IMG/VR virus record: IMGVR_UViG_3300032083_002724 | Location: 1-64,000 of that record | DNA from: a virus | Length of the DNA: 64,000 nucleotides | Reading direction: 5' to 3' (one strand) | In this document: positions 1 through 64,000 of the stretch, one piece after another | Layout of the letters: the number at the start of each line of letters is the position of its first letter | Position numbering within the stretch: the first letter of the stretch is position 1 | Notes under the pieces: model-generated | What the model was told of the DNA's origin: nothing | Databases searched by the model: none | What the model saw: the letters and a program-made list of their open reading frames with translations, nothing else | Position numbers and translations under genes: made by a program

Positions 1-276
1 ATTTCTGTTTTTGCTTCTGGGCAAACAATATTGCTTGCAGCAGCATCTGGCGCACTTAACACTAGCCTTGGAGTTGCTGAATCTGACATTGTTATTGTCT
101 CAGGTATTGCAGAAGCTGGAGGTGGCGGTGGTGCTACTGCTTCTCAATTAACAGGAGTGTCTGGTATTGCTGATACTGCTTCAGGGATATCAGTGTTTGC
201 TTCTGGTCAGACTATTTTAAATACTTCAAATAACACAATAGTATCAGGAATATCAGTACATTCTGTTAGTGGTAGT
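1..276 (+). repeat. imperfect in-frame repeats coding ISVFASGQTIL
   Basis: Bases 1-33 and 187-219 encode the same eleven residues with several synonymous changes, so the repeat is kept at protein level. A weaker third copy (GISVHSVSG) lies near 250-276. This looks like an internal repeat of a beta-rich fibre rather than a DNA-level signal. Confidence 0.6.
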
Positions 277-399
277 GTAACCTACAACTCAACAGCTAGT
301 GGCAATATTAGTGGCATAAATACCATGCTTTTAGTAGATCAAGCTGCTTACAATTCACTTAACAAAGATTCAAACACACTTTACTTTATACCGGAGTAA
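1..399 (+). CDS. Ser-Gly-rich fibre-like structural protein, 3' end only
   Basis: The frame is open to the left edge, so the start lies outside the window and only the last 132 residues are seen. They are low-complexity, rich in Ser, Gly, Ala, Thr and Ile, with a recurring SG step and an eleven-residue unit (ISVFASGQTIL) encoded at 1-33 and 187-219. The tail ends in NTLYFIPE, a 'D-x-NT-[LI]-YFI' ending that I know from phage tail-fibre and collar proteins and that recurs in the next gene. A five-Gly linker occurs in the middle. I infer a virion fibre or decoration protein; no enzyme motif is visible. The downstream gene follows after four bases. Confidence 0.6.
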   Translation: MSVFASGQTILLAAASGALNTSLGVAESDIVIVSGIAEAGGGGGATASQLTGVSGIADTASGISVFASGQTILNTSNNTIVSGISVHSVSGSVTYNSTASGNISGINTMLLVDQAAYNSLNKDSNTLYFIPE

Positions 400-403
400 T
401 ATA

Positions 404-868
404 ATGCCAGATTACAGTAAAACACGCATACAGTTTCGCAGAGGGACTGCCGCAGAATTTGCTTCTGCTAATCCAGTGCTAGCGTCTGGAGAACCAGCAT
501 TTGCAGTAAATACTAATACCTTAAAAATAGGCGATGGAGAAACTGCTTATTCTAGTCTTTCTGCTGTTGCTGGAGGTGGAGGTGGGATTAGCAATGTTGT
601 AGAAGATACAACTCCACAGCTTGGTGGTAATTTAGATCTTAATTCTAAAGACATAACCGGAGAAGGTGATATACTAAGCACTGGAAGTGGTAACTTCGAT
701 CAAGGAGTTTTTGTAAGCGGTGATCCTGCTGTAAAATCTAGTGCATCGTCTGCGCTTGCTTCTGGTAGTTTGAATGTTAGTGGTGTAACTAATATGGTAA
801 TCACAGATTTAGCTGGCTACTCAGGCATAGCAGTGCCAGATGACAATACAATATATTTTATAGTCTAA
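404..868 (+). CDS. tail fibre protein with Mtd-like N-terminal domain
   Basis: This is a 154-residue protein. Residues about 7-55 (RIQFRRGTAAEF ... LKIGDGETAY) match the short N-terminal domain of phage tropism determinants and tail fibres, normally written RIQLRRDTA ... KIGDGTTAW. A Gly5 linker follows, then a 'DTTPQLGGNLDLNSKDITG' stretch typical of phage fibre shafts. The C-terminus NTIYFIV echoes the preceding gene. The start is ATG at 404 with GGAG about seven bases upstream. The N-terminal domain usually docks a fibre to the particle. I infer a virion role in host contact or fibre attachment. The receptor-binding part may be very short or lie in a partner protein. Confidence 0.75.
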   Translation: MPDYSKTRIQFRRGTAAEFASANPVLASGEPAFAVNTNTLKIGDGETAYSSLSAVAGGGGGISNVVEDTTPQLGGNLDLNSKDITGEGDILSTGSGNFDQGVFVSGDPAVKSSASSALASGSLNVSGVTNMVITDLAGYSGIAVPDDNTIYFIV

Positions 869-878
869 GGGTATAAAA

Positions 879-998
879 ATGTCAAATCAACAAGAAGGCA
901 GGAAAGGGTTGTCAAACATAGCTCTTTACTATGTTGGTGATAGAAAAATAAATCAGATTAAAAAGGGAACTAAAGTAATATACCCATCAGAAGGTTAA
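879..998 (+). CDS. mini-protein A, 39 residues, YVG...KGTKVIYP motif
   Basis: A 39-residue ORF (ATG 879, TAA 996-998) fills most of the space after the fibre gene, with AAGGG upstream. Its core, IALYYVGDRKINQIKKGTKV, is shared with the next mini-ORF. The pattern 'YVG-x-I-x-KI-x-KG-x-KVIYP' resembles C-terminal motifs of phage tail or receptor-binding proteins (Y-LG-x-I-x-IYKGs-x-V-YP). I infer a small virion accessory. It is below usual gene-caller limits, but conserved paralogy with its neighbour and tight packing argue that it is real. Confidence 0.6.
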   Translation: MSNQQEGRKGLSNIALYYVGDRKINQIKKGTKVIYPSEG

Positions 999-1002
999 GA
1001 AT

Positions 1003-1107
1003 ATGGCTGGAAAGGTAAGCTTATCCGATATAGCTTCATATTATGTAGGCAATGTCGCAATAGCTAAAATTTACAAAGGCACTAAAGTAATATATCCAGA
1101 ATCGTAA
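1003..1107 (+). CDS. mini-protein B, 34 residues, paralogue of mini-protein A
   Basis: ATG 1003 to TAA 1105-1107, starting four bases after mini-protein A ends. The product shares 'IA-x-YYVG', 'I-x-KI-x-KGTKVIYP' with the preceding gene, so the two are tandem duplicates that have diverged. AAGG lies about eight bases before the start. Function unknown; the motif and the position beside fibre genes suggest a small virion component. Confidence 0.6.
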   Translation: MAGKVSLSDIASYYVGNVAIAKIYKGTKVIYPES

Positions 1108-1127
1108 CTTAGTAAAGGAGAATAATA

Positions 1128-1349
1128 ATGGCAGTCGTATCAACTACAGATGTAGTAACAAATCCAAACACTTCTTCAGAAGCAACTAAAGAAGCAACAG
1201 TCGTAGTAACATGTCTAGCAACTGGTGAGCATAAAACTATTGATGCAACATTAGATGTTAGTCCAAGTTACACTGTAATTGAAGCTAGACTAACTAGTAG
1301 ATTTGATGACATTGCATACTATAATGCAGTAGATGGAGGCACTCCATGA
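1128..1349 (+). CDS. small acidic hypothetical protein (73 aa)
   Basis: A 73-residue protein rich in Thr, Val and Asp with no membrane segment or cysteine cluster. It has a strong ribosome site (AAAGGAG) about eight bases before ATG 1128. The last bases overlap the next start (ATGA). The composition (alternating Thr/Val) suggests a beta-rich fold. I do not recognise a family. Its place between fibre-like genes and membrane proteins leaves a virion or host-interaction role open. Confidence 0.55.
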   Translation: MAVVSTTDVVTNPNTSSEATKEATVVVTCLATGEHKTIDATLDVSPSYTVIEARLTSRFDDIAYYNAVDGGTP

Positions 1350-1726
1350 TAAAGGAATCAAGACTAAATTTCATATTTATTCTTGTAGTAGCTTTTGCTT
1401 CATACATGGCGTTCAATCAAAAGTCTGCAAACATAGATGGTGGAACTCCATATAGTTGTAATACAGAAGATATTACAAACATGTACGCAGACTACATTCA
1501 AAAATGGAAACAAGAGGTCAATATTGCATTTAATGAAGCTGAAGAAGAAATTATAGATATTGATACTCCAGATATTGTTGGTCCAGATCCAGATCCAAAA
1601 AAATGTATTTGTGGTGGATCGGGATGGATCAAACAAGGCGATGGTCATAAAACAAAATGCCCTTATCATGGAACAGGGATGGGTGATATTATAGAAAAAA
1701 ATGGATTAATTTTACATAGACATTAA
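1346..1726 (+). CDS. membrane-anchored protein with DnaJ-like cysteine knuckle
   Basis: 126 residues. An N-terminal hydrophobic segment (about residues 8-24, FIFILVVAFASYMAF) looks like a signal anchor. A Cys/Asp/Glu-rich middle follows, then near residue 87 comes C-I-C-GGSG-x5-GDGH-x4-CPYHGTG. This resembles one CxCxGxG zinc-binding repeat of DnaJ and short phage proteins with 'CxCGGTGxxxxGDG' modules. It overlaps the upstream gene by four bases. It may be a metal-binding envelope protein; no enzymatic residues are evident. Function unknown. Confidence 0.6.
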   Translation: MIKESRLNFIFILVVAFASYMAFNQKSANIDGGTPYSCNTEDITNMYADYIQKWKQEVNIAFNEAEEEIIDIDTPDIVGPDPDPKKCICGGSGWIKQGDGHKTKCPYHGTGMGDIIEKNGLILHRH

Positions 1727-1736
1727 GATTGGAGAT

Positions 1737-2027
1737 ATGATGGAAGTAGAAATGATACTAAGAATATCAGCTGTTGTTATTGCTGCTATGTTATTATTTG
1801 GAAATGTAGATATATCATATTGGAAAAATAAATTTACAGCACTCTTTAAAAGAAAACCAAGACCAGTTATTGATGAGATAGAAGTAGAAAACGATAAAGC
1901 TTTCCTAGATATTGTAGATCTGTGGTATTCTCTGAGAAATAAATGCTCAGACCAAGAACTAACTCAGGCTGTAGAAAAATTGGACGAGGTATTTCCATTA
2001 TTGAATGCGGAGAATGAAGATGCTTAA
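1737..2027 (+). CDS. small single-pass membrane protein (96 aa)
   Basis: The N-terminal 25 residues form one hydrophobic helix (MILRISAVVIAAMLLFGNV). It is followed by SYWKNKFTALFKRKPR, a basic juxtamembrane stretch, and an acidic soluble tail rich in Glu, Asp and Leu. GGAG sits just upstream of the double start ATG ATG at 1737/1740. Its layout (helix, then YW-x-K, then LF-[KR]-R-K) resembles the small protein at 9422-9625, so the two may be related. The predicted place is the inner membrane with the tail in the cytoplasm (positive-inside rule). Function unknown. Confidence 0.55.
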   Translation: MMEVEMILRISAVVIAAMLLFGNVDISYWKNKFTALFKRKPRPVIDEIEVENDKAFLDIVDLWYSLRNKCSDQELTQAVEKLDEVFPLLNAENEDA

Positions 2028-2490
2028 AAAGATTGTAATAATTACACTTTTAGCTTACGGTGTATTTGGAGGCGGTTTGTTGGATATTCTAGACAAACTG
2101 CCTAAACCAGATCCTAAACCTAATCCACCAGCTAAAATATTAAACATTGACACGCCTAGTCAAGATGTAATTGATAGAGTAAAATTATTTTCCGACATAG
2201 TAACTGATCCTACTGATAAAGCTAAACTGGCGATTTTTAATTATGAATTTGCAACTAGAGTGTTGTCTTATGACATAACATCTCAGCAGACAAATGATGT
2301 CTATACACTTGCTGGTAAGAAATTTTTTAAAAAAGCACTAGTAGATAAGTATGAAGGTCTAGCAGAAAACATCGTAGATCTTCTAACAGAATGTATAGGG
2401 GAAGAAAATCACACACTCTCACAAAAGGAGAAGGAATCACTTCATGAGTATTTCTTAGCGGTAGCTTGGGTTCTAATACAGAAAGGTTAA
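2020..2490 (+). CDS. secreted or lipid-anchored hypothetical with Pro-rich linker
   Basis: I chose ATG 2020 because GGAG lies about eight bases upstream; ATG 2005 and 2014 are in-frame alternatives. The product (156 aa) begins MLKKIVIITLLAYGVFGGG, a clear signal-type segment. A proline/lysine linker (KLPKPDPKPNPP) follows, then a soluble helical domain of about 110 residues. The lack of a lipobox Cys argues against a lipoprotein. The start overlaps the preceding gene by eight bases. The signal segment plus Pro-rich linker recalls spanin-like periplasmic proteins, but no lysis enzyme is nearby, so the role stays open. Confidence 0.5.
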   Translation: MLKKIVIITLLAYGVFGGGLLDILDKLPKPDPKPNPPAKILNIDTPSQDVIDRVKLFSDIVTDPTDKAKLAIFNYEFATRVLSYDITSQQTNDVYTLAGKKFFKKALVDKYEGLAENIVDLLTECIGEENHTLSQKEKESLHEYFLAVAWVLIQKG

Positions 2491-2494
2491 GTAT

Positions 2495-3118
2495 ATGTCA
2501 CCTAGAGAAATATATGAAAATATATCTAATTTATTTAACGGAGAAGGTATTGTAGTCAAAGGATTTAAGATTACATCAAAAACCCCAACTGTTGCTACTG
2601 TAAGATATGATAATGAAATTGCACATATTACATTTGGCGAGAATCAACCTAAAGCAGAAATTACAAAAATAATTACAATTTATGCATACATTGAAAAAAT
2701 AGTTTTTGGGCCAGAAGGTGGATCAATTAAGTTAAGAAACTTTCCAGACTTTAGTTTTAGTTATGCAGAAGAATTATCTACAACTTGTGCCACGTTTGAC
2801 AACTCTGATATTTGCAATGAAATAGAAGTAAAATATTGTAAAAAATCTTACAAAGATATTGCTAAAAAGTGCTTGCAATATTCAGAAGAATGGGCTACAA
2901 TGTCTATGTGTAATGGTATAACTTTTGATAATGCCGATTATTTTGATAGATGGAGACTTAAGGATCAGTGCTATAACTTTGTATATGAAAATGCAGTCGA
3001 AGAGGCAGAAGAAAAATACGGATCAATTATATTGACATGGATTTTCTTGTATGTCATCTTACCAACTATCATAAGATGGATTGTAAATAGATTTTTAGAT
3101 AAATTATTTGATACTTAA
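2495..3118 (+). CDS. C-tail-anchored hypothetical protein (207 aa)
   Basis: The first 90 residues look beta-rich and soluble. The middle (about 90-150) carries eight cysteines spread in pairs, which could form disulphides or bind metal. A hydrophobic segment near the C-terminus (SIILTWIFLYVILPTII) is followed by a basic tail, so the protein is probably C-terminally anchored. It starts five bases after the previous stop, with AAAGG upstream. No family recognised. It closes the run of small membrane genes before the ribonucleotide reductase. Confidence 0.5.
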   Translation: MSPREIYENISNLFNGEGIVVKGFKITSKTPTVATVRYDNEIAHITFGENQPKAEITKIITIYAYIEKIVFGPEGGSIKLRNFPDFSFSYAEELSTTCATFDNSDICNEIEVKYCKKSYKDIAKKCLQYSEEWATMSMCNGITFDNADYFDRWRLKDQCYNFVYENAVEEAEEKYGSIILTWIFLYVILPTIIRWIVNRFLDKLFDT

Positions 3119-3138
3119 AGAAAACACGGAGCTAGTAA

Positions 3139-5322
3139 ATGTCACTCAAGTCACTGATGAGTTATACGTTCGTATCTAAATATGCGAGGTGGGATGAAAA
3201 AAAATTAAGAAGAGAAACATGGGGCGAATCAGTAGATAGAGTAAGGCAAATGATGGTTGATAAGTATGGAGATACGCCAGAAGTATCTAAGGCCATTGAC
3301 CAAGCTTATGGTGACATGAAAAAGAAAAAGATCCTTGGCTCACAAAGAGCTTTACAGTTTGGTGGATCTCCAGTATTTAAACACAATGCTAGAATATATA
3401 ATTGTATTGCGTCGTATATTGATAGAGTAAGATTCTTTCAAGAATGTATGTATTTACTATTATGTGGATGTGGTACTGGATTCTCTGTACAAAAACATCA
3501 CATAGCCAAACTCCCTAATCTAATTAAAGAGAAAACAGGTCAGAAAAAATATGTAATTAAGGACTCCATAGAGGGATGGTCAGATGCTGTAGGTGTTCTT
3601 GTCTCTAGTTATTTTAAGGGGTGTGACTTATTCCCAGAATACAGCGGTAAGAACGTGATGTTTGATTATTCAGAAATCAGACCAGCAGGTGCATACCTCA
3701 AATCCAGTGGTGGAAAAGCACCCGGACCAGACCCTCTTAAAAATGCCTTGACACATATTAAAAAGGTTTTAGACTTGGCAGTTAAGAATGGTCAAAAAAA
3801 GATTACTCCAATCCAAGCATATGATATAGTAATGTATAGTGCAGACGCAGTAATCAGCGGAGGGGTTCGTCGTAGTGCTACGATCTGCGTATTTTCTGGT
3901 GATGATGAAGAGATGGCAAAAGCTAAAACTGGTAATTGGTTTACAGAAAATCCACAACGTGGAAGATCTAACAATTCTGCGCTATTGTTACGAGGCGAAA
4001 CAACTAAAGAACAATTCGCCACATTGATGGAGTCAGTTAAAGAGTTTGGAGAACCCGGATTCGTGTGGTCTGATTCTACAGAACTGATTGTAAACCCTTG
4101 CGTAGAAATTGGCATGTGGCCTGTTGATGAACAAACTGGTGAAACTGGTTGGCAAGCATGTAATCTTTCTACAATTAACTGTGCCAAAGTAACCACAAAG
4201 AAAGAATTCTACAAAGCCTGTGAATCTGCTGCAATTATTGGCACACTACAAGCTGGATTTGCTAGTTTCCCATACCTTGGGGAAGTGTCAGAAAGAATTA
4301 TTAGTCGTGAAGCTTTGCTTGGCGTATCAATGACAGGAGTTATGGAACAGCATGAAATATGTCTTGATCCAGAAGTGCAAAAGAAAGGTGCAGAGATAGT
4401 AAAAGAAACTAATGCTAAATTAGCAAAATGTATTGGCATTAATCAAGCGGCTCGTACAACTTGTGTTAAACCAGAAGGTACATCTAGTTGCATCCTTGGC
4501 ACATCTTCTGGCATTCACCCACATCACGCTAAGAGATACATCCGTAGAGTCCAAGCAAATAAAATGGAGCCTATATACCAGTATTTTAAAACTATCAATC
4601 CTAGAGCGTGTGAAGAGTCTGTATGGTCTAATAATGACTCAGATGATGTAGTTTCTTTTTGCGTAGAAGTTCCAGACGGTGCAAAAATTAAAAATCAAGT
4701 TGGTGCTGTTGATTTACTTGAATATGTCAAGAGTACACAACGTAATTGGGTTATTACTGGCACGAATCCAAAACAATGTACCCAGCCTTGGTTAACACAT
4801 AATGTATCTAATACTATAAATGTTAAGCCAGATGAATGGGAAGATGTAACAGATTTTATTTATAAGCATCGTAAATATTTTTGTGGTGTTTCCCTGCTTC
4901 CAATTGCTGGTGATAAAGATTATGCACAAGCACCTTTCACAACTGTGTATTTACCTAGTGAGCAAATACAGCATTATGGAGATGCAGCGATGTTTGTAAG
5001 TGGTCTAATAGAAGTTGGACTATCTTTGTATGAAGATAACTTATGGGCAGCATGTGATAGCTTACTTGGTGTTGGTCAAAAAGTAAAGGGTAAAGAAAAG
5101 ATTGCATACAAAGAACGATGCCAAAAATTTTCTGATAAATACATGGATGGCGATCTAAAAAGATTGACATACTGTATGAAAGATGTATATAATTGGCATG
5201 AATGGTTAGATATTCAGCGTGAGTATAAAGAAGTTGACTATACAAATGTAATCGAAGAACAAAACAATGTAAATCCAGTACAGGAAGTAGCCTGCGCTGG
5301 AGGTAAATGTGATATTATTTAG
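3139..5322 (+). CDS. nrdJ: adenosylcobalamin-dependent ribonucleoside-triphosphate reductase (class II)
   Basis: This enzyme reduces ribonucleoside triphosphates to dNTPs using a thiyl radical made from adenosylcobalamin. At 727 residues it matches the monomeric class II type (Lactobacillus leichmannii enzyme, about 739). The active-site block N-P-C-V-E lies at residues 319-323 (N, thiyl Cys and Glu). An N-terminal redox Cys is at 89 (IYNCI), and the C-terminal re-reducing pair CAGGKC is at 719/724. It starts with ATG after CGGAG and is followed by dUTPase ten bases later. Class II enzymes need no oxygen and no small subunit, so the phage depends on host or environmental B12. No partner subunit gene is seen, as expected. 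Confidence 0.95.
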   Translation: MSLKSLMSYTFVSKYARWDEKKLRRETWGESVDRVRQMMVDKYGDTPEVSKAIDQAYGDMKKKKILGSQRALQFGGSPVFKHNARIYNCIASYIDRVRFFQECMYLLLCGCGTGFSVQKHHIAKLPNLIKEKTGQKKYVIKDSIEGWSDAVGVLVSSYFKGCDLFPEYSGKNVMFDYSEIRPAGAYLKSSGGKAPGPDPLKNALTHIKKVLDLAVKNGQKKITPIQAYDIVMYSADAVISGGVRRSATICVFSGDDEEMAKAKTGNWFTENPQRGRSNNSALLLRGETTKEQFATLMESVKEFGEPGFVWSDSTELIVNPCVEIGMWPVDEQTGETGWQACNLSTINCAKVTTKKEFYKACESAAIIGTLQAGFASFPYLGEVSERIISREALLGVSMTGVMEQHEICLDPEVQKKGAEIVKETNAKLAKCIGINQAARTTCVKPEGTSSCILGTSSGIHPHHAKRYIRRVQANKMEPIYQYFKTINPRACEESVWSNNDSDDVVSFCVEVPDGAKIKNQVGAVDLLEYVKSTQRNWVITGTNPKQCTQPWLTHNVSNTINVKPDEWEDVTDFIYKHRKYFCGVSLLPIAGDKDYAQAPFTTVYLPSEQIQHYGDAAMFVSGLIEVGLSLYEDNLWAACDSLLGVGQKVKGKEKIAYKERCQKFSDKYMDGDLKRLTYCMKDVYNWHEWLDIQREYKEVDYTNVIEEQNNVNPVQEVACAGGKCDII

Positions 5323-5331
5323 GAGGTTATA

Positions 5332-5757
5332 ATGGTTTTTGTGCATTTTAAATTGTTGAACGGAGTAGCAACCAAACCAACTAAGGCTCACCGTGGTGAC
5401 GCTGGCTATGATTTGTACTCATCTGAGGATACAGTCATTGTTGGCAGACAACGTACAACTATAAAAACGGGAGTCTCTTTAGATATGTCAGAGGGTATGG
5501 CTGGATTAATCTGGCCTCGTTCTGGCCTTTCTGTTAAAAAGGGACTAGATGTTTTAGCTGGAGTCGTGGACTCTGGCTATAGGGGAGAGATCATGGTTTG
5601 TTTATACAATACTTCTGACGAAGATGTAGAAATAAATTGTGGGGATAGAATCGCGCAGATTATATTCCAAGAGGTTCCTCTAGTTTCTCTAATAGAATCA
5701 GAAAAATTAGAGACCTCGCAACGAGGGAGTAATGGTTTTGGCAGCACAGGCATTTAA
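5332..5757 (+). CDS. dut: dUTP diphosphatase
   Basis: Hydrolyses dUTP to dUMP and pyrophosphate, keeping uracil out of DNA and feeding dTMP synthesis. The 141-residue length fits the homotrimeric family. The five motifs appear in order: AGYDLYS, PRSGLS, GVVDSGYRGEI, GDRIAQIIF and the C-terminal arm RGSNGFGSTG that closes over the nucleotide. The ribosome site AGGAGG precedes ATG by a few bases. The 3' end overlaps phoH by 26 bases. It works beside the upstream reductase in dNTP supply. Confidence 0.95.
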   Translation: MVFVHFKLLNGVATKPTKAHRGDAGYDLYSSEDTVIVGRQRTTIKTGVSLDMSEGMAGLIWPRSGLSVKKGLDVLAGVVDSGYRGEIMVCLYNTSDEDVEINCGDRIAQIIFQEVPLVSLIESEKLETSQRGSNGFGSTGI

Positions 5758-6415
5758 TAATAGAAAAAAGCGTAAAGAACAAAAAGCAAGCAAACCAAAC
5801 GTTCTGGAGGCTAAGACTGAAAACCAAAAAGATTATATAAGATCAATAGTAGAAAACGACGTTGTTTTCTGTACTGGACCTTCTGGTAGTGGTAAATCAT
5901 TTATCGCTGCTGGAATTGCAGCACAAAAGATTTTAAAAGACGAGATAGACATGATCATTGTAACTCGTCCTTTAGTTTGTGCAGGTAAAGATATTGGATC
6001 TTTGCCGGGAGAACTGAATGAGAAAATTAAACCTTATCTACAACCTATGGAAGAAAATCTACGTTACTTTCTAGGTAGAGATAAGTTTGGTTATTATTTC
6101 AATCAGCGTAGGATAAGATTTGAGCCGTTAGAAACAATGCGTGGATCTACGTTTCATGATTCTTACATGATTTTAGATGAAGCGCAAAACTGTACACTAG
6201 AACAAATTAAAATGTTTGTTACACGTATGGGTAGACATTCTAAAGCTCTTATAAATGGTGATAATAAACAGACAGATATCTATAAATATACTGGATTAGA
6301 TACCTGTATGCAAAAATTATCCAATGTTACTGGGGTCGGAATCTCTAAATTAGAGTATCATGATATACAGAGGAATGGAATTATTGGGGCAGTATTGTAC
6401 GCACTGGAGAGTTAA
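5732..6415 (+). CDS. phoH: PhoH-like ATPase
   Basis: 227 residues with a P-loop GPSGSGKS at 49-56 and Walker B YMILDEAQ near residue 147. The conserved PhoH stretches TRP, GDIGSLPG-like (KDIGSLPGEL) and INGDNKQTD are present. PhoH proteins are RNA-helicase-like ATPases of poorly known role, common in marine phages. The ATG lies inside the dUTPase 3' end, and the stop overlaps the next start (TAATG). It may act in RNA metabolism or stress during infection; that is inference. Confidence 0.92.
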   Translation: MVLAAQAFNNRKKRKEQKASKPNVLEAKTENQKDYIRSIVENDVVFCTGPSGSGKSFIAAGIAAQKILKDEIDMIIVTRPLVCAGKDIGSLPGELNEKIKPYLQPMEENLRYFLGRDKFGYYFNQRRIRFEPLETMRGSTFHDSYMILDEAQNCTLEQIKMFVTRMGRHSKALINGDNKQTDIYKYTGLDTCMQKLSNVTGVGISKLEYHDIQRNGIIGAVLYALES

Positions 6416-6753
6416 TGTTATACGATTATGGATGCCACGAATGTGGTGAGACTCTAAAGGATGTCAAACAATCTATTCATGATGAAGCACTAACACTATG
6501 CCCATCGTGTGGTAAACATTCCTTAGAAAGAGTACCATATGGTGGGCTAGGTTCTTTTATGAAGCATGGATCTAATACTATTGGTAGTCAAGCTGATAAG
6601 AACTGGTCTAACATGGGTCATTATCAAAAATCAGAAATTGAGTCTAAACGCAAGAGAGATCCTGCGGCAGAAAAGAAAAGGCAAGAGCGAAAAGAAATTA
6701 ATAAAATGACAGCAAAGCAAAAGGAAAGGTATATAAAAACAGGTGAAAAATGA
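6415..6753 (+). CDS. FmdB-type zinc-ribbon protein
   Basis: The N-terminal 45 residues carry the pattern of FmdB-family zinc ribbons: LYDYGCHECGETL, then CPSCGKHSLERV, giving two CxxC pairs that should bind one zinc ion. The remaining 65 residues are highly charged (Lys, Glu, Arg) and likely helical or disordered, so it may bind nucleic acid. It is joined to phoH by TAATG and to the next gene by ATGA. Regulatory and DNA-binding roles are both possible. Confidence 0.75.
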   Translation: MLYDYGCHECGETLKDVKQSIHDEALTLCPSCGKHSLERVPYGGLGSFMKHGSNTIGSQADKNWSNMGHYQKSEIESKRKRDPAAEKKRQERKEINKMTAKQKERYIKTGEK

Positions 6754-7088
6754 AATACGTTGAAAAATACTCTGTAAAAGATGACAAAAAAGAAACTGAC
6801 AATAAGCAATATAATTCTTATGGAGAAACAGTGTCAACAGGAGAAGAGAAGATTTATGCAGAATACAAAGCTATAACTCTATCAGACAGTGTTCAAAAAA
6901 AGTTTTTTGTGCTTACATCTAATGGAAGTCTATTTGACCCAAGAGGAACAGATAGCCATAGAATAAATACCATTCGTACAGAACTAAAGTCAACATCAAA
7001 ACAAACATTTGATTATTATTTACAATATCTTAAAACTAAAAATACTTTATACATGCGTAGAGCAGAGAGGAGTTTTATCAATGGCTAA
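6750..7088 (+). CDS. hypothetical protein (112 aa)
   Basis: A soluble, charged protein with a Lys/Asp-rich N-terminus. The middle segment (ITLSDSVQKKFFVLTSNGSLFDPRG) is its best structured part, and the C-terminal half is helical with many basic residues. It overlaps the zinc-ribbon gene by four bases, so it is translationally coupled. No family recognised and no catalytic motif seen. Confidence 0.55.
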   Translation: MKYVEKYSVKDDKKETDNKQYNSYGETVSTGEEKIYAEYKAITLSDSVQKKFFVLTSNGSLFDPRGTDSHRINTIRTELKSTSKQTFDYYLQYLKTKNTLYMRRAERSFING

Positions 7089-7383
7089 AAAAGGACCAAT
7101 TAGTAAGATAGAAGCATTCTATATTGAAAGCAAGCAACGAGATCTGACTTTGGCAGAAATTGCAGTTGATCTAGATAGGTCAGTATCTTCAATTGAAAAG
7201 TATCTCAAGAAATCTGTAGCTGAAGCGCCCAGACAAACTGGTGTTAAAGTTGGCGATCAATTTGCTAGAAATGACAGAGGTAGCGTTGTAATGACAGAAA
7301 ATGCTTCACAGATGTCAGACGAAAAAAGAAAGAGTTCTGTTAGAAAACCTCAACATTGTGTAACTAAGATTAAGAAGGACTAA
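7081..7383 (+). CDS. small helix-turn-helix protein (100 aa)
   Basis: I place the start at ATG 7081 because GAGAGGAG lies eight bases upstream; in-frame upstream codons lack a site. Residues about 18-45 (LTLAEIAVDLDRSVSSIEKYLKK) form a helix-turn-helix of the LuxR/sigma-like 'A-x-x-L-x-R-S-x-x-S-I-x-x-Y-L' kind. The rest is polar and basic. It could be a phage transcription regulator or a small DNA-binding accessory. It overlaps its upstream neighbour by eight bases and the next gene starts at TAATG. Confidence 0.6.
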   Translation: MAKKGPISKIEAFYIESKQRDLTLAEIAVDLDRSVSSIEKYLKKSVAEAPRQTGVKVGDQFARNDRGSVVMTENASQMSDEKRKSSVRKPQHCVTKIKKD

Positions 7384-7820
7384 TGAGCTATATTTTTGGT
7401 AAAGATCAATGGCTAATACGTTATCGCAAACCAGAGAACAGAAGGAAGATCTGGATTTATGTAGTGACCTCTGATGGTCAAGACATATTTATGGATGACT
7501 ACAAGCACTGGTTAACATTCCAAGATTATATTGATAAGAATAATTTACAAATTAAAAAGATTGGTCTACAATTCAAGTCAACAGTAGTACAGCATGACGT
7601 TGAAGATGCTGAAGCAGTGTATGTTATAAAATCTGTAAAAGGAGAATTACATGCAGAAACTCTTCAGTGCTACACTTTGGGCTTGTTAAAAGATGGAAAA
7701 GTTAGTAAAACATTTTACATACTACCTTCCTTGGTACGTGATATAAGATGTGTTGACGATTTTGAAGGTTGTTTTAAAGAGGCTTTTGTATACAATGTCA
7801 GACAGAGCGAAACCATTTAG
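7383..7820 (+). CDS. hypothetical protein (145 aa)
   Basis: A soluble protein with alternating beta-type segments (KIWIYVVTSDGQDIFM, AVYVIKSVKGELHAET) and a few cysteines without a zinc pattern. It is coupled to the HTH gene by TAATG and overlaps the next gene by 26 bases. No recognised family; its place among replication accessories suggests an early gene. Confidence 0.5.
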   Translation: MSYIFGKDQWLIRYRKPENRRKIWIYVVTSDGQDIFMDDYKHWLTFQDYIDKNNLQIKKIGLQFKSTVVQHDVEDAEAVYVIKSVKGELHAETLQCYTLGLLKDGKVSKTFYILPSLVRDIRCVDDFEGCFKEAFVYNVRQSETI

Positions 7821-8316
7821 TCAGAAGTATCAAAAGCAATGGTCTGAAACACATAAGTACAAACATATTCACACTGGTGAGTATTGTACATTTGAATCAT
7901 ACCTTGCTGAATATTTGATTATCAGATGGACAGAAGCTTTCAAGATGGAAAAACCATCTTATAAATTCTGGACAGTGGGTGATAAATATCATGACATGTT
8001 TATGAGAAACATGAAAGCTGCAAAAGGATTGCAAAAAAAGTTTAAAGAGAGTATAATCTTAGAGGCTATCAAGTCAGATCACTTCAAGAAAATATATCAC
8101 ATAGGATTAAAAGCGTATGGACCAAGAGGGTGGAAATATAATCAAGTAGCTGTGCAAGCTATTAAGAACTATAACAAAGAGGTAAAGGATGCTGAAAAGC
8201 TAGCAAATAAATCCAAGCAAACAAAAAAAATAGTTGAAGAAAAGAAAGAAGTCAAAAGAAGAAAACAAGTATATTCAAAAAGTAAAAAATCATTAAACAA
8301 ATTGAGGGATCTATGA
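7795..8316 (+). CDS. Lys-rich hypothetical protein (173 aa)
   Basis: The start is taken at ATG 7795 (MSDRAKPFSQKYQ). The first 110 residues contain aromatic, His-rich helical stretches. The last 60 are a strongly basic, probably coiled-coil tail (repeated KK, EKKEVKRRK), which suggests nucleic-acid binding. It ends overlapping the recA-like gene start by four bases. No family recognised. Confidence 0.5.
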   Translation: MSDRAKPFSQKYQKQWSETHKYKHIHTGEYCTFESYLAEYLIIRWTEAFKMEKPSYKFWTVGDKYHDMFMRNMKAAKGLQKKFKESIILEAIKSDHFKKIYHIGLKAYGPRGWKYNQVAVQAIKNYNKEVKDAEKLANKSKQTKKIVEEKKEVKRRKQVYSKSKKSLNKLRDL

Positions 8317-9425
8317 GCAAGTTAAAAAAGAAAAAGATAGCAAACAAATTTGATACCGATGTTGTAAGTAATTCAATTGTTAGCAAGTATGGCGATGTTG
8401 TTTGCACTGGCACAGATGTACTAGAAACTATCAATAGATTAGAGGTTATTGGTGTTTCCCCTGCGTTGGATATTGCGCTTGGCGGTGGCTTGAGGGAAGG
8501 TTCTGTTGTTGTAATGACAGGCGATCCCAAGTCAGGCAAAACAACAACAGCATTACACTTTGCAGCAAAGTGTCAAGCCAAAGGAAAGCGTGTGATTTAC
8601 CTAAATACTGAAGGTAGATTATCAAAACAAAACTTTGATGGTATTAAGGGTCTAGACCCTGAAGGTATTCTAATTGTGCAATCTACAGATGATAAGATTT
8701 TATCAGCAGAAGAATTTTTAAACATTACAGAGTATTATATTAATAATGATCCGGGTTGCTTGATCATTGCAGATTCGTTGTCCAACATGGTTCCATCAGT
8801 AGAGCTAGATGGTGAAGTGCGTACAGGTGTGCGTAACGCATTACCTCGATTGCTATCTATGTTTTTCAAGCGTATCAGTGGTTCGCTAATGAAGAACAAG
8901 ACTATTCTCATAGCTGTAACTCATAATATTGCAAATACTGGTGGATCACCATATGCTCCAGCAAAGATGGCAGACTGTGGCAACATGCTACAGTATCAGG
9001 CTGGCACTAATATGGTAATCACACACCGTGGGCGTTGGCAAGTACCAAAAGATACTGGGCCTCACGTTGGTCAAATTGCCAACTGGAATATCAAAACATC
9101 TTGTGCTGGCGGTACTCCCAACAGCACAGCAGAAAGTTGGATTAGATACGGAATTGGTCTAGATGAAGTCCAAGAAGTAGTTCAAATTGCTTGTGAGTTT
9201 AGACTAATAAAAGCCGCTGGAGCTTGGTACACAATACAGTGTGCTGTTGATAACTTAGAAGATCCGGTAGTACAGAACATACTATCTGCCAATAAAATTT
9301 CTGATAAACCAGAAGATATAGAAAGATTTTTTAAATTTCAAGGTGCTAATAATTTAGCGACATTTCTTAATGATAATCCAGACATTGCGACATTTGTATA
9401 CGACAAAATAAAGGAATTATTTTGA
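8313..9425 (+). CDS. RecA/UvsX-like recombinase
   Basis: An ATP-dependent strand-exchange protein for recombination and recombination-dependent replication. At 370 residues it is near RecA/UvsX length. The Walker A GDPKSGKT is at about 70-77, a Walker B-like CLIIADS lies near 150, and the invariant TH in VTHNIANTGG follows. The N-terminus is a basic helix. GAGGG precedes ATG 8313. The reading frame is uninterrupted, so no intein or intron occupies it, although a nuclease gene follows directly. It should act with the DnaB helicase and SSB encoded in this window. I cannot decide between bacterial RecA and UvsX subfamilies by eye. Confidence 0.9.
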   Translation: MSKLKKKKIANKFDTDVVSNSIVSKYGDVVCTGTDVLETINRLEVIGVSPALDIALGGGLREGSVVVMTGDPKSGKTTTALHFAAKCQAKGKRVIYLNTEGRLSKQNFDGIKGLDPEGILIVQSTDDKILSAEEFLNITEYYINNDPGCLIIADSLSNMVPSVELDGEVRTGVRNALPRLLSMFFKRISGSLMKNKTILIAVTHNIANTGGSPYAPAKMADCGNMLQYQAGTNMVITHRGRWQVPKDTGPHVGQIANWNIKTSCAGGTPNSTAESWIRYGIGLDEVQEVVQIACEFRLIKAAGAWYTIQCAVDNLEDPVVQNILSANKISDKPEDIERFFKFQGANNLATFLNDNPDIATFVYDKIKELF

Positions 9426-9625
9426 ATATAGAAACTATACTAAATATATGTGCTGGAATTATACTTGCAAAAATTCTAATAGGAGTTGTTAATGAAGGTT
9501 ACTGGTATAAATGGCAAAGAATACGCTTGGAACTTAACAAGCTATTCCGTAGACGCAAACGACAAACGCAAGCGGTCAAAGTTCCACGTTCGCGCAAGAG
9601 AACTCTTGAAGACTATCTTCCATAG
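9422..9625 (+). CDS. putative small membrane protein, TTG start, overlaps nuclease gene
   Basis: 67 residues, starting at a TTG that overlaps the recombinase stop (TTGA) with AAGGAA five to six bases upstream. It has one hydrophobic helix (ILNICAGIILAKILIGVV), then EGYWYKWQ and a strongly basic tail (KLFRRRKRQ), the same plan as the protein at 1737-2027. From 9492 to 9625 it shares DNA with the nuclease gene in another frame, so about 134 bases would be coding twice. This makes the call uncertain. Confidence 0.4.
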   Translation: MNIETILNICAGIILAKILIGVVNEGYWYKWQRIRLELNKLFRRRKRQTQAVKVPRSRKRTLEDYLP

Positions 9626-9914
9626 CTACAGGATACTAGAAGAAGTTAAATTACCGGGAAGTACTGAATCGCACAGAAAAGGTGTACTATATTTAGATTT
9701 TTATATACCACAGATTATGATGGCTATAGAGGTTCATGGTCAACAACATTATGAATACACACCATTCTTCCACAAGAATAAAGCAGACTTTGCACTTGCG
9801 CAAGCCAAAGATGATGATAAGATTAGATGGTGCGAATTAAATAAAATTGATATAATAGTATTAAAGCACTCTGACACAGACGAGCAATGGAGAGATCAAA
9901 TTGAAAACGGTTAA
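9492..9914 (+). CDS. Vsr/EDxHD-like endonuclease
   Basis: The start is ATG 9492, preceded by AGGAG at 9481-9485. The 140-residue product has the RARELLKTIF...SYRILEEVKLPGS entry of Vsr-like and DUF559-type nucleases. It then has LYLDFYIP and AIEVHGQQHY, giving a D...E-x-H-G-x-x-H catalytic-type pattern, and finally the strand IDIIVLKH. These folds make nicks or breaks in DNA (mismatch repair, or homing in the EDxHD group). It lies directly behind the recombinase. It could be a phage recombination nuclease or a free-standing homing enzyme; the fold seems safer than the role. Confidence 0.7.
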   Translation: MKVTGINGKEYAWNLTSYSVDANDKRKRSKFHVRARELLKTIFHSYRILEEVKLPGSTESHRKGVLYLDFYIPQIMMAIEVHGQQHYEYTPFFHKNKADFALAQAKDDDKIRWCELNKIDIIVLKHSDTDEQWRDQIENG

Positions 9915-10362
9915 TGAGCAGTTGGCTGACTTGAAGGCTATGGTTGATGAATTTCTAGGTGGCAATAACACTAGATTTGCTAACTTTAAAGAAGAATTTT
10001 TACTAGCTGCTGACTTATCCCAAGAACAGATTAGAGCTTTGACTAAGGACGAATTGTTTGAAAATGGATACATTTTATATAGTTATGCTTCATACATACA
10101 GGACGAAATGAACATGCAAAAAATTGCACTAGATTGGTGCAATGATAAGCTAGATAAGATGGTAGCTAAGAATATAAATGAATTTAACCCATATACTAAA
10201 CACGACATGCGTAGACAGTTGATTGTCATGAATGACGAGTTCGCAAACGCTGTAGATCACTACAGACAGATCGCTCACGCAAGAGTGCAATCATTAGAGG
10301 GTAAGGTATACGAACTAAAAAGAAAAGCAGATATATTATTAGAGAAAGGTAAAAGATCATGA
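9901..10362 (+). CDS. helical hypothetical protein (153 aa), TTG start
   Basis: It begins at TTG 9901 with GGAGAG about six bases upstream, inside the nuclease 3' end. The sequence is almost wholly helical with heptad-like Leu/Ile spacing (NEQLADLKAMVDEFL; VYELKRKADILLEKGK), so coiled coils or a helical bundle are likely. No recognised family. It overlaps the next gene by four bases. Confidence 0.55.
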   Translation: MKTVNEQLADLKAMVDEFLGGNNTRFANFKEEFLLAADLSQEQIRALTKDELFENGYILYSYASYIQDEMNMQKIALDWCNDKLDKMVAKNINEFNPYTKHDMRRQLIVMNDEFANAVDHYRQIAHARVQSLEGKVYELKRKADILLEKGKRS

Positions 10363-10778
10363 ATCTAAAAAGTTTTGTTGATGGTTTAGACAATTCGGAA
10401 AGAGAAGAGTTACTAGATATTCTTACAGGACGTATGGATCAGTCTACAACAATGCCACCACACATTGCTAAGGAGTTTGAGGAAGAAGTTGAAAAACCTC
10501 AAAGAGCGCAAGAAGATTTTACAATGCACAAGAATAAAAGTAATAACGGTGTTAAAAATAAGAGAAGAGAACCAGTAAAAGCTAGAGCAAATACTTGGAC
10601 AGATACTGGAGAACACAAAGAAGTAGCAACTCCAAATGTGCAAAGGACTCCTAGAAATAGGCCATCGCCCAAAAAGAAAGATGTTCGATGTAATACTTGT
10701 GGCAAAACGTTTAAGGTAAATGCTAGTATTGTGTATGGTGAATACTACAGGTGCGAAAGGTGCGTGGGGTCACGATAA
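10359..10778 (+). CDS. C-terminal zinc-finger protein (139 aa)
   Basis: The N-terminal part is acidic and helical, then comes a long basic, Lys/Arg/Pro-rich linker. At the C-terminus is VRCNTCGKTF followed about 15 residues later by YRCERC, two CxxC pairs that should form one zinc ribbon. This layout fits a nucleic-acid-binding accessory of the replication or transcription machinery. It overlaps the preceding gene by ATGA. Confidence 0.6.
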   Translation: MNLKSFVDGLDNSEREELLDILTGRMDQSTTMPPHIAKEFEEEVEKPQRAQEDFTMHKNKSNNGVKNKRREPVKARANTWTDTGEHKEVATPNVQRTPRNRPSPKKKDVRCNTCGKTFKVNASIVYGEYYRCERCVGSR

Positions 10779-10783
10779 GTATT

Positions 10784-11197
10784 ATGATAAAACGAATAGA
10801 TTCTAGCCACAATATAGATGAGTACTTTGATTGTGTTAAGGATTTAATGAGAAGTAATGCTAGGCCAGATGATGATAAAGAAGCTTTGTCTAAAATCATG
10901 TATCCTACAAATAATTATCATGTATATGTTTATATTTATTATGGTAAAATAATTGCTACAAGCGCTATAATGTATGAGTACAAAATACGATACACACGAC
11001 CAAAGGCTTATATTGAAGACGTTGCTGTACACCCAAAGCATAGAGGTAAAGGTCTAGGTAAAAAAATGGTGGAACACTGCCTGTCTTGTGCTAAAAAAAG
11101 AAACTGTTATAAGGTAGTATTGAGTTGTGATGACAATGTTGTAGGTTTTTATGAAAACCTTGGGTTCAAAAAAGAAATAAACTTTATGGTTAAATAG
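10784..11197 (+). CDS. GNAT-family N-acetyltransferase
   Basis: The start is ATG 10784. The 137-residue length suits the GNAT fold. The strand AYIEDVAVHPKHRGKGLGKKMV contains motif A (R/Q-x-x-G-x-G/A, here RGKGLG) that binds acetyl-CoA pyrophosphate. The C-terminal FYENLGFKK is the usual end of the domain. The acceptor (protein, amine or sugar) cannot be told. It lies between replication genes, and its stop is one base before the helicase start. Confidence 0.85.
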   Translation: MIKRIDSSHNIDEYFDCVKDLMRSNARPDDDKEALSKIMYPTNNYHVYVYIYYGKIIATSAIMYEYKIRYTRPKAYIEDVAVHPKHRGKGLGKKMVEHCLSCAKKRNCYKVVLSCDDNVVGFYENLGFKKEINFMVK

Positions 11198-11198
11198 T

Positions 11199-12668
11199 AT
11201 GGAAAAGTTGTTAGATGTTGGTGCAGAACGAGCAGTGCTAGCTGGATTACTCCAGCATGGCATAGATGGATATGTTGGAATATCTGATTTGATTACTTCT
11301 GAAACGTTTGGGAATACGAATAATCAAATTATATACAACTGTATAGAAAAGATTATTGCTGATGATAAATCTGTGGACATAGCATCTATATTATCTGCCG
11401 CAGAGCAGCTTAATCATTCAGACATTATTAATACTAAGCAAGAATTGAAATATATAAAATCTCTGATGGTCTTTCCAGTAAACAGAGACAATATTTTTAA
11501 TTTTGCAATACAGATGAAAAAGTTTGAATTTGCTAGAAAAATTAAGAAACTTACTAGTAAAGTTCACAAAGATATGGATGATGTCACTGGTTCTGAAACA
11601 ATCAATGAAATCATACAGAAATTAGAAGATCCTGTAACAGACTTTCTAAGGGAAGATGATGGCGGTGAGAATCCAGAAAAAATTGGCTCAGGAGCAGAAG
11701 ATTATGTCAAATTTCTCGAAGAAAATAAATGCGATATCATTGGTATACCCACGGGATTCGCTAGATATGACGAAGCCATTGGGGGTGGTCTTAGACGAAA
11801 ATGCGTTGACCTTGTATCTGCAAGACCAAAAGTTGGTAAGTCAGTATTCGCTGATAATGTTGCCCTTAACGTATCTTCACTAGACATTCCAGTTTTAGTT
11901 TTAGATACTGAGATGTCCAAGGAAGATCATCTGAATAGATTAATTGCAAACATAAGCGGCGTTCCCATAAACGAAGTAGCAACTGGAAAATTTGTAGAAG
12001 ATCCCTACAAGCAGCAAAAGGTTCAAGAAGCGGTACAAAAATTATCTGACATACCATATAGTTATGTAAGTGTCGCTGGCAAACCATTTGAACAAATTCT
12101 AAATATTATTAAAAGGTGGATAGTACAAGAAGTAAAAACTGATGATTCTGGAAAAACAAATGATTGCGTGGTCATCTATGACTATCTTAAGCTGATGTCA
12201 TCTTCATCTATTACAAACAATATTCAAGAATATCAAGCATTAGGATTCCAGATTACCTCTCTTCATAATTTATGCGTTAAGCTAGACATACCATGTCTAT
12301 CTTTCGTGCAATTAAATAGAGATGGAATCACAAAAGAAAGCACGGACGCTGTAAGTGGTTCTGACCGCTTGATATGGCTGTGTACATCTTTTAGTATATT
12401 CAAAACAAAATCTACAGAAGAATTAGCTGAAGATGGACCAAACGCAGGAAACAGAAAGCTTGTACCCATTGTTTCTCGTCATGGTGCTGGTATGGATGAT
12501 GGAGATTACATCAATATGCAGATGCAAGGCGCACACGCAAAACTGATAGAGCTACAATCCAGAAATGAATTTAAGAATCAACCAGTAGGCGATACTGGGC
12601 TAATCAACAATGACTCTATGAAAAAACTAGCAAATGAACTTAAAACAGATCAAGAAGATGCTGAATGA
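11199..12668 (+). CDS. replicative DNA helicase, DnaB type
   Basis: A hexameric 5'-3' helicase that unwinds the fork and contacts primase. The 489 residues hold a DnaB N-terminal helical domain (about 1-110), a linker, then the RecA-type motor: ARPKVGKS at 208-215 (Walker A), a conserved LDTEMS, a Walker B-like CVVIYDYLKLM, and FVQLNRDG. It lies directly upstream of the primase gene, whose start overlaps its 3' end, as in many phage replication modules. Confidence 0.93.
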   Translation: MEKLLDVGAERAVLAGLLQHGIDGYVGISDLITSETFGNTNNQIIYNCIEKIIADDKSVDIASILSAAEQLNHSDIINTKQELKYIKSLMVFPVNRDNIFNFAIQMKKFEFARKIKKLTSKVHKDMDDVTGSETINEIIQKLEDPVTDFLREDDGGENPEKIGSGAEDYVKFLEENKCDIIGIPTGFARYDEAIGGGLRRKCVDLVSARPKVGKSVFADNVALNVSSLDIPVLVLDTEMSKEDHLNRLIANISGVPINEVATGKFVEDPYKQQKVQEAVQKLSDIPYSYVSVAGKPFEQILNIIKRWIVQEVKTDDSGKTNDCVVIYDYLKLMSSSSITNNIQEYQALGFQITSLHNLCVKLDIPCLSFVQLNRDGITKESTDAVSGSDRLIWLCTSFSIFKTKSTEELAEDGPNAGNRKLVPIVSRHGAGMDDGDYINMQMQGAHAKLIELQSRNEFKNQPVGDTGLINNDSMKKLANELKTDQEDAE

Positions 12669-13656
12669 AAATGCACATCTAGTTTTTGCAGAACTAGGCA
12701 TGAAGTGTGAAACATTCTCAGACAATATATACTCTACGTGTCCAGTGCATGAGGGCAGCGATAATCCAAGAGCTTTCTCATTTTCTCCACAAAAAGGTAT
12801 ATGGAAGTGTTGGACGAGGGACTGTCAATCTGAATGTGGAAACGATCTGTTTGGTCTTATCGCTGGAGCTTTATCTGCACAGGAAGGCAGAACAGTTGAA
12901 TTTAAAGAAGCTTTAGCTTGGGCGTGTAAGATTTTAAATGTAAAACAAACGTATACCCGTGGAACTCCTAGTCCAGTAGAAGAATTAGAAGATCCGTTCC
13001 AACAAATGATAAATATTATGAGTACCATGCCCGCTCCACATGAACATAAAACAGTGGAGATGGATGTAAATATCGAGATACCATCACAGTATTTTGTGGA
13101 GAGAAACTATAATAAAAGAACTATGAAACACTTTGGGATTGGCGATTGTTATTCTAAGTGCAAATTAAATGAAAGGGCGATAATTCCTATACATGACGAA
13201 AGTGGAAAACGATTAATTGGATTGATAGGAAGATCTACTAGAGACTACAGAATACCCAAATTTTTATTTTATCCTACTGGTTTTGACAAAAGATACTGTT
13301 TATACAACTACCACAGGGCAATCAAAAAAGCAATAGAAACCTCTTGCCTCTATATAGTTGAAGGACAAGGCGATGTCTGGAAACTATACGAAGCGGGAGT
13401 TCACAATGCTGTGAGCATCTTTGGTAAAACTGTATCAAGTCAACAACAACAAAAACTAATGAGTATACCAGTAACACATTTAATTATACTTACTGACAAT
13501 GATCAAGCAGGAAGAGAGTCTAAGGTTCAAATAAAAAGGGATCTTGGAAGAATGTTCAAGCTTACTTTTCCAAAGCTAGCTCATAAAGATGTTGGAGATA
13601 TGAAGGTAAAAGATATTAAATTAAACATTTTATCTAATCTAAAGGGTACTTACTAA
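12658..13656 (+). CDS. DNA primase with zinc-binding and TOPRIM domains
   Basis: Makes RNA primers at the fork. I prefer ATG 12658 (332 aa); ATG 12634 is an in-frame alternative eight codons earlier, and neither has a strong ribosome site. A zinc-binding module lies at the N-terminus (CPVHEGSDNPRAF ... WKCWTRDC). The TOPRIM domain is in the second half: VEGQGD supplies the Glu and LTDNDQAG the D-x-D metal ligands. It is shorter than DnaG and lacks a helicase domain, fitting the separate DnaB gene just upstream. Confidence 0.88.
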   Translation: MLNENAHLVFAELGMKCETFSDNIYSTCPVHEGSDNPRAFSFSPQKGIWKCWTRDCQSECGNDLFGLIAGALSAQEGRTVEFKEALAWACKILNVKQTYTRGTPSPVEELEDPFQQMINIMSTMPAPHEHKTVEMDVNIEIPSQYFVERNYNKRTMKHFGIGDCYSKCKLNERAIIPIHDESGKRLIGLIGRSTRDYRIPKFLFYPTGFDKRYCLYNYHRAIKKAIETSCLYIVEGQGDVWKLYEAGVHNAVSIFGKTVSSQQQQKLMSIPVTHLIILTDNDQAGRESKVQIKRDLGRMFKLTFPKLAHKDVGDMKVKDIKLNILSNLKGTY

Positions 13657-14402
13657 TGGTAAAGATTATAGGAATATCAGGAAGAAAACAGGCTGGTAAG
13701 AATACAGTCGCTAACTATATAAATGGCGATATACTAAAAACACACGGTATGGTAGATGATTTTTCAATAAATACTAATGGCGAATTAGAAATAAACACAA
13801 CTGACTCAAACGGTCACAAAGATTGGGGCGTGTTTGATGTAACCAGAAAAGATAATTCATTTCTTGAGTATGCAGAAAAAGAACTTTGGCCTTACGTAAA
13901 GCTGTATCATTTTGCAGATTCTCTCAAAGAAATTGCTATAAATTTGTTTGATATCAACGCTGTAAAAGTTTATGGAACAGACGATCAAAAAAACACAATG
14001 ACAAAAATAAAATGGCAAAATATGCCTGAGTATAATGGTGATAAATCAGGTAATATGACTATAAGGGAGTTTCTTCAGCATTTTGGAACAAATGTCATGA
14101 GAAAAATAAAAAACGACATATGGGTGTCTGATACCATAAAAAGGATTCTTTTTGAAGATTCTGAGGTAGCAATTATACCAGACGTTAGATTTCCAAATGA
14201 GGTAGATACAATACAGGAAAATGGTGGAATTGTAGTTAGATTAACTAGAGATGTATATACTGATAAACACAAATGTGAAGCATCTTTAGATCAAGAAAAC
14301 TTTAATTGGGATAAGTTTGATTACATTGTTGATAATAATAATTGTAATATAGATAGTCTGTGTGAGTCACTGGAACAAATTAAACACATATGGAGTAATT
14401 AA
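13656..14402 (+). CDS. deoxynucleoside monophosphate kinase, T4 gp1-like
   Basis: Phosphorylates dNMPs (often dTMP, dGMP or modified dCMP) toward dNTPs. The 248-residue length matches T4 gene 1 product. The N-terminal strand-P-loop IIGISGRKQAGKNT matches the gp1-type G-x4-GK-[DN]-T loop. The block PDVRFPNEVDTIQENGGIVVRL is a hallmark of these kinases, and REFLQHFGT is also conserved. It is joined to primase by TAATG. It completes the dNTP route with reductase and dUTPase. A modified-base role cannot be excluded, but no base-modifying gene is seen. Confidence 0.88.
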   Translation: MVKIIGISGRKQAGKNTVANYINGDILKTHGMVDDFSINTNGELEINTTDSNGHKDWGVFDVTRKDNSFLEYAEKELWPYVKLYHFADSLKEIAINLFDINAVKVYGTDDQKNTMTKIKWQNMPEYNGDKSGNMTIREFLQHFGTNVMRKIKNDIWVSDTIKRILFEDSEVAIIPDVRFPNEVDTIQENGGIVVRLTRDVYTDKHKCEASLDQENFNWDKFDYIVDNNNCNIDSLCESLEQIKHIWSN

Positions 14403-15440
14403 ATGTTAGTAACCTACATAAGATCATCTAGTTATAATAATTATGCATACTGTCAAATGCAATACTTTATAACATACAATCTTGGGCATCAATCTAAGAG
14501 TGGCAAGAAAGCAGACATGGGTACAATGGTACACAAGGTCATGGAAGTTTTAGCTGGATTGAAAAAGTACGAGCAAGACAAACCAAAGGTTAAATTTTTA
14601 AAAGTAGATGACGACGCTATTGGTAAGTTTAAGTGTAGAAAAGAAGAACTGCATACTGATGAATTAGTAAATCAATTAATTGATCTCAGCATAGATTCCT
14701 ATGAAGCAAAGTCTCCCCACAGTTTTAGCAAAACGGATAGATCAGAAATAGCAAAAACCGCTTGGTGCTTTTTAACTCACAGCGATTGTCAATTCGATCC
14801 TAGACTAAGGGATATTCACTATCCAGAACCGCACTTTGATATACCTATTGAAGAAGATTGGGCTAAATTTGAGTATGAAATAGATGGCAAAAAGGTTACT
14901 GGTAGATTAGCAATCAAAGGCACAATTGACCTTGTAACTAAGATTAATGATGATACAATAGAGGTTGTCGATTGGAAAACAGGCAGGAGAATGGATTGGG
15001 CTACGGGGGAAGTCAAAGATTACGAGAAATTAGAGAATGATCCACAGTTATTATTATACTATTATGCAATCTCTAAACTATATCCTGAATTTCCTAACAG
15101 AATCATGAGTATTTTCTTTTATAAAGACAAGGATGGTAATCCTGACCCGTCGCCTTTCAGTATATGCTTCTCACCGGAAGATGAAGAAAGATTCTTAGAA
15201 ATGCTAAAAAATAGAGTAAATGAAATTAGACAAAATATGCTGCCTGAACCCCTAGATCCTAACAGAAAACACTGGAAATGCACTGCTTTATGTCATTTTT
15301 GCAAGAACAATTGGCCCGGAACTGACGAAAAAATGTGTATTTATATAGAGAAGTACTTGAAAAAACATGGAATGGAGAAAACTGTTGCTGATTGCAGCAG
15401 GGAAGGTTTTGATATAGGATTTTACGAAGCACCGGGATAA
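14403..15440 (+). CDS. PD-(D/E)XK exonuclease of the RecB/Cas4 type with Fe-S cysteines
   Basis: 345 residues. The nuclease core is seen as GTIDLV (the Asp) followed by IEVVDWKTG (E-x-K type) and a helix with QLLLYYYA, the QhXXY motif of RecB-family nucleases. A Cys near the N-terminus (YCQMQYFI) plus three in C-x3-C-x2-C...C near residue 300 look like the four ligands of a 4Fe-4S cluster, as in AddB and Cas4. It probably trims DNA ends in recombination or replication. No cas1 or repeat array lies nearby, so a CRISPR role is not supported. GGAG precedes the start. Confidence 0.85.
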   Translation: MLVTYIRSSSYNNYAYCQMQYFITYNLGHQSKSGKKADMGTMVHKVMEVLAGLKKYEQDKPKVKFLKVDDDAIGKFKCRKEELHTDELVNQLIDLSIDSYEAKSPHSFSKTDRSEIAKTAWCFLTHSDCQFDPRLRDIHYPEPHFDIPIEEDWAKFEYEIDGKKVTGRLAIKGTIDLVTKINDDTIEVVDWKTGRRMDWATGEVKDYEKLENDPQLLLYYYAISKLYPEFPNRIMSIFFYKDKDGNPDPSPFSICFSPEDEERFLEMLKNRVNEIRQNMLPEPLDPNRKHWKCTALCHFCKNNWPGTDEKMCIYIEKYLKKHGMEKTVADCSREGFDIGFYEAPG

Positions 15441-15445
15441 AGGAT

Positions 15446-16312
15446 ATGATAAAAAAAGATAATAAATTACTGACGATAGGAATGGCTACCTACGATGATT
15501 ATGACGGTTTGTATTTTTCAATACAGAGTTTACAGTTATATCATCCAATCGCTAGAAGTGATGATGTAGAAATACTAGTTATCGACAATAATCCAGACAG
15601 TGAACACGGAAAAGCGACTAAGAATTTAGTAGAAGGATGGATAAAAAACGGACGATATATACCATTTACAGCAAGAAAAACAACAGCTTGTAGAAATGAG
15701 ATTTTCAGGAATGCAAGGGGCAGATATACAATATCTATGGATTCTCATGTTCTGTTCATGAAAAATTCATTAGAATCCTTGATACAGTATTACGGAATGA
15801 ATCCTAATTGTAAAGACATAGTTCAAGGACCACTAATTTATGATGACTTAAAACTGGCTTCAACTCATTTCAAAAAAGATTGGGGTGGTGACATGTATGG
15901 TAAATGGGCTACAGATAAAGAAGGTTTAGCGACTAATAAGCCTTTCCCCATACCAATGCAAGGATTAGGTGTATTCTCTTGTGAGACGCATAATTGGAGA
16001 GGTTTTAATAAATATTTTAGAGGATTTGGTGGAGAAGAAGGATATATTCATGAAAAATTTAGAATGATGGGCGGCAGGGCCATATGTTTACCGCAATTTA
16101 AGTGGCTTCACAGATTTGGAAGACCCGGAGGTGTTCCTTATCCACTAAAAATAGAAGATAGAATATGGAACTATTTTATAGGATGGTTAGAACTGTATCA
16201 GGATGAAAATCATCAAATGATACAAGACATTTATAATTATTTTAAAACTCGTATTCCTGTGCAGACTTTAGACAATATTCTAAATGAAGCTAAAGAAAAA
16301 ATGTTAATTTAA
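15446..16312 (+). CDS. family 2 glycosyltransferase
   Basis: A GT-A fold transferase of 288 residues that moves a sugar from a nucleotide sugar. TIGMATYDDYDGLYFSIQSL opens the Rossmann-like half, EILVIDNNPDSEHG gives the first Asp, and SMDSHVLF serves as the metal-binding D-x-[DH] motif. The late GFGGEEGYIHEKFRMMGG looks like the acceptor domain of galactosyltransferase-type enzymes. It is the first sugar gene and is separated from the main island by four other genes. The acceptor is unknown. Confidence 0.85.
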   Translation: MIKKDNKLLTIGMATYDDYDGLYFSIQSLQLYHPIARSDDVEILVIDNNPDSEHGKATKNLVEGWIKNGRYIPFTARKTTACRNEIFRNARGRYTISMDSHVLFMKNSLESLIQYYGMNPNCKDIVQGPLIYDDLKLASTHFKKDWGGDMYGKWATDKEGLATNKPFPIPMQGLGVFSCETHNWRGFNKYFRGFGGEEGYIHEKFRMMGGRAICLPQFKWLHRFGRPGGVPYPLKIEDRIWNYFIGWLELYQDENHQMIQDIYNYFKTRIPVQTLDNILNEAKEKMLI

Positions 16313-16322
16313 GGAGAATAAA

Positions 16323-17168
16323 ATGCCCACACCTAAACGTGGAAAAGAAGAAGATCGCAATAAATTCATGTCCAGATGTATGCGTGATCCTAACATGAAA
16401 GAAGATTACAAGGAAGGCAATCAAAGAGTTGCTGTATGCCTAAATCAAGCTACAGAGGGTATGGATTTGATTCAAAAAGCAGACTTTGAGAAACAAGTTA
16501 AAGAATATGGATATGCGGAAGAACTTGATGAAAACAATTTTTACGTTCCAGCAGAAGCTGAATACGAAGATTTTGGGGAACCAGAAGAAGAATGGGACAT
16601 TTCGATAGCAAAACCGGGACTTTGGGAAAATATTCGCAGAAAAAAAGAACGTGAAGGCAAGAACTATAAGCCAGCTAGAACTGAAAAAGAAGGTAGGCCC
16701 ACACAAGAGCAACTTAAAAGAGCGCAATCAGAACCAAGCGAAAAGCAAAAAAAAGCTCTTGATAAAAACAAAGATGGCAAGATCAGCAAGGAAGATTTTG
16801 AATTGCTACGTAAAGGTAAAAGTTCGTACAAGTATGAAGATCCAAAAACAGGACAAGTATTTACCTATACAAGAAGAGGTAACTATAAAAATGGAGATAC
16901 GCCCTTAATATATAAAGGTGAAGCAGCGGAATATCAGGGTAGAAAAGTTAAACTTGGTAAGCCATTCCTCACTCCAGACGGTCCTAAAAAAAGAAGCGTA
17001 TATGTAAAGAATGATAAAGGTAACGTAGTCAAGGTAAACTTTGGCGATCCTAATATGGAAATTAAAAAGGATAATCCTGCAAGAAGGAAGTCTTTCAGGG
17101 CTAGACATAACTGCGATAACCCCGGACCACGCTGGAAAGCACGATACTGGTCCTGCAAAGCTTGGTAA
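16323..17168 (+). CDS. conserved phage protein with EF-hand loop and Cys-bearing ends
   Basis: 281 residues, very basic and Lys/Glu-rich. The N-terminus (MPTPKRGKEEDRNKFMSRCM ... QRVAVCLNQ) matches a motif I know from phage proteins near head-maturation genes. Around residue 140 DKNKDGKISKED is a canonical EF-hand calcium loop (D-x-N-x-D-G-x-I-x-x-x-[DE]). The C-terminus has ARHNC ... YWSCKAW, another phage-wide tail motif. The long disordered middle suggests a virion-internal or scaffold-like protein. GGAG sits upstream of ATG. Exact function unknown. Confidence 0.65.
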   Translation: MPTPKRGKEEDRNKFMSRCMRDPNMKEDYKEGNQRVAVCLNQATEGMDLIQKADFEKQVKEYGYAEELDENNFYVPAEAEYEDFGEPEEEWDISIAKPGLWENIRRKKEREGKNYKPARTEKEGRPTQEQLKRAQSEPSEKQKKALDKNKDGKISKEDFELLRKGKSSYKYEDPKTGQVFTYTRRGNYKNGDTPLIYKGEAAEYQGRKVKLGKPFLTPDGPKKRSVYVKNDKGNVVKVNFGDPNMEIKKDNPARRKSFRARHNCDNPGPRWKARYWSCKAW

Positions 17169-17178
17169 GGAGTAAAAA

Positions 17179-17805
17179 ATGAAATACATTAACGATATAG
17201 ACAAACAAATATGTAAATCTGACGAGGGCAATATGGCTAAGGGCCAGCTTATGAAAATCTCTAAGCAGGCTGGAGAGCTAGCTGAAAAAATACAAAGTGG
17301 TATGAATTTAGACGCTTGGGTACAAGACAAGATATCTAAAGCAGAACATTTTATTGAAGCGGCATATGACTTCATGATGTACAGCGAAACAGAAGCGTCA
17401 CAAACACAAGCAGACAAGCCGGGACCAAAAGATCCTAGAAGAACTCCTGCGCCTAAGAAAGATCAGAAAAAGGGCAGTAAGAAAAACAAGCCTGATAGTG
17501 CTAAAGATGATAAAGGTAAGATTAGCTTTAATCAAAGCACTACAAAAAGGCTACAGCAAAAAGTAAAAGAACATAACGCAAAGGGTAAGGGTAGCAAGGC
17601 AACGCTTGGTATGCTCAAGGCAGTGTACAGAAGAGGTGCTGGTGCATACTCTACTTCTCATGCGCCTAAAATGAGTAGAGATGGTTGGGCTATGGCTAGA
17701 GTAAACGCCTTTCTTACGCTACTCAGAACAGGTAGACCCTCTAACTCAGGTTATAAACAAGACAATGACTTGTTGCCCAAGGGACATCCGAGAAGTTCAA
17801 AATGA
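17179..17805 (+). CDS. conserved phage protein with YRRGAGAY...WAMARVNAFL motif
   Basis: 208 residues: a helical N-terminal third, a long Lys/Pro/Asp-rich linker, and a C-terminal block (MLKAVYRRGAGAYSTSH, then WAMARVNAFL, then YKQDNDLLP). The last block is a recurring phage motif of unknown function, often found in or near genes for head proteins. The Pro/Lys linker resembles that of the preceding gene, so the two may work together. AAGGAG precedes the start, and its stop overlaps the next start (ATGA). Confidence 0.65.
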   Translation: MKYINDIDKQICKSDEGNMAKGQLMKISKQAGELAEKIQSGMNLDAWVQDKISKAEHFIEAAYDFMMYSETEASQTQADKPGPKDPRRTPAPKKDQKKGSKKNKPDSAKDDKGKISFNQSTTKRLQQKVKEHNAKGKGSKATLGMLKAVYRRGAGAYSTSHAPKMSRDGWAMARVNAFLTLLRTGRPSNSGYKQDNDLLPKGHPRSSK

Positions 17806-18023
17806 CACTAAAGAAAAAATGGATCGAGCATTTAAGTGAAAATCATATGACCTACTGGGAACATTGGAAGTTTGCAGTGAGTCATGGGCTAACATGTGTA
17901 AAAGCTGGAATATACTTGTGTATACATGGCTTTTTCCCTTGTTGGTACAGAAAAGCCGGAACTAAACTAGTGCATAAATTAGAACAAGATTTTACTGAGA
18001 GAGAAAATGAGCTTAATAAATAA
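17802..18023 (+). CDS. DUF6356-like small membrane protein
   Basis: 73 residues. It has the pattern of DUF6356 proteins: W-x-EHL, MTYWEHWKFAVSHGL, then one hydrophobic helix ending IHGFFPCWY. Family function is unknown; the helix probably lies in the membrane. It is coupled by ATGA to its upstream neighbour and overlaps the phosphatase by 17 bases. Confidence 0.65.
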   Translation: MTLKKKWIEHLSENHMTYWEHWKFAVSHGLTCVKAGIYLCIHGFFPCWYRKAGTKLVHKLEQDFTERENELNK

Positions 18024-18711
18024 AGTATCTGCGATTATTGATAACAAAGTTCCACTGAAAGATCTTACATATTCTCAACCATTTGTGTATGAATCAGGAC
18101 AGGGTATACTTAGTATAAATTGGAAAAATATTCTACCAAAACCACCTGCTAATGACAGCATAACCACCAAAAAAGAACTAGATTTGGTCATTGAAGCAGC
18201 AGCTAATAGAAGTAATAAAGCTACTGAACTAGTATATAAAGTAGACGATGACCCTTTGCATTTATTCTACGATTTTCTAGAAAAGAAGAAATTAGAATAT
18301 AATAGAAGTCTGTTTGACGAATACTATAATATATTAGAGTCTTACATGTATGCTACAAAATATCATTACAATAGACCTAGACCAGAGCAAATTGCACCTT
18401 ATTACAATCAAGAAGTCAAAGTTATATATACATCTACGCATCAAACTCCAGCATATCCTAGTGGTCACACAGCGTATGCAGCCTTAGCAGCACATATGTT
18501 ATCTAAGAAATTTCCAGAATATAAAAAACAATTTTTCGACTTGGCAAAACAGGCTGGAACTGCTAGAATATTACAGGGGGTTCACTTTCCCTCTGATAAT
18601 GTCGCTGGAATAACTCTCGCAAAATTTATATTTAAAGAGATTGAAAGGAAGGTCCAAGATGTCTCAAAAAGAACCAAAACGTATCCCTCTGACTACACCC
18701 GGACAACCTAA
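18007..18711 (+). CDS. PAP2 / vanadium-haloperoxidase-type acid phosphatase
   Basis: 234 residues. The three motifs of the PAP2 superfamily are visible in order: K-x6-RP as KYHYNRPRP, PSGH as AYPSGHTAY, and R-x5-H-x3-D as ARILQGVHFPSD. These enzymes remove phosphate from lipids, sugars or nucleotides. No clear run of membrane helices is seen, so it looks soluble. Next to the sugar island a substrate such as a sugar phosphate or lipid carrier pyrophosphate is possible, but that is inference. Confidence 0.88.
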   Translation: MSLINKVSAIIDNKVPLKDLTYSQPFVYESGQGILSINWKNILPKPPANDSITTKKELDLVIEAAANRSNKATELVYKVDDDPLHLFYDFLEKKKLEYNRSLFDEYYNILESYMYATKYHYNRPRPEQIAPYYNQEVKVIYTSTHQTPAYPSGHTAYAALAAHMLSKKFPEYKKQFFDLAKQAGTARILQGVHFPSDNVAGITLAKFIFKEIERKVQDVSKRTKTYPSDYTRTT

Positions 18712-18757
18712 GCGTATAAAAGAACCTAAAAGAAGGCCGTTGCGACCAAAGAAATAA
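18659..18757 (+). CDS. tiny basic Pro/Lys/Arg-rich protein (32 aa)
   Basis: ATG 18659 to TAA 18755-18757, overlapping the end of the phosphatase in another frame. A strong site (AAGGAAGG) lies six to seven bases upstream and fits this start better than any other gene. The product is about 45 percent Lys, Arg and Pro (KEPKRIPLTTPGQPKR...). It could be a nucleic-acid-binding peptide or packaging-associated protein; without conservation it remains tentative. Confidence 0.45.
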   Translation: MSQKEPKRIPLTTPGQPKRIKEPKRRPLRPKK

Positions 18758-18785
18758 TTGATTTAGGACTTCACAAGGAAACGAA

Positions 18786-19640
18786 ATGAACGTTGTACCC
18801 ATACCACCTTCGTATAACGAAGATCAATCTCTATCACTAAAAGATACAGAATTTTACATTAAATTTCTAGAAGTAAATCATTGCCAAGCAGTGATGACTA
18901 CCGCTGGAACCTCCCAGTTTAATCTACTGTCTATAGAGGAAATCAAGGAATTAAACTCATGTGTGTGTGATTTTTCTGGTAAAAAGATTATTGGTTTACC
19001 ACCTTTATCTCTTGTAAAAGTAATTGAATTTGTGAAATCCTGCACAGAGTCGGAAGATTCGCACTGGATGGCATTGTACCCAGACAGATACTACGACGAT
19101 GATTCTATTGTTGAATATTTTCTAAGGATTAGAGAGCATACTAACAAAGCTATTTATGTTCACGGTATGTTTACTAGATCTGGATACGGAGGTACTTGGA
19201 ATTACACCGCTGATGTTTTGAATAAACTGTGGGATCAAGGCATTATATGTGGAATTAAAGAAGAACATAGCGACCTTGCCAAAGCATTCAATGTTCTAAA
19301 TAAATGCCCTAAAAATCTAGATGTAATCGTAGCTGGAGGCAGTATGAGAAGACATCAGTTTTTAAAGAACGCTGGAGCAAACTCTTTTCTTGCTGGCATT
19401 GGTAATATATTTCCTAGCATAGAACAGAAATATTGTGATGGTGTTGATATTGATAAATGCTTGCAAAAAGAAAGTACGTTGTTTAGTACATTCGGAAAGT
19501 ATGGTTGGCACAGATCTCTAAGAATAGGTCTTGCTCTATCTAATCTTTGTTGTTATAATGATAGAATGCCATATCCAAAGAGAGACACAGAAGTTGTCAA
19601 CGCAATAAAGAAAGTTTTGGAGAAGATATCAAATGTATAA
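18786..19640 (+). CDS. DapA/NanA-family class I aldolase
   Basis: A TIM-barrel enzyme family that condenses or splits pyruvate with an aldehyde through a Lys Schiff base (dihydrodipicolinate synthase, N-acetylneuraminate lyase). The 284 residues fit. The TTAGT block near residue 38 corresponds to the GTTGE loop, IYVHGMF sits where the YN-x-P strand and catalytic Tyr are expected, and GIKEEHSDLAK carries the candidate Schiff-base Lys. It opens the sugar island with AAGGAA upstream and overlaps kdsA by eight bases. Making or breaking a 2-keto sugar acid is more likely here than lysine synthesis. Confidence 0.8.
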   Translation: MNVVPIPPSYNEDQSLSLKDTEFYIKFLEVNHCQAVMTTAGTSQFNLLSIEEIKELNSCVCDFSGKKIIGLPPLSLVKVIEFVKSCTESEDSHWMALYPDRYYDDDSIVEYFLRIREHTNKAIYVHGMFTRSGYGGTWNYTADVLNKLWDQGIICGIKEEHSDLAKAFNVLNKCPKNLDVIVAGGSMRRHQFLKNAGANSFLAGIGNIFPSIEQKYCDGVDIDKCLQKESTLFSTFGKYGWHRSLRIGLALSNLCCYNDRMPYPKRDTEVVNAIKKVLEKISNV

Positions 19641-20436
19641 AACTTGGATATTGGGACCATGCTCTATAGAGTCGGAAGCATTGTTTTTCGAGTGTCTTGC
19701 TGAAATCAACTCAATTATGGATACTAGAACTGTTCATAGAGAATCTGATGATACATGGTACATGAAAGCTAGTTTTGATAAGGCAAATAGGACATCCTTA
19801 CATGGTGGTCGTGGTCCGGGTCTGGAAGAAGCTTTAAAAATATGGGCTGCTGCAAAAGAGAAATACCCAAAAGTTAAATTTACAACAGATGTGCATGAGT
19901 GCCATCAAGTAGAAAAACTAAAGGGTGTTATTGATGTAGTGCAAATACCAGCATTTTTGTCGCGTCAGACTGATCTTATTGTAGAGTGTGCTAAACACTT
20001 TGATGTTGTCAATATTAAAAAAGGTCAATGGCTTGGTCCAAATAACCTTAAAGCTTCTGTAGATAAGATTAAAGAAACAAACGATAAGTGTCAAGCTTGG
20101 GTTTGTGACAGAGGATCAAACTTTGGTTATCATGATTTGTTTGTAAACTTTGGAATTGTAGACGAACTCAAAAAGTGTTATGACAAAGTAATCCTTGATT
20201 GCACACATTCAACCCAAAGATCCAGAGAAGTGTATGGCGTACAAGGCGATCCAGTATTAGCTGAGAGATACTTTTTAGCTGCTGATATTTTTAATTACGA
20301 TGGAGTTTTTGCAGAGGTTCATCCTAGACCAAAAGAGTCTGTGTCAGATGGAGAATGTCTTATTGATCTTGAACGACTTCGTTCTTTAGTTATAGAGGCT
20401 AAATCTATTAAAAGATTGAGAGAAAAATTACGATGA
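19633..20436 (+). CDS. kdsA: 3-deoxy-8-phosphooctulonate (Kdo-8-P) synthase, metal-dependent type
   Basis: Condenses arabinose-5-phosphate and phosphoenolpyruvate to Kdo-8-phosphate, precursor of the lipopolysaccharide core sugar Kdo. The 267 residues keep the family blocks: GPCSIES, KASFDKANR, RGPGLEE, TDVHE, PAFLSRQTDL and NIKKGQW. The metal ligands of the metal-dependent subclass are all present: Cys in GPC, His in DCTHSTQ, Glu in FAEVHPRP and Asp in SDGE. E. coli KdsA has Asn in place of that Cys. A related acid synthase with another aldose phosphate cannot be excluded. It overlaps both neighbours by a few bases. Confidence 0.93.
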   Translation: MYKTWILGPCSIESEALFFECLAEINSIMDTRTVHRESDDTWYMKASFDKANRTSLHGGRGPGLEEALKIWAAAKEKYPKVKFTTDVHECHQVEKLKGVIDVVQIPAFLSRQTDLIVECAKHFDVVNIKKGQWLGPNNLKASVDKIKETNDKCQAWVCDRGSNFGYHDLFVNFGIVDELKKCYDKVILDCTHSTQRSREVYGVQGDPVLAERYFLAADIFNYDGVFAEVHPRPKESVSDGECLIDLERLRSLVIEAKSIKRLREKLR

Positions 20437-21107
20437 TAATGCAAACTCTTTTACACACCAATCCTATAGAGGACATGAAAGATGTACTAGTAGAAGACGG
20501 TGTTTTTAAGATTGATAATTACATTTCTGATACAACTCTACAAGAATTATACGACGATGTGCTACAAAGATGCACTACTGAGGCCGGTCATTATGAGTTT
20601 GGAAGAAACTACAGGGGTGGAGACTTATCAACATATAATAAGTCAAATATAATTCATAGAGTATACAATGCGGAATGGATGAGAAAACTACATGATTTGT
20701 ACACTGGTAGGCCACAGACATATGGAATGAACGTATTTGCTACGCATGATTATAAATACGATGGAGAGCTAGCTAGAAATGGTTGGCTACACTTCGATAG
20801 ACATTGGAGGCTAAAGTTTTTTCTGTACCTTACCGATATAGACGTTAGTTCAGGTGCATTTAGTTGTTCAGTTGGTTCTAGATTTGCTGGATCAGTGCTT
20901 AGAGAAAAAGCTTGGCAGCAACCTAAATATGAAGACGTAAAAAATAGGATAGAGCTAGATTATCCAGATTTAATTGATAAATATCCAGCAGAACCAGTTG
21001 AGGGCAAAGCTGGAACTTTAATAGTATTTGATACGGACACTTTCCATAAGGGTGGCAAGTGCGAAGATGGAAAAGAAAGACTAATCGTGAGGTTGCATTG
21101 TGGATAA
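20433..21107 (+). CDS. phytanoyl-CoA-dioxygenase-like Fe(II)/2-oxoglutarate oxygenase
   Basis: 224 residues with the jelly-roll oxygenase metal triad: H-x-D in LHFDRHW and the distal His in DTFHKGG, followed by the 2-oxoglutarate-binding Arg in RLIVRLH. The N-terminal segment VEDGVFKIDNYI is typical of PhyH proteins. Such enzymes hydroxylate or halogenate small molecules. In this island it might hydroxylate a sugar or lipid intermediate. The start is ATG 20433 in an ATGA overlap; its end overlaps the next gene's GTG start. Confidence 0.85.
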   Translation: MIMQTLLHTNPIEDMKDVLVEDGVFKIDNYISDTTLQELYDDVLQRCTTEAGHYEFGRNYRGGDLSTYNKSNIIHRVYNAEWMRKLHDLYTGRPQTYGMNVFATHDYKYDGELARNGWLHFDRHWRLKFFLYLTDIDVSSGAFSCSVGSRFAGSVLREKAWQQPKYEDVKNRIELDYPDLIDKYPAEPVEGKAGTLIVFDTDTFHKGGKCEDGKERLIVRLHCG

Positions 21108-22269
21108 AGTTAAATTTCTTGATTTAGGCAAACAACCTATAGCAAATAGATTTTTAAGTAAAGATGATTTTGAGAATGAATTTTTCTATAATCTTCAAGT
21201 TGGCGTAGACAAAGAAACAATGCTAGTTACACACATGAACTATGTAGATGCACCACTTATGTTCAATGACAACTATGCATATAGGGGTTCAATGTCAAAG
21301 ACTATGGTTAATCATTTTCAGAGTTTTAGTTCATTGATCAGAACATCCTTAAAACCTGAAGCAAAGATTTTAGAAATAGGTAGCAATGACGGAGTGTTCC
21401 TAAAAAATTGGCATACAGATAATACTATTGCTGTAGAGCCTTGTGGTAACTTTGCAAAAGAAACAAATGATTTAGGATATAAAACATATGATGAATTTTG
21501 GACAGAGGATTTAGCAGAAAGAATAGTAGAAGAACACGGTCAGATGGACTTTATTTTTTCAGCTAATTGTATGTGTCACATACCAGATTTAGACCAAACT
21601 TTTAACGCTATAGTAAAAGTCATGGATCATAATGGTATATTTGTGTTTGAAGACCCATCATTATTACAAATGATTTGTTTAAATTCATATGATCAAATAT
21701 ACGATGAACACCCACATGTATTTTCAATAACATCTTTAGATAGAATATTAAGAAAACATGGACTATTTATAATTAAAGTAGAAAATACTACAGTGCATGG
21801 TGGATCAAATAGAGTATGGGTTCAGAAAAAACATGCAAATAGGGATAGAACAGTAGAAGATAATCTCAATGCAGAAAGAGTAATGGGGCTTTGTGATATG
21901 TCTACTTATGATAAATTCGCTGAGTCTGTAGACAAGTCAAAAAATGATTTAGTAAATCTGTTGAAAAGATGTAAAGCTGATGGTAATAAAGTTATATCAT
22001 ACGGCGCAACTTCAAAATCAACTACTGTATTTAATTACTGCAATATTGGAACTAATCTTATTGACTATATTACAGACACTACCCCTGAAAAACAAGGACT
22101 TTATTCTCCCGGTATGCACATACCAATTATACCACCGGAGCAGGGAGTTGATAAAACAGTAGACTTTGCTTATTTAGGTGCTTGGAATTTTGCTCAAGAA
22201 ATACAAGAAAAAGAAAAGAACTTTCATGGGAAATTTATAACACATGTACCTACAGTAAGGATATTATGA
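21100..22269 (+). CDS. sugar C-methyltransferase (Methyltransf_14 type), GTG start
   Basis: 389 residues. It opens with FLDLGKQPIANRFL, the second half of the usual N-terminal zinc module; the preceding CxxC of the family and its second pair are absent. The SAM domain has ILEIGSNDGVFL and a Cys/His-rich CMCHIPDLDQ, and the C-terminal lobe carries VISYGATSKSTT. In TylC3/NovU-like enzymes this family transfers methyl to C-3 or C-5 of dTDP-4-keto sugars. GAGG precedes GTG 21100. It probably methylates a deoxysugar made by RmlA and RmlB in this island. Confidence 0.85.
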   Translation: MDKVKFLDLGKQPIANRFLSKDDFENEFFYNLQVGVDKETMLVTHMNYVDAPLMFNDNYAYRGSMSKTMVNHFQSFSSLIRTSLKPEAKILEIGSNDGVFLKNWHTDNTIAVEPCGNFAKETNDLGYKTYDEFWTEDLAERIVEEHGQMDFIFSANCMCHIPDLDQTFNAIVKVMDHNGIFVFEDPSLLQMICLNSYDQIYDEHPHVFSITSLDRILRKHGLFIIKVENTTVHGGSNRVWVQKKHANRDRTVEDNLNAERVMGLCDMSTYDKFAESVDKSKNDLVNLLKRCKADGNKVISYGATSKSTTVFNYCNIGTNLIDYITDTTPEKQGLYSPGMHIPIIPPEQGVDKTVDFAYLGAWNFAQEIQEKEKNFHGKFITHVPTVRIL

Positions 22270-22667
22270 ATTATCACGAAGACGATAGGGGTCAAAGATT
22301 ATTTGATCTGTTTCCAGAACTTAATGGTCAAGTAAATATTACCTATGTAAACTCAACAAGCCATGTTGTAGCTTGGCATAGACACGAAATACAAACTGAT
22401 TATTGGTTTTGCCCAAAGGGTTCTTTTAAGGTTGGTTTAGGATATGAAAGAGATGATGGTACGGTAGATGTAGATGTAGTTTGGCATTATATATCAGACA
22501 AGAACCATCGTGTCCTTGAAATACCTCCGGGCGTGTGGCACGGATATAAAGCTTTACAACCAGAATCAATTATGTTATACTACCTTACAGAAAAATATAA
22601 TTTTGCAGATGAAGAAAAAGTTTTACCCGGAGCGTTCCACGAAGATTGGAACACAATAAGTCAATGA
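22266..22667 (+). CDS. RmlC-like cupin (dTDP-sugar epimerase-type)
   Basis: I start at ATG 22266, the ATGA overlap with the methyltransferase. The 133-residue cupin has WHRHEIQTDYWFCPKGSFKV and the late IPPGVWHGYKAL ... YYLTEKYNFADEE, matching the pattern of dTDP-4-keto-6-deoxyhexose 3,5-epimerases (H-x-Q, G-x-HGF, Y-x-D-E). It is shorter than RmlC (about 180), so some of the second strand set is missing. It likely acts on the RmlB product or a related nucleotide sugar. Confidence 0.75.
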   Translation: MNYHEDDRGQRLFDLFPELNGQVNITYVNSTSHVVAWHRHEIQTDYWFCPKGSFKVGLGYERDDGTVDVDVVWHYISDKNHRVLEIPPGVWHGYKALQPESIMLYYLTEKYNFADEEKVLPGAFHEDWNTISQ

Positions 22668-23116
22668 AGACTAAATATGGACTACCAACAGTTCAAGATA
22701 TAAAGATTATTAGCTTTCCACTCAATATTACTACGTTGGGTAACGGTCAAAATGCTGGTCATCTAGTGGCAATTAATATGCCTGAATTGCCTTTTATTCC
22801 TAAAAGGATGTTTCATGTGTCAAATGTTCAGCATAGATTTGATCGAGGTAGACATGCACATTATGATACTACTCAATTGATAACGTGTGTAAGCGGTAGC
22901 GTTAAGCTAACTTTGAAAGATGGAATAGGTGGCGTTGTGTCTTTCAATCTATCACAACCTCAAACTGCCATCCTTGTACCTAGAATGATATGGGATGAAG
23001 TGAATTACGCTGACTCTCAATCTACTTTATTGGTTTTTAGTGACACAGAGTACGATCCAGAAGATTACATTATCAGTTGGGATAAATATATAAATGAATA
23101 TAATAAAACCTCATGA
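22664..23116 (+). CDS. FdtA/QdtA-like sugar 3,4-ketoisomerase (cupin)
   Basis: The start is ATG 22664 in an ATGA overlap. 150 residues. RGRHAHYDTTQLITCVSGSVKLTLKDG is the signature of FdtA/WxcM C-terminal isomerases, with the conserved HAH. These convert dTDP-4-keto-6-deoxyglucose to the 3-keto isomer, the step before 3-amino sugars such as Fuc3NAc or Qui3NAc. No aminotransferase is visible in the window, so the amino step must be elsewhere or from the host, or the 3-keto product is methylated or reduced instead. Confidence 0.85.
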   Translation: MKTKYGLPTVQDIKIISFPLNITTLGNGQNAGHLVAINMPELPFIPKRMFHVSNVQHRFDRGRHAHYDTTQLITCVSGSVKLTLKDGIGGVVSFNLSQPQTAILVPRMIWDEVNYADSQSTLLVFSDTEYDPEDYIISWDKYINEYNKTS

Positions 23117-23741
23117 AAACTTTGATGCTTGGTATATTGACAATTTTGTACCATCAAGCGGATTAGTTAGAGCAGCAGCAGAAAGTTTTGATAGACTAGC
23201 ACCTGAGTGGTGGGTCTCATATGGCGATGAAGGACAGATAGGTAAATGTTCTCCCGCATCTATACAGTCAATTACCCATGAGTGCTTAGTGGTAATGGAC
23301 TACATAGCGACACATTTTGACACCACTGCGATAAATAAGAAAGACAAAACTTTCCCAGATTTAACTGGTTACGGTGGTGGTATGATGGTGACACCAAATA
23401 AAAATGGTGAAGGAGGGTTTCTTGGTATGCACATAGATGCTCAAACTCACAAGCTTCACACAAACTGGAAGAGAGAATACAGTGTAGTTCTTGGTTTATC
23501 AGAAGACTATGATTCTTCGTTCGATCTAAGATTGCACAATGGAGAGCAACATTGCAGATTACCTTACAAATTCAATAGACTAAATATATTTAAGTTTCAT
23601 GAAAACTCTTGGCATGGATTTCCAGAGATTACAAAAGGTAAAGACAGGAAAACTATTGGCCTAATGTATTGGTCTATAACAGATGAGGAAATGTCTTTTA
23701 CTAAAGCTAGATTTAATAGGGAACTAAATTTTAATGAATGA
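23094..23741 (+). CDS. Fe(II)/2-oxoglutarate oxygenase (prolyl-hydroxylase-like)
   Basis: 215 residues with a metal triad H-x-D (GMHIDAQTHKL) and a distal His (SWHGFPEI), then a basic residue in the 2OG-binding area (GKDRKTIGLMYW). The layout resembles the 2OG-FeII_Oxy_3 branch. It is a second dioxygenase in the same island, unlike the PhyH-type copy. Substrate unknown; sugar or peptide hydroxylation both fit. It overlaps the previous gene by 23 bases. Confidence 0.78.
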   Translation: MNIIKPHENFDAWYIDNFVPSSGLVRAAAESFDRLAPEWWVSYGDEGQIGKCSPASIQSITHECLVVMDYIATHFDTTAINKKDKTFPDLTGYGGGMMVTPNKNGEGGFLGMHIDAQTHKLHTNWKREYSVVLGLSEDYDSSFDLRLHNGEQHCRLPYKFNRLNIFKFHENSWHGFPEITKGKDRKTIGLMYWSITDEEMSFTKARFNRELNFNE

Positions 23742-24723
23742 TGTTTGCTTACTAGTCACAGTTAGGACAAGAAGAGATAATATACCAAAACTATGTGGTT
23801 ACTACAAAGACTTTCCTTGTAGAAAAATATTATCAGATAATTACGACACACCATATGAAGATATCGAACTAATTAAAGAGTGTGGATTTGAGTATATACA
23901 TAGTGATCCTAGCAAATGGTGGTGGGATATCCTAGCAGATATTTCTTTAAGTATTGAACAAAAGTACATGATACAAGTAGCAGACGATGATAGAATATTA
24001 AAATCAGGTCTGATAAAAAGTTTAGATTTGTTAAGACAAAATGAAGATATGGTCACATGCGATGGTGGTCAACTAGGATTTAATGTGGCACATAATCCAG
24101 ATATTTCAAGAGTTACTGTAAAAAACTTAGGAAGTGGTTCGTATTACAAACAAAATACAATGAACCCTGATTCGCGGCAACGATTAATAAATTTTTATTT
24201 TCATAATTACTATGATATCATACATTCAGTTCATAAAACTGAAGTACATGCTAGAGTATATGATTTCTTAAGAAGTAGTGGCGCAAGGAAATCCCTAAAC
24301 GCAGAGGGGAATTTTTTCACAATTATGGCTCTAGATGCAGGCAAAAAGGGTTCTGTTGCTCCATATGCAATGTTAGTTAGAAATACAAACACAAAAGACA
24401 GAGAAATAGAAATGGGTCATGAAAGGAAGTTGTATGAATTACTTGGTTGGAATTTAGATTCAGAATTTACTGAGAAAAAACAAAATTTGGTAGAATTATC
24501 TGAAATTGTTCTAAAAGATACTTTACTTTTAGATAAAGATCAAAATACTGTAGATAAAATTGATTTTCTACATGGACTGACAACTGCCTATATTAAATTC
24601 TGGAGAAGAGATATACATAGTAAGAGATTTACTCCGTGTCCTGATAGACGTTTAGATTTCAACGAATATATGCACGAAAGTCAAGTTACAGAAATATCTA
24701 ACTGTATAAGGAATATGAAGTGA
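23734..24723 (+). CDS. GT-A-like glycosyltransferase
   Basis: 329 residues. VCLLVTVRTRRDNIPKL opens a GT-A-like half. VADDDRILKSG contains a D-D-D metal/nucleotide site, and a late GNFFTIMALDAGKKG resembles the acceptor side seen in this group. It is likely related to the protein at 26023-27030, which has the same plan (DNDDFI...), so the island carries a pair. The acceptor cannot be told. It overlaps the next gene's GTG by four bases. Confidence 0.7.
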   Translation: MNDVCLLVTVRTRRDNIPKLCGYYKDFPCRKILSDNYDTPYEDIELIKECGFEYIHSDPSKWWWDILADISLSIEQKYMIQVADDDRILKSGLIKSLDLLRQNEDMVTCDGGQLGFNVAHNPDISRVTVKNLGSGSYYKQNTMNPDSRQRLINFYFHNYYDIIHSVHKTEVHARVYDFLRSSGARKSLNAEGNFFTIMALDAGKKGSVAPYAMLVRNTNTKDREIEMGHERKLYELLGWNLDSEFTEKKQNLVELSEIVLKDTLLLDKDQNTVDKIDFLHGLTTAYIKFWRRDIHSKRFTPCPDRRLDFNEYMHESQVTEISNCIRNMK

Positions 24724-25424
24724 GATTACTAGTATCTGGTGGGAATGGCAAATTTTGCAATAAACTTATACAAAAAAATAAAGATCATGAAATATTTGCG
24801 CCTGATAGATATGACATGGATATTACTAATATTAATTCTGTAAAAAGCAATATTAGTAAATTCAAACCAGATATATTTTTACACGCAGCAGCACTGACTA
24901 GACCAATGGTTAACCATGTAGACAGGCCACACATAAGTATAAAAACTAATATTATTGGTACTGGAAATGTCTGTTTAGCTTGCATGGAAAGTAATCTAAA
25001 ACTAGTCTATATTTCTACTGATTATGTATATCCCGGCACGAAAGGTGATTATAGAGAAGATGATCCCCTTTTACCAGTAAATGAGTACGCTTGGTCTAAA
25101 TTGGGTGGAGAATGTGCTGTGCATTTATACAAAAATTCACTTATAATTAGGACTTGTATGACAGAAAAACCCTTTGTGCATACCCACGCATTAGTAGATT
25201 GTAAAAAAAGCATGATTTATATTGACGATGCAGCAGAAATATGCTTGAAAATTTTAGGCCAAACGGGTATCATTAATTTAGGCGGGTCTCCTACTTCTCC
25301 TTACGAATTTGTAAAAAAAGATAATAAAGACATAGGGAAGATATATATGGAAGACGTATCAGATGTTGATATGGCTGAAGATAGTACGATGAATATAGAC
25401 AAGCTAAAAAAGGCATTGACATGA
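24720..25424 (+). CDS. RmlD-like NAD(P)-dependent sugar reductase, GTG start
   Basis: 234 residues of a short-chain-dehydrogenase fold. RLLVSGGNGKFC is a modified nucleotide-binding loop, DIFLHAAALTRP is the diagnostic strand, STDYVYPGTKGDYRED follows, and the YAWSKLGGE catalytic Y-x3-K is present. dTDP-4-keto-rhamnose reductases have this order, but are near 300 residues, so the C-terminal substrate part is short. It could reduce the keto sugar made upstream. The start is GTG 24720 (GTGA overlap). Confidence 0.8.
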   Translation: MRLLVSGGNGKFCNKLIQKNKDHEIFAPDRYDMDITNINSVKSNISKFKPDIFLHAAALTRPMVNHVDRPHISIKTNIIGTGNVCLACMESNLKLVYISTDYVYPGTKGDYREDDPLLPVNEYAWSKLGGECAVHLYKNSLIIRTCMTEKPFVHTHALVDCKKSMIYIDDAAEICLKILGQTGIINLGGSPTSPYEFVKKDNKDIGKIYMEDVSDVDMAEDSTMNIDKLKKALT

Positions 25425-26026
25425 AAAAATTAAATTTAGGATGTGCATGTCGATTTTTAGAAGGATATATCAATATAGATATGGATTCTATTGAGGACAT
25501 AAAGCACAGATATCCAAACGTAAATATAAATGATAACATAGAATTTATTCAAGCAAATGTATTAGAATTGCCATTCGACGATGAATCAATTGATGAGGTT
25601 AGGTGTGACGCATTAGTAGAACATTTTTCATTCAAAGAAGAATCATTGTTTTTTAATGAAGTCAATAGAGTTTTAAAATCAGGGGGTAATTTTAATTTCT
25701 CTACTCCCGATTTTGATGAGACAATTAGAAAATGGACACAGGCTAAAGATGATTGGAAAGAATTTTTTAGAAACGATGAAGAGGCTATCAGGAATGAACA
25801 TTGGTTTGGCAATAATTCCTATTCTACAGAAAATAAGTGGGGCTATTTAACAGCTTGCATCTTTGGCACACAAAATGGAGTGGGACAATTCCACAAGAAC
25901 GCATATACTGAAGATAAAATTATAGCTATTTGCAAAGCAATGGATTTTACTCCACCAAAAATTACCCGATTTATATGGAAAAAAGATAGAGATATAATGC
26001 TTCAAGCAGAGACCTTTAAGAAATGA
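25421..26026 (+). CDS. SAM-dependent methyltransferase (class I)
   Basis: 201 residues. KKLNLGCACRFLEGYINIDMD is motif I with the acidic residue after it, then ANVLELPFDDESIDEVRCDALVEHF and VNRVLKSGGNFNFSTPDF, a clear Methyltransf_11-type arrangement. Such small enzymes often sit in polysaccharide clusters and methylate sugars or carry out chain-end capping. The acceptor is unknown. The start overlaps the reductase stop by ATGA. Confidence 0.85.
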   Translation: MKKLNLGCACRFLEGYINIDMDSIEDIKHRYPNVNINDNIEFIQANVLELPFDDESIDEVRCDALVEHFSFKEESLFFNEVNRVLKSGGNFNFSTPDFDETIRKWTQAKDDWKEFFRNDEEAIRNEHWFGNNSYSTENKWGYLTACIFGTQNGVGQFHKNAYTEDKIIAICKAMDFTPPKITRFIWKKDRDIMLQAETFKK

Positions 26027-27030
26027 ATTTAGAAGATTGCTTATGTGTTCTTATACCACTTAAAGGTAGGGAAACAGAAACGCACAGAATAATAAAGTAC
26101 TTTCAAAAGGTAAAGCTACCTTTTAAAATCCTATTTGCTGATGGTGGCGATAGGGACTTATCTTACGATATAGACAGAACTAATCTAGATATAGAATATT
26201 TTTACAATGGTCCAGATAGAACCATACATGATTTCATGCGCAAGATGCGTATAGCGTTTGATAAAATTGAACAACCGCTTACAATAATGGTAGATAATGA
26301 TGATTTTATTTCCGTGTCTGGAATGATAGATGCAATTAAATATCTAGAAAAACATGATGAATTTTCTAGTTATAGAGAGAATGTTTTTTCCTGTAACAGT
26401 TTTGTGCCATTGTATGAATCAACATCTATTGATGATGACGATTTATTTTCCAGAATTTTTTCCGCTATGAATAATAGAACTGTATCATGGCATGATGTAA
26501 CAAGAACCCACTACAATAAAATATTGTTTAGAATATTAGATCAATGCAATGTCAACGATCTACAGATGACTTTTTCTTCTCATATGTTTTGGTCTGAAAT
26601 TTATGGAAAGTCTTACAAAGGCTTTGATAAAAACTACTACTACCATGTTCTTAGTAATAGCTTAGTGCAAAACAGAGGAATATTCACTAAATACAACCAA
26701 TGGATGTTTGACAAAAAATTTGAAAACTCTTTTTCTATTATATTAAGCGCTGCATCTCAAGCTATAGCTACGGTTCATGACGCAACCATTCTCGAAATAA
26801 AGGATAGACTTGGTGGATTTTATCTAATAGATTTAGCGAAAAGGAACAACATTTCAATTTCAGAACTTAATCTCATGAAATATATTAATCAATCCAATAA
26901 ATACGATGATATTTGTAAGAGGTTGGTAAAACCAGTTCATGATGCGCCCCTATCTTTTAAAATAACTAATAATTATACTAATGAAATTACGCCACATGAA
27001 GAACTTAGCATAGTAAGGGCATTAATATGA
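26023..27030 (+). CDS. GT-A-like glycosyltransferase, second copy
   Basis: 335 residues. LCVLIPLKGRETETHRI, then ILFADGGDRD and MVDNDDFISVSGM match a GT-A fold with an acidic metal site, as in the gene at 23734-24723. The C-terminal part is helical and not recognised. Its ends overlap both methyltransferase neighbours (ATGA). It may act in series with the other transferases of the island. Confidence 0.75.
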   Translation: MNLEDCLCVLIPLKGRETETHRIIKYFQKVKLPFKILFADGGDRDLSYDIDRTNLDIEYFYNGPDRTIHDFMRKMRIAFDKIEQPLTIMVDNDDFISVSGMIDAIKYLEKHDEFSSYRENVFSCNSFVPLYESTSIDDDDLFSRIFSAMNNRTVSWHDVTRTHYNKILFRILDQCNVNDLQMTFSSHMFWSEIYGKSYKGFDKNYYYHVLSNSLVQNRGIFTKYNQWMFDKKFENSFSIILSAASQAIATVHDATILEIKDRLGGFYLIDLAKRNNISISELNLMKYINQSNKYDDICKRLVKPVHDAPLSFKITNNYTNEITPHEELSIVRALI

Positions 27031-27788
27031 AACAAGTTATTAATTGGATGCCAGAATCTGATCCATACACAAAAAAGGGCGAAATTGAAGTTCACTCTAT
27101 TATACATGATATCATGTCAAAAGATGGTCATCATAAATTTAAAAGTAAACAAAATAGAATAAACATATTAGAACAAGCAGAGAAAGTGATAGATAAACGT
27201 ATATCTGGTAACGTTTTGGATATAGGATGTGGTAATGGATATGCGTCTATATTCCTAGCTAAAAATAGACCAATAGACGTTGTACACAGCATGGAATGTA
27301 ACATGCCTGCAATTGACGGTCTAGTAAGAAACCATTTTATTCAAGCGGGGATAGATGATAACAAATACGATCTAGTCTTGGGCAGCTTTAACAATATTAA
27401 GATGAAGCAATTTTATAATTATGTAGTATCTTTAGGCGCTTTGCATCATTCATCAAACTTACTTAAAACTGTATCTGAAATTTACTCGTCATTGCAATGT
27501 GGTGGATACTTGATAGCCCACGAACCATACATGAGTAGTTTTACTCCAAATAAAAAGTATTTACAAAAAGATAGCACTTCAAAAAAAGTACAAGGATTAG
27601 TGGATTGGAAAGAGTCTAACAGAGATGACCACTTCTTTAGAGAATGCGAATGGCTTACAGCGTTTCATCACGCAGGATTTAATATTGTTTGTTTTGAGCG
27701 CGAGAGTAAAGATGATGATATACTAAATGCAATCATAGTATTACAAAAACCACACAAAGAGCTAGAATACATCCCACATAAATGGTAA
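27027..27788 (+). CDS. SAM-dependent methyltransferase (class I)
   Basis: 253 residues. NVLDIGCGNGYASIFLA is motif I; SLGALHHSSNLLKTVSEIYSSLQCGGYLIAHEP is the downstream motif set with the 'LHH' strand usual in Methyltransf_11/25 enzymes. It is more complete than the neighbour at 25421. The substrate is unknown, but its place fits modification of a glycan. It is coupled upstream by ATGA; a ten-base gap with GGAG follows. Confidence 0.85.
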   Translation: MKQVINWMPESDPYTKKGEIEVHSIIHDIMSKDGHHKFKSKQNRINILEQAEKVIDKRISGNVLDIGCGNGYASIFLAKNRPIDVVHSMECNMPAIDGLVRNHFIQAGIDDNKYDLVLGSFNNIKMKQFYNYVVSLGALHHSSNLLKTVSEIYSSLQCGGYLIAHEPYMSSFTPNKKYLQKDSTSKKVQGLVDWKESNRDDHFFRECEWLTAFHHAGFNIVCFERESKDDDILNAIIVLQKPHKELEYIPHKW

Positions 27789-27798
27789 GGAGACAATA

Positions 27799-28506
27799 AT
27801 GAAAGGCATAATATTAGCTGGTGGAACAGGTAGCCGTTTGTACCCACTAACAAAAGTGACTAATAAACACCTTTTGCCCATAGGCTCATTCCCTATGATT
27901 CATTATCCCATAATTAGCATGACAAATGCAGGAATTAAAGATATTATGATTATCAGTGGAACTGGTCATGTTGGCAATATGATTAATTTTTTAGGAAGTG
28001 GAAGTGGATACGACTGTGATTTTACTTTTAAGGTGCAAGATAGACCAGATGGAATAGCTGGTGCATTAAAGCTTTGCAAAAATTTTGTTGGGAACGATAG
28101 TTGTCTTGTCATACTTGGTGACAATATTTTTGAAAGAGATCTATCTAAGGATGTAAAAGAGTTTAAATCTGACATGAAATTATTTTTCAAACAAGTACCA
28201 GATCCAGAAAGATTTGGCGTAGCAGTTTTGAACAAAGAAGACAAATTAGTTAAGATTGAAGAAAAGCCTAAAAAACCAAAAAGTAATCTTGCATGTATGG
28301 GCGTATACATGTATAATAGTATGGTGTTTGATTGTCTAAATAAAATTAAAAAATCACCTAGAGGTGAATATGAAATTACAACAGTTAATAATTGTATGTT
28401 GAGAAAATACGAATCAGAATTTAGTATTATAGATGGTTTTTGCGTGGATGCAGGAACTATGGAGTCTTATCACGGAACAAGCAGGTTAATGTATGAGCAA
28501 GAATAA
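27799..28506 (+). CDS. rmlA: glucose-1-phosphate thymidylyltransferase-like nucleotidyltransferase
   Basis: Makes dTDP-glucose from glucose-1-phosphate and dTTP, the first committed step to dTDP-6-deoxysugars. The 235 residues start with GIILAGGTGSRLYPLT, followed by KHLLPIGSFPMIHYPI and ILGDNIFERDL, all RmlA blocks; PERFGVAVL and IEEKPKKPKS are also kept. It is shorter than bacterial RmlA (about 290) and lacks the C-terminal dimer/allosteric segment, so feedback control may differ. It overlaps rmlB by 14 bases. Confidence 0.92.
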   Translation: MKGIILAGGTGSRLYPLTKVTNKHLLPIGSFPMIHYPIISMTNAGIKDIMIISGTGHVGNMINFLGSGSGYDCDFTFKVQDRPDGIAGALKLCKNFVGNDSCLVILGDNIFERDLSKDVKEFKSDMKLFFKQVPDPERFGVAVLNKEDKLVKIEEKPKKPKSNLACMGVYMYNSMVFDCLNKIKKSPRGEYEITTVNNCMLRKYESEFSIIDGFCVDAGTMESYHGTSRLMYEQE

Positions 28507-29449
28507 TGTACTGATAACGGGCTGTGCTGGTTTTATAGGTAGTCACTATCTAGACCTACTATTACAGAACGGTCACAAAGTTATAGGCGTGGACAGCATG
28601 ACCTATGCCAGTAAACTTTCTAACTTTGAACATCACATGACTGATAAAAACTTTGAATTTCACAAAGCAGATATTTGTAGAACAATGTTCATGATTGCTT
28701 TATGTGAAATACATGAGATTGATTATATAATAAATTTTGCCGCTGAAACACATGTGGATAATTCCATATTAGGTGGTGATTGTTTTATTAACTCCAATGT
28801 CTCAGGCGTTAAATCCTTGATGGAAGTTTGCAAACGATTAGAGATTCCCATATGTCACATATCTACAGATGAAGTATACGGACCAATAAAACAAGGATCG
28901 TTTAGTGAATATGCTAATTTATCTCCAAAAAATTATTATTCAGCTACCAAAGCTGCTGCTGAACATATAGTGTCTGCTTATGCAAACACATTTAAAGTGC
29001 CTTACACTATGGTAAGAATGAGCAATAATTACGGCCCAAGACAACATGACGAAAAGTTTTTGCCAACAATACTAAGATCTATAAAGCAAGGCACTAAGAT
29101 ACCATTATATGGAGATGGAAAACAAGTAAGAGATTGGATTTTCGTAAAAGATTCTGTGAATATAATATACAAAATATTAGAAGAGTATGACAGATTTGAA
29201 GAAATACCATTTAGTAATCAGGTTTATAATGTAAGTTTACGTGATGAAAAACAAAACAAAGATGTCATACAAAGTGTTCTTTCACTTATGAATCTAGAGT
29301 GGGACGATCATGTGCGATACGTGGAAGATAGACTTGGACATGATGTGCGATACAGTATTCACAATGAGAAGATAGGTGATATAATTGAAAGCATTGATAC
29401 TACTAGTTTTGAAAATGGACTAAGAAGGACAATCCAATACTATGAATAA
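28493..29449 (+). CDS. rmlB: dTDP-glucose 4,6-dehydratase
   Basis: Converts dTDP-glucose to dTDP-4-keto-6-deoxyglucose. 318 residues: NVLITGCAGFIGSHY (NAD loop), VDSMTYASKLSNF, INFAAETHVDNSI, STDEVYGP with the catalytic D-E pair, YYSATKAAAEH (Y-x3-K), NNYGPRQ and YGDGKQVRDWI are all typical. Its product feeds FdtA, the RmlC-like cupin, the RmlD-like reductase and the C-methyltransferase upstream. Confidence 0.95.
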   Translation: MSKNNVLITGCAGFIGSHYLDLLLQNGHKVIGVDSMTYASKLSNFEHHMTDKNFEFHKADICRTMFMIALCEIHEIDYIINFAAETHVDNSILGGDCFINSNVSGVKSLMEVCKRLEIPICHISTDEVYGPIKQGSFSEYANLSPKNYYSATKAAAEHIVSAYANTFKVPYTMVRMSNNYGPRQHDEKFLPTILRSIKQGTKIPLYGDGKQVRDWIFVKDSVNIIYKILEEYDRFEEIPFSNQVYNVSLRDEKQNKDVIQSVLSLMNLEWDDHVRYVEDRLGHDVRYSIHNEKIGDIIESIDTTSFENGLRRTIQYYE

Positions 29450-30125
29450 ATTAGCAGTTATTCCCGCTAGAGCAGGATCTACTAGACTTAAAAATAAGAA
29501 TACTTACCCACTGTTGGGCGAACCTCTGATAAGGTGGGTGACAAAATCAGTAATTTGTTCTAAACGTTTTGATAAAGTCTTAATATCTACAGATAGTGAT
29601 GAAATATTCAATTGTGTAGAAGATTTAGAAGTAGAAAGACATGAAAGACCTGAAGAACATGCAACAACAAAATCAACAGTCTTAGACGCGATGATAGATT
29701 TAATGGAAAACTACGAAACGCATGATGTATTTTCTTACTTTTTACCAACGTGTCCATTTATCACTTCTGAACAGGTGGCTTCTGGCGTTGACATGTTAGA
29801 AAAATATAGGTGCGATTCAGTTATTAGTATGACAGAAATGCAAGACACTGTACAATTAGCCTGCCTAATGAGTCAAGATAGGGTGCTTCCAGTTTTTGAC
29901 AATCTTGAAGCTGGTCTTACTAACAGTAAATTTATTAAAAAATACTACAAACCTTCAGGCGCATTTTACATGGGATTCTGGGACTCAATACTAAAATATA
30001 GAAACTTTTTTGTAGGAGATACAAGAGGTGTACTTATACCAACAGATAATTCAGTTGATATAAATAATATTGAAGACATACATTACGCTGAAACGATAGG
30101 AGCAAAGAATGGTTATTTATGTTGA
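29442..30125 (+). CDS. CMP-sugar (ulosonic/nonulosonic acid) synthetase
   Basis: Activates an acid sugar with CTP, releasing pyrophosphate. The 227 residues begin VIPARAGSTRLKNKN, a blend of the NeuA/PseF (RGGSKGIKNKN) and KdsB (RYASTRLPGKP) signatures. LISTDSDEIFN and FLPTCPFITSE follow the same order as in NeuA-type enzymes. With KdsA and the small HAD protein it would complete a CMP-Kdo-like route. Substrate choice (Kdo, sialic, pseudaminic or legionaminic acid) cannot be decided by eye. Confidence 0.88.
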   Translation: MNKLAVIPARAGSTRLKNKNTYPLLGEPLIRWVTKSVICSKRFDKVLISTDSDEIFNCVEDLEVERHERPEEHATTKSTVLDAMIDLMENYETHDVFSYFLPTCPFITSEQVASGVDMLEKYRCDSVISMTEMQDTVQLACLMSQDRVLPVFDNLEAGLTNSKFIKKYYKPSGAFYMGFWDSILKYRNFFVGDTRGVLIPTDNSVDINNIEDIHYAETIGAKNGYLC

Positions 30126-30414
30126 TATAGATAATACGATTTGTAAAACTAATAGTTCTGCTGAGTATGATAAAGCAGTGCCAATTAATTCAAGAATTGA
30201 AAAAATCAACAAGCTTTATGACGCTGGACACACTATAATATATTGGACAGCTAGAGGAACTAAAACAGGAAAGAATTGGAAAGACTTAACAGTGAGACAA
30301 TTTAGAGAATGGGGCGTAAGGTGTCACGAATTACATTTTAAAAAGCCAGTGTACGATCTGTTTATTGATGATAAAAATATAGAGTCTAATACTTATTTTG
30401 AAGACGTAGATTGA
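30109..30414 (+). CDS. small HAD-family phosphatase
   Basis: 101 residues. YVDIDNTICKT is the HAD nucleophile motif D-x-D-[NG]-T, IIYWTARGT carries the motif II Thr, and VYDLFIDDKNI gives the motif IV acidic pair. Minimal HAD proteins of this size occur in capsule and LPS gene clusters. It overlaps the CMP-sugar synthetase by 17 bases, so it may remove the phosphate from a Kdo-8-P-type acid before CMP activation, as KdsC does. The role is inferred; the fold is well supported. Confidence 0.82.
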   Translation: MVIYVDIDNTICKTNSSAEYDKAVPINSRIEKINKLYDAGHTIIYWTARGTKTGKNWKDLTVRQFREWGVRCHELHFKKPVYDLFIDDKNIESNTYFEDVD

Positions 30415-30426
30415 TAGGAGAAAACA

Positions 30427-31992
30427 TTGAACTGGTTTCCATTGAAGAACTTTACGCATTATAGTTTACTAAGAGGATTCTCTAAGCCACACGAACTTGC
30501 AAAGATTTGTGCTGACAATGATTATCCAGCATGTGGTATTACAGACTACAAATCTATATCAGGCGCTGTGTCTTTTCACCAAGCTTGTAAAAAAGTTGGA
30601 ATCAAGCCAATCATAGGATGCTCATTTGATAACACGACTGTATACGCAAAAAACAAAGATGGATGGCACGATCTAATACAAATGGTATCAATGACTGACG
30701 AAAATGGCAACATGCCAACAGATATTGCTAAAGATATTATTAGTAGAAATAACCTAGTAGCACTACCAAAATCTAAAGATAAAATAAAACCTTCGTATTA
30801 TGTAAAAAAAGAACAAGCTGGATTACATAGAGTTTTATTATGTTCTGCCCTAAAAACAACACTGCCCAAAATCCAAACTCAAATACGTAAAAAAGAATTA
30901 GACAAAGATATACTAGAGTACTTCAATAAAGATGATAAATGTGTCACTGAAGGTGAGGTGACTAAAGAATTAGAATACATATACAATTCTTGTGAAGAAT
31001 ACGATATACTAAGCCCACCAATGTTGCCTACCTTTGTTTGTCCTAATGGTATGTCACAAGAAGAATATCTAACAAATATGGCTAGAAAGGGATATACTGA
31101 ATTATTAAAACCAAAGGTTGGTAAAGACAAAGAAAAGCAAAAAGTTTATGGTGACAGATTTCAGAAAGAGTTAGAGGTAATCAGAAATGCAGACCTGTTT
31201 GGCTACTTCTTGATTGTTCAAGATATTATCAGACATATAGAAAAAGATATGGGTTGTTTAGCTGGACCGGGGAGAGGATCTGCTGCTGGTTGTCTGATAT
31301 CATATCTTATTGGAATCACTAAGATTGATCCAGTAGAACATGATTTGCTATTTGAAAGATTTTATAATGCGGGTCGTAATGCTGGTGGTAACGTTTCTTT
31401 GCCCGATATTGACATGGACGTTCCGGGCAAGAGAAGAGATGATGTCATAGACTATCTCAAGGAAACATATGGTAAAGAACATGTTAGTCAAATGATTACG
31501 TTTGGAAGACTACAGGGACGTAGTGCTATTAAAGAAGTTTTAAGAATTAATGATGCTTGTTCCTTTAGCGAAATGAACACTATAACTAAAAGTGTTCCAA
31601 ATGAAGCAGAAATATCTGACCAACTGGTAGAAATGGACGATGAAGATAGATCAATTATTAAATGGTCTCTCATGAATCGTGCAGACGAACTAAGAGATTT
31701 TTGTCATATAACAGACGATGGAAAGCTTGAAGGTGACTACGCAGAGTATTTCCAGCAAGCAATAGAAATAGAGGGAACTTTTAAAACGCAGGGTAAACAT
31801 GCTGCTGGTGTTGTCATATCAAAAGACAAGCTGAAGAATGTTTGCCCAATGGTAGAACAGAAAGGATCTATTGAAAAGATAGCAGGTTTAGAAATGTCTG
31901 ATCTAGAAGCGCTAGGTCATGTAAAATTTGACGTTCTAGGAATCAATCTTCTAGATAAACTCATGAAAATTAAGGAATTAACTAATGGCTAA
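30427..31992 (+). CDS. dnaE: DNA polymerase III alpha, N-terminal half (PHP-like, palm, thumb), TTG start
   Basis: 521 residues of a family C replicative polymerase. The start is TTG 30427, with AGGAG about six bases before. Residues 1-70 are a reduced PHP domain whose metal His residues are mostly gone (FTHYSLL, TDYKS). GPGRGSAAG lies at 280-288. PDIDMD at 326-331 holds two catalytic Asp (327, 329), and KFDVLG holds the third (502). The frame stops 19 residues later, at what should be the palm/fingers boundary. The fingers and later domains are encoded by 32993-34552. Both halves together (about 1040 aa) approach a full alpha subunit. Proofreading must come in trans, since PHP looks inactive. 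Confidence 0.93.
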   Translation: MNWFPLKNFTHYSLLRGFSKPHELAKICADNDYPACGITDYKSISGAVSFHQACKKVGIKPIIGCSFDNTTVYAKNKDGWHDLIQMVSMTDENGNMPTDIAKDIISRNNLVALPKSKDKIKPSYYVKKEQAGLHRVLLCSALKTTLPKIQTQIRKKELDKDILEYFNKDDKCVTEGEVTKELEYIYNSCEEYDILSPPMLPTFVCPNGMSQEEYLTNMARKGYTELLKPKVGKDKEKQKVYGDRFQKELEVIRNADLFGYFLIVQDIIRHIEKDMGCLAGPGRGSAAGCLISYLIGITKIDPVEHDLLFERFYNAGRNAGGNVSLPDIDMDVPGKRRDDVIDYLKETYGKEHVSQMITFGRLQGRSAIKEVLRINDACSFSEMNTITKSVPNEAEISDQLVEMDDEDRSIIKWSLMNRADELRDFCHITDDGKLEGDYAEYFQQAIEIEGTFKTQGKHAAGVVISKDKLKNVCPMVEQKGSIEKIAGLEMSDLEALGHVKFDVLGINLLDKLMKIKELTNG

Positions 31993-32665
31993 TAGAGACT
32001 TTATTGTATTTGACTTTGAAACAGGAAGTCGTAATCCTCATAAAACACAACCCACGCAAATTGCTGCTTTGGCTTTAGATGGTCGTAATCTTGCTATGAA
32101 AGGTACATTCAACAGTGAAATTAGACCTATCTTAAACGACGAAGCCGCTATTGCTGCTGGGTTAGATCCAATTGAAGACGGAGCATTAAAAGTTACAGGA
32201 AAAAATAGAAAAGATCTAGCGAAGGCTCCAACTCTAAAATCAGTTTGGAAAAAGTTTTGCACATTTGTAGATAAGTATAATTGGAAAAAAGATCCATTTT
32301 ATAATCCTATACCTGTTGGATATAATATTATAGGATTTGACATGGTTATAATCAACAGGTTATGTAAAGAGTATGGACCATTTGACGATGCTAGACAACA
32401 GCAAAAAATATTTAGCAGAGTTCACAAATGTGACGTTATGGATAACATGCATATGTGGACAGAGGGTGATCCTAGCATCAGATCTATCAGCATGGATACG
32501 TTGCGTGAACGCATGGGACTGTCGAAAGAAAATGCACATGATGCGTTGCAAGATGTTAAGGATACGACTAATATATTTATAAAGCTACTAAAGACTCATC
32601 GCGCAGTTTACCAAGAAATACAACTAGACAAGGCTTTTGCTAATGGAAACCTCTACGTTAAGTAA
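31985..32665 (+). CDS. DEDDh 3'-5' exonuclease, DnaQ-like
   Basis: 226 residues of the RNase H-like proofreading exonuclease fold. The catalytic set is visible: D-x-E in FDFETGS, the Exo II Asp in NIIGFD, and H-x4-D in AHDALQDV (DEDDh class). It starts inside the end of the N-terminal polymerase half (overlap of 8 bases), so it is probably translated together with it. Lying between the two polymerase halves, it is the obvious candidate for the epsilon-like proofreading subunit. Length is close to E. coli epsilon (about 243). Confidence 0.9.
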   Translation: MANRDFIVFDFETGSRNPHKTQPTQIAALALDGRNLAMKGTFNSEIRPILNDEAAIAAGLDPIEDGALKVTGKNRKDLAKAPTLKSVWKKFCTFVDKYNWKKDPFYNPIPVGYNIIGFDMVIINRLCKEYGPFDDARQQQKIFSRVHKCDVMDNMHMWTEGDPSIRSISMDTLRERMGLSKENAHDALQDVKDTTNIFIKLLKTHRAVYQEIQLDKAFANGNLYVK

Positions 32666-32993
32666 AGTATGCAAGACCTGTGGTATAAAAAAGTCAAACG
32701 ATGAGTTTGTAAAGGCTGATGGTCAACATCGCTCAACGAGAAACAGATGCAAAGATTGTCATAAAGCACAAGCAAACATACGAAAGAAGTTAAGAAAAGA
32801 AAACCCACCGCCAAAAAGTGGGAAATGTCCAATATGTCAAAAGCATACAGAGGATTGGGTTTTAGATCATTGCCATGTTAATGAAAGTTTTAGAGGATAT
32901 ATCTGTAGATACTGTAACTCTGGGATAGGATTGTTAGGCGACGATGTAGACGGTGTGGTCAACGCATTGAATTATTTAATTGAAAGAAGATAA
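32643..32993 (+). CDS. HNH endonuclease, recombination endonuclease VII type
   Basis: I start at ATG 32643 (AAGG upstream), inside the exonuclease 3' end; TTG 32637 is in frame. 116 residues: KVCKTCGIKK and RCKDCHK form one zinc-type pair, then CPICQKH ... WVLDHCHVNESFRGYICRYCNSGIG is the endonuclease VII-type HNH core (DHCH, then C-x2-CN). Such genes are common as mobile elements in phages. Its place exactly in the polymerase break suggests that it, or a relative, took part in splitting dnaE. Its stop overlaps the next start (TAATG). Confidence 0.88.
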   Translation: METSTLSKVCKTCGIKKSNDEFVKADGQHRSTRNRCKDCHKAQANIRKKLRKENPPPKSGKCPICQKHTEDWVLDHCHVNESFRGYICRYCNSGIGLLGDDVDGVVNALNYLIERR

Positions 32994-34552
32994 TGAAATA
33001 CAACGACGAAAAAACTTGGCAGTTGTTTGAGGAAGGCAAAACAAAAGGTGTCTTCCAGTTAGAGAGTAATCTTGGTAAGTCTTGGTCTAAGAAATTAGCA
33101 CCAAGTAATATAGAAGAATTGTCAGCACTTATTGCGATTATTCGTCCGGGCTGTTTAAAAGCATATGTTGATGGAAAATCTATGAGCCAACATTTTATTG
33201 ATCGTAAGCATGGTCGTGAAGAAGTCACGTACCTACATGAATCTCTAGAAGAAATTTTAGCACCAACGTATGGCGTTCTTGTGTATCAAGAGCAGTCCAT
33301 GCGTATTGCGCAAAAAATAGCAGGATTTGATCTACAAGAAGCAGATGAGCTTCGTAAAGCCATTGGAAAGAAAAAGGCTGACCTAATGGCTAAAGTTAAA
33401 AAGAAATTTATAGCTGGTGCAAAAAAGGTTGGTATAGTCAACAAGGAAGAAGCAGAAGAAATATTTGGATGGATTCAAGCATCTTCTAGGTACGCATTTA
33501 ACAAATCACATAGTATATCATATGCTGTTTGTTCATATTGGAGCGCGTATGAGAAAGCTCATCATCCAGAAGAATTTTTCTTATCATATTTGTACTATGC
33601 AAATGAAAAACAAGACCCACATCAAGAAGTATATGAATTATTTTCTGAGGCAAAGTTATTCGATATTCAAGCAAGAACACCAAGTCTTGCAAATTTTGAT
33701 ACAAAGTTTAATGCTAAAAAGGGTAAAATATATTTTGGTATAAAGGATATTAAATCACTTACAGGTAAAACTGGAGACAGAGTTGTTGACTCAGTAAAAG
33801 AAGTAGAAGAAGAACTAGGAAAACCAATGACTAAGTTCACATGGGTTGAAATACTCTTGTTCTTTGCTCCCAAAATTACTTCAACAGCTTTTAAAGCGCT
33901 TGCTTCTATAGGATTTTTTAGGGACTTTAAGGATAAAATATCTAGAAATAAAGCTCTATACGACTATGATATATACAGATTACTAACCAAGGCAGAGCAA
34001 AAATGGATACAAACAAATTACCAAACAAAGAAATGGAAAACTTTTATAGCCTGCTTAGAGGATTTAGCACCAACAAAAAAGAATGGTGGTGGAACCCACA
34101 AAATCGAAAGATCGCAAGCTGTTGAGAATGAGATACAGTTATTACTAGACCCTCCATACGCCTTAGATGACGACCCAAACTGGATTATAGATCAAGAAAC
34201 TAGATTTCTAGGATGCCCAGTATCAATGACTAAGGTAGAGGTTGCAGATACTTCAGCAGCTAATACCACTTGCAAAGATATCATAAATGGTAAGAAAGGC
34301 AAAGATATATGTGTAGTGGGCAACATTCAAAGAATGGCAGACTATACTATCAGCAAGGGTGACTCAAAGGGGAAGCTCATGTCATTTCTAACCATAGAGG
34401 ATGACACATGCATTTTAGATAGTGTTGTAGTATTTCCAAAAATTAGACAGAAATATAAATATATATTATACGAAGGTAATAATCTGATATTTTGCGGCTC
34501 TGTTGCCAAACACGAAACATCTCTAATAGTCGATAAAATTTATGAAATTTAA
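32993..34552 (+). CDS. dnaE: DNA polymerase III alpha, C-terminal half (fingers to OB fold)
   Basis: 519 residues. GVFQLES, IAIIRPG, FIDRKHG, APTYGVLVYQEQSM, GKKKADLMAKVKKKF and FNKSHSISYAV follow the alpha-subunit fingers in correct order. A C-terminal strand set (VVGNIQRM ... FLTIEDDTCILDSVVVFP) fits the OB fold of the family. No catalytic Asp lies here, so it cannot polymerise alone. It has its own ATG (TAATG with the HNH gene). The conserved block KFD-x-LG of the first half and VFQLES here are separated by about the same few dozen residues as in intact enzymes, with no conserved block missing. Confidence 0.92.
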   Translation: MKYNDEKTWQLFEEGKTKGVFQLESNLGKSWSKKLAPSNIEELSALIAIIRPGCLKAYVDGKSMSQHFIDRKHGREEVTYLHESLEEILAPTYGVLVYQEQSMRIAQKIAGFDLQEADELRKAIGKKKADLMAKVKKKFIAGAKKVGIVNKEEAEEIFGWIQASSRYAFNKSHSISYAVCSYWSAYEKAHHPEEFFLSYLYYANEKQDPHQEVYELFSEAKLFDIQARTPSLANFDTKFNAKKGKIYFGIKDIKSLTGKTGDRVVDSVKEVEEELGKPMTKFTWVEILLFFAPKITSTAFKALASIGFFRDFKDKISRNKALYDYDIYRLLTKAEQKWIQTNYQTKKWKTFIACLEDLAPTKKNGGGTHKIERSQAVENEIQLLLDPPYALDDDPNWIIDQETRFLGCPVSMTKVEVADTSAANTTCKDIINGKKGKDICVVGNIQRMADYTISKGDSKGKLMSFLTIEDDTCILDSVVVFPKIRQKYKYILYEGNNLIFCGSVAKHETSLIVDKIYEI

Positions 34553-34581
34553 TTGGTTTTTTTAACTGTACAAGCTAATAT
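34553..34581 (+). promoter_or_regulatory. candidate sigma70-type promoter before ssb
   Basis: In the 47-base gap before the SSB gene TTGGTT (34553-34558) and TAATAT (34576-34581) are spaced by exactly 17 bases, fitting a host sigma70-like promoter. AGGAGAG follows immediately before the ATG at 34600, so the 5' leader would be only about ten bases. This is one of the few clear gaps on the plus strand. Prediction only. Confidence 0.4.
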
Positions 34582-34599
34582 ACTAAGATAGGAGAGAAT

Positions 34600-34917
34600 A
34601 TGAACAATTGTTGTTTTACTGGATACCTTGTAGAAAACCCTAGAACGTCAGTGGTCGGAGATGTCGTACTAGCTGAGTTTACTGTGGTCGTATATAATTA
34701 TAGAAGAACAAAAAGCACTGGAGAAAAGAGTAGGATACCCACTTACTTAAATTGCGAAGCTTGGCACACAGGCGCTGAAACTATCGAAAGATTTGCAACA
34801 GAAGGAACAAAAATTACAATAAACGCTTCAGCAAAAAATAGATCTAAAGATGATGAGTCTGTTGTTTTCAGAATAAACGAATTTGACATATGCAGTCAAG
34901 ACTATAACGAAGAATAG
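34600..34917 (+). CDS. ssb: single-stranded DNA-binding protein
   Basis: 105 residues. CCFTGYLVENPRTS begins an SSB OB fold, followed by LAEFTVVVYNYRR, YLNCEAWHTGAETIERFATEGTKI and a C-terminal strand, all in the order of bacterial and phage SSB. The acidic tail is short (DYNEE) rather than the usual long disordered end. It covers exposed DNA during replication beside the split polymerase. GGAGAG precedes the start and a candidate promoter lies before it. Confidence 0.9.
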   Translation: MNNCCFTGYLVENPRTSVVGDVVLAEFTVVVYNYRRTKSTGEKSRIPTYLNCEAWHTGAETIERFATEGTKITINASAKNRSKDDESVVFRINEFDICSQDYNEE

Positions 34918-34923
34918 GACAAG

Positions 34924-36570
34924 ATGAGAAAGAAAAGAATATTATTCTGCACAGAGGCGACATTTCTAAACACTGGCTATGCCACCTACACTAGAGAAAT
35001 GCTTAAGTACTTACACAGTACAGATAAATATGAGTTGGCAGAATTAGCAGCTTACGGAGAACCAAATGATCAAAGAGCAAAGGGCATACCTTGGAAATTT
35101 TATGGAATTATGCCAACAAATAATGCAGAGACAAATGAATACAATGCTAAACCCACTAACCAGTTTGGTGAATTTAGATTTGAAGAAATATGTTTAGATT
35201 TTAAACCAGATATTGTCTGTGACATCAGGGACTTTTGGATGCTTGACTTTGCAGAAAGGTCTCCATACCGCAAGTTTTTTAAATGGTGTATCATGCCAAC
35301 AGTTGATGCAAGACCACAGGCTAGACAGTGGATTGCAACATACTCTTCAGCAGACGCTTGTTTAACATATTCCGATTGGGCTGGGGATGTACTTAAACAA
35401 CAAGCTGGAGATCATATCAATTATTTAGGTTCAGCCCCACCTTCTGCACATCCAGCATATGAACCTAAAGACAAAATTGCACTACGGAAAGCTTTTGGTA
35501 TAAATGAAAATGCTAAAATCATTGGCACAGTTATGCGCAATCAACGTAGAAAATTATACCCAGATTTATTTAAAGCATTTAGATTACTATTAGACAGTGT
35601 AGATAATCCAGAAGAATATTTCTTATATTGTCATACAAGCTATCCAGATCTTGGGTGGGAACTACCAGAATTGATACAAGAAAACAACATCGCCTCTCAC
35701 GTTTTATTTACATATGTTTGTAGAGAAACGCAACAGCCTTTTGCATCTTTGTTTAGAGGTGCTTCTGCTCAATCTCCCTACACTGGTAAATGGGGATCAA
35801 CACTATCTAATGTGAGACAAGGCTTAAGTTATGAACATTTAGCAAGTGTAATTAATTTATTTGATTTATATGTTCAGTATGCAAATTGTGAAGGTTTTGG
35901 ATTACCGCAAGTAGAAGCAGCAGCATGTGCAGTGCCAGTAATGGGTACTGATTACTCTGCTATGGAAAGTGTTCTCAGGCAACTGGATGGTACGCCCATT
36001 AAACCCAAAGCGCTCTATAAAGAGCTAGAAACTGGTTGTCTGAGAGCCGTTCCAGATAATGAACTGGCAGCAAAATTGTTTAAAGAATTTTTTGAATTAC
36101 CAAAAACTGTTAGATCTAAAAAAGGTTTTGATACTAGACAGAAATTTTTAGATCTTTTTCAATGGGATAAATCTGGCAAAGTGTGGGAAAGCTATTTTGA
36201 TAGTGTAGAAATTAGACCTGATACTGAGACTTGGCTATCGCCAGTTGACATACAAAATCCAGAACCAAAACCAACTATATCACCAGAAACTAAGCACAAT
36301 GATTTAGCACAATGGCTAATTGTAAATGTTCTAAAAGAACCAGATAAAATTGGAAAGTATTTAGAATCTAGATTAACAAGAGATTTAATGTATGAATGTA
36401 TGTCTGCATCAACAGCTGGTATGTACTTTAATGAATTTTCTGCTGCTTTTGACGGAAAGAATCAAAGACATCCATTTAATTTTGACATTGCTTATAATGA
36501 GATGGCTAACATACGTTTAAGAAAAAACAAATGGGAACAAAAAAGAGCGGAGGTATTTGGGATAGAATGA
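34924..36570 (+). CDS. family 4-like glycosyltransferase, large (548 aa)
   Basis: A GT-B-type transferase. ILFCTEATFLNTGYATYTREML opens the N-terminal Rossmann half; IIGTVMRNQRRKLYPDLFKAF and NCEGFGLPQVEAAACAVPVMGTDYSAM give the nucleotide-sugar half with the E-x7-E motif. At 548 residues it has about 150 more than a typical GT4, including a helical C-terminal tail of unknown role. It starts six bases after ssb. Acceptor unknown. Confidence 0.85.
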   Translation: MRKKRILFCTEATFLNTGYATYTREMLKYLHSTDKYELAELAAYGEPNDQRAKGIPWKFYGIMPTNNAETNEYNAKPTNQFGEFRFEEICLDFKPDIVCDIRDFWMLDFAERSPYRKFFKWCIMPTVDARPQARQWIATYSSADACLTYSDWAGDVLKQQAGDHINYLGSAPPSAHPAYEPKDKIALRKAFGINENAKIIGTVMRNQRRKLYPDLFKAFRLLLDSVDNPEEYFLYCHTSYPDLGWELPELIQENNIASHVLFTYVCRETQQPFASLFRGASAQSPYTGKWGSTLSNVRQGLSYEHLASVINLFDLYVQYANCEGFGLPQVEAAACAVPVMGTDYSAMESVLRQLDGTPIKPKALYKELETGCLRAVPDNELAAKLFKEFFELPKTVRSKKGFDTRQKFLDLFQWDKSGKVWESYFDSVEIRPDTETWLSPVDIQNPEPKPTISPETKHNDLAQWLIVNVLKEPDKIGKYLESRLTRDLMYECMSASTAGMYFNEFSAAFDGKNQRHPFNFDIAYNEMANIRLRKNKWEQKRAEVFGIE

Positions 36571-37679
36571 AAGTTTTATACATAGGACATTTTAGAGAGG
36601 CTGGTGGTTGGTCTAATGCTGCTATAGATTTTGCATTAGCGTTAGATAAAGTTGGTGTTGACGTTGTTTGTAGAGATATAAAATTAACTGACAAACAATC
36701 TGAACTACCAGATAGAATAAAAGAATTAGAACAAAAAACATTAGACAATGTAGATTATTGTATTCAAAATGTTTTACCACACCATCTTGTAGCAACGGAC
36801 AAATTTAAAAAGAATATTGCGTATTTTTTTAGTGAGACAGCATCCATAACTAGCTCTTGGATAGACAATCTAAATTTGATGGACGCAGTGTGGGTTCCTA
36901 ATGAAACTAATCGTGATGCATTACTTGACAGTAAAATTGAAACTAATGTAGATGTCATACCTGTGCCATGTGATCTATCTAAATTTGCAAAACAATATGA
37001 TAAATTAGACATGTTAGAGGTAAATGATCAATTTAAATTTTATACAATGTGTGATTTAAATAGTCGCAAAAATATAGAATCTATCATAAAGTGTTTTCAC
37101 AGTGAGTTTTGCAATGGAGAACAAGTAGCATTAGTTTTAAAGATTAATAAATATGGATTGTCTCCAGATCAAGTAGGATTAGAATTTGAAAATATATCAA
37201 AAAATATAAAGGAACGAATGAGAATCGGCCCTGTTTCAAGTCTTGCAAAAGAAGTTATCATACCTACTTATCTATCAAATGATCAAATGGCGCAGTTGCA
37301 TAAAACTTGCGATTGCTACATCAATCTTTCTCATGGAGAAGCTTGGTCTATACCAGCTTTTGACGCGATGGCCTTTGGTAATACACCTATATGTGGCAAA
37401 GAAGGTGGACCAAGACAATTTATAAATAAGGGCGATAAAAATACAGGATGTCTCGTAAATGGTGTGTACGATGTATGTTTCCATATGGACCCAGCTTTTG
37501 ATTTTCTCTTTACAGGTAGAGAAGAATGGTTTCACCCAAGTGAATCAGAAGCAAAAAAAGCAATGAGATACTACTACGAAAACAGAGACAAAATTGACAA
37601 ATCAACTGGCTTGAAACAAGCAGAAAAATTTAATTATGAAGTTATTGGAAATAAGATAAAAGAGGTATTACAGTTTTGA
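36567..37679 (+). CDS. family 4-like glycosyltransferase (370 aa)
   Basis: I take ATG 36567 (ATGA overlap); twelve codons further upstream are in frame but lack a site. VLYIGHFREAGGWSNAAIDFA begins the GT-B fold, a central strand set follows, and GEAWSIPAFDAMAFGNTPICGKEGGP holds the E-x7-E-like nucleotide-sugar block. It is the second of three in tandem. The three differ in length, so they may add different sugars. Confidence 0.85.
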   Translation: MKVLYIGHFREAGGWSNAAIDFALALDKVGVDVVCRDIKLTDKQSELPDRIKELEQKTLDNVDYCIQNVLPHHLVATDKFKKNIAYFFSETASITSSWIDNLNLMDAVWVPNETNRDALLDSKIETNVDVIPVPCDLSKFAKQYDKLDMLEVNDQFKFYTMCDLNSRKNIESIIKCFHSEFCNGEQVALVLKINKYGLSPDQVGLEFENISKNIKERMRIGPVSSLAKEVIIPTYLSNDQMAQLHKTCDCYINLSHGEAWSIPAFDAMAFGNTPICGKEGGPRQFINKGDKNTGCLVNGVYDVCFHMDPAFDFLFTGREEWFHPSESEAKKAMRYYYENRDKIDKSTGLKQAEKFNYEVIGNKIKEVLQF

Positions 37680-38680
37680 GTAATCACAAAATTAAAAAAA
37701 TAATACAAGCATGTAATTCTCCTAAAAAGGAAAAGTATAACATTCTTACATTTCCTACGCATGAAAGATATGAAACTCAACTGTGTAAAACAGGTCATAA
37801 CTTTTATTCGTTTAGCATGGATGGTCAAAAAGAGTGGAACGCCGAACAAACTAAACCTCCAGCAAACTACTACATACTGCCTAAAAATGAATTACCAGCA
37901 TTCACAGAAATAGATATGGTATTAGTGCAGAGCAAGTTCTGGCAGTTTCAAATTGCTGCTCAAATATTAGAAACTTTGCCGGTTCCAATGATTGTTCTTG
38001 AACATACTTTACCAACACCACGAACCCATAATCCTGAACAAATTGATCAAATGAGACAAATGACAGGTCACGTAAATATATTCATATCTAAATTCTCTCA
38101 ACAACAGTGGAATATAAATTCTATCAACAATTATGTTCTTCATCATGGTATTGACTCAGAAACTTTTAAACCTTTAGATATACCAAAAGAGAATCACATC
38201 CTTACAGTTGCTAACGATTTTAAGAACAGAGATTTTTGTTTAAATTACGCAGGTTGGGAAAGAATTACTAATGGTATGAACGTAAGATTAGTGGGATCAA
38301 AGAATGGTGAGGGATCAATAGTGTGCGACAGCGCAGAAGATATGGTTAAAGAATACAATAAATGCAAAATATACTTAAATACAACTACGCTTAGTCCAAT
38401 ACCAATGTCTTTGTTGGAAGCAATGGCTTGCGGTTGCGCCGTAGTGTCAACAGCAACATGTATGATTCCAGAGATTATTAAGAATGGTGAAAATGGATTC
38501 ATATCGAATGACGAGTCAGAAATAAAAAACATGATAGATACTCTACAAAATAATGATGAACTAAGAAAAACTATGGGAGAAAATGCTAGAAGCACCATCA
38601 CAAAGCACTTTTCTGAAACAGCATTTATAAATAATTGGAATGAAGTATTCAAACAAGTTTATGAGGTTAGTCAAATATGA
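37676..38680 (+). CDS. family 4-like glycosyltransferase, TTG start (334 aa)
   Basis: TTG 37676 overlaps the previous stop (TTGA). 334 residues; LTVANDFKNRDFCL, then SPIPMSLLEAMACGCAVVSTATCMIPEIIKNGENGF is the classic GT4 C-terminal block with the two acidic residues. The N-terminal half, with EHTLPTPR and FISKFSQQQW, resembles acceptor-side parts. Third of the tandem set. The following gene overlaps by ATGA. Confidence 0.85.
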   Translation: MSNHKIKKIIQACNSPKKEKYNILTFPTHERYETQLCKTGHNFYSFSMDGQKEWNAEQTKPPANYYILPKNELPAFTEIDMVLVQSKFWQFQIAAQILETLPVPMIVLEHTLPTPRTHNPEQIDQMRQMTGHVNIFISKFSQQQWNINSINNYVLHHGIDSETFKPLDIPKENHILTVANDFKNRDFCLNYAGWERITNGMNVRLVGSKNGEGSIVCDSAEDMVKEYNKCKIYLNTTTLSPIPMSLLEAMACGCAVVSTATCMIPEIIKNGENGFISNDESEIKNMIDTLQNNDELRKTMGENARSTITKHFSETAFINNWNEVFKQVYEVSQI

Positions 38681-39099
38681 AAATACAAATTACGGAAGGT
38701 CAGGGCAAGAATGTAGAAGGTTATAATAATATACATATAACACATTCTGCTGGATCATTACCACAAATAGTTGATCATTCTTGTGAGGAAGTAGTTTTAA
38801 ATAACTCTCTAAGCAAACTTGCTAGACAAGAAAGTCTAGAGGTGCTACAGCTAGCCTGTAGCAGATTAAGACTAGGTGGTAAAATAGCCATATACGATGT
38901 AGATGTTAAGTCTCTTTGCAGAAAGTACGTTAACAAAGAAATTGATCAAACTGAAATGAGTAAAGAATTGCTTGATCTAACAAACTGTATAGAAATCAAT
39001 GAAGTAAGAAATATACTAAAGCAACACGGAATTGTTCTAGAATCTTGTGGTATCAAAGGTTATCAATACGAAATCATAGGTCATAGAAAAAATACTTGA
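38677..39099 (+). CDS. truncated methyltransferase-like protein (140 aa)
   Basis: A class I methyltransferase half: VDHSCEEVVLNNSLSKLA and LQLACSRLRLGGKIAIYDVD look like motifs II-IV of small SAM-dependent methyltransferases. The first loop (D-x-G-x-G-x-G) that binds SAM is not present, and the ending (VLESCGIKGYQYEIIGHRK) closes the fold. It may be a decayed or divergent relative, or rely on another subunit. It sits between the glycosyltransferase set and the nucleotidyltransferase-like gene. Confidence 0.6.
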   Translation: MKIQITEGQGKNVEGYNNIHITHSAGSLPQIVDHSCEEVVLNNSLSKLARQESLEVLQLACSRLRLGGKIAIYDVDVKSLCRKYVNKEIDQTEMSKELLDLTNCIEINEVRNILKQHGIVLESCGIKGYQYEIIGHRKNT

Positions 39100-39100
39100 T

Positions 39101-39844
39101 ATGAATAAACAAAAGTGTATTACCTCTACACGACACACTGATGAGTCCATATCCAAAGAAATGGTGTCCATCATTTTCCTGTGTGATACTCCGGGTTATA
39201 GAATGAAGTCCTATGGCCCTATGCCTTTGATACCAATGCAAAAAAATAAATTAATAGATTTACAAGTTAGCAATATTAAGAAGGCATTTCAAAACTTCGA
39301 GATAATTCTGTGTGTAGGATATGATGCAGATAAAGTTTGTAAATATGTCAGGGGTAGATTTAAGAATGCGAATCTAAGAATTGTAGAAAATCAAAACTAT
39401 CATAAATCAAATTCTTGCGAAGGAGTAAGACTTTGTTTAAATAATATAGTTAATGACAAAATTATAATAGTTGATGGTAGCTTGCTAGTGCATCCAGACA
39501 CATTGAGATCAATACACAGTAAAAAATCTTGCATCATGACTGAACAAAAGTTTTATGAAAATTTAGAGATAGGCGTGAATGTGGGTGAAGAAGGCATTAT
39601 AGAGCATTTTGGATTTGGTGCGCATCGCCCTTGGTCTGAAATAGTATATTTAAATAATAACGACATAATTGAAAATCTTAGAAGAATTATATCTGGTATA
39701 AATTACAAACAAAAATTTTTATTTGAAGGATTAAATGAACTAATAAAAACTAAAAAACATATGATACAAGTGATTGAAAACACACACCCCATCAAAAAAA
39801 TAAACAATATAAAAACATACCATAAGCTAAGGGAAATAATATGA
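39101..39844 (+). CDS. divergent nucleotidyltransferase-like protein (247 aa)
   Basis: The overall plan resembles LicC/GlmU-type NTP transferases: MVSIIFLCDTPGYRMKSYGP, LIPMQKNKLIDLQVSNIKKAF, then FEIILCVGYDADKV and ENQNYHKSNSCEGVRLCL. The first segment lacks the G-x-G-x-R loop, so NTP binding is uncertain. DKIIIVDGSLLVHPD keeps a plausible acidic metal site. It follows the degenerate methyltransferase by one base and overlaps the next gene by four. It may be an inactive or specialised sugar cytidylyltransferase. Confidence 0.6.
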   Translation: MNKQKCITSTRHTDESISKEMVSIIFLCDTPGYRMKSYGPMPLIPMQKNKLIDLQVSNIKKAFQNFEIILCVGYDADKVCKYVRGRFKNANLRIVENQNYHKSNSCEGVRLCLNNIVNDKIIIVDGSLLVHPDTLRSIHSKKSCIMTEQKFYENLEIGVNVGEEGIIEHFGFGAHRPWSEIVYLNNNDIIENLRRIISGINYKQKFLFEGLNELIKTKKHMIQVIENTHPIKKINNIKTYHKLREII

Positions 39845-40692
39845 GAATTATCATAGATAATTATAGCGATGCGTATACTACCCAACCAATGCAATTTCAT
39901 AGACAGTTTTTAGAACAAGGGATTGAAAGTAGTATGCTTGACATGTCTAATGTTAGTGTTTATGACGCTATGGATACTTTGAAGCCAGATGTATTAATTA
40001 CGTCTGGAATGAAACTAACCAACTCTATAGTTCAATATCTCAGCGAAGACAAAGGTAAAAAATTAGTATTAAACATAGACAATCTACAGAAAGACCAAGT
40101 GCAGCAAATTGCTGGTCTTTTAAAACAAAACAGCATATCAACAATATGTTTTATAACTTCAGACTACTCACTTCCACAAAAGATAGATAAAATAAATGTG
40201 GTAAAACTGTTGCCATCTGTGGACACATACATGATTCAAGGATTAGACTTTGATTACAATATAGAGATTGGATTAGTCATAGACAATTTGATAGATGATA
40301 TTGGCTATCCCAATACTTTTCATGTTATATCTGCAAATCCAGACCTAGTTAACAAAACTGATATTAGCCTGAACTGCTTGGGTTTACGTTCTATATACAG
40401 TAAGTATAACAACATTGTCATAAAAGATCTAAAAAATGTAAACCAAATACTATTTGACGCTTTAGCTTTTGGCAATAAGGTATACTACGACAATAAAGAA
40501 GACAATGGACTAGGCGAAAAACTAAAATCTATTTTTAAGATTGACTTAGAACTAAATTACAACAATGAAAACAAAACGCAAGATTTTAGTGAAATTAAAA
40601 AGATTATCATGGAAAAGCATACTGATAGTAGAAGAACTAAAAGTCTTCTGTCACAGATAACAGGAAACTTTAAAGAGGCAAATAATGATTAA
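39841..40692 (+). CDS. hypothetical protein, possibly GT-B-like (283 aa)
   Basis: Several segments look like a Rossmann pair: IIIDNYSDAYTTQPMQFHRQF at the start and PDVLITSGMKL near 55. A region near 200-235 (NQILFDALAFGNKVYYDNKED) resembles the C-terminal acceptor of family 4 transferases (E-x-x-A-x-G). The signals are weak and key acidic residues are not clear. By context it is probably part of the glycan block. Overlaps both neighbours by a few bases. Confidence 0.45.
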   Translation: MRIIIDNYSDAYTTQPMQFHRQFLEQGIESSMLDMSNVSVYDAMDTLKPDVLITSGMKLTNSIVQYLSEDKGKKLVLNIDNLQKDQVQQIAGLLKQNSISTICFITSDYSLPQKIDKINVVKLLPSVDTYMIQGLDFDYNIEIGLVIDNLIDDIGYPNTFHVISANPDLVNKTDISLNCLGLRSIYSKYNNIVIKDLKNVNQILFDALAFGNKVYYDNKEDNGLGEKLKSIFKIDLELNYNNENKTQDFSEIKKIIMEKHTDSRRTKSLLSQITGNFKEANND

Positions 40693-41131
40693 TTTAGGAA
40701 TATATATTAAAGACTTGTCTAACACACCTTTGCTACAGGCTGTACAGTCAGAAATAGCAAAAGCTAAGAGTGACGGTGACGTATCCGATGTAAGTATCTT
40801 TTTTGATGACATAGGACCAATTAACTTTAAAATAGACGCAGGTATTTTTAATTCAACAGATTTGTGGCATTTCAACGGACACTTAATAACAACTTGTTTA
40901 GAAACATTAATTAAATCTACAAGCATTGTGAATAATATGAATCTGTATTACTGTTTTGATTTACGATCTGCCTATGATACTTTATCTATGATTAGAGCAG
41001 TAAATAAACATGATATATCTACAATAGCATTTGATAATGATAGTGCTATGAATTTTTACAGACTAACTGGAAGAAAACCTAAAGCTATATGTGATAAGTT
41101 TTCTGGAGTTGTCAAAACAATTATGGGTTAG
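40685..41131 (+). CDS. hypothetical protein (148 aa)
   Basis: A soluble alpha/beta protein with FNGHLITTCLETLIKSTSIV, then NMNLYYCFDLRSAYDTLSMI in the middle. It overlaps the previous gene by eight bases, so the two are probably co-translated. No family is recognised. It is the last gene of the glycan block before the nuclease. Confidence 0.45.
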   Translation: MINLGIYIKDLSNTPLLQAVQSEIAKAKSDGDVSDVSIFFDDIGPINFKIDAGIFNSTDLWHFNGHLITTCLETLIKSTSIVNNMNLYYCFDLRSAYDTLSMIRAVNKHDISTIAFDNDSAMNFYRLTGRKPKAICDKFSGVVKTIMG

Positions 41132-41135
41132 AATT

Positions 41136-41900
41136 ATGGAAGAAAATAAAATAGTCAAAGAATATAATGCTGGTAAGAGTACATACGAAATAGCTAAAGA
41201 ATATAATACTTACGCAAATAAAGTAAGGCGTATATTAATAAAGCATGGCGTGGCGATAAAGTCAAAAAGTGATGCTCAAAAGAATGCGCTTAAAAATGGA
41301 ACTGCAAAAATTCCAACACAGGGTCAAAAGAGGACAAAAGAAGAAAGACTAAAAATCAGCAAAGGATTGCAGGAGAGATGGACGAATATTAGTGATGAAG
41401 AATACGAAAAACATGTAGAACAAGCAAAGAAAAGATGGTCTAAGCTTACAGCGTTAGAAAAGAAAAATATGGCTAGTGCAGCATCGTCCGCTATACGCAA
41501 AGCAGGTAAAGAAGGGTCTAAATTAGAAAAATTCCTGAAAGAAGAACTGACTAGGAGTGGTCACAAGGTAGAGGCTCATAAGAAAAATTTGATTCCTAAT
41601 GAAAGACTAGAAATTGATCTATACTTTTCAAAGCTAAAAACGGTAATAGAAATAGATGGACCATCGCACTTCCTACCCGTTTGGGGGGAAGAAAAGCTAC
41701 AGAAACAGATAAAATCTGATAAAATTAAAACAGGGTTGATTTTAAGCAAAGGCTTTGCTATAATTAGAGTGAAGCACTTATCTGATTCACTATCCCTGTC
41801 AAAGCAGGAGGATTTGAAAAACAGGCTATTGTCAATACTTGAAGACATTGAAACAAGATTTCCGATAAAATCTAAGAGGTATATTGAAATTGAAACGTGA
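41136..41900 (+). CDS. homing-type nuclease with HTH and NUMOD3-like repeats
   Basis: I start at ATG 41136. 254 residues. The N-terminus (VKEYNAGKSTYEIAKEYN) is a helix-turn-helix; RTKEERLKISKGLQERW resembles a NUMOD3 DNA-binding repeat. The C-terminal nuclease core has LEIDLYF, VIEIDGPSHF (E-x-D-G-x2-H) and a final strand GFAIIRVKH. This is a Vsr/EDxHD-like or PD-(D/E)XK-type site. DNA-binding modules before a nuclease core are the plan of phage homing endonucleases. It lies between glycan and annealing genes, as a mobile insertion would. Confidence 0.78.
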   Translation: MEENKIVKEYNAGKSTYEIAKEYNTYANKVRRILIKHGVAIKSKSDAQKNALKNGTAKIPTQGQKRTKEERLKISKGLQERWTNISDEEYEKHVEQAKKRWSKLTALEKKNMASAASSAIRKAGKEGSKLEKFLKEELTRSGHKVEAHKKNLIPNERLEIDLYFSKLKTVIEIDGPSHFLPVWGEEKLQKQIKSDKIKTGLILSKGFAIIRVKHLSDSLSLSKQEDLKNRLLSILEDIETRFPIKSKRYIEIET

Positions 41901-41910
41901 AAGGACTAAA

Positions 41911-42675
41911 ATGTTAGAAACAGAAGAAAACCTTTTTGAAGGAGTAGAAGAATTGAGTACACCATCAAACACAGATACGTCTGTAAAAAATGTAGTTTTA
42001 GAAGATGCTCCATCTATGCTCTCACCAGAGTGGCATGATTACGCCATGACGCTATTTCAGGAGGATGAGCTAATGAACGGGCATCCTCTCGTAACGGGCC
42101 TTAGAAGGGTATCTGAGCTTGTTTTAGGGCCAATGACGTTTAGTGGTCCAACTTGGGTAAAACCTACAGATCGTGACGACCATCATGGAAGGGCCACAGT
42201 CATATTTACAATAGAATTTGCCAATGGTTTAAGATGCTCAGAGGTAGCAGATTCTTGGGAAGGCAATACAGACGACATGTTTTGCGCATTCGCTGTAGCT
42301 ATTGCTAGCACAAGAGCAGAAGCTAGGGCGTTGCGTAAAGTCCTTAAGATCAAGGGCGTTGCAGCAGAAGAACTTACAAAGAAAGATACAGCAAAAATTG
42401 TGCGAGATCTATCAAAACAAAACAGCAGTAGTGCTGGAGAATTTGATGATTCTAGCAGAATGAGTGATGCACAATACAATTTTATTGATGTAAAGTGCAA
42501 ACAGCTGAATGTGGATGGAGGAAAGTTATTCAAGGATGTGTTTAAGGTAGATCAAAATCGCAAGATTTCTAAGAAAGTGGCAAGTGATATTATTGGAGTT
42601 CTCAATAATTATCAACAAGATAAAAGTACTATACCCAGCGAATTAGTGGGTTATAACCAAGAGTGGAGAAATTAA
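41911..42675 (+). CDS. possible Rad52-like single-strand annealing protein (254 aa)
   Basis: I start at ATG 41911, with AAAGGA about six bases upstream. ATVIFTIEFANGLRCSEVAD and FAVAIASTRAEARALRKVLKI in the middle recall the strand-helix core of Rad52/Erf-type annealing proteins ('a-x-TRA-x-x-RALR'), and a Ser-rich linker leads to a small helical C-terminus. The match is by pattern only. It would fit beside recombinase and SSB, though this gene stands apart from them. Confidence 0.45.
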   Translation: MLETEENLFEGVEELSTPSNTDTSVKNVVLEDAPSMLSPEWHDYAMTLFQEDELMNGHPLVTGLRRVSELVLGPMTFSGPTWVKPTDRDDHHGRATVIFTIEFANGLRCSEVADSWEGNTDDMFCAFAVAIASTRAEARALRKVLKIKGVAAEELTKKDTAKIVRDLSKQNSSSAGEFDDSSRMSDAQYNFIDVKCKQLNVDGGKLFKDVFKVDQNRKISKKVASDIIGVLNNYQQDKSTIPSELVGYNQEWRN

Positions 42676-43008
42676 ATGAAGCTTACATATACAACAGGAA
42701 ATAAGAGGATCACAGCAGAATTTGAGGCAGATACTCACAGAGAGTTGTTTACTCAAATTTCTAAGTTTCAAGAAGTGTTTGAGGAAACTAAGTGTGGCAA
42801 ATGTGGTTCTGAAAATCTTAGATTTGTAGTAAGGACTGTAGACGACAATGAATATTACGAACTAAGATGCACTGACTGTGGAGCTAAACTTGCATTTGGC
42901 TCAATGAAGAAGGGTGGAGGTCTATTCCCTAAACGTAAGGATGGAGACACTTGGCTACCTGATGGTGGTTGGCAGAAGTGGAATCCAAAGAAAAAGGCTA
43001 TGGAGTAA
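42676..43008 (+). CDS. zinc-ribbon protein (110 aa)
   Basis: A beta-rich N-terminal half (LTYTTGNKRITAEFEAD) is followed by TKCGKCGSENLRF and RCTDCGAKLAFG, two CxxC pairs about 25 residues apart that should form a zinc ribbon. The C-terminus is rich in Gly, Lys and Trp. It is the last plus-strand gene before the terminator. It probably binds DNA or acts with the preceding protein; no family is recognised. Confidence 0.6.
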   Translation: MKLTYTTGNKRITAEFEADTHRELFTQISKFQEVFEETKCGKCGSENLRFVVRTVDDNEYYELRCTDCGAKLAFGSMKKGGGLFPKRKDGDTWLPDGGWQKWNPKKKAME

Positions 43009-43015
43009 AAAGAAG

Positions 43016-43042
43016 GGGGTAGCGAAAGCTACCCCTTTTTTT
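43016..43042 (+). terminator. strong intrinsic terminator at the strand switch
   Basis: GGGGTAGC (43016-43023), loop GAAA, and GCTACCCC (43028-43035) form an eight-pair GC-rich stem followed by seven T (43036-43042). It ends the plus-strand block just after the zinc-ribbon gene. Read on the other strand the same stem follows the first minus-strand stop (43041-43043) and is trailed by a C/T-rich stretch, so it may also help end minus-strand transcription. Confidence 0.9.
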
Positions 43043-43739
43043 ATGTCAAATACTCTACTGTAAAATAGAGTCCATATTGAGTCTTACTTCCAACAATATC
43101 TGGCTCAGAACTTAGAGCCACATACCAATCATGAAAAGTAGAAGAATGTGTGCTAGATTGATTTGTTGTATATCCAAGACCTGTATCCGTGTCATTTGCA
43201 CTAGTATTTTTACCGCTAGGTCCGGGTGAATTAGTGAACGTCATATCTGTCATTGCGATACCAGAACCAAAAGTTTGCCAAGTATTTTCTGTTCTCCCTC
43301 TAAAATCGAGTTGATTTTTAGTTTGGTCTGTAGCAGGATGTCTAGCTTCGTAAACATATGTGGTTACGCCGTATGCATTATTATCTATATCAGATCTATC
43401 AAAAATACGTAATTTACAATTTTGTACTTTATAAGATGTATCTGACTCAAATCTAATATTTAGTGGGCATAGGTAATTAGGTAGATTATTAAGATTAATT
43501 GCTGTAGCACCATTTACTGATACTGTCGATCCACCGTCTTGATACGCTGTATTGTTGAGCTGTGCGGCCTCTGTCGTGCCATCAGCGCTAGTAACAAACG
43601 TTGTAGTTTGTACATTATCAACAGGAACGGAAGCACCAAAAGAGCTACCATAGAAGCCTATACCGCTACCCGCTGTATGATCAATCAAAGTCTCTGTATC
43701 TGTGCCTTTTATATTGGCATAAAATTTAATATCTGGCAT
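43041..43739 (-). CDS. virion structural protein (232 aa)
   Basis: A beta-rich Gly/Ser/Thr/Asn protein without cysteine clusters or enzymatic motifs. It starts MPDIKFYANIKG and ends YGLYFTVEYLT, an ending common in small phage structural proteins. AGGAG lies upstream of the ATG on the minus strand. It is the last gene of the minus-strand virion block and ends at the terminator hairpin. It may be a tail or neck decoration protein. Confidence 0.65.
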   Translation of the reverse strand: MPDIKFYANIKGTDTETLIDHTAGSGIGFYGSSFGASVPVDNVQTTTFVTSADGTTEAAQLNNTAYQDGGSTVSVNGATAINLNNLPNYLCPLNIRFESDTSYKVQNCKLRIFDRSDIDNNAYGVTTYVYEARHPATDQTKNQLDFRGRTENTWQTFGSGIAMTDMTFTNSPGPSGKNTSANDTDTGLGYTTNQSSTHSSTFHDWYVALSSEPDIVGSKTQYGLYFTVEYLT

Positions 43740-43772
43740 GGAAAAACTCCTATAAAATGGTGTCTACGTATT

Positions 43773-43778
43773 ATTATA
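43773..43778 (-). promoter_or_regulatory. possible -10 element before the 232-residue virion gene
   Basis: In the 47-base gap between two minus-strand virion genes the minus strand reads GTGTATAATAATACG, with a perfect TATAAT (43778 to 43773). A convincing -35 box is not seen at the right distance, so it could be an extended -10 or a phage-specific promoter. Weak evidence. Confidence 0.25.
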
Positions 43779-43786
43779 CACGAAAA

Positions 43787-46700
43787 TTAGCTAACAGTAA
43801 GGTCTACGTATTGAACTCTATCATAGCCCTGTATGCCATCCTCCTCGAAAGTTGTATGGGTAATGTCATTTCTAAAGAAATAGAAGCAATCATATGCTCC
43901 GTCAGAATTTGGTGTAACTTCTACCTGAGTTTGTTTAATTGTTTGTACAGCTTCTGTCCCCGGCCCATTTGCGTTGGTGCTAGGCCCATCTGTTAGCCTG
44001 TAAAAGCCATGATATCTGGGTGCGTATAAGATATCGACTTTTTCATAAACAATACCTTGTTTGGCGACTATTGTGGCAGAACTGCCATTCTCGTTGGTAA
44101 TTGAAAACTCAAATCCCGGTTGAAACTTGGTTCCTCCTCTAAAATCTTCTGGCATAAATCCCTCGCCTCTCATTTCATTTTGTGTTCCATCTGGAGCTGG
44201 TTCTAGGGCAAACCTTGGTTTGGTAGCCGCTCCGTTTGCACCCGGAGTTACTGTAACCTTAACGCCATTTGGTCCTTGAAATACTTCATCACCAGCGAAA
44301 GATTCGCCAGCAATAGGATCTCCTCTTATTTCTATGCCTTCATCAGAGATAAACGTATTATCAAGAATTTCTAGAGAATCAAGTCCAATTACACGTTTTT
44401 TAGAAACAAAACCACCTCTTGTATTAATCCCGTCAGTATCAAGAAACTCACCACCAGTGAGTAACTGACCTCTAGCAACAGTGTCTACATTCCAGTATTC
44501 CACTGGACGAACTAATTCAATACCGCTTCCTATCACAGCACCCGCACTAAGATCTCTTCCGCTGCTGTATCCTGTTGGAACTCGAAAATCAGTATTGTAA
44601 GCTGCTTCATCTATGAGTACTATTCTTCCTTCTACATCTTCAGCTGTTGTTTGTTGAGCGTAATTTATTGCACCCGCACTTGCTTGACCAGCTTCGACTG
44701 AACCATCGTCTGATTGAAATACTTTAAAATATAATTCAGTGGTTGTAGCAACAGTGCCTTTAGTTCCACCTGCAAAATGTAAAACAGCGAAAAAAGGAGC
44801 AATAAAAACTGTCTGTTCGCGTGGGTGATAGTCAAAAACCCTAACGTACAAAGCCGTATCACCAAATTGACTTAAATCTGGATCTGAAGTTCCAACACCC
44901 CAAGATGAAGATCTTTGACCAAGCCTATTCCCACCGCTTGAAAAGAGACCAACCACTGATCTCATAAATGACTGAACTGCACTTTGAGCAACATTAGTGT
45001 CAGCAGCTGAGAATGCACCAAAAAATCCACCAGCAGAAAAATTAATAGTCCCACCACTACTTCTACCCACTGTATTTTTAGCTGTGATGATTCCATAAAC
45101 TTCAGCCCCATCACCGTCATCACCATATCCAGCTGTTGATGAAAAAGCACCTATGGCATGAGCGGTTTGCTTGATTGCACCCGGATGATGATTATAAAGA
45201 TCATAAGCAACAGTTGTGTAACCTCCACCTGTCGGCTCTCCGACATATGGATTACCTCTGGTTAGAGCATCCCCTAATCCCATGTTTGCCGGAATTGGAA
45301 CCACGGGTGGAAAAGGTATGATAATCTCTGTCCTGCCTGCATATTCATTTCTCATCCTACGAAATTGTCTTGGTCCGTAAGTAAGATTAGGTGCGCCTTC
45401 ATATGGCTTTTGCGAGTCCGGCCCTTCAGTTGATAAGTCATCCATAGCAGCCATCGCACTTGTCAAGGCTGTAAATTGAACTTTAGAAGGGTTCAACGGC
45501 GGTAGACTATTTGTCGCTCCGTTTTCAAAATATCTATAATTATAATGCCCACCATTAAGTACATTAGTAAAGTCATTATTATTTACAGCTAGAGCAATAT
45601 CATAATAACTTTCAACTGGTGATTCAAAAGAATTAACAGCTATTTCAGCAGGAATTTGTCTTCTATCACGTACATCATTTAGATTAGAAGCAGCTACACC
45701 CACAGCCGTTTCTACAGCAGCAGTTGCAGATGTAACTTGTTTTATAGCTCCAGCATCATCTGCTACAAAAGTTTTTCTATGACCGTTAGGAAACACCGGC
45801 CCCCAAAAGAATGGATATTCACTGTTAAGGTAAAATCCCTCAAATTGACCCGTACTGACCTGTATGTTAGGTGGAGGTAATGACAAATTAATAGCTATAT
45901 AATCAGCACCCAATTTATATTGATCAAAAATACTACTTTGAATTATTCTACTGTTAATAGTAAAGTTGCTTGCATCAATATATGTTGGAGCCTCTGAAAA
46001 ATTTGGATTACCTTTCTGATAATATCTACTTCTTACAGTCTCTTCAATGTCTAAAAATCCCAAAGGTCCAAAAGCTCGGTGTTGAGCATTCTCTTCATAG
46101 TCATTCATAAAATACGTTGCGGCACTAGCTATGAACTTAGCAAACTGCCAATTGGATCTAATAACATTTTCTTCAGGAACTGGCTCTGGCTTTTCTCCCA
46201 TATCGCCAACAATCCATTCGCCACCAATCCAATGACAAAAAACTCTTTCCCCAGCGGCATATTCTCTTGGACCTCTATTTATAACTCTAATTTTTTCTGG
46301 TGTTACATTTCCATCACAGTCAACCATATTAGGTCCAAACATATGTGGATTTCCTTGCTCAATAGAAAGAGGCATGGCTAAAGCACTAGTATATCCTGAT
46401 TCATTTTTAGAATTACTCGTATCATAATAACTACTAGAACTAATCGAATCAGCTTGATCACTAGTCAGCTCATTAGCATTAATGTCAGCAGAGTCTAGAG
46501 CTTCTAATAACTTAGCTATCAGGCTGGATGGATACTCCCAAGTACCAGTGGTTTGATCATAGTAAAATCTAGTTGGAGCAACAACAGCATCGCCGGGACG
46601 AACATCATCGCTAGGCTTACTTTGTTTGTAGTTTCCCATGCCAGCATTTCTAGTAGCCGACAAGGAATAAGGAGTGCCAGCTGGAGTTTTTGGAACATCA

Positions 46701-47209
46701 GCAAAAACAGGTACACCTTGGTTTGCAATTACTCTCTCTCTTTTTAATTGTCCAGCATCTCCAATTCTTACTGTAAATGTGCCAGTGGTTGCACTTTCCT
46801 CTAAAGAATTTTGTATCTGTCTTATCTTTCTTAGTTGCGCTGGTGGCTGATCTGTGTCTGTGTCATCAATATTATCTTCATACCATAGAAGAATATTTTC
46901 TAATTCACTAATACTTATACTGGCATCTTCATATTTTTTAGTTGAATTATTAAATCTTTGATATTCAAAATTACCAACTCCACCGACTGCACTCATAATA
47001 CCTTCTAAAGTAAAATCTGATATAGCTTCATAGCCATTATCTGTTAAGCCAGTATTTATGTTTTGTTGATGAAATGTATTTCCTTGTATCGTGTCTAAAT
47101 CAAACAAAGTAAATGATGCAAGACCACCCCAAGTAAGTGCTTCATTATCAGTCGTAAAAACGTGTTGTGCTTTTTTGTTAGCTTGAAATTGTCCTCTAAA
47201 CAGCGCCAT
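43787..47209 (-). CDS. large virion structural protein (1140 aa)
   Basis: I place the start at the ATG at 47209, since AGGAGG (on the minus strand, 47220-47215) sits five bases before it. The sequence is beta-rich, with many Gly, Asn, Pro and Thr and no enzymatic motif that I recognise. Features such as RVINRGPREYAAGERVFCHWIGGEW and IIPFPPVVPIPANMGLG recur as short loops. It begins MALFRG, like the gene upstream in transcription order. It overlaps that gene by 14 bases. Baseplate, neck or tail-tip parts are all possible. Confidence 0.65.
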   Translation of the reverse strand: MALFRGQFQANKKAQHVFTTDNEALTWGGLASFTLFDLDTIQGNTFHQQNINTGLTDNGYEAISDFTLEGIMSAVGGVGNFEYQRFNNSTKKYEDASISISELENILLWYEDNIDDTDTDQPPAQLRKIRQIQNSLEESATTGTFTVRIGDAGQLKRERVIANQGVPVFADVPKTPAGTPYSLSATRNAGMGNYKQSKPSDDVRPGDAVVAPTRFYYDQTTGTWEYPSSLIAKLLEALDSADINANELTSDQADSISSSSYYDTSNSKNESGYTSALAMPLSIEQGNPHMFGPNMVDCDGNVTPEKIRVINRGPREYAAGERVFCHWIGGEWIVGDMGEKPEPVPEENVIRSNWQFAKFIASAATYFMNDYEENAQHRAFGPLGFLDIEETVRSRYYQKGNPNFSEAPTYIDASNFTINSRIIQSSIFDQYKLGADYIAINLSLPPPNIQVSTGQFEGFYLNSEYPFFWGPVFPNGHRKTFVADDAGAIKQVTSATAAVETAVGVAASNLNDVRDRRQIPAEIAVNSFESPVESYYDIALAVNNNDFTNVLNGGHYNYRYFENGATNSLPPLNPSKVQFTALTSAMAAMDDLSTEGPDSQKPYEGAPNLTYGPRQFRRMRNEYAGRTEIIIPFPPVVPIPANMGLGDALTRGNPYVGEPTGGGYTTVAYDLYNHHPGAIKQTAHAIGAFSSTAGYGDDGDGAEVYGIITAKNTVGRSSGGTINFSAGGFFGAFSAADTNVAQSAVQSFMRSVVGLFSSGGNRLGQRSSSWGVGTSDPDLSQFGDTALYVRVFDYHPREQTVFIAPFFAVLHFAGGTKGTVATTTELYFKVFQSDDGSVEAGQASAGAINYAQQTTAEDVEGRIVLIDEAAYNTDFRVPTGYSSGRDLSAGAVIGSGIELVRPVEYWNVDTVARGQLLTGGEFLDTDGINTRGGFVSKKRVIGLDSLEILDNTFISDEGIEIRGDPIAGESFAGDEVFQGPNGVKVTVTPGANGAATKPRFALEPAPDGTQNEMRGEGFMPEDFRGGTKFQPGFEFSITNENGSSATIVAKQGIVYEKVDILYAPRYHGFYRLTDGPSTNANGPGTEAVQTIKQTQVEVTPNSDGAYDCFYFFRNDITHTTFEEDGIQGYDRVQYVDLTVS

Positions 47210-50200
47210 CATTTCCTCCTTTATTTTGAGATTGTCCCCAAGTTGCAATTTTTGAACTTGGTATACCATCTTCTTTAAAATATAAATCCCTAGATGCTCT
47301 TTGACTTGGCATCTCTTGTGATGTCATATTGGGATGTCCCGGTTCTAAAGATGTGGGAACTCTACCTTGCCCCACTGTGTTTGAAGCAGTATTGTATCCT
47401 GCCTGATTCATAAGCCCAAAATTTCCTTGAAATTCCTGAGCTGCGTCATTTAGCTGCTCATCTGAAAGTATTGATCCTTTAACTTCAACATTCGTTGAAT
47501 TAACAATATTACTACTATTTCCAAAATTATCTGGACCGGCCTGAAAACCTCCCGGCCTGTAGTTCTCTAATTGTGGCATGATAGTAATTATTTCATGTCT
47601 TGGTGCATTTCTAGAAGATTGGTCTCCCCCACCAGCAGAATTAATTGACCTTAAAGCACCTCCTAGAGAATTATAAAGAGCGGTTATGTTTACGTTGCCA
47701 GACTGTCCTTTACCAAAGCCTTTTCTCAGCTGTGCATTTCTCTCGTCTTGAATTCTTTGCTGCTGCCTTGTTATTCTTGCAATATTTCCTTCTCTTTGTT
47801 TTTGTAATTTTCCAAACTTCATTGTGTATAAAGAAAGTTGATATTCTGTATTAATTCCATTTGCTCCAACATTAACAGTAATATTAGATACCAAAGGACC
47901 ATTTGCAGAAATAGCTCTACCTAGAAAAACACCACCGAAAGGAACACCAGCAACCTGAAATGCACCGCGACCAGATGTTAATAAAGCTCCAGTTGTTAAT
48001 CCAGCTTTAATGTTTCCAGCTGCATTCATGCCAGCGTATCCATTAAAGTTCCAAGGCGCTAAATTTTCGTCCTGACTAAATTCTATTTTTCCTCCACCAT
48101 TTTGAGTTGCCCAAGGTCCATAAGTCCTGTCTCTGGATAAGAATGGGATAGCCACAACGTCTGGATAAACCGGAGAACCGGGAACGAATTGCTTACTTAC
48201 TTCAGTGAAACCTTGATTTTCTCTTACCTTATTTATAGCTTGAATAAGACCTTCGCCCAAAGGTGGAGTTGCGTATTCTCTTGTTAAATTAGTTGGTGTG
48301 CCTCTAAGGGCTGGTCTATTAAAACCACATAAACCTCTCACAACATCTGCTCCAAGAAAATGCTTTATAAGTAAAGTATTACCAGCTTGCAGTGGGCCAT
48401 CTCTAAGTCTAGAATCTATAGATGGTTCTGCCCTATTAGGCAAAGTTATCAAACAGTAAATATGATTTGTATCTGGGAAAAATACAGTAATACCATTTTC
48501 AGTAGTAGCGTCATAGTGAACGACATCACATGCAGCACCAGCTCTCTGCAATGGGATTGGCTGTGCATATGAATATCCAATTGCATTCTCATATTCACAA
48601 GTATCAGGATTAAATATTTTCTTTTCAGGAGATATGGTCCAATTAAAATTAACATGTTGCCCATAAACTTTAAGTTTTTGCTGTGAAGTTTGGGGAGCCA
48701 TATAAAATTCTTCATCCACAGTGGCTTTTACAAAAGCTACTTGTGCTGCTAAATTACTACCCGGAGCTAGAGCCTCTTGCCCATCACTTAAATTATCCAA
48801 ACTATAGCTAAGATCAGGAACTGAAAAGCCAGCCTGATTAACTTGAAGACTAATTGTATCTGGACTAAATGATTTAAATAACAAATGTTGAGAATGATCA
48901 AATCTAACGTATGCAGATGTTCTGTTGTTTCCAAGATCAAATAATGTAAAATCTGCTGGAGCCAAACCTTGGAAGATATGCAAAGCTTGATCTCCATCTC
49001 CACCATTATTGTTTAATAAGTCAGACTCATAATAACCACCTTGAGTCGATGGAGTATAGTTAAATTCAAACTGCTTAGTAAGTGGGTTAAAATTATGTTC
49101 CAATGCTCCTACATAATCACCCGCATCTCCTAAAATTGCATCTTGCACATCAGGTCTTTGATATCCACCTGTAGTAATGTTTCTAGGTGGAAAACCAAAA
49201 GGTCCATTTGCAATATTTCCTCTATTATCTCTCGTTATAGTTTTATCATAGTATAGATTAACTTTTTGAGGAACTTTAACCAAAAACTTTTTACCTAAAC
49301 ACTCTTCAGCTACGCCTTTAACAAAATCAAAAACTTTTTTAGCATTTTCAAATCCTTGTTTTTCTAATGTTTGTGACACGCGAATGACATTTGCTAGTCT
49401 TCCTCTCTTATTTTGATTTACACGTTTCAATCCTTTTATCAAACGTTCCTTTTCTATAGTTGACAAGTCAGTTCCGAGTTGGTCTTCTAAAGTGCCATCT
49501 TTAATATCTTCAATAATCATTCCCATAGTTTCTGCTTCTTGTTCAACAGCTTGAACAGCAGCATTACCAATAGATAGTGCAGAAGATGATGGCAAACCTA
49601 TTGCCGTAGCTCTACCATAATATAGAGGATATCCATAATTAGGATTACAACCTACATTGCTTCCGTCGTTGGGCCAAACAGATCTGGGAACAGTAACTGC
49701 ATAATTATTAGAAATTCTAGGATGATGTTGAACTGCTAGGCCAATTGGAGGTGTTGCCTGAAGCGCTGCTCCTTCTTCTACATCATTTGCTTCAGTACTT
49801 TCCATATAAACATTATCATAATCAATTAAAAATTCTGACCACCTTTTAAAACCAGCTAAAGCAGATCTAAGCTCTAACTCAGTTGTCACATAGAAATTTC
49901 CAACGCCTATAGCATTTAAAGAAGTGGCATCTAACATAATCTGTTGATATGCTCCAATACCCTTCGGTAAAGCAACAATTTTTGAATTTTTAGAATCAGC
50001 ACCTACTTTTCTAGGAAGTGTTCCAAAGTAAGGTAGGATCTGATACGATAGCGATTCTTCTAAAGTGTACCTTTTTGCCCAAGCTGGATTTCTATCAGAA
50101 TAACCATGAAAATAATACATCTCTACTTCATTAGCGCCAACGACAAATTTATCGGTAGTAACAGTAGTTAATTCTTTTCCAAGACTTTTTGACGTTATAT

Positions 50201-51353
50201 TGGTTCCTGTTGGAAGTGCATCTAGGTAATCTTGAAGTGCGTTAGCGCTTTGAGCTTGTGATCTATCTATTCCATCAACCCTTATTATGCCATGTAAAGC
50301 ACCATCGCCAGTTTGATTAGCGAATCTTTGTTCTAAAAAGTTAGATGCAGGGTGATTAGTTATGGGCAACAGGGTAACAAACAGTTCTGTATTTGAAACC
50401 TCACAAACTTCTAAACATAAATCAAGCAAAGTCATTTGATCATAATCAATAAAATATAAATCATCTAATGCTGGCAGTCCAGAAAGGTCTACCATGTAAT
50501 TATAGCCTCTAAACTTTATAAATCCCCCAAAACCAGCTTCATCATAAAGTGCAGGAATATCTCCAAAAAAACCTGTAAGAGCATTGATTGCCTGAACAAC
50601 TCTGAAGAATGGTATACCTTGTGGGCATCTCCTAGAAAAACCAGTGCCTGTTATTGGAAAACCTTTAACTCCACCTCCAAATTCTAGAGATTGTTGGACA
50701 TTAAGAGCTAGTTCTCCGAACATATCACTTCCACCCGGAAAAAGACTCTTTGTGAAAAGACCAAATGGTAGAAAATCGTCAGGCGTATTAAACTCTAAAA
50801 ATCCGTATATATTAAGTAAATTATCGTTATTAAATGTAGAGCCAGCATAACTATTTAAAATAAGAGAAACATTCGATAAAACTTCTCTGGGGTCTGTTAA
50901 CTGACAAGAAATACTTGGATTACCACCAATGTCTCTCGACTCGTTAATAGCCTGTAGAATACCGCCAAAACAAAAATGATTGTTACCACCAGCAACTTCA
51001 TTTCCATAGATATTATTAAATACATTTATGTATGAAGTTGGTATATCGCTTTGCTTGTCACCAAATAAGAAGAAAAGAGGAGCGCCCGGACTTGGTGGAT
51101 CAAAATTATCACCTACTAACACTTCGCCAGTAACTGGATCTTCATGTTCAAAATATTCATCAGGAGTTAAGTTTACACTAAGAGTAGATGGACTATCACC
51201 AAAGCCTGCTGTGCAAGTAAAATCCTTAATCGTTGTGTTTAAAAAAGTTTGTTGTTCATAAGCTGGCACGAGCGTGGTAGATGGTTGAAAATACTTTTTA
51301 AGTTTTTCACCATTTCCAGTGTTACCATCACTTCCTCTAAATAAACTAGACAT
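47196..51353 (-). CDS. very large virion structural protein (1385 aa)
   Basis: It starts MSSLFRGSDGNTG at 51353 with AAGGAGCG upstream on the minus strand. 1385 residues, mixed beta-rich with a few helical stretches (VDEEFYMAPQTSQQKLKVYG; KKVFDFVKGVAEECLGKKF). A late coiled-coil-like segment (RITRQQQRIQDERNAQLRKGFG) precedes the C-terminus. No enzymatic motifs. Its size, composition and neighbours point to a tail or baseplate protein. Function beyond that is unknown. Confidence 0.65.
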   Translation of the reverse strand: MSSLFRGSDGNTGNGEKLKKYFQPSTTLVPAYEQQTFLNTTIKDFTCTAGFGDSPSTLSVNLTPDEYFEHEDPVTGEVLVGDNFDPPSPGAPLFFLFGDKQSDIPTSYINVFNNIYGNEVAGGNNHFCFGGILQAINESRDIGGNPSISCQLTDPREVLSNVSLILNSYAGSTFNNDNLLNIYGFLEFNTPDDFLPFGLFTKSLFPGGSDMFGELALNVQQSLEFGGGVKGFPITGTGFSRRCPQGIPFFRVVQAINALTGFFGDIPALYDEAGFGGFIKFRGYNYMVDLSGLPALDDLYFIDYDQMTLLDLCLEVCEVSNTELFVTLLPITNHPASNFLEQRFANQTGDGALHGIIRVDGIDRSQAQSANALQDYLDALPTGTNITSKSLGKELTTVTTDKFVVGANEVEMYYFHGYSDRNPAWAKRYTLEESLSYQILPYFGTLPRKVGADSKNSKIVALPKGIGAYQQIMLDATSLNAIGVGNFYVTTELELRSALAGFKRWSEFLIDYDNVYMESTEANDVEEGAALQATPPIGLAVQHHPRISNNYAVTVPRSVWPNDGSNVGCNPNYGYPLYYGRATAIGLPSSSALSIGNAAVQAVEQEAETMGMIIEDIKDGTLEDQLGTDLSTIEKERLIKGLKRVNQNKRGRLANVIRVSQTLEKQGFENAKKVFDFVKGVAEECLGKKFLVKVPQKVNLYYDKTITRDNRGNIANGPFGFPPRNITTGGYQRPDVQDAILGDAGDYVGALEHNFNPLTKQFEFNYTPSTQGGYYESDLLNNNGGDGDQALHIFQGLAPADFTLFDLGNNRTSAYVRFDHSQHLLFKSFSPDTISLQVNQAGFSVPDLSYSLDNLSDGQEALAPGSNLAAQVAFVKATVDEEFYMAPQTSQQKLKVYGQHVNFNWTISPEKKIFNPDTCEYENAIGYSYAQPIPLQRAGAACDVVHYDATTENGITVFFPDTNHIYCLITLPNRAEPSIDSRLRDGPLQAGNTLLIKHFLGADVVRGLCGFNRPALRGTPTNLTREYATPPLGEGLIQAINKVRENQGFTEVSKQFVPGSPVYPDVVAIPFLSRDRTYGPWATQNGGGKIEFSQDENLAPWNFNGYAGMNAAGNIKAGLTTGALLTSGRGAFQVAGVPFGGVFLGRAISANGPLVSNITVNVGANGINTEYQLSLYTMKFGKLQKQREGNIARITRQQQRIQDERNAQLRKGFGKGQSGNVNITALYNSLGGALRSINSAGGGDQSSRNAPRHEIITIMPQLENYRPGGFQAGPDNFGNSSNIVNSTNVEVKGSILSDEQLNDAAQEFQGNFGLMNQAGYNTASNTVGQGRVPTSLEPGHPNMTSQEMPSQRASRDLYFKEDGIPSSKIATWGQSQNKGGNDGAV

Positions 51354-51687
51354 TTTTATCGCTCCTTAATTTATATCCTACAGTTCCTTCGTTTGTAGGA
51401 AAAATACCAAGTACAGCATTTGACGTTGCTGAAGCTGGCCCACGATTGGTTGATATTGCGCTAACTTCAGTAACTACACCACCAATTACTTCGTGAGCAG
51501 CAAGTAATCCGTAATACGAGCTGTTTGCTTCACCAGAACTAACTATACCATCATCAAAAATATTAGTGCCTTTAAAACCACCGTTTAAACCTCTGTTGTA
51601 TCTGCTATTTACACTGTGTGCAGGATCATCAAAATAATTACCTTTTGATGGATAAGCTAAAAGACCGCTTGGGCTAGGTAATGACAT
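51346..51687 (-). CDS. small virion protein (113 aa)
   Basis: A Gly/Ser/Asn-rich soluble protein: MSLPSPSGLLAYPSKGNYFDD and GVVTEVSAISTNRG. AAGGTG lies before its start on the minus strand, and it overlaps the following 1385-residue gene by eight bases. By position it is part of the virion block. No family recognised. Confidence 0.55.
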   Translation of the reverse strand: MSLPSPSGLLAYPSKGNYFDDPAHSVNSRYNRGLNGGFKGTNIFDDGIVSSGEANSSYYGLLAAHEVIGGVVTEVSAISTNRGPASATSNAVLGIFPTNEGTVGYKLRSDKNV

Positions 51688-51698
51688 AATTATACACC

Positions 51699-53165
51699 TT
51701 AATCAGATAATTCATAAGTCCAACTACAGTTCAAGCTATAAGCGCCTGTTTTTGGATTCCAAGTTTCTTGAGGAGCATTCACAAAGTATTTCCTTACATT
51801 ACTTTCTTGTGATGGAGATAAATCATTTACTATTCTTGATATTTCAGTAGCAAAAGGCGCAACTAAACTGGGCTTGGTTAGAAGTAAGTCAGATCTACTA
51901 TCACCATAACCAAGTCTGCTAGGATCAACTACGAACTCGATACTTAAACTTCTAGTAAATTCAGTTCTAGTTCCCATGCCCTGAAGTATAGGTCCAGTAC
52001 CTCTACCTATAATTGGTATCACACTAAATACATCTCCGGGGTACGTATCATTGATAGTAATATTTTCAGTTAATACTCCATCAAAAATATTAACTGGTCT
52101 ATTGTCAAAACTTATGTTATAACTAACAGTACCCTCATCAGGATTAAATGCTGCACTAACTGATTTTGGTTGACTATTCATGCTGTGTTCTGTAGCACCG
52201 TTCGCCCTTGTGTACAAATGAGAAGCAGTGCCAAAATCGCCATTATTAGACAAACTTAGCCATTCAGTTCTAGCATTATCATCTGCATTACTACCTGTGC
52301 CATCAGTTGTTGTGTCAAATCCACGTATGTTTCCATCTATAGAAACTTCAGTAAATCCTCCTGTACTAGAAGATGTATTTACAGTAAAGGACTCATGATG
52401 CTTGTTGCCAGAAGGTCCAATAAGCCAAGTATCTGAAATAGTATAACTACCAGCAGCTACATCAATACTTTGTGACCTTCTATGTTTATAAGAAGCATAG
52501 CCTTCTAGTTCTAGTAGACCAGCTTCTAAACCACCGTCTGGATAAGCAGCAGCAGAAGTAGCATCATAACCCGCATTGGTAAGATATGTTTTAGCGTTGT
52601 ACCATGCCGCACATGAACCAGCAGGATCACCAGTAGTAGAATCATCTACATCAGCATTTTCTCTGCCAACCGCAGTAACGTTTCTCGTCACTGTGTAATA
52701 CTTTATATTTTCCCCATAAGTATTATCTTGTTCTACACTGTAATCTTCGCCAAAAGATTCTATTTTACCTGCACCACCATCACCACAAGCTTCAGCGGTA
52801 GCGTCTCTACTATAAGCTATTAGATTTACTGTGTAGGGTGCGTGGTTAATGTATACACCCTCTCCAAAACTTATATCCAAAAGTCTACATTGAAATTCTT
52901 GATTTCCAACTTCTAGCTTTACCCACTCTTTATCAACAAAGTGACTTTCAATACCCTGCTGCGAACTAAGTATAACATTTAATCTAGAAGAAGGGACTTC
53001 TGCTTCATCTGAGCCTCCACCAGATATATCAACAACAAAACCAGTTAATGTTATATTATATACTTTAGTAAACCTAGCCGTTTTATTTCTGTCTTGGGAT
53101 ACAGATATGCTGACAAACGGTGCTGGTATTATGTCGCTACCTTCAACTTTTACTACTGATGCCAT
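51699..53165 (-). CDS. virion structural protein (488 aa)
   Basis: A beta-rich protein. VYNITLTGFVVDISGGGSDE and FDNRPVNIFDGVLTENITIND suggest repeated sandwich domains, and the middle (residues about 130-330) is Gly/Ser/Asp-rich and probably flexible. No enzymatic motif. AAGGA sits before its ATG on the minus strand. It follows the giant gene after 21 bases. It may be a tube, baseplate or fibre-attachment protein. Confidence 0.6.
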   Translation of the reverse strand: MASVVKVEGSDIIPAPFVSISVSQDRNKTARFTKVYNITLTGFVVDISGGGSDEAEVPSSRLNVILSSQQGIESHFVDKEWVKLEVGNQEFQCRLLDISFGEGVYINHAPYTVNLIAYSRDATAEACGDGGAGKIESFGEDYSVEQDNTYGENIKYYTVTRNVTAVGRENADVDDSTTGDPAGSCAAWYNAKTYLTNAGYDATSAAAYPDGGLEAGLLELEGYASYKHRRSQSIDVAAGSYTISDTWLIGPSGNKHHESFTVNTSSSTGGFTEVSIDGNIRGFDTTTDGTGSNADDNARTEWLSLSNNGDFGTASHLYTRANGATEHSMNSQPKSVSAAFNPDEGTVSYNISFDNRPVNIFDGVLTENITINDTYPGDVFSVIPIIGRGTGPILQGMGTRTEFTRSLSIEFVVDPSRLGYGDSRSDLLLTKPSLVAPFATEISRIVNDLSPSQESNVRKYFVNAPQETWNPKTGAYSLNCSWTYELSD

Positions 53166-53186
53166 GATTATTTCCTTTGTATGCTA

Positions 53187-56100
53187 TTATGGACTTGGCG
53201 TTGTCGTAACACCACTAGAATATAAATTAAAACCAGATCCAGAGAATACTCCAGAAACCATATCTGGAATGTTGCTAGCATATAGTCCCAATCCACTACT
53301 TAATACACGCCCTTCAGCTACTTCTGCGAATAAATTCATGGAACCACTAGCTACTGGAGGTCTTCCACTGGTGTATAGAGTGAAGTTTCTATTATCAATT
53401 GGAACTCCTCTGAACCTTTGTCCTGTTATTTCTTTTATAAATGGTCTGTGGACAACAAAGCCTCTTTGTGAAGGATCTTGACCAGATACTTCTAAGAATA
53501 TCTCTCCCTCATTATTTGTATACAAAACTCCACTTGTTTCATGCTCTGTATTTAATCCACCGCTATTGTGAACTTCAAGATATATAAAATCACTAACGTT
53601 AGATGTTTGAGATCTATCTATGCCAGAATCACTATATATTCTAGCTTGTAAGAATATTCCGGTGTTGGCAGTTGTCTGGTCTGGGACTCTCAATATACCA
53701 TCACTAACATACGCAGCGCCAGCGTCTAGCCCCATCGTAAATGTTGTATGATTACCACTAGTCGCAAACTTATGATGAGGAGATCCTACAGCAAATATGT
53801 AATCACTATCTGATGTCTTATCTCTAGAGACAGACAAAGCTTTACCAAAGTAATCATTTTCAGATCCAGATGCAGATACTGTCTTTTGCAATCTAGAATT
53901 GTAACCCTGTGGTACGAGTTTCTGTACCAGCTGCCAATCTTTAGTTCTGCTATCCCAATCACTTACTGCGTCTTCATAGACAAAAACTGCTCCATTATTA
54001 AGAACAGCTGTTACTCCACTGCCACCTAGAGCATACTCATGCCTTACGCCCGACTCACCCATGTCATATATATTTCTTTCAGGTATATCAATAGAAGCAG
54101 AGAACGCTTTATGATTAAATGCTCCACTTGCTTCACCTCCCCTAGAGAATATCATTTCCTCAAAATTAGGGAAGTCATGCCCCGGCGCTCCAACAGCAAG
54201 TACATCATCACGGAAATCAACTGAATAACCAAATTGATCAGTTACTCTAGTAAGATGATCTAGCTCTCCAGAAGTGTAAGCGTGATTACCCAAATGCAAA
54301 GAACCAGATGCAAGCTCTACATCAAATATATCTTGACCAACATTAATACTCGTAGGTCTAAACTTACGAACTACGTTCCAACTCTTACTACTTCCACCAA
54401 CTACACCGTAATCACTCAAGGTTCTAGTTCCACGCTCGTACAAGAATGCAGAACCAGCACCACCTCCATAGCTAGTAATCGTTCCAGATATTGCTTCGTA
54501 TCTAGGCGTGTTACCAGAAACAGCAGTCCAAGTAGTTGGAGTTTCTGAAGAGAAAGCAGCAAAAGGTGAACCAACAACAAGTTTATTATCACGTATAGCT
54601 ACAGAGTATCCAAACAAATCACCCGGATATCCAGAAGGTAATTTGTCAAAATCAAGATAATCATAACCTTTATCTTTGAGTAGTTGTGGCATCTGCCCAT
54701 AGAATGCATCAGCATACATAGTGCCATCTATAATTCCACTAAACTTAGCAGTTCCCCCGTAGATATATTGTTCTTGATCAAATGATGCAATTTGTGCTTT
54801 TTTAAGAGCAGGTACTTGTTCGGGGCGAGGAGGAAGATCTGTTGGCAATATATACAATGGACTTTCACCAATATCAATATCTAAAATAGTAATAACATTT
54901 CCATTTCTTTCTGCTGCTGGATCAACATCATCCATGAAATTATTCATCTGTAATCCTGAAGTTGGAGTAGTTCCATCTCCAGCGAACCTAATCATTAACC
55001 CAGAATTACCAGTGGAGTTAAAGAGTTTTTGAGGACTAGATTGAACAGGGGCTTTGATTCTTGATATCACATTGTAGGAATTGCCCTGATTTTCATCTGG
55101 GAAAACAGTGTCTGGATATAAACTATTTAGAAAATCAGCAACAGTGTCATGTATAACTCCATTTTCATTAGCAATCCTACTACCCTGAATTAGACTAGCA
55201 TCAGTCAAAACAGTAATCCTAGACTTATCAACGCCAACATCAAAAGGTCTTTGGTGATATACTTCTTGGGCTGCTACAACTGGACCGTCATCAATTAAAC
55301 CATCAGGATTTCTTTCAATAAATATTCCAGAACACTCAGTAGATGGACAGTATTTCATGCTATTTGTGCTGACAGGTCTTGATTCAGTGACTGTCGTAAC
55401 TACTTCTGGAGTTCCCGGTATAATAATTTCTCTTTCACCAACCTTAACTGGAACTGGTGTAAGTTTTACATCAGAAGGTAGTAAAGCTCCAGAAATTCCA
55501 ACAATACGTGTTGTAGATGGATTGAAGCTTAATGATTGAGCCTGTTCTAAAGTATAGTTAATCTTATTTGCATCCATGTAAATGGTAATTTCATTAACAT
55601 CAATAGCAGTAGTACCATCTCCACTTGGGATATAAATATTTATTGATTCATGATTTACTGACCCATCAAACTGAAACTCTCTTTGTCTTGGAGTAAATGC
55701 GTTAATATCATACTTTTGCTGCTCAGATCTAGTCTTATGTATACGAGCGCCAATAAAGTCATTAGCAACAGTTCTAAATTCATTGTGTTGAGGATTGCCC
55801 GGAATATGAATAACGTCTTTTATTTCTACATTTGAACCACTTGCTTGTGCGCCATATCTTCTATCGCAATTACTAATTAAGAAATTGGTTTGTAATTTTT
55901 CATTAAAGTTTGCAGATATAGTATCAACGAATACTCTATAACCAGAACCAGCTAGAACAGGGAATGTTACGGAGGCAACACCTGTCTTCAAATATGGCAC
56001 ATCAATTATTTCAATGAAGTCATCAGTTATATTATGTATATCATTACTGTTTCTATTTTGTGAACTAAGTAAAGCAGTGCCTCCAGATCTTATATCAACG

Positions 56101-59100
56101 CAAACTAAAGAACCTAAAGGAATATCTCGAATCTCAGCAATAGTATTATTGCTAATCCTTCCATATGCATTTTTTAATTCAATAGAACCTTTCAAATCTG
56201 AGTATGCAAACATTTCAGTAGACGGAGTGGTGCTTCCCTGTAGCGTAACTCCATTTGGAAGTCTAAAGTCTGTTACATCTGCGTACTTACCTCTAGCTTC
56301 TAATAATAAAGGTTTAATATTTATACCTAAACTATTTGCAATTTTCTCAACAGCTCGTATCCTATCAATACTAACTGATGATTCATTGCTACTACTACGA
56401 CCTAAAGTAATATATAATTTTTTATTATTTGTTGAAAGCCATTCTTTAATAAATCCCATCTCTCTGTTAAACACTGTATCACTTATGGGATCACCATTAT
56501 CGTCTAGCAGTGTCGGATTAGCAATCCAAGCAGCTTGATAATGATCGTTGTCTACATAAAATTTAAATGTTGTAATAGTATCTAATTTTCCGTCAGAAGG
56601 TATAGAGGCTTCAAGTAAAGCATCTAAGATAGACTCTTCTCTAGCTTCAAAGAATGAGTCAGTTCCTGTCCAATCAGCAATGAAAGCGAAGTCTTTTAGT
56701 CTCTCTGTTTCACTTCCAACCTCGTAAAGAAGATTGTCATAGAATAAAACATGTCTATCGTCACGACCACTAAATATAAATGATCTTAGCTCTGTCTCAG
56801 TAGTGCCAATTAATATTACCTCTGACGAGCTTTCTGCATATTTTTCTTTAGCAGTTATTACCAAAGGCTGGATATTAACAGATGACCTCTTCTGTTCTTT
56901 TTCTGGATTGGATTCCCCTCTTAGAATATTAGTTTTATTAAACGATTGATCTGGAGTAGTTATAAATTTACTAGGACTTGAAGTAGGCTGTATATTTAAA
57001 TTAATACGCTTGTAATTATTTGAGTCAGCTGACCAGTAAAAAGCAGCCTCTTCAAAGGGATCATCTCCAAACACATCTTCAGATATAATTTCAGTACCCA
57101 TTATATCTTCAATAATTATTTCATCTGGTGTAGCTGGTGTCACCTTCTCAAAACTAACATGTTCTGAAGCCACCATCAGAGGAATTGGCTCATAATTTAT
57201 TAAAGTAGGAAATACTGGACAATCACCTTCACCAAGGCAACATCCATAATCAAGTTCATTAACAGTTCCAAACGCAAAAGCTAGATTAACTGGATATATG
57301 ATAACTCCAAGACCTCTTGGGTCTTCACAAAAGTCATTCCATTCTGCTCTAAGGTCTCCACCGTGTTGAGGTATCATATTACATCTACTGTTTAGATCTG
57401 CATAACTTGGAAAATCTCCTATTTCTGGAATGCCAAGAATATTCTTTCTTTCTTCACAAGTATATGCTTCGTATATACCGGGGTAATTTAGTTTTATATC
57501 ACCCACGCCTGATGCGTAAAGATCAGTACTAAGAACATAAGTTGATGTAGTATTTCTAGGAACAAAGGATGGTATTACATTTGGTTCATTTTCATTGAAT
57601 TCTTGGTCATCAAGTCTATTCGACCCAATCATAGATTCAAACGAATTTCTAGCAGGAACAATCGTCATTCTAGAATCTAATCGTTGAAGAATCTTATTTA
57701 TTATTGCAGTGCCTTCTGCGTAAATCCCATTACCTTCAAATCTAGGATCATCAGCGACAAGAACTAAATGTCTATCACCAAGACCCAACCAATCTTGTAT
57801 GTTGTCTAAAACTTCATCACTTAGTGCATCTATTTCTGGAGTTATTATAAATGCTAATCCTGCGTCATTAGGAATGTCAACTTCACTCTCTGGCAGTCTA
57901 GTAAATGTTTTGGAATTTGAAGCAAAAATCTGCGACATGTGATCAAACAGATTAGCACCTTGTGATTCAATATTTACAGATCTATGTTTGTTACCAAACA
58001 AAGTAAACTCTACAGCTTTATTGTTGTGCGGATAGTATCTTCTAGATTCAAAAACAGTTACAGAACCAGCATTAACACTATTGTACCATTGACTTTTAAT
58101 ATGTGTTACGTGATTGTAGTTAGTTTGTGGCCTCCACCATAGATCAATTAATCTAAGTGGATCGCCAGTACCTATGTCGTCATGTAAAACGCTATCAGTT
58201 GGCGCACCAGCTGCTACTATACTACCATCCTCGTTAACTGCAACACTGTAGCCTAGCCTTGGAGTAGGAGCAAACTTATTAAACAACCAGCTCCATTCAC
58301 CTCCCGGTTTTATTTCTGAATACTTATATTCTTTTATTAAATCATAACAATGTATATTATTATCTCTACGTAACTGCAATTTACCACTTGGTGTTAATTC
58401 ATCATACACAGCATTGTCAGCAACACTATTACTACCTGCCTCGCTTTGAAGACTTTGCCACCTTCTAAGCATGGTTCTCAAGTATCCCGTTGGATTGTCA
58501 TTAGACCCAACATCAGAAAGCCAACTACCCACATAAGGTCTTGGATCTACGTAATTTTTTTGCCATATTTGAACTGCTTCATTAATATAAGGAGAGCCAA
58601 TAGCAATAACATTTGCATCATCACTAATTGCAACAGCGTGTCCAAATCTATCTACCGTATTATTATTTAATGTTGTTGGAGAATAAATCTCATCTATGAT
58701 ATTCCATCCAGAAACTCCATCATTATTTTCTTCTTCAAAAACAACAACTACACCACCACTAGGTGGAGCTACATTGAATGTAGCAGCATCAACGTCGAAG
58801 TTACCTATAAAGTTAGCAAACAATTCAAAATCTCTAGAATTTTTCATTCTATCTAAATCTAAAGTTTGACGCAACAATTCATTGGAAAGATCTATCCACC
58901 TTTCTCCTCCAAGCTCTCTATTTGTAAACTCAGTTGTAGCTCCAGATCTAGGAGTTCCACCTATGTCTGTCACACCACTAGCAAGAGAGTATTCTGCATA
59001 CCAATCTTTAAATCTATCGAATGAAGCACCTAGTTTTCCTGCTCCCATAGAAAAGCTATCATCAATAATAGCAGAAACAATTACAGGTATATTATTGTTT

Positions 59101-62100
59101 GGTTTTGTTGCATCATACTTGAATACGCCACTCTCTGCACCGTGGAAGATTTGTTTTAGTTGTTCAAGCATTTTGTCATCTGTAGCTTGCCATCCACCAG
59201 TTTGATTGTTATCAGTTCGTTTGTGATTATTAATCTCAAACTTGAACACTGTTCCATCTGCTTCTGGATCTATAAATTCGTTAGGATCTGCATTAGCGTC
59301 ATCCAAAACAGGCTCAACTACAATAATCTTAGGATCTATTTTAACAGCAGGATCACAATAGAACTTATATAGTAAATCATGTTCTTCAATGACAGATAGA
59401 ACATCACGCCATGTTTGCGTAATAGGATGTCCACCCGGACCACGGAATGTGCGCTCTTGCACAAATGGAGATGTAAAGACAAACAGGGCTACTTGTAAAG
59501 AATCTGGAACTGGGTCATCAAATCTTCTAGACCACTTACCGTTTGGCGCACCTGCAACAATAATAGGACTGTTTCCAGAGCTAGACATGTCTAATGAATA
59601 TCCTAGATTTCTACCTTCTTGGTTAAGCGTCCAGTTAGTCTGTATAGCAGCGAATGGAAGATCCCTCTGATTGGCTGTCCCTTCATTCAATCTAGTAATG
59701 ACGGATCTTGTCTTGCTATCTCTTCTCATTCCCTCTGGATAAGCCAGTTCTGTTACTAGAGAGAATCCAGATTTATCATCTTGCTCAGACCAATCAAAGC
59801 CGGTAGGTGCAGGATTTCTTTTGTACACAAATACTGAACCAGCTTCTCCAAGAGAATACGATCCAGTGAAATCGTGTACTTCACGATATGGCGCACCCAC
59901 AAGTAAGTAGTTGCCCTTTGCTTTAACGGATGCTCCATATTCGTCACTGTAATCTCGACCAGAAGCTTCAGGAGTACTAACAACGCCAGAAGCTCCAGAT
60001 ATACCATCAGCAATTAACTTGATACCAGAGAAATTAACTTCATCATTAAACCCATACTCTATGCTCATTGATGCTGGAACACTTTTTCTGTCAGTGCCTC
60101 CAGACTTACCAAATATAGTCATTTCATAAGGAGAGTCAGGCACAAGTCCAGTATATTTTCTGATTCCATAGAAGTGACCACTGTATCCTACATCTGTTTT
60201 AAAGCCACTAGTAGCTAGATTAGTATACAATCGTTTAGGTCTAAATATTCCAGCTTCTACACAATCATCACCAAATGTTTCTCCGTGGATAGTAATTGGA
60301 GTCTCAGTTGCTCTTTCAAAATTGAAGTCACAGCTGCCAAATGCTGTCAAATCAACACCACGTATTTCATCATTGGCTTCTAAATATGAATAATCAGTTT
60401 CATTTGCTAGAATACCTGTTCCAACATTTTCATTAGTCCAGTTGATGAAGTTGGAAGCATTGTCTGTATTCGCCAAGAATGCGTAACTCATAGTTACAAG
60501 GTTTAGATTAGAAACTCCAGAAGGCACAACTCTAGAACCAATTACAAACAGAGGCATTTGATCTATATTTGTATCTTGTGCTGGCTGTACTGTATTCTCA
60601 GTATACAGATTCATTAACTGTGTATCTGTAGTAGGATCTGGAATTGTACCATGTACGAATAAAGATTGTTGTTGATCTGTTTCGATCACGCCATCAGAGA
60701 ATGAAAATAAACCTATACTACCAGATGGTGGCAGTGGTGTGATGTCCGTAGTGACAAATAAATTCATCTCAGAACGAGCATCCAACTCTATCTTACCACC
60801 AACAAAAAGACTAATAGCAGGATTATGAGTTTGTATATGTGGCTCATGACCAAATAATTCACCAATAGAACCAAAAGAATTTAGACTTGGATCAAATGTT
60901 ATACTTCCCTCGATGGTGCTAGTCACTAATGTCAAAGGTGGAATACTACCATTTATAGGATCGAGCGATACAATATTTGTACCAGAAGTGTAAAGATTAG
61001 CACTTCCACTAGCTACAGGAACAGCTTCACCGCTTGTGTATAGATTAAAGTTTCCAGAGTCTATGACATGACTATTTACAAAGAACTCTATAGCTTGATT
61101 ACGAATAGTGCGACCGTCAACATAGAAAGTAAATCCAGATTCAGGGATTATTATTCCAGAAGCCAAAGCCTCTTCAGCTCTAAGATTTACAGCATGTAAT
61201 TTAAGATTAGATCTAAATGATGTGCCAGATGGATATGCTAAGTCATACTGAACAAACATTTCATCTAAATCAAAATTGTAATATGCTTCAGTCTTTTCTC
61301 TATCAATTACATCGCTGTTGAAGTCAGCCCAAGGTTCTGAGTTGTCAATAAAATCTTCATAAGTGAAAGTACTGCTCAACTTTTGCCAGCAACCACTCTG
61401 CTCTAAGTAGTGTGCCTTACGATTTACTAAGCCATAATTACTTCTTTCAAGCTCACTGGTGTCGTTATATTGTGGCGCATAAAGGCTAACAATTAACTTA
61501 GGACCAGTTGTTCCATCTGACCATGTAACATTATTATCAATGTCATGTTCCATTATGGTGTCAACAACTAATCCTCTTTGTGTAAAATCGTAACCTCTCG
61601 GTAAAGATTTAGATATTCTAGGTGTGACTGCGTAAAATCTATCACTATTGTCATCTCTTGGCACACTAAGATTAAATCTTAACATGTCATTTTCTATCTG
61701 AGAATGATAAGCTAAACCTGATACATTTATAGAGCCACTTGGTAAAGCAGTATCAGTCCTTTGAGTATAACCACTACCATCATGAGATAGGTTAAAGATA
61801 ACAAAATCCTTGCCTACTCTTGTTGTAAATCTATCAAACTCATGATTAAATTGACAAATCTTAAAGTCACCCAAGTGCCACTTTTCAGTTTCATCGTTTA
61901 CATATTCCCAGAAATTGTATTGTCGTTTATCGTAAGTAAGACTGCCACTATCAAATGGTACTTTAAGAGTCCTGAAGTAACCAGAGGCAGAGGTTTGCTG
62001 CATTACTCTAGATTGCTCAGACGGAATCAATCCTTGAACAATATTAGCACCACTAGCATTAAATCCACCTAAACCTATGTCTGTTATAAATGCGTTAATA

Positions 62101-64000
62101 CCTATACCAGAACCATAAGAGTGACCAGCAATGATGTCGCTATTGCCTGATTGCATGACAAAGGTATTAGATCTTGCTCTAAATATATTATCTCTAGAGG
62201 AATCATCATCAGTATATAATTTAAGATAACGACTATCATTATCATTATAAGTTAGTAGTACGCTAAGTGGATAACTATACTTACTATACAATTTTGTATC
62301 AAAGACAGAGTTAATACTACCATCAGTGGCTCTAGCATATCCAGCAAGATATCCACCACTGTAACCAAGAGCAAATTCAAGTTCTTCTCCACTATCCCAT
62401 TTGGATAACAGCACCCCAGAATCCCAAAGGTTGTAAGAGCTTCCACTAATACTTATGTCAGGAGAAAATCTAACATAGGCCGAGAAACCTCCAGAAACTG
62501 GGATGCCGCTTCCAAAATTAATATTACCATCTACTCCAGATACTCTAATAGCTTTATTGAATGAATCAGAGATTCTACCTTTAAGTTCATGGTCTGATTG
62601 CACCCAATCAAGAGTTTTATATGATCGTTGCGAAGTATCAAAAATGCCACTACTGTTAAATCTAAGACCAATGTTTTCTACTATACTGGCGTTTGCGTCA
62701 GAGTTAAAGAAACCACTAGCTGCCGCAGCAGCAAAAGCACCTATTGGGTTAGACAAAACAAAATTATCTTGAACGCGAGTGAAATCATAGAAGCCACTCA
62801 TGAACGGAGTTTCTAGTTCTGGATTATAAAATCCATAGCCAAACTGAACTGGGTTGAATGGACCATTTACAATCTCACCATCAACGCCTCTCCATCTTCT
62901 TGAATAATTTGTTTTAAGTGTTGATTCTTTATCTAATTCTTTATATCCATGAGGTATATTTTCTATCAAAGATGAATCTACAACTGTGATGTCTGAATTA
63001 ATGTTTGTTGGAAAATCAGAAGAACCTGAAGGTAGAGCAAAGAACTCTGATCTGTGGAATGGCCTATTGTTATCTTGATGACCAACAACATGGAGAGGGA
63101 AAGCGTTGGAAGGCTTATAAGTAAATGATAAATATGCATGTGCAATTGCAGCGCCGCTGGGGAATGGGAATATATCAAGATATAAATGTTCAAAGTAACT
63201 ACTATCATTGTATGTAGTACTAGCACCTAGATCAACATCATCTTCATATATTTTTAGAGGTATTGTATACTCTGCAAATTCTGTGCTATTTATAACAGGG
63301 CTTGTTGGAAGAGAATAATGATCACCACCTTCATTGTTAGTTCCAGATGTTGCGAAGTAACTAAACTTATCAGAGAAAGTTTCTGTAGATATTCCAAGAT
63401 CGTCAATCCCACCAAACCCAGACTCAACTGGCATTACACCAATGCCAGAAGGATGCTCACCAGAAGCATTCTGTAGGAATCCACCTATCTTTGGAGTTAT
63501 GTGGAAAAGTTTGTCATCGCTATATCCCACAACGTCTACAACAAAATCTCTAGTTCCAATTGCTTTTTTAGCTATTATCTTAAGTTCTATATCTTCTATT
63601 TGGAAGAAAGAATCTACTTCAGCAAAGTTTTTGCTTTGAGCTGTTTTCAACCCAAATCCAAACTGTCTGTCAAATTCACCATCTCTCAAGCCAAAGACAG
63701 AAGTTGGTGGTTCATGACCAAACTTTAATTTAAGTTTACCTGAGTCAGCAACGTCAGATGTCGATACTAACTCAATAAATCTACCTTGATCGCTTGACCT
63801 TAAGGATTGAGTAATTTCATTCTCAACCTCATAATTAAATACATTACTATCATTCTTCCAAACTGAATTTTCACCAGATGGGTAAATAGTAGTATCATAA
63901 TTGTAAGCTAATACTTGAGATGGTAATATCTCTCTTACTGAACGTAATCCTGTTTCTTGTGATTTTATGTATACTCCAAGATCGCCATTATCTATAATTC
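53187..64000 (-). CDS. giant virion protein with FG-GAP, VWA-like and LamG-like parts, 5' end outside window
   Basis: The frame is open to the right edge, so at least 3,603 residues are encoded and the start is not seen. In order of translation: a LamG/concanavalin-like region (62530-62200), a run of LF/LY-x-x-G repeats (61060-60480), FG-GAP repeats 1 and 2 (59955-59514), a VWA-like segment with DDSFS (59063-59049), FG-GAP 3 and 4 (58652-58190), a long insertion of unknown domains (about 58100-54700), FG-GAP 5 to 7 (54620-53766), and a final set of LY-x-SG repeats at the C-terminus. FG-GAP repeats form beta-propellers. The whole is probably an adhesive tail-tip or fibre protein contacting host glycan or proteins. 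Confidence 0.85.
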   Translation of the reverse strand, partial: IIDNGDLGVYIKSQETGLRSVREILPSQVLAYNYDTTIYPSGENSVWKNDSNVFNYEVENEITQSLRSSDQGRFIELVSTSDVADSGKLKLKFGHEPPTSVFGLRDGEFDRQFGFGLKTAQSKNFAEVDSFFQIEDIELKIIAKKAIGTRDFVVDVVGYSDDKLFHITPKIGGFLQNASGEHPSGIGVMPVESGFGGIDDLGISTETFSDKFSYFATSGTNNEGGDHYSLPTSPVINSTEFAEYTIPLKIYEDDVDLGASTTYNDSSYFEHLYLDIFPFPSGAAIAHAYLSFTYKPSNAFPLHVVGHQDNNRPFHRSEFFALPSGSSDFPTNINSDITVVDSSLIENIPHGYKELDKESTLKTNYSRRWRGVDGEIVNGPFNPVQFGYGFYNPELETPFMSGFYDFTRVQDNFVLSNPIGAFAAAAASGFFNSDANASIVENIGLRFNSSGIFDTSQRSYKTLDWVQSDHELKGRISDSFNKAIRVSGVDGNINFGSGIPVSGGFSAYVRFSPDISISGSSYNLWDSGVLLSKWDSGEELEFALGYSGGYLAGYARATDGSINSVFDTKLYSKYSYPLSVLLTYNDNDSRYLKLYTDDDSSRDNIFRARSNTFVMQSGNSDIIAGHSYGSGIGINAFITDIGLGGFNASGANIVQGLIPSEQSRVMQQTSASGYFRTLKVPFDSGSLTYDKRQYNFWEYVNDETEKWHLGDFKICQFNHEFDRFTTRVGKDFVIFNLSHDGSGYTQRTDTALPSGSINVSGLAYHSQIENDMLRFNLSVPRDDNSDRFYAVTPRISKSLPRGYDFTQRGLVVDTIMEHDIDNNVTWSDGTTGPKLIVSLYAPQYNDTSELERSNYGLVNRKAHYLEQSGCWQKLSSTFTYEDFIDNSEPWADFNSDVIDREKTEAYYNFDLDEMFVQYDLAYPSGTSFRSNLKLHAVNLRAEEALASGIIIPESGFTFYVDGRTIRNQAIEFFVNSHVIDSGNFNLYTSGEAVPVASGSANLYTSGTNIVSLDPINGSIPPLTLVTSTIEGSITFDPSLNSFGSIGELFGHEPHIQTHNPAISLFVGGKIELDARSEMNLFVTTDITPLPPSGSIGLFSFSDGVIETDQQQSLFVHGTIPDPTTDTQLMNLYTENTVQPAQDTNIDQMPLFVIGSRVVPSGVSNLNLVTMSYAFLANTDNASNFINWTNENVGTGILANETDYSYLEANDEIRGVDLTAFGSCDFNFERATETPITIHGETFGDDCVEAGIFRPKRLYTNLATSGFKTDVGYSGHFYGIRKYTGLVPDSPYEMTIFGKSGGTDRKSVPASMSIEYGFNDEVNFSGIKLIADGISGASGVVSTPEASGRDYSDEYGASVKAKGNYLLVGAPYREVHDFTGSYSLGEAGSVFVYKRNPAPTGFDWSEQDDKSGFSLVTELAYPEGMRRDSKTRSVITRLNEGTANQRDLPFAAIQTNWTLNQEGRNLGYSLDMSSSGNSPIIVAGAPNGKWSRRFDDPVPDSLQVALFVFTSPFVQERTFRGPGGHPITQTWRDVLSVIEEHDLLYKFYCDPAVKIDPKIIVVEPVLDDANADPNEFIDPEADGTVFKFEINNHKRTDNNQTGGWQATDDKMLEQLKQIFHGAESGVFKYDATKPNNNIPVIVSAIIDDSFSMGAGKLGASFDRFKDWYAEYSLASGVTDIGGTPRSGATTEFTNRELGGERWIDLSNELLRQTLDLDRMKNSRDFELFANFIGNFDVDAATFNVAPPSGGVVVVFEEENNDGVSGWNIIDEIYSPTTLNNNTVDRFGHAVAISDDANVIAIGSPYINEAVQIWQKNYVDPRPYVGSWLSDVGSNDNPTGYLRTMLRRWQSLQSEAGSNSVADNAVYDELTPSGKLQLRRDNNIHCYDLIKEYKYSEIKPGGEWSWLFNKFAPTPRLGYSVAVNEDGSIVAAGAPTDSVLHDDIGTGDPLRLIDLWWRPQTNYNHVTHIKSQWYNSVNAGSVTVFESRRYYPHNNKAVEFTLFGNKHRSVNIESQGANLFDHMSQIFASNSKTFTRLPESEVDIPNDAGLAFIITPEIDALSDEVLDNIQDWLGLGDRHLVLVADDPRFEGNGIYAEGTAIINKILQRLDSRMTIVPARNSFESMIGSNRLDDQEFNENEPNVIPSFVPRNTTSTYVLSTDLYASGVGDIKLNYPGIYEAYTCEERKNILGIPEIGDFPSYADLNSRCNMIPQHGGDLRAEWNDFCEDPRGLGVIIYPVNLAFAFGTVNELDYGCCLGEGDCPVFPTLINYEPIPLMVASEHVSFEKVTPATPDEIIIEDIMGTEIISEDVFGDDPFEEAAFYWSADSNNYKRINLNIQPTSSPSKFITTPDQSFNKTNILRGESNPEKEQKRSSVNIQPLVITAKEKYAESSSEVILIGTTETELRSFIFSGRDDRHVLFYDNLLYEVGSETERLKDFAFIADWTGTDSFFEAREESILDALLEASIPSDGKLDTITTFKFYVDNDHYQAAWIANPTLLDDNGDPISDTVFNREMGFIKEWLSTNNKKLYITLGRSSSNESSVSIDRIRAVEKIANSLGINIKPLLLEARGKYADVTDFRLPNGVTLQGSTTPSTEMFAYSDLKGSIELKNAYGRISNNTIAEIRDIPLGSLVCVDIRSGGTALLSSQNRNSNDIHNITDDFIEIIDVPYLKTGVASVTFPVLAGSGYRVFVDTISANFNEKLQTNFLISNCDRRYGAQASGSNVEIKDVIHIPGNPQHNEFRTVANDFIGARIHKTRSEQQKYDINAFTPRQREFQFDGSVNHESINIYIPSGDGTTAIDVNEITIYMDANKINYTLEQAQSLSFNPSTTRIVGISGALLPSDVKLTPVPVKVGEREIIIPGTPEVVTTVTESRPVSTNSMKYCPSTECSGIFIERNPDGLIDDGPVVAAQEVYHQRPFDVGVDKSRITVLTDASLIQGSRIANENGVIHDTVADFLNSLYPDTVFPDENQGNSYNVISRIKAPVQSSPQKLFNSTGNSGLMIRFAGDGTTPTSGLQMNNFMDDVDPAAERNGNVITILDIDIGESPLYILPTDLPPRPEQVPALKKAQIASFDQEQYIYGGTAKFSGIIDGTMYADAFYGQMPQLLKDKGYDYLDFDKLPSGYPGDLFGYSVAIRDNKLVVGSPFAAFSSETPTTWTAVSGNTPRYEAISGTITSYGGGAGSAFLYERGTRTLSDYGVVGGSSKSWNVVRKFRPTSINVGQDIFDVELASGSLHLGNHAYTSGELDHLTRVTDQFGYSVDFRDDVLAVGAPGHDFPNFEEMIFSRGGEASGAFNHKAFSASIDIPERNIYDMGESGVRHEYALGGSGVTAVLNNGAVFVYEDAVSDWDSRTKDWQLVQKLVPQGYNSRLQKTVSASGSENDYFGKALSVSRDKTSDSDYIFAVGSPHHKFATSGNHTTFTMGLDAGAAYVSDGILRVPDQTTANTGIFLQARIYSDSGIDRSQTSNVSDFIYLEVHNSGGLNTEHETSGVLYTNNEGEIFLEVSGQDPSQRGFVVHRPFIKEITGQRFRGVPIDNRNFTLYTSGRPPVASGSMNLFAEVAEGRVLSSGLGLYASNIPDMVSGVFSGSGFNLYSSGVTTTPSP
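53766..54620 (-). repeat. FG-GAP propeller repeats 5-7 of the giant protein
   Basis: Three units with the FG-GAP plan: DLFGYSVAIRDNKLVVGSP (54620-54552), DQFGYSVDFRDDVLAVGAP (54240-54171) and DYFGKALSVS...IFAVGSP (53856-53766). The first two end in a 'GG-x-GSAFLYER' or 'NNGAVFVYED' strand, the third in 'DAGAAYVSDG'. Together with repeats 1-4 they make seven, the number of blades in an integrin-type propeller. Confidence 0.85.
58190..59955 (-). repeat. FG-GAP propeller repeats 1-4 of the giant protein
   Basis: Four units: EYGASVKAKGNYLLVGAP (near 59955-59880), NLGYSLDMSS...IIVAGAP (59613-59514), DRFGHAVAISDDANVIAIGSP (58652-58581) and PRLGYSVAVNEDGSIVAAGAP (58262-58190). Units 1 and 4 also carry the closing strand ('AGSVFVYKRN', 'NAGSVTVFESRR'). 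The VWA-like segment lies between units 2 and 3. Confidence 0.85.
59049..59063 (-). other. MIDAS-like DxSxS motif of a VWA-type segment
   Basis: The codons read DDSFS inside VIVSAIIDDSFSMGAGKLG, a hydrophobic strand followed by D-x-S-x-S and SMG, as in von Willebrand A metal-ion-dependent adhesion sites. A helix-like FDRFKDWYAEY follows. Only about 110 residues remain before FG-GAP repeat 3, shorter than a typical 180-residue VWA domain, so part of the fold may lie upstream. Confidence 0.55.
60480..61060 (-). repeat. tandem LF/LY-x-x-G protein repeats in the giant protein
   Basis: About nine irregular units of 18-25 residues share a hydrophobic LF or LY pair followed by Gly and a Pro/Ser/Asp-rich loop, for example FNLYTSGEAVPVASG, SANLYTSG, AISLFVGG, MNLFVTTD, QSLFVHG, MNLYTEN and MPLFVIGSRVV. 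Four more units close the protein (53370-53190). They probably stack as beta-hairpins of a fibre. The same '[VL]-[FY]-x-SG' flavour appears in the left-edge fibre gene. Confidence 0.7.
62200..62530 (-). other. LamG/concanavalin-like lectin region of the giant protein
   Basis: Segments such as INFGSGIPVSGGFSAYVRFS, then LEFALGYSGGYLAGYARATDG and PLSVLLTYNDNDSRYLKLYTD, follow the strand order of LamG/concanavalin-like jelly rolls ('f-s-x-a-W-v-k', 'l-x-v-x-Y-x-g-x-x-v-x-l-Y-v-d'). These domains often bind glycans or are structural in virion fibres. Pattern-based assignment. Confidence 0.6.

Follow-up and report, generated by a model that had tools for sequence, protein, structure and literature searches.

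What is to be made of a family C (DnaE-type) DNA polymerase that is split over two reading frames? The frames lie in a 108.5 kb phage record (IMG/VR IMGVR_UViG_3300032083_002724), whose positions 1 to 64,000 were analysed; this whole stretch of 64,000 nucleotides is called here the window. The reading that fits, and that comparison of sequences supports, is that one family C polymerase would be made as two separate proteins. The genes and motifs concerned are these:

11199..12668, + strand: DnaB-like helicase of the same phage (phrog_19)
12634..13656, + strand: DNA primase of the same phage (phrog_47)
30427..31992, + strand: N-half of DnaE, 521 aa, with degenerate PHP, palm and thumb (open reading frame, Pfam, AF2 model)
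31402..31419, + strand: catalytic motif PDIDMD, residues 326-331 of the N-half (D327, D329)
31921..31932, + strand: third catalytic Asp, D502, in the motif VKFD (residues 499-502)
31985..32665, + strand: DEDDh 3'-5' exonuclease, 226 aa (PF00929; phrog_192, DNA polymerase exonuclease subunit)
32637..32993, + strand: HNH / endonuclease VII-like open reading frame, 118 aa (PF02945; phrog_2633)
32993..34552, + strand: C-half of DnaE, 519 aa, from the fingers to the C-terminal OB fold (open reading frame, Pfam, AF2 model)
34600..34917, + strand: single-strand DNA-binding protein, after the C-half (PF00436)

A gene for a single-strand DNA-binding protein also stands 3' of the C-half in many relatives among the matches listed. 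Polymerase domains of family A (PF00476) and family B (PF00136), the two other families searched, have no match in the 108.5 kb record; both are likewise absent from all 15 of the long related records (possibly fragments), and each of these 15 holds one copy of the C-half. Most likely, the split polymerase serves an uncultivated lineage of tailed phages as replicative DNA polymerase, though a polymerase of a further family may also be present.

The domain order of family C, which runs from PHP through a palm with three catalytic Asp to fingers and OB fold, is present across the two halves. The N-half, which starts at a TTG with GGAG upstream, carries a PHP domain (PF02811) and DNA_pol3_alpha (PF07733, profile positions 1-260 of 260). 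Its D327 and D329 we take to be the equivalents of D401 and D403 in E. coli. The C-half carries the fingers domain DNA_pol3_finger (PF17657, profile 26-165 of 166). In PHROGs, both halves match phrog_405, the N-half at 244-614 and the C-half at 627-1055 of 1190, the second match following the first.

Models made with AF2 (pLDDT 87.5 for the N-half, 86.8 for the C-half) place the break more exactly. The N-half model matches residues 4..574 of E. coli DnaE (2HNH; Z 25.2, rmsd 3.7, 478 aligned). The C-half model matches 589..910 of the same structure (Z 16.8, rmsd 4.2, 314 aligned) and 589..1073 of 5FKU_A (Z 18.8, rmsd 9.5, 447 aligned), its own residues 338-408 having hardly any cover by structural matches. 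Since the models correspond to DnaE 4-574 and 589-1073, the polymerase is interrupted in the linker that joins palm to fingers. In 75 uncut sequences where both flanking motifs were found, this linker, measured from the K of K(FDxLG) to GxFQLES, spans 44-54 aa (median 50). In 247 of the 252 split loci described below (five were dropped, the motif match being missing), the tail of the N-half beyond that K is 22-27 aa long at the 10-90% limits, with a range of 20-46. The linker ends in the window come to 22 + 18 = 40 aa. Thus, only variable linker is missing. The initial annotation had described both frames as a two-part polymerase III alpha, the first with PHP-like, palm and thumb parts and all three catalytic Asp, the second opening with the fingers; it had put the break near the palm/fingers boundary with no conserved block lost, and had proposed aligning both halves to full-length DnaE. 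The domain matches, models and linker lengths bear out its description.

Is the split a peculiarity of one phage? Four scans of IMG/VR (best 80 of 89, best 80 of 565 and best 80 of 494 matches, and 50 distinct loci of 51) gave 265 loci, which together with that of the window (L129) make up the 266 that were classed. Many contigs were returned repeatedly; distinct junctions number 196, and clusters at 95% DNA identity number 177. Among the matches listed, both halves occur in 252 of the 266 loci (177 clusters), and the order N-half, exonuclease, C-half holds in 252 of 252. The gap between the halves contains one to several genes, its length differing by kilobases among loci. Intact versions, which the initial annotation had suggested seeking in related phages, did not appear: the usual family C form, in which one chain holds both palm and fingers, was found in 0 of these 252 listed loci.

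The 14 incomplete loci comprise ten with the N-half only, where the sequence stops inside the N-half or at most 0.7 kb past it (in L101, inside the HNH gene), and four classed as having the C-half only. Two of these four, L044 and L286, start at the sequence edge; in the other two, L181 and L185, the N-half lies about 6.1 kb further up. A scan of GTDB (best 80 of 542) gave 77 fused genes, one gene interrupted by a lone in-frame TAA, and two split phage-like contigs from MAGs that agree with the IMG/VR arrangement.

Must both halves matter? It might be, of course, that one half alone counts, or that each works with the DnaE of the host and not with the other half; a phage half could pair with parts of host DnaE. 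The beta-clamp domain PF02768, the only clamp family searched, has no match in the phage record, so the phage may depend on factors of its host. Selection, however, has acted on the two halves alike. In the 157 of 177 clusters that have three clean, long frames, the halves keep complementary catalytic residues: D327, D329 and D502 are unchanged in 157 of 157, and the catalytic and fingers residues as a whole are constant save R166 (154 of 157), while amino-acid divergence of the halves reaches 65-66%. Median dN/dS is 0.052 for the N-half (22 pairs) and 0.040 for the C-half (20), with 0.023 for the exonuclease (18); purifying selection on the two halves is strong, and about equally so. Given enough sequence, moreover, neither half is found alone in these loci. 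Use of one half only, or of each with host DnaE, is highly improbable. The distance matrices of N-half and C-half correlate at 0.941, no higher than those of C-half and exonuclease (0.94), and so give no evidence for contact.

Are the halves rejoined after all, by trans-splicing of a split intein, by RNA splicing of an intron that holds the exonuclease, or by frameshifting? Split intein-like pairs do exist in the lineage (in L046 and L139, there inside the N-half). At the palm/fingers break, however, the tail of the N-half in the 247 loci leaves no room for half an intein, and none of their C-half heads contains the edge pattern [HS]N[CST] of inteins, so that the remark in the initial annotation that no Cys/Asn edge is present holds across these loci. 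A search of 30000-35000 against Rfam at E up to 1 gave no match, nor did L344, L139, L046 or L351 give any at gathering score. A gap that holds one to several genes and varies by kilobases fits neither a frameshift nor one intron. We regard rejoining in any of these forms as highly improbable.

The genes between the halves bear on how the split arose. The initial annotation had placed a proofreading exonuclease there, which stands (PF00929), but had overlooked a second gene, the HNH open reading frame (PF02945 at E 1.1e-12, 48.2 bits against a cut-off of 23.6). It had also given each half its own start and overlap-type coupling, and these are found: TTG and ATG are the starts, the exonuclease gene shares 8 nt with the N-half, and the ATG of the C-half overlaps the HNH stop by 1 nt (TAATG). 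Such tight coupling is not universal, because the distance from N-half to exonuclease exceeds 300 nt in 40 of 177 clusters and that from exonuclease to C-half does so in 49 of 177. The DEDDh active site of the exonuclease (D10, E12, D119, H185, D190) is identical in 157 of 157 clusters examined, and the solved structures that it matches are of PolC-type exonuclease, ExoI and exodeoxyribonuclease III, with no epsilon among them.

An HNH gene that sits exactly at the junction invites the view that, as a homing gene, it recently split the polymerase in this phage, as such insertions are present in polymerase and ribonucleotide reductase genes of phages 25 and Aeh1 (PMC2988022, in excerpt). However, the split persists in relatives that have no room for it. 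The gap between exonuclease and C-half is at most 300 nt in 128 of 177 clusters and at most 130 nt in 127 of 177, the latter being too short for an HNH gene. In 10 of 10 hand-chosen loci without HNH, the C-half frame extends back into the 3' end of the exonuclease gene, and the start of the C-half gene in HNH-less relatives resembles the first codons of the HNH open reading frame in the window. This overlap, together with the like stretch that opens the HNH frame, makes the HNH gene the later arrival. As the origin of the split it is rejected on the strength of these HNH-less split relatives and the common start stretch, and a recent HNH-driven split is scarcely credible; on the sequences, the HNH gene is probably a later insertion at a junction between exonuclease and C-half that was already there. 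An artefact of assembly or sequencing, which the initial annotation had named as fatal to its reading, is a negligible prospect and we regard it as refuted, for although some contigs show apparent single-stop breaks (L110; L247, which comes from a MAG and has one in-frame TAA), the arrangement is common to 252 loci with 196 distinct junctions from many metagenomes, among the matches listed.

How old is the cut? In a tree of 56 rows, several of them long and with 13 of 53 inner branches open, the 27 split rows form one clade (SH-aLRT 100). Phage MA9V-3, which is fused and on a long branch, stands beside the split clade in this tree with support 94, and Rossellomorea phage phiT1 groups with phage Sundance (support 80), outside the split lineage. 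A single clade that includes phiT1 is not rejected when put to an AU test on 37 rows (p 0.685), and the constrained tree even scored better. This leaves it possible that phiT1 shares the split, and independent origins are not claimed.

Some members carry further breaks. The split intein-like pair of L046 and L139 interrupts their N-half after GPGRG. In L344, L345, L347 and L353, which share coordinates and are probably one population, the N-half is broken again beside a LAGLIDADG open reading frame; these breaks may be real or errors. The same holds for frame or stop breaks in the N-half of L351 and L110, and for the broken exonuclease frame of L302.

The two-chain reading can now be stated as a whole. 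A DnaE-type gene would have undergone a single cut in the palm/fingers linker, at an early point in the history of the lineage; possibly, the exonuclease gene or a mobile gene since lost was the cause. Neighbouring, often overlapping genes in the order N-half, exonuclease, C-half would then deliver two chains that bind without a covalent link and rebuild one active site, the N chain giving the catalytic Asp and the C chain the fingers that bind dNTP and template, along with the OB fold. The exonuclease between them most likely proofreads, and it may bind the PHP domain in the way that epsilon binds DnaE; the HNH gene of the window would be a later mobile insertion at the pre-existing junction. 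Here, complex formation, polymerase activity and the partner of the exonuclease are what we infer. With this understood, we hold the reading as a whole to be very probable.

A bolder version is doubtful. On this view, a widespread lineage would have relied on the two-chain family C enzyme as its sole replicative polymerase from a time before the deepest divergence sampled, and the exonuclease would be a third, structural subunit joining palm and fingers during co-translational assembly; some members would be heading towards three polymerase chains, with one cut sealed by a split intein and the other by free binding.

Why should this matter? DnaE is usually a single chain and is the usual bacterial replicase, yet this lineage keeps a cut through the active-site region over great divergence. 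A cut kept so long suggests that palm and fingers need no covalent bond to come together. The lineage is a natural experiment on how much cutting a replicase tolerates, and supplies ready-made halves for studying the closing of the fingers and the coupling of proofreading. Its members show no insert, an HNH insert, a split intein or three pieces, a range that may tell how essential genes can be broken by mobile genes while the phage survives.

Polymerases in pieces are, of course, not without precedent. Dassa et al. are said to have treated fractured genes in 2009. In cyanobacteria, two genes encode DnaE, with the cut elsewhere in the protein and a split intein to rejoin the pieces, unlike the phage lineage here, where no intein edge was found at the break in 247 loci. 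A description of this lineage was not found in the PMC literature, under queries that were partly narrow and with few subscription papers covered, and the excerpts of PMC8008677, PMC7412058 and PMC13313380 contain nothing on a split alpha subunit.

Other phages come closer. Group 2.2 jumbo phages likewise have the family C catalytic core in two proteins, a split minimal Pol III alpha proposed to reconstitute one enzyme (Iyer et al., 2021, PMC7824862, in excerpt). There, according to the same excerpt, the core is minimal and its genes lie far apart, alongside a family B polymerase. In contrast, the lineage here keeps PHP and OB, has its halves near each other around an exonuclease gene, and gives no PF00136 match in the record or in the 15 long, possibly fragmentary, related records. 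Phage phiT1 (gp20/gp19/gp18, PV767480) has the same palm/fingers linker broken, into 573 + 469 aa, with a 49 aa open reading frame between the halves; a homologue of the lineage's exonuclease was not found in PV767480. Microbacterium phages of cluster EF, such as AnnaSerena (gp56/gp57), have two Pol III alpha genes (PMC7302621, in excerpt), but there the cut lies between PHP and palm, so that palm and fingers stay in one chain.

The T4-like Aeromonas phages 25 and 44RR also make their replicative polymerase in two chains, gp43A and gp43B, and the pair from phage 25, where a mobile gene sits at the split, co-purifies and is active (PMC2988022, in excerpt). These are family B proteins of another fold, and the excerpt mentions no intervening exonuclease gene; by analogy with them, it is most likely that the halves described here assemble non-covalently. 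Split Pol III alpha genes in other phages are thus known already (PMC7824862; PMC7302621; phiT1). What distinguishes the present case, as read from the sequences, is a full-length replicase cut at the palm/fingers linker, around an exonuclease gene, across a lineage.

The window covers 64 kb of a phage record 108.5 kb long, which carries virion genes (terminase, tape measure, baseplate-type) together with genes for a DnaB-like helicase, a primase, a UvsX-like protein, RNR and PhoH. This phage has no close named relative: among matches that may omit the window's nearest records, every record matching the C-half (1211/1211) and every record matching the N-half (1305/1305) is less than 60% identical. 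Here, two reading frames that the initial annotation had read as one family C polymerase do together encode such an enzyme, as indicated by their Pfam and PHROGs matches and by models that cover E. coli DnaE residues 4..574 and 589..1073. The genes are arranged as follows.

30427-31992: N-half of the family C polymerase (ORF, Pfam and PHROGs matches)
31985-32665: exonuclease gene, between the polymerase halves
32637-32993: endonuclease VII-like HNH gene, between the polymerase halves
32993-34552: C-half of the family C polymerase (ORF, Pfam and PHROGs matches)

The exonuclease had been named before; the HNH gene at 32637-32993 had not. With the start codons used here, adjacent genes overlap by 8, 29 and 1 nt in this order, the pattern to be expected if their translation is coupled. 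Sugar-nucleotide genes (PF00483, PF16363, PF02348) lie directly upstream, at 27799-30125 and around, and glycosyltransferase- and methyltransferase-like ORFs, read by eye, flank the region on both sides. Elsewhere, a 3500 aa ORF on the minus strand (53187-63689) matches FG-GAP repeats (PF14312) and may encode a protein of the virion or a tail fibre.

The position of the cut was sought by modelling each half with AlphaFold, from alignment A2 for the N-half (pLDDT 87.5) and A1 for the C-half (pLDDT 86.8). Against E. coli DnaE 2HNH, the N-half model covers residues 4..574 (Z 25.2, rmsd 3.7, 478 residues aligned) and the C-half model residues 589..910 (Z 16.8, rmsd 4.2, 314 aligned); against 5FKU_A, the latter covers 589..1073 (Z 18.8, rmsd 9.5, 447 aligned). 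Because the first model stops at 574 and the second starts at 589, the models place the cut at about residues 575-588. This agrees with the break near the palm/fingers border proposed earlier, a border that we take to lie nominally at about residue 560. Uncut linkers span 44-54 aa between the flanking motifs (n=75 sequences); the remnants at both ends in the window sum to 40 aa.

The division is not peculiar to this record. A set of 266 loci was assembled from the best rows (for most of the scans) of four IMG/VR scans and the window's own locus. Both halves are present in 252, always in the order N-half, exonuclease, C-half (252/252), and none of these carries a fused palm/fingers gene. Their junctions comprise 196 different sequences, and clustering the C-half DNA at 95% identity gives 177 clusters. 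The observation is real, and its main reading, two separate proteins, holds. No intact version was found among these loci. No intein is detectable at the palm/fingers break across the lineage. The best 80 loci of a GTDB scan comprise 77 fused genes, two phage-like MAG contigs split likewise, and one gene with a single TAA, probably an error.

Among the loci, the distance from exonuclease to C-half reaches 4 kb and that from N-half to exonuclease 6.1 kb; in locus L069, exonuclease and C-half are separated by genes encoding ThyX, an FkbM-type methyltransferase and a protein of the DUF1559 type. This spacing and these intervening genes imply that N-half, exonuclease and C-half are separate units. 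The DUF1559 prepilin-like gene lies at L069:3491-4474 (PF07596) and, by like sequence, at L072:3704-4777 (PF07596 was tested in L069 only), in both cases between exonuclease and C-half. Such proteins are typical of Planctomycetes, and the gene may be a clue to which host this sub-lineage infects. Several C-halves of the deeper clade (L069, L072, L074, L187, L188) bear a 25-35 aa N-terminal extension in which a CGC motif is followed further on by a Cys, and which may contain a small metal site; the window's C-half lacks it.

In ten hand-chosen relatives without the HNH gene, the C frame extends back into the 3' end of the exonuclease gene, in a different frame and with a possible start there. 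The opening stretch of the window's HNH ORF resembles that region, and the window's C-half begins anew at an ATG that overlaps with the stop codon of the HNH gene. When the longest ORF was taken from each gap of 300-1400 nt (n=83), 24 matched the window's HNH protein, each of them lying between exonuclease and C-half; the others, by eye, include more HNH-like proteins, methyltransferases and uracil-glycosylase-like proteins. Both junctions look like places where genes have been inserted time and again since the split.

Some N-halves are cut again. In L046 (2346-4311) and L139 (1576-4340), a second cut follows GPGRG. At the end of each first piece there is a weak match to Hint that does not reach the curated cut-off (E 7e-6 to 7e-4); the second pieces do not match Hint and show, by eye, an intein-like edge, GLGVHN followed by S. 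Between the L139 pieces lies an endonuclease-like ORF (2675-3550) whose DUF7487 match is borderline and whose TnsA-like match stays below threshold. Should this pair be a split intein, three genes would supply the polymerase, and splicing would seal one of its cuts. At L344:3108-6101 (and at the same coordinates in L345, L347 and L353), the N-half is interrupted close to its catalytic PDID motif, and a LAGLIDADG ORF lies between the parts. The neighbouring PD-(D/E)XK nuclease gene (L344:1123-3111) contains an insert that looks like an intein and includes a LAGLIDADG domain.

Judged from sequence, the split polymerase and its exonuclease look functional. Across the 157 of 177 clusters examined, N-half D327, D329 and D502, exonuclease D10, E12, D119, H185 and D190, and C-half R121, K122, K126, N170 and H173 are identical throughout, with C-half R166 kept in 154 and K457 in 155. 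Median dN/dS, from the usable values of 23 pairs, is 0.052 for the N-half (22 values), 0.023 for the exonuclease (18) and 0.040 for the C-half (20). PHP positions K7 and F9 of the window are His in 66/157 and 62/157 clusters; the window's clade lacks these His and about 100 aa of PHP, and the deeper clade retains them. Such a loss would be in keeping with proofreading by a separate exonuclease. Neither a PolA (PF00476) nor a PolB (PF00136) domain turned up in the window's own record or in 15/15 long related records, each of which has one C-half only; this absence is provisional, since only these two families were covered, in records without a completeness estimate.

Among 21 named phages, hand-picked from match lists and therefore non-random, 14 carry palm and fingers, with whatever PHP was found, in one frame, and seven have a divided gene.

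phiT1: break at the palm/fingers linker
AnnaSerena, Weasels2: break between PHP and palm
BpsS-140: break before the palm core
LC76P1: break near the catalytic motif
Dulem virus 36: break within the fingers
Bacillus phage G: at least three frames, spread across 10 kb (JN638751.1, 239329-249363)

In the stretch of the phage G record examined, gp339 alone is annotated as DNA pol III-like. DnaE is fused in three of four faecal records and lies in two overlapping frames in the other. Since the break sites differ, the division of phage DnaE has happened on several occasions. In a 56-row tree, the 27 split rows form a single clade (SH-aLRT 100); phiT1 may or may not share this lineage's cut, as the AU test does not reject one clade (p 0.685).

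No description of this lineage was found in the part of the PMC literature that was covered. A split phage replicase as such is already known. Published accounts describe jumbo phages that carry PolB beside a minimal Pol III alpha in split form (PMC7824862), Microbacterium EF phages with two alpha genes (PMC7302621), and phage MIJ3, in which a putative split intein divides PolB (PMC6892783). The best functional precedent is the gp43A/43B pair of phage 25, two chains that are purified together and polymerise (PMC2988022). For the present phage, we infer that the two chains assemble and work. The new variant is a near full-length family C enzyme with no detectable intein, cut between palm and fingers around an exonuclease gene throughout a lineage.
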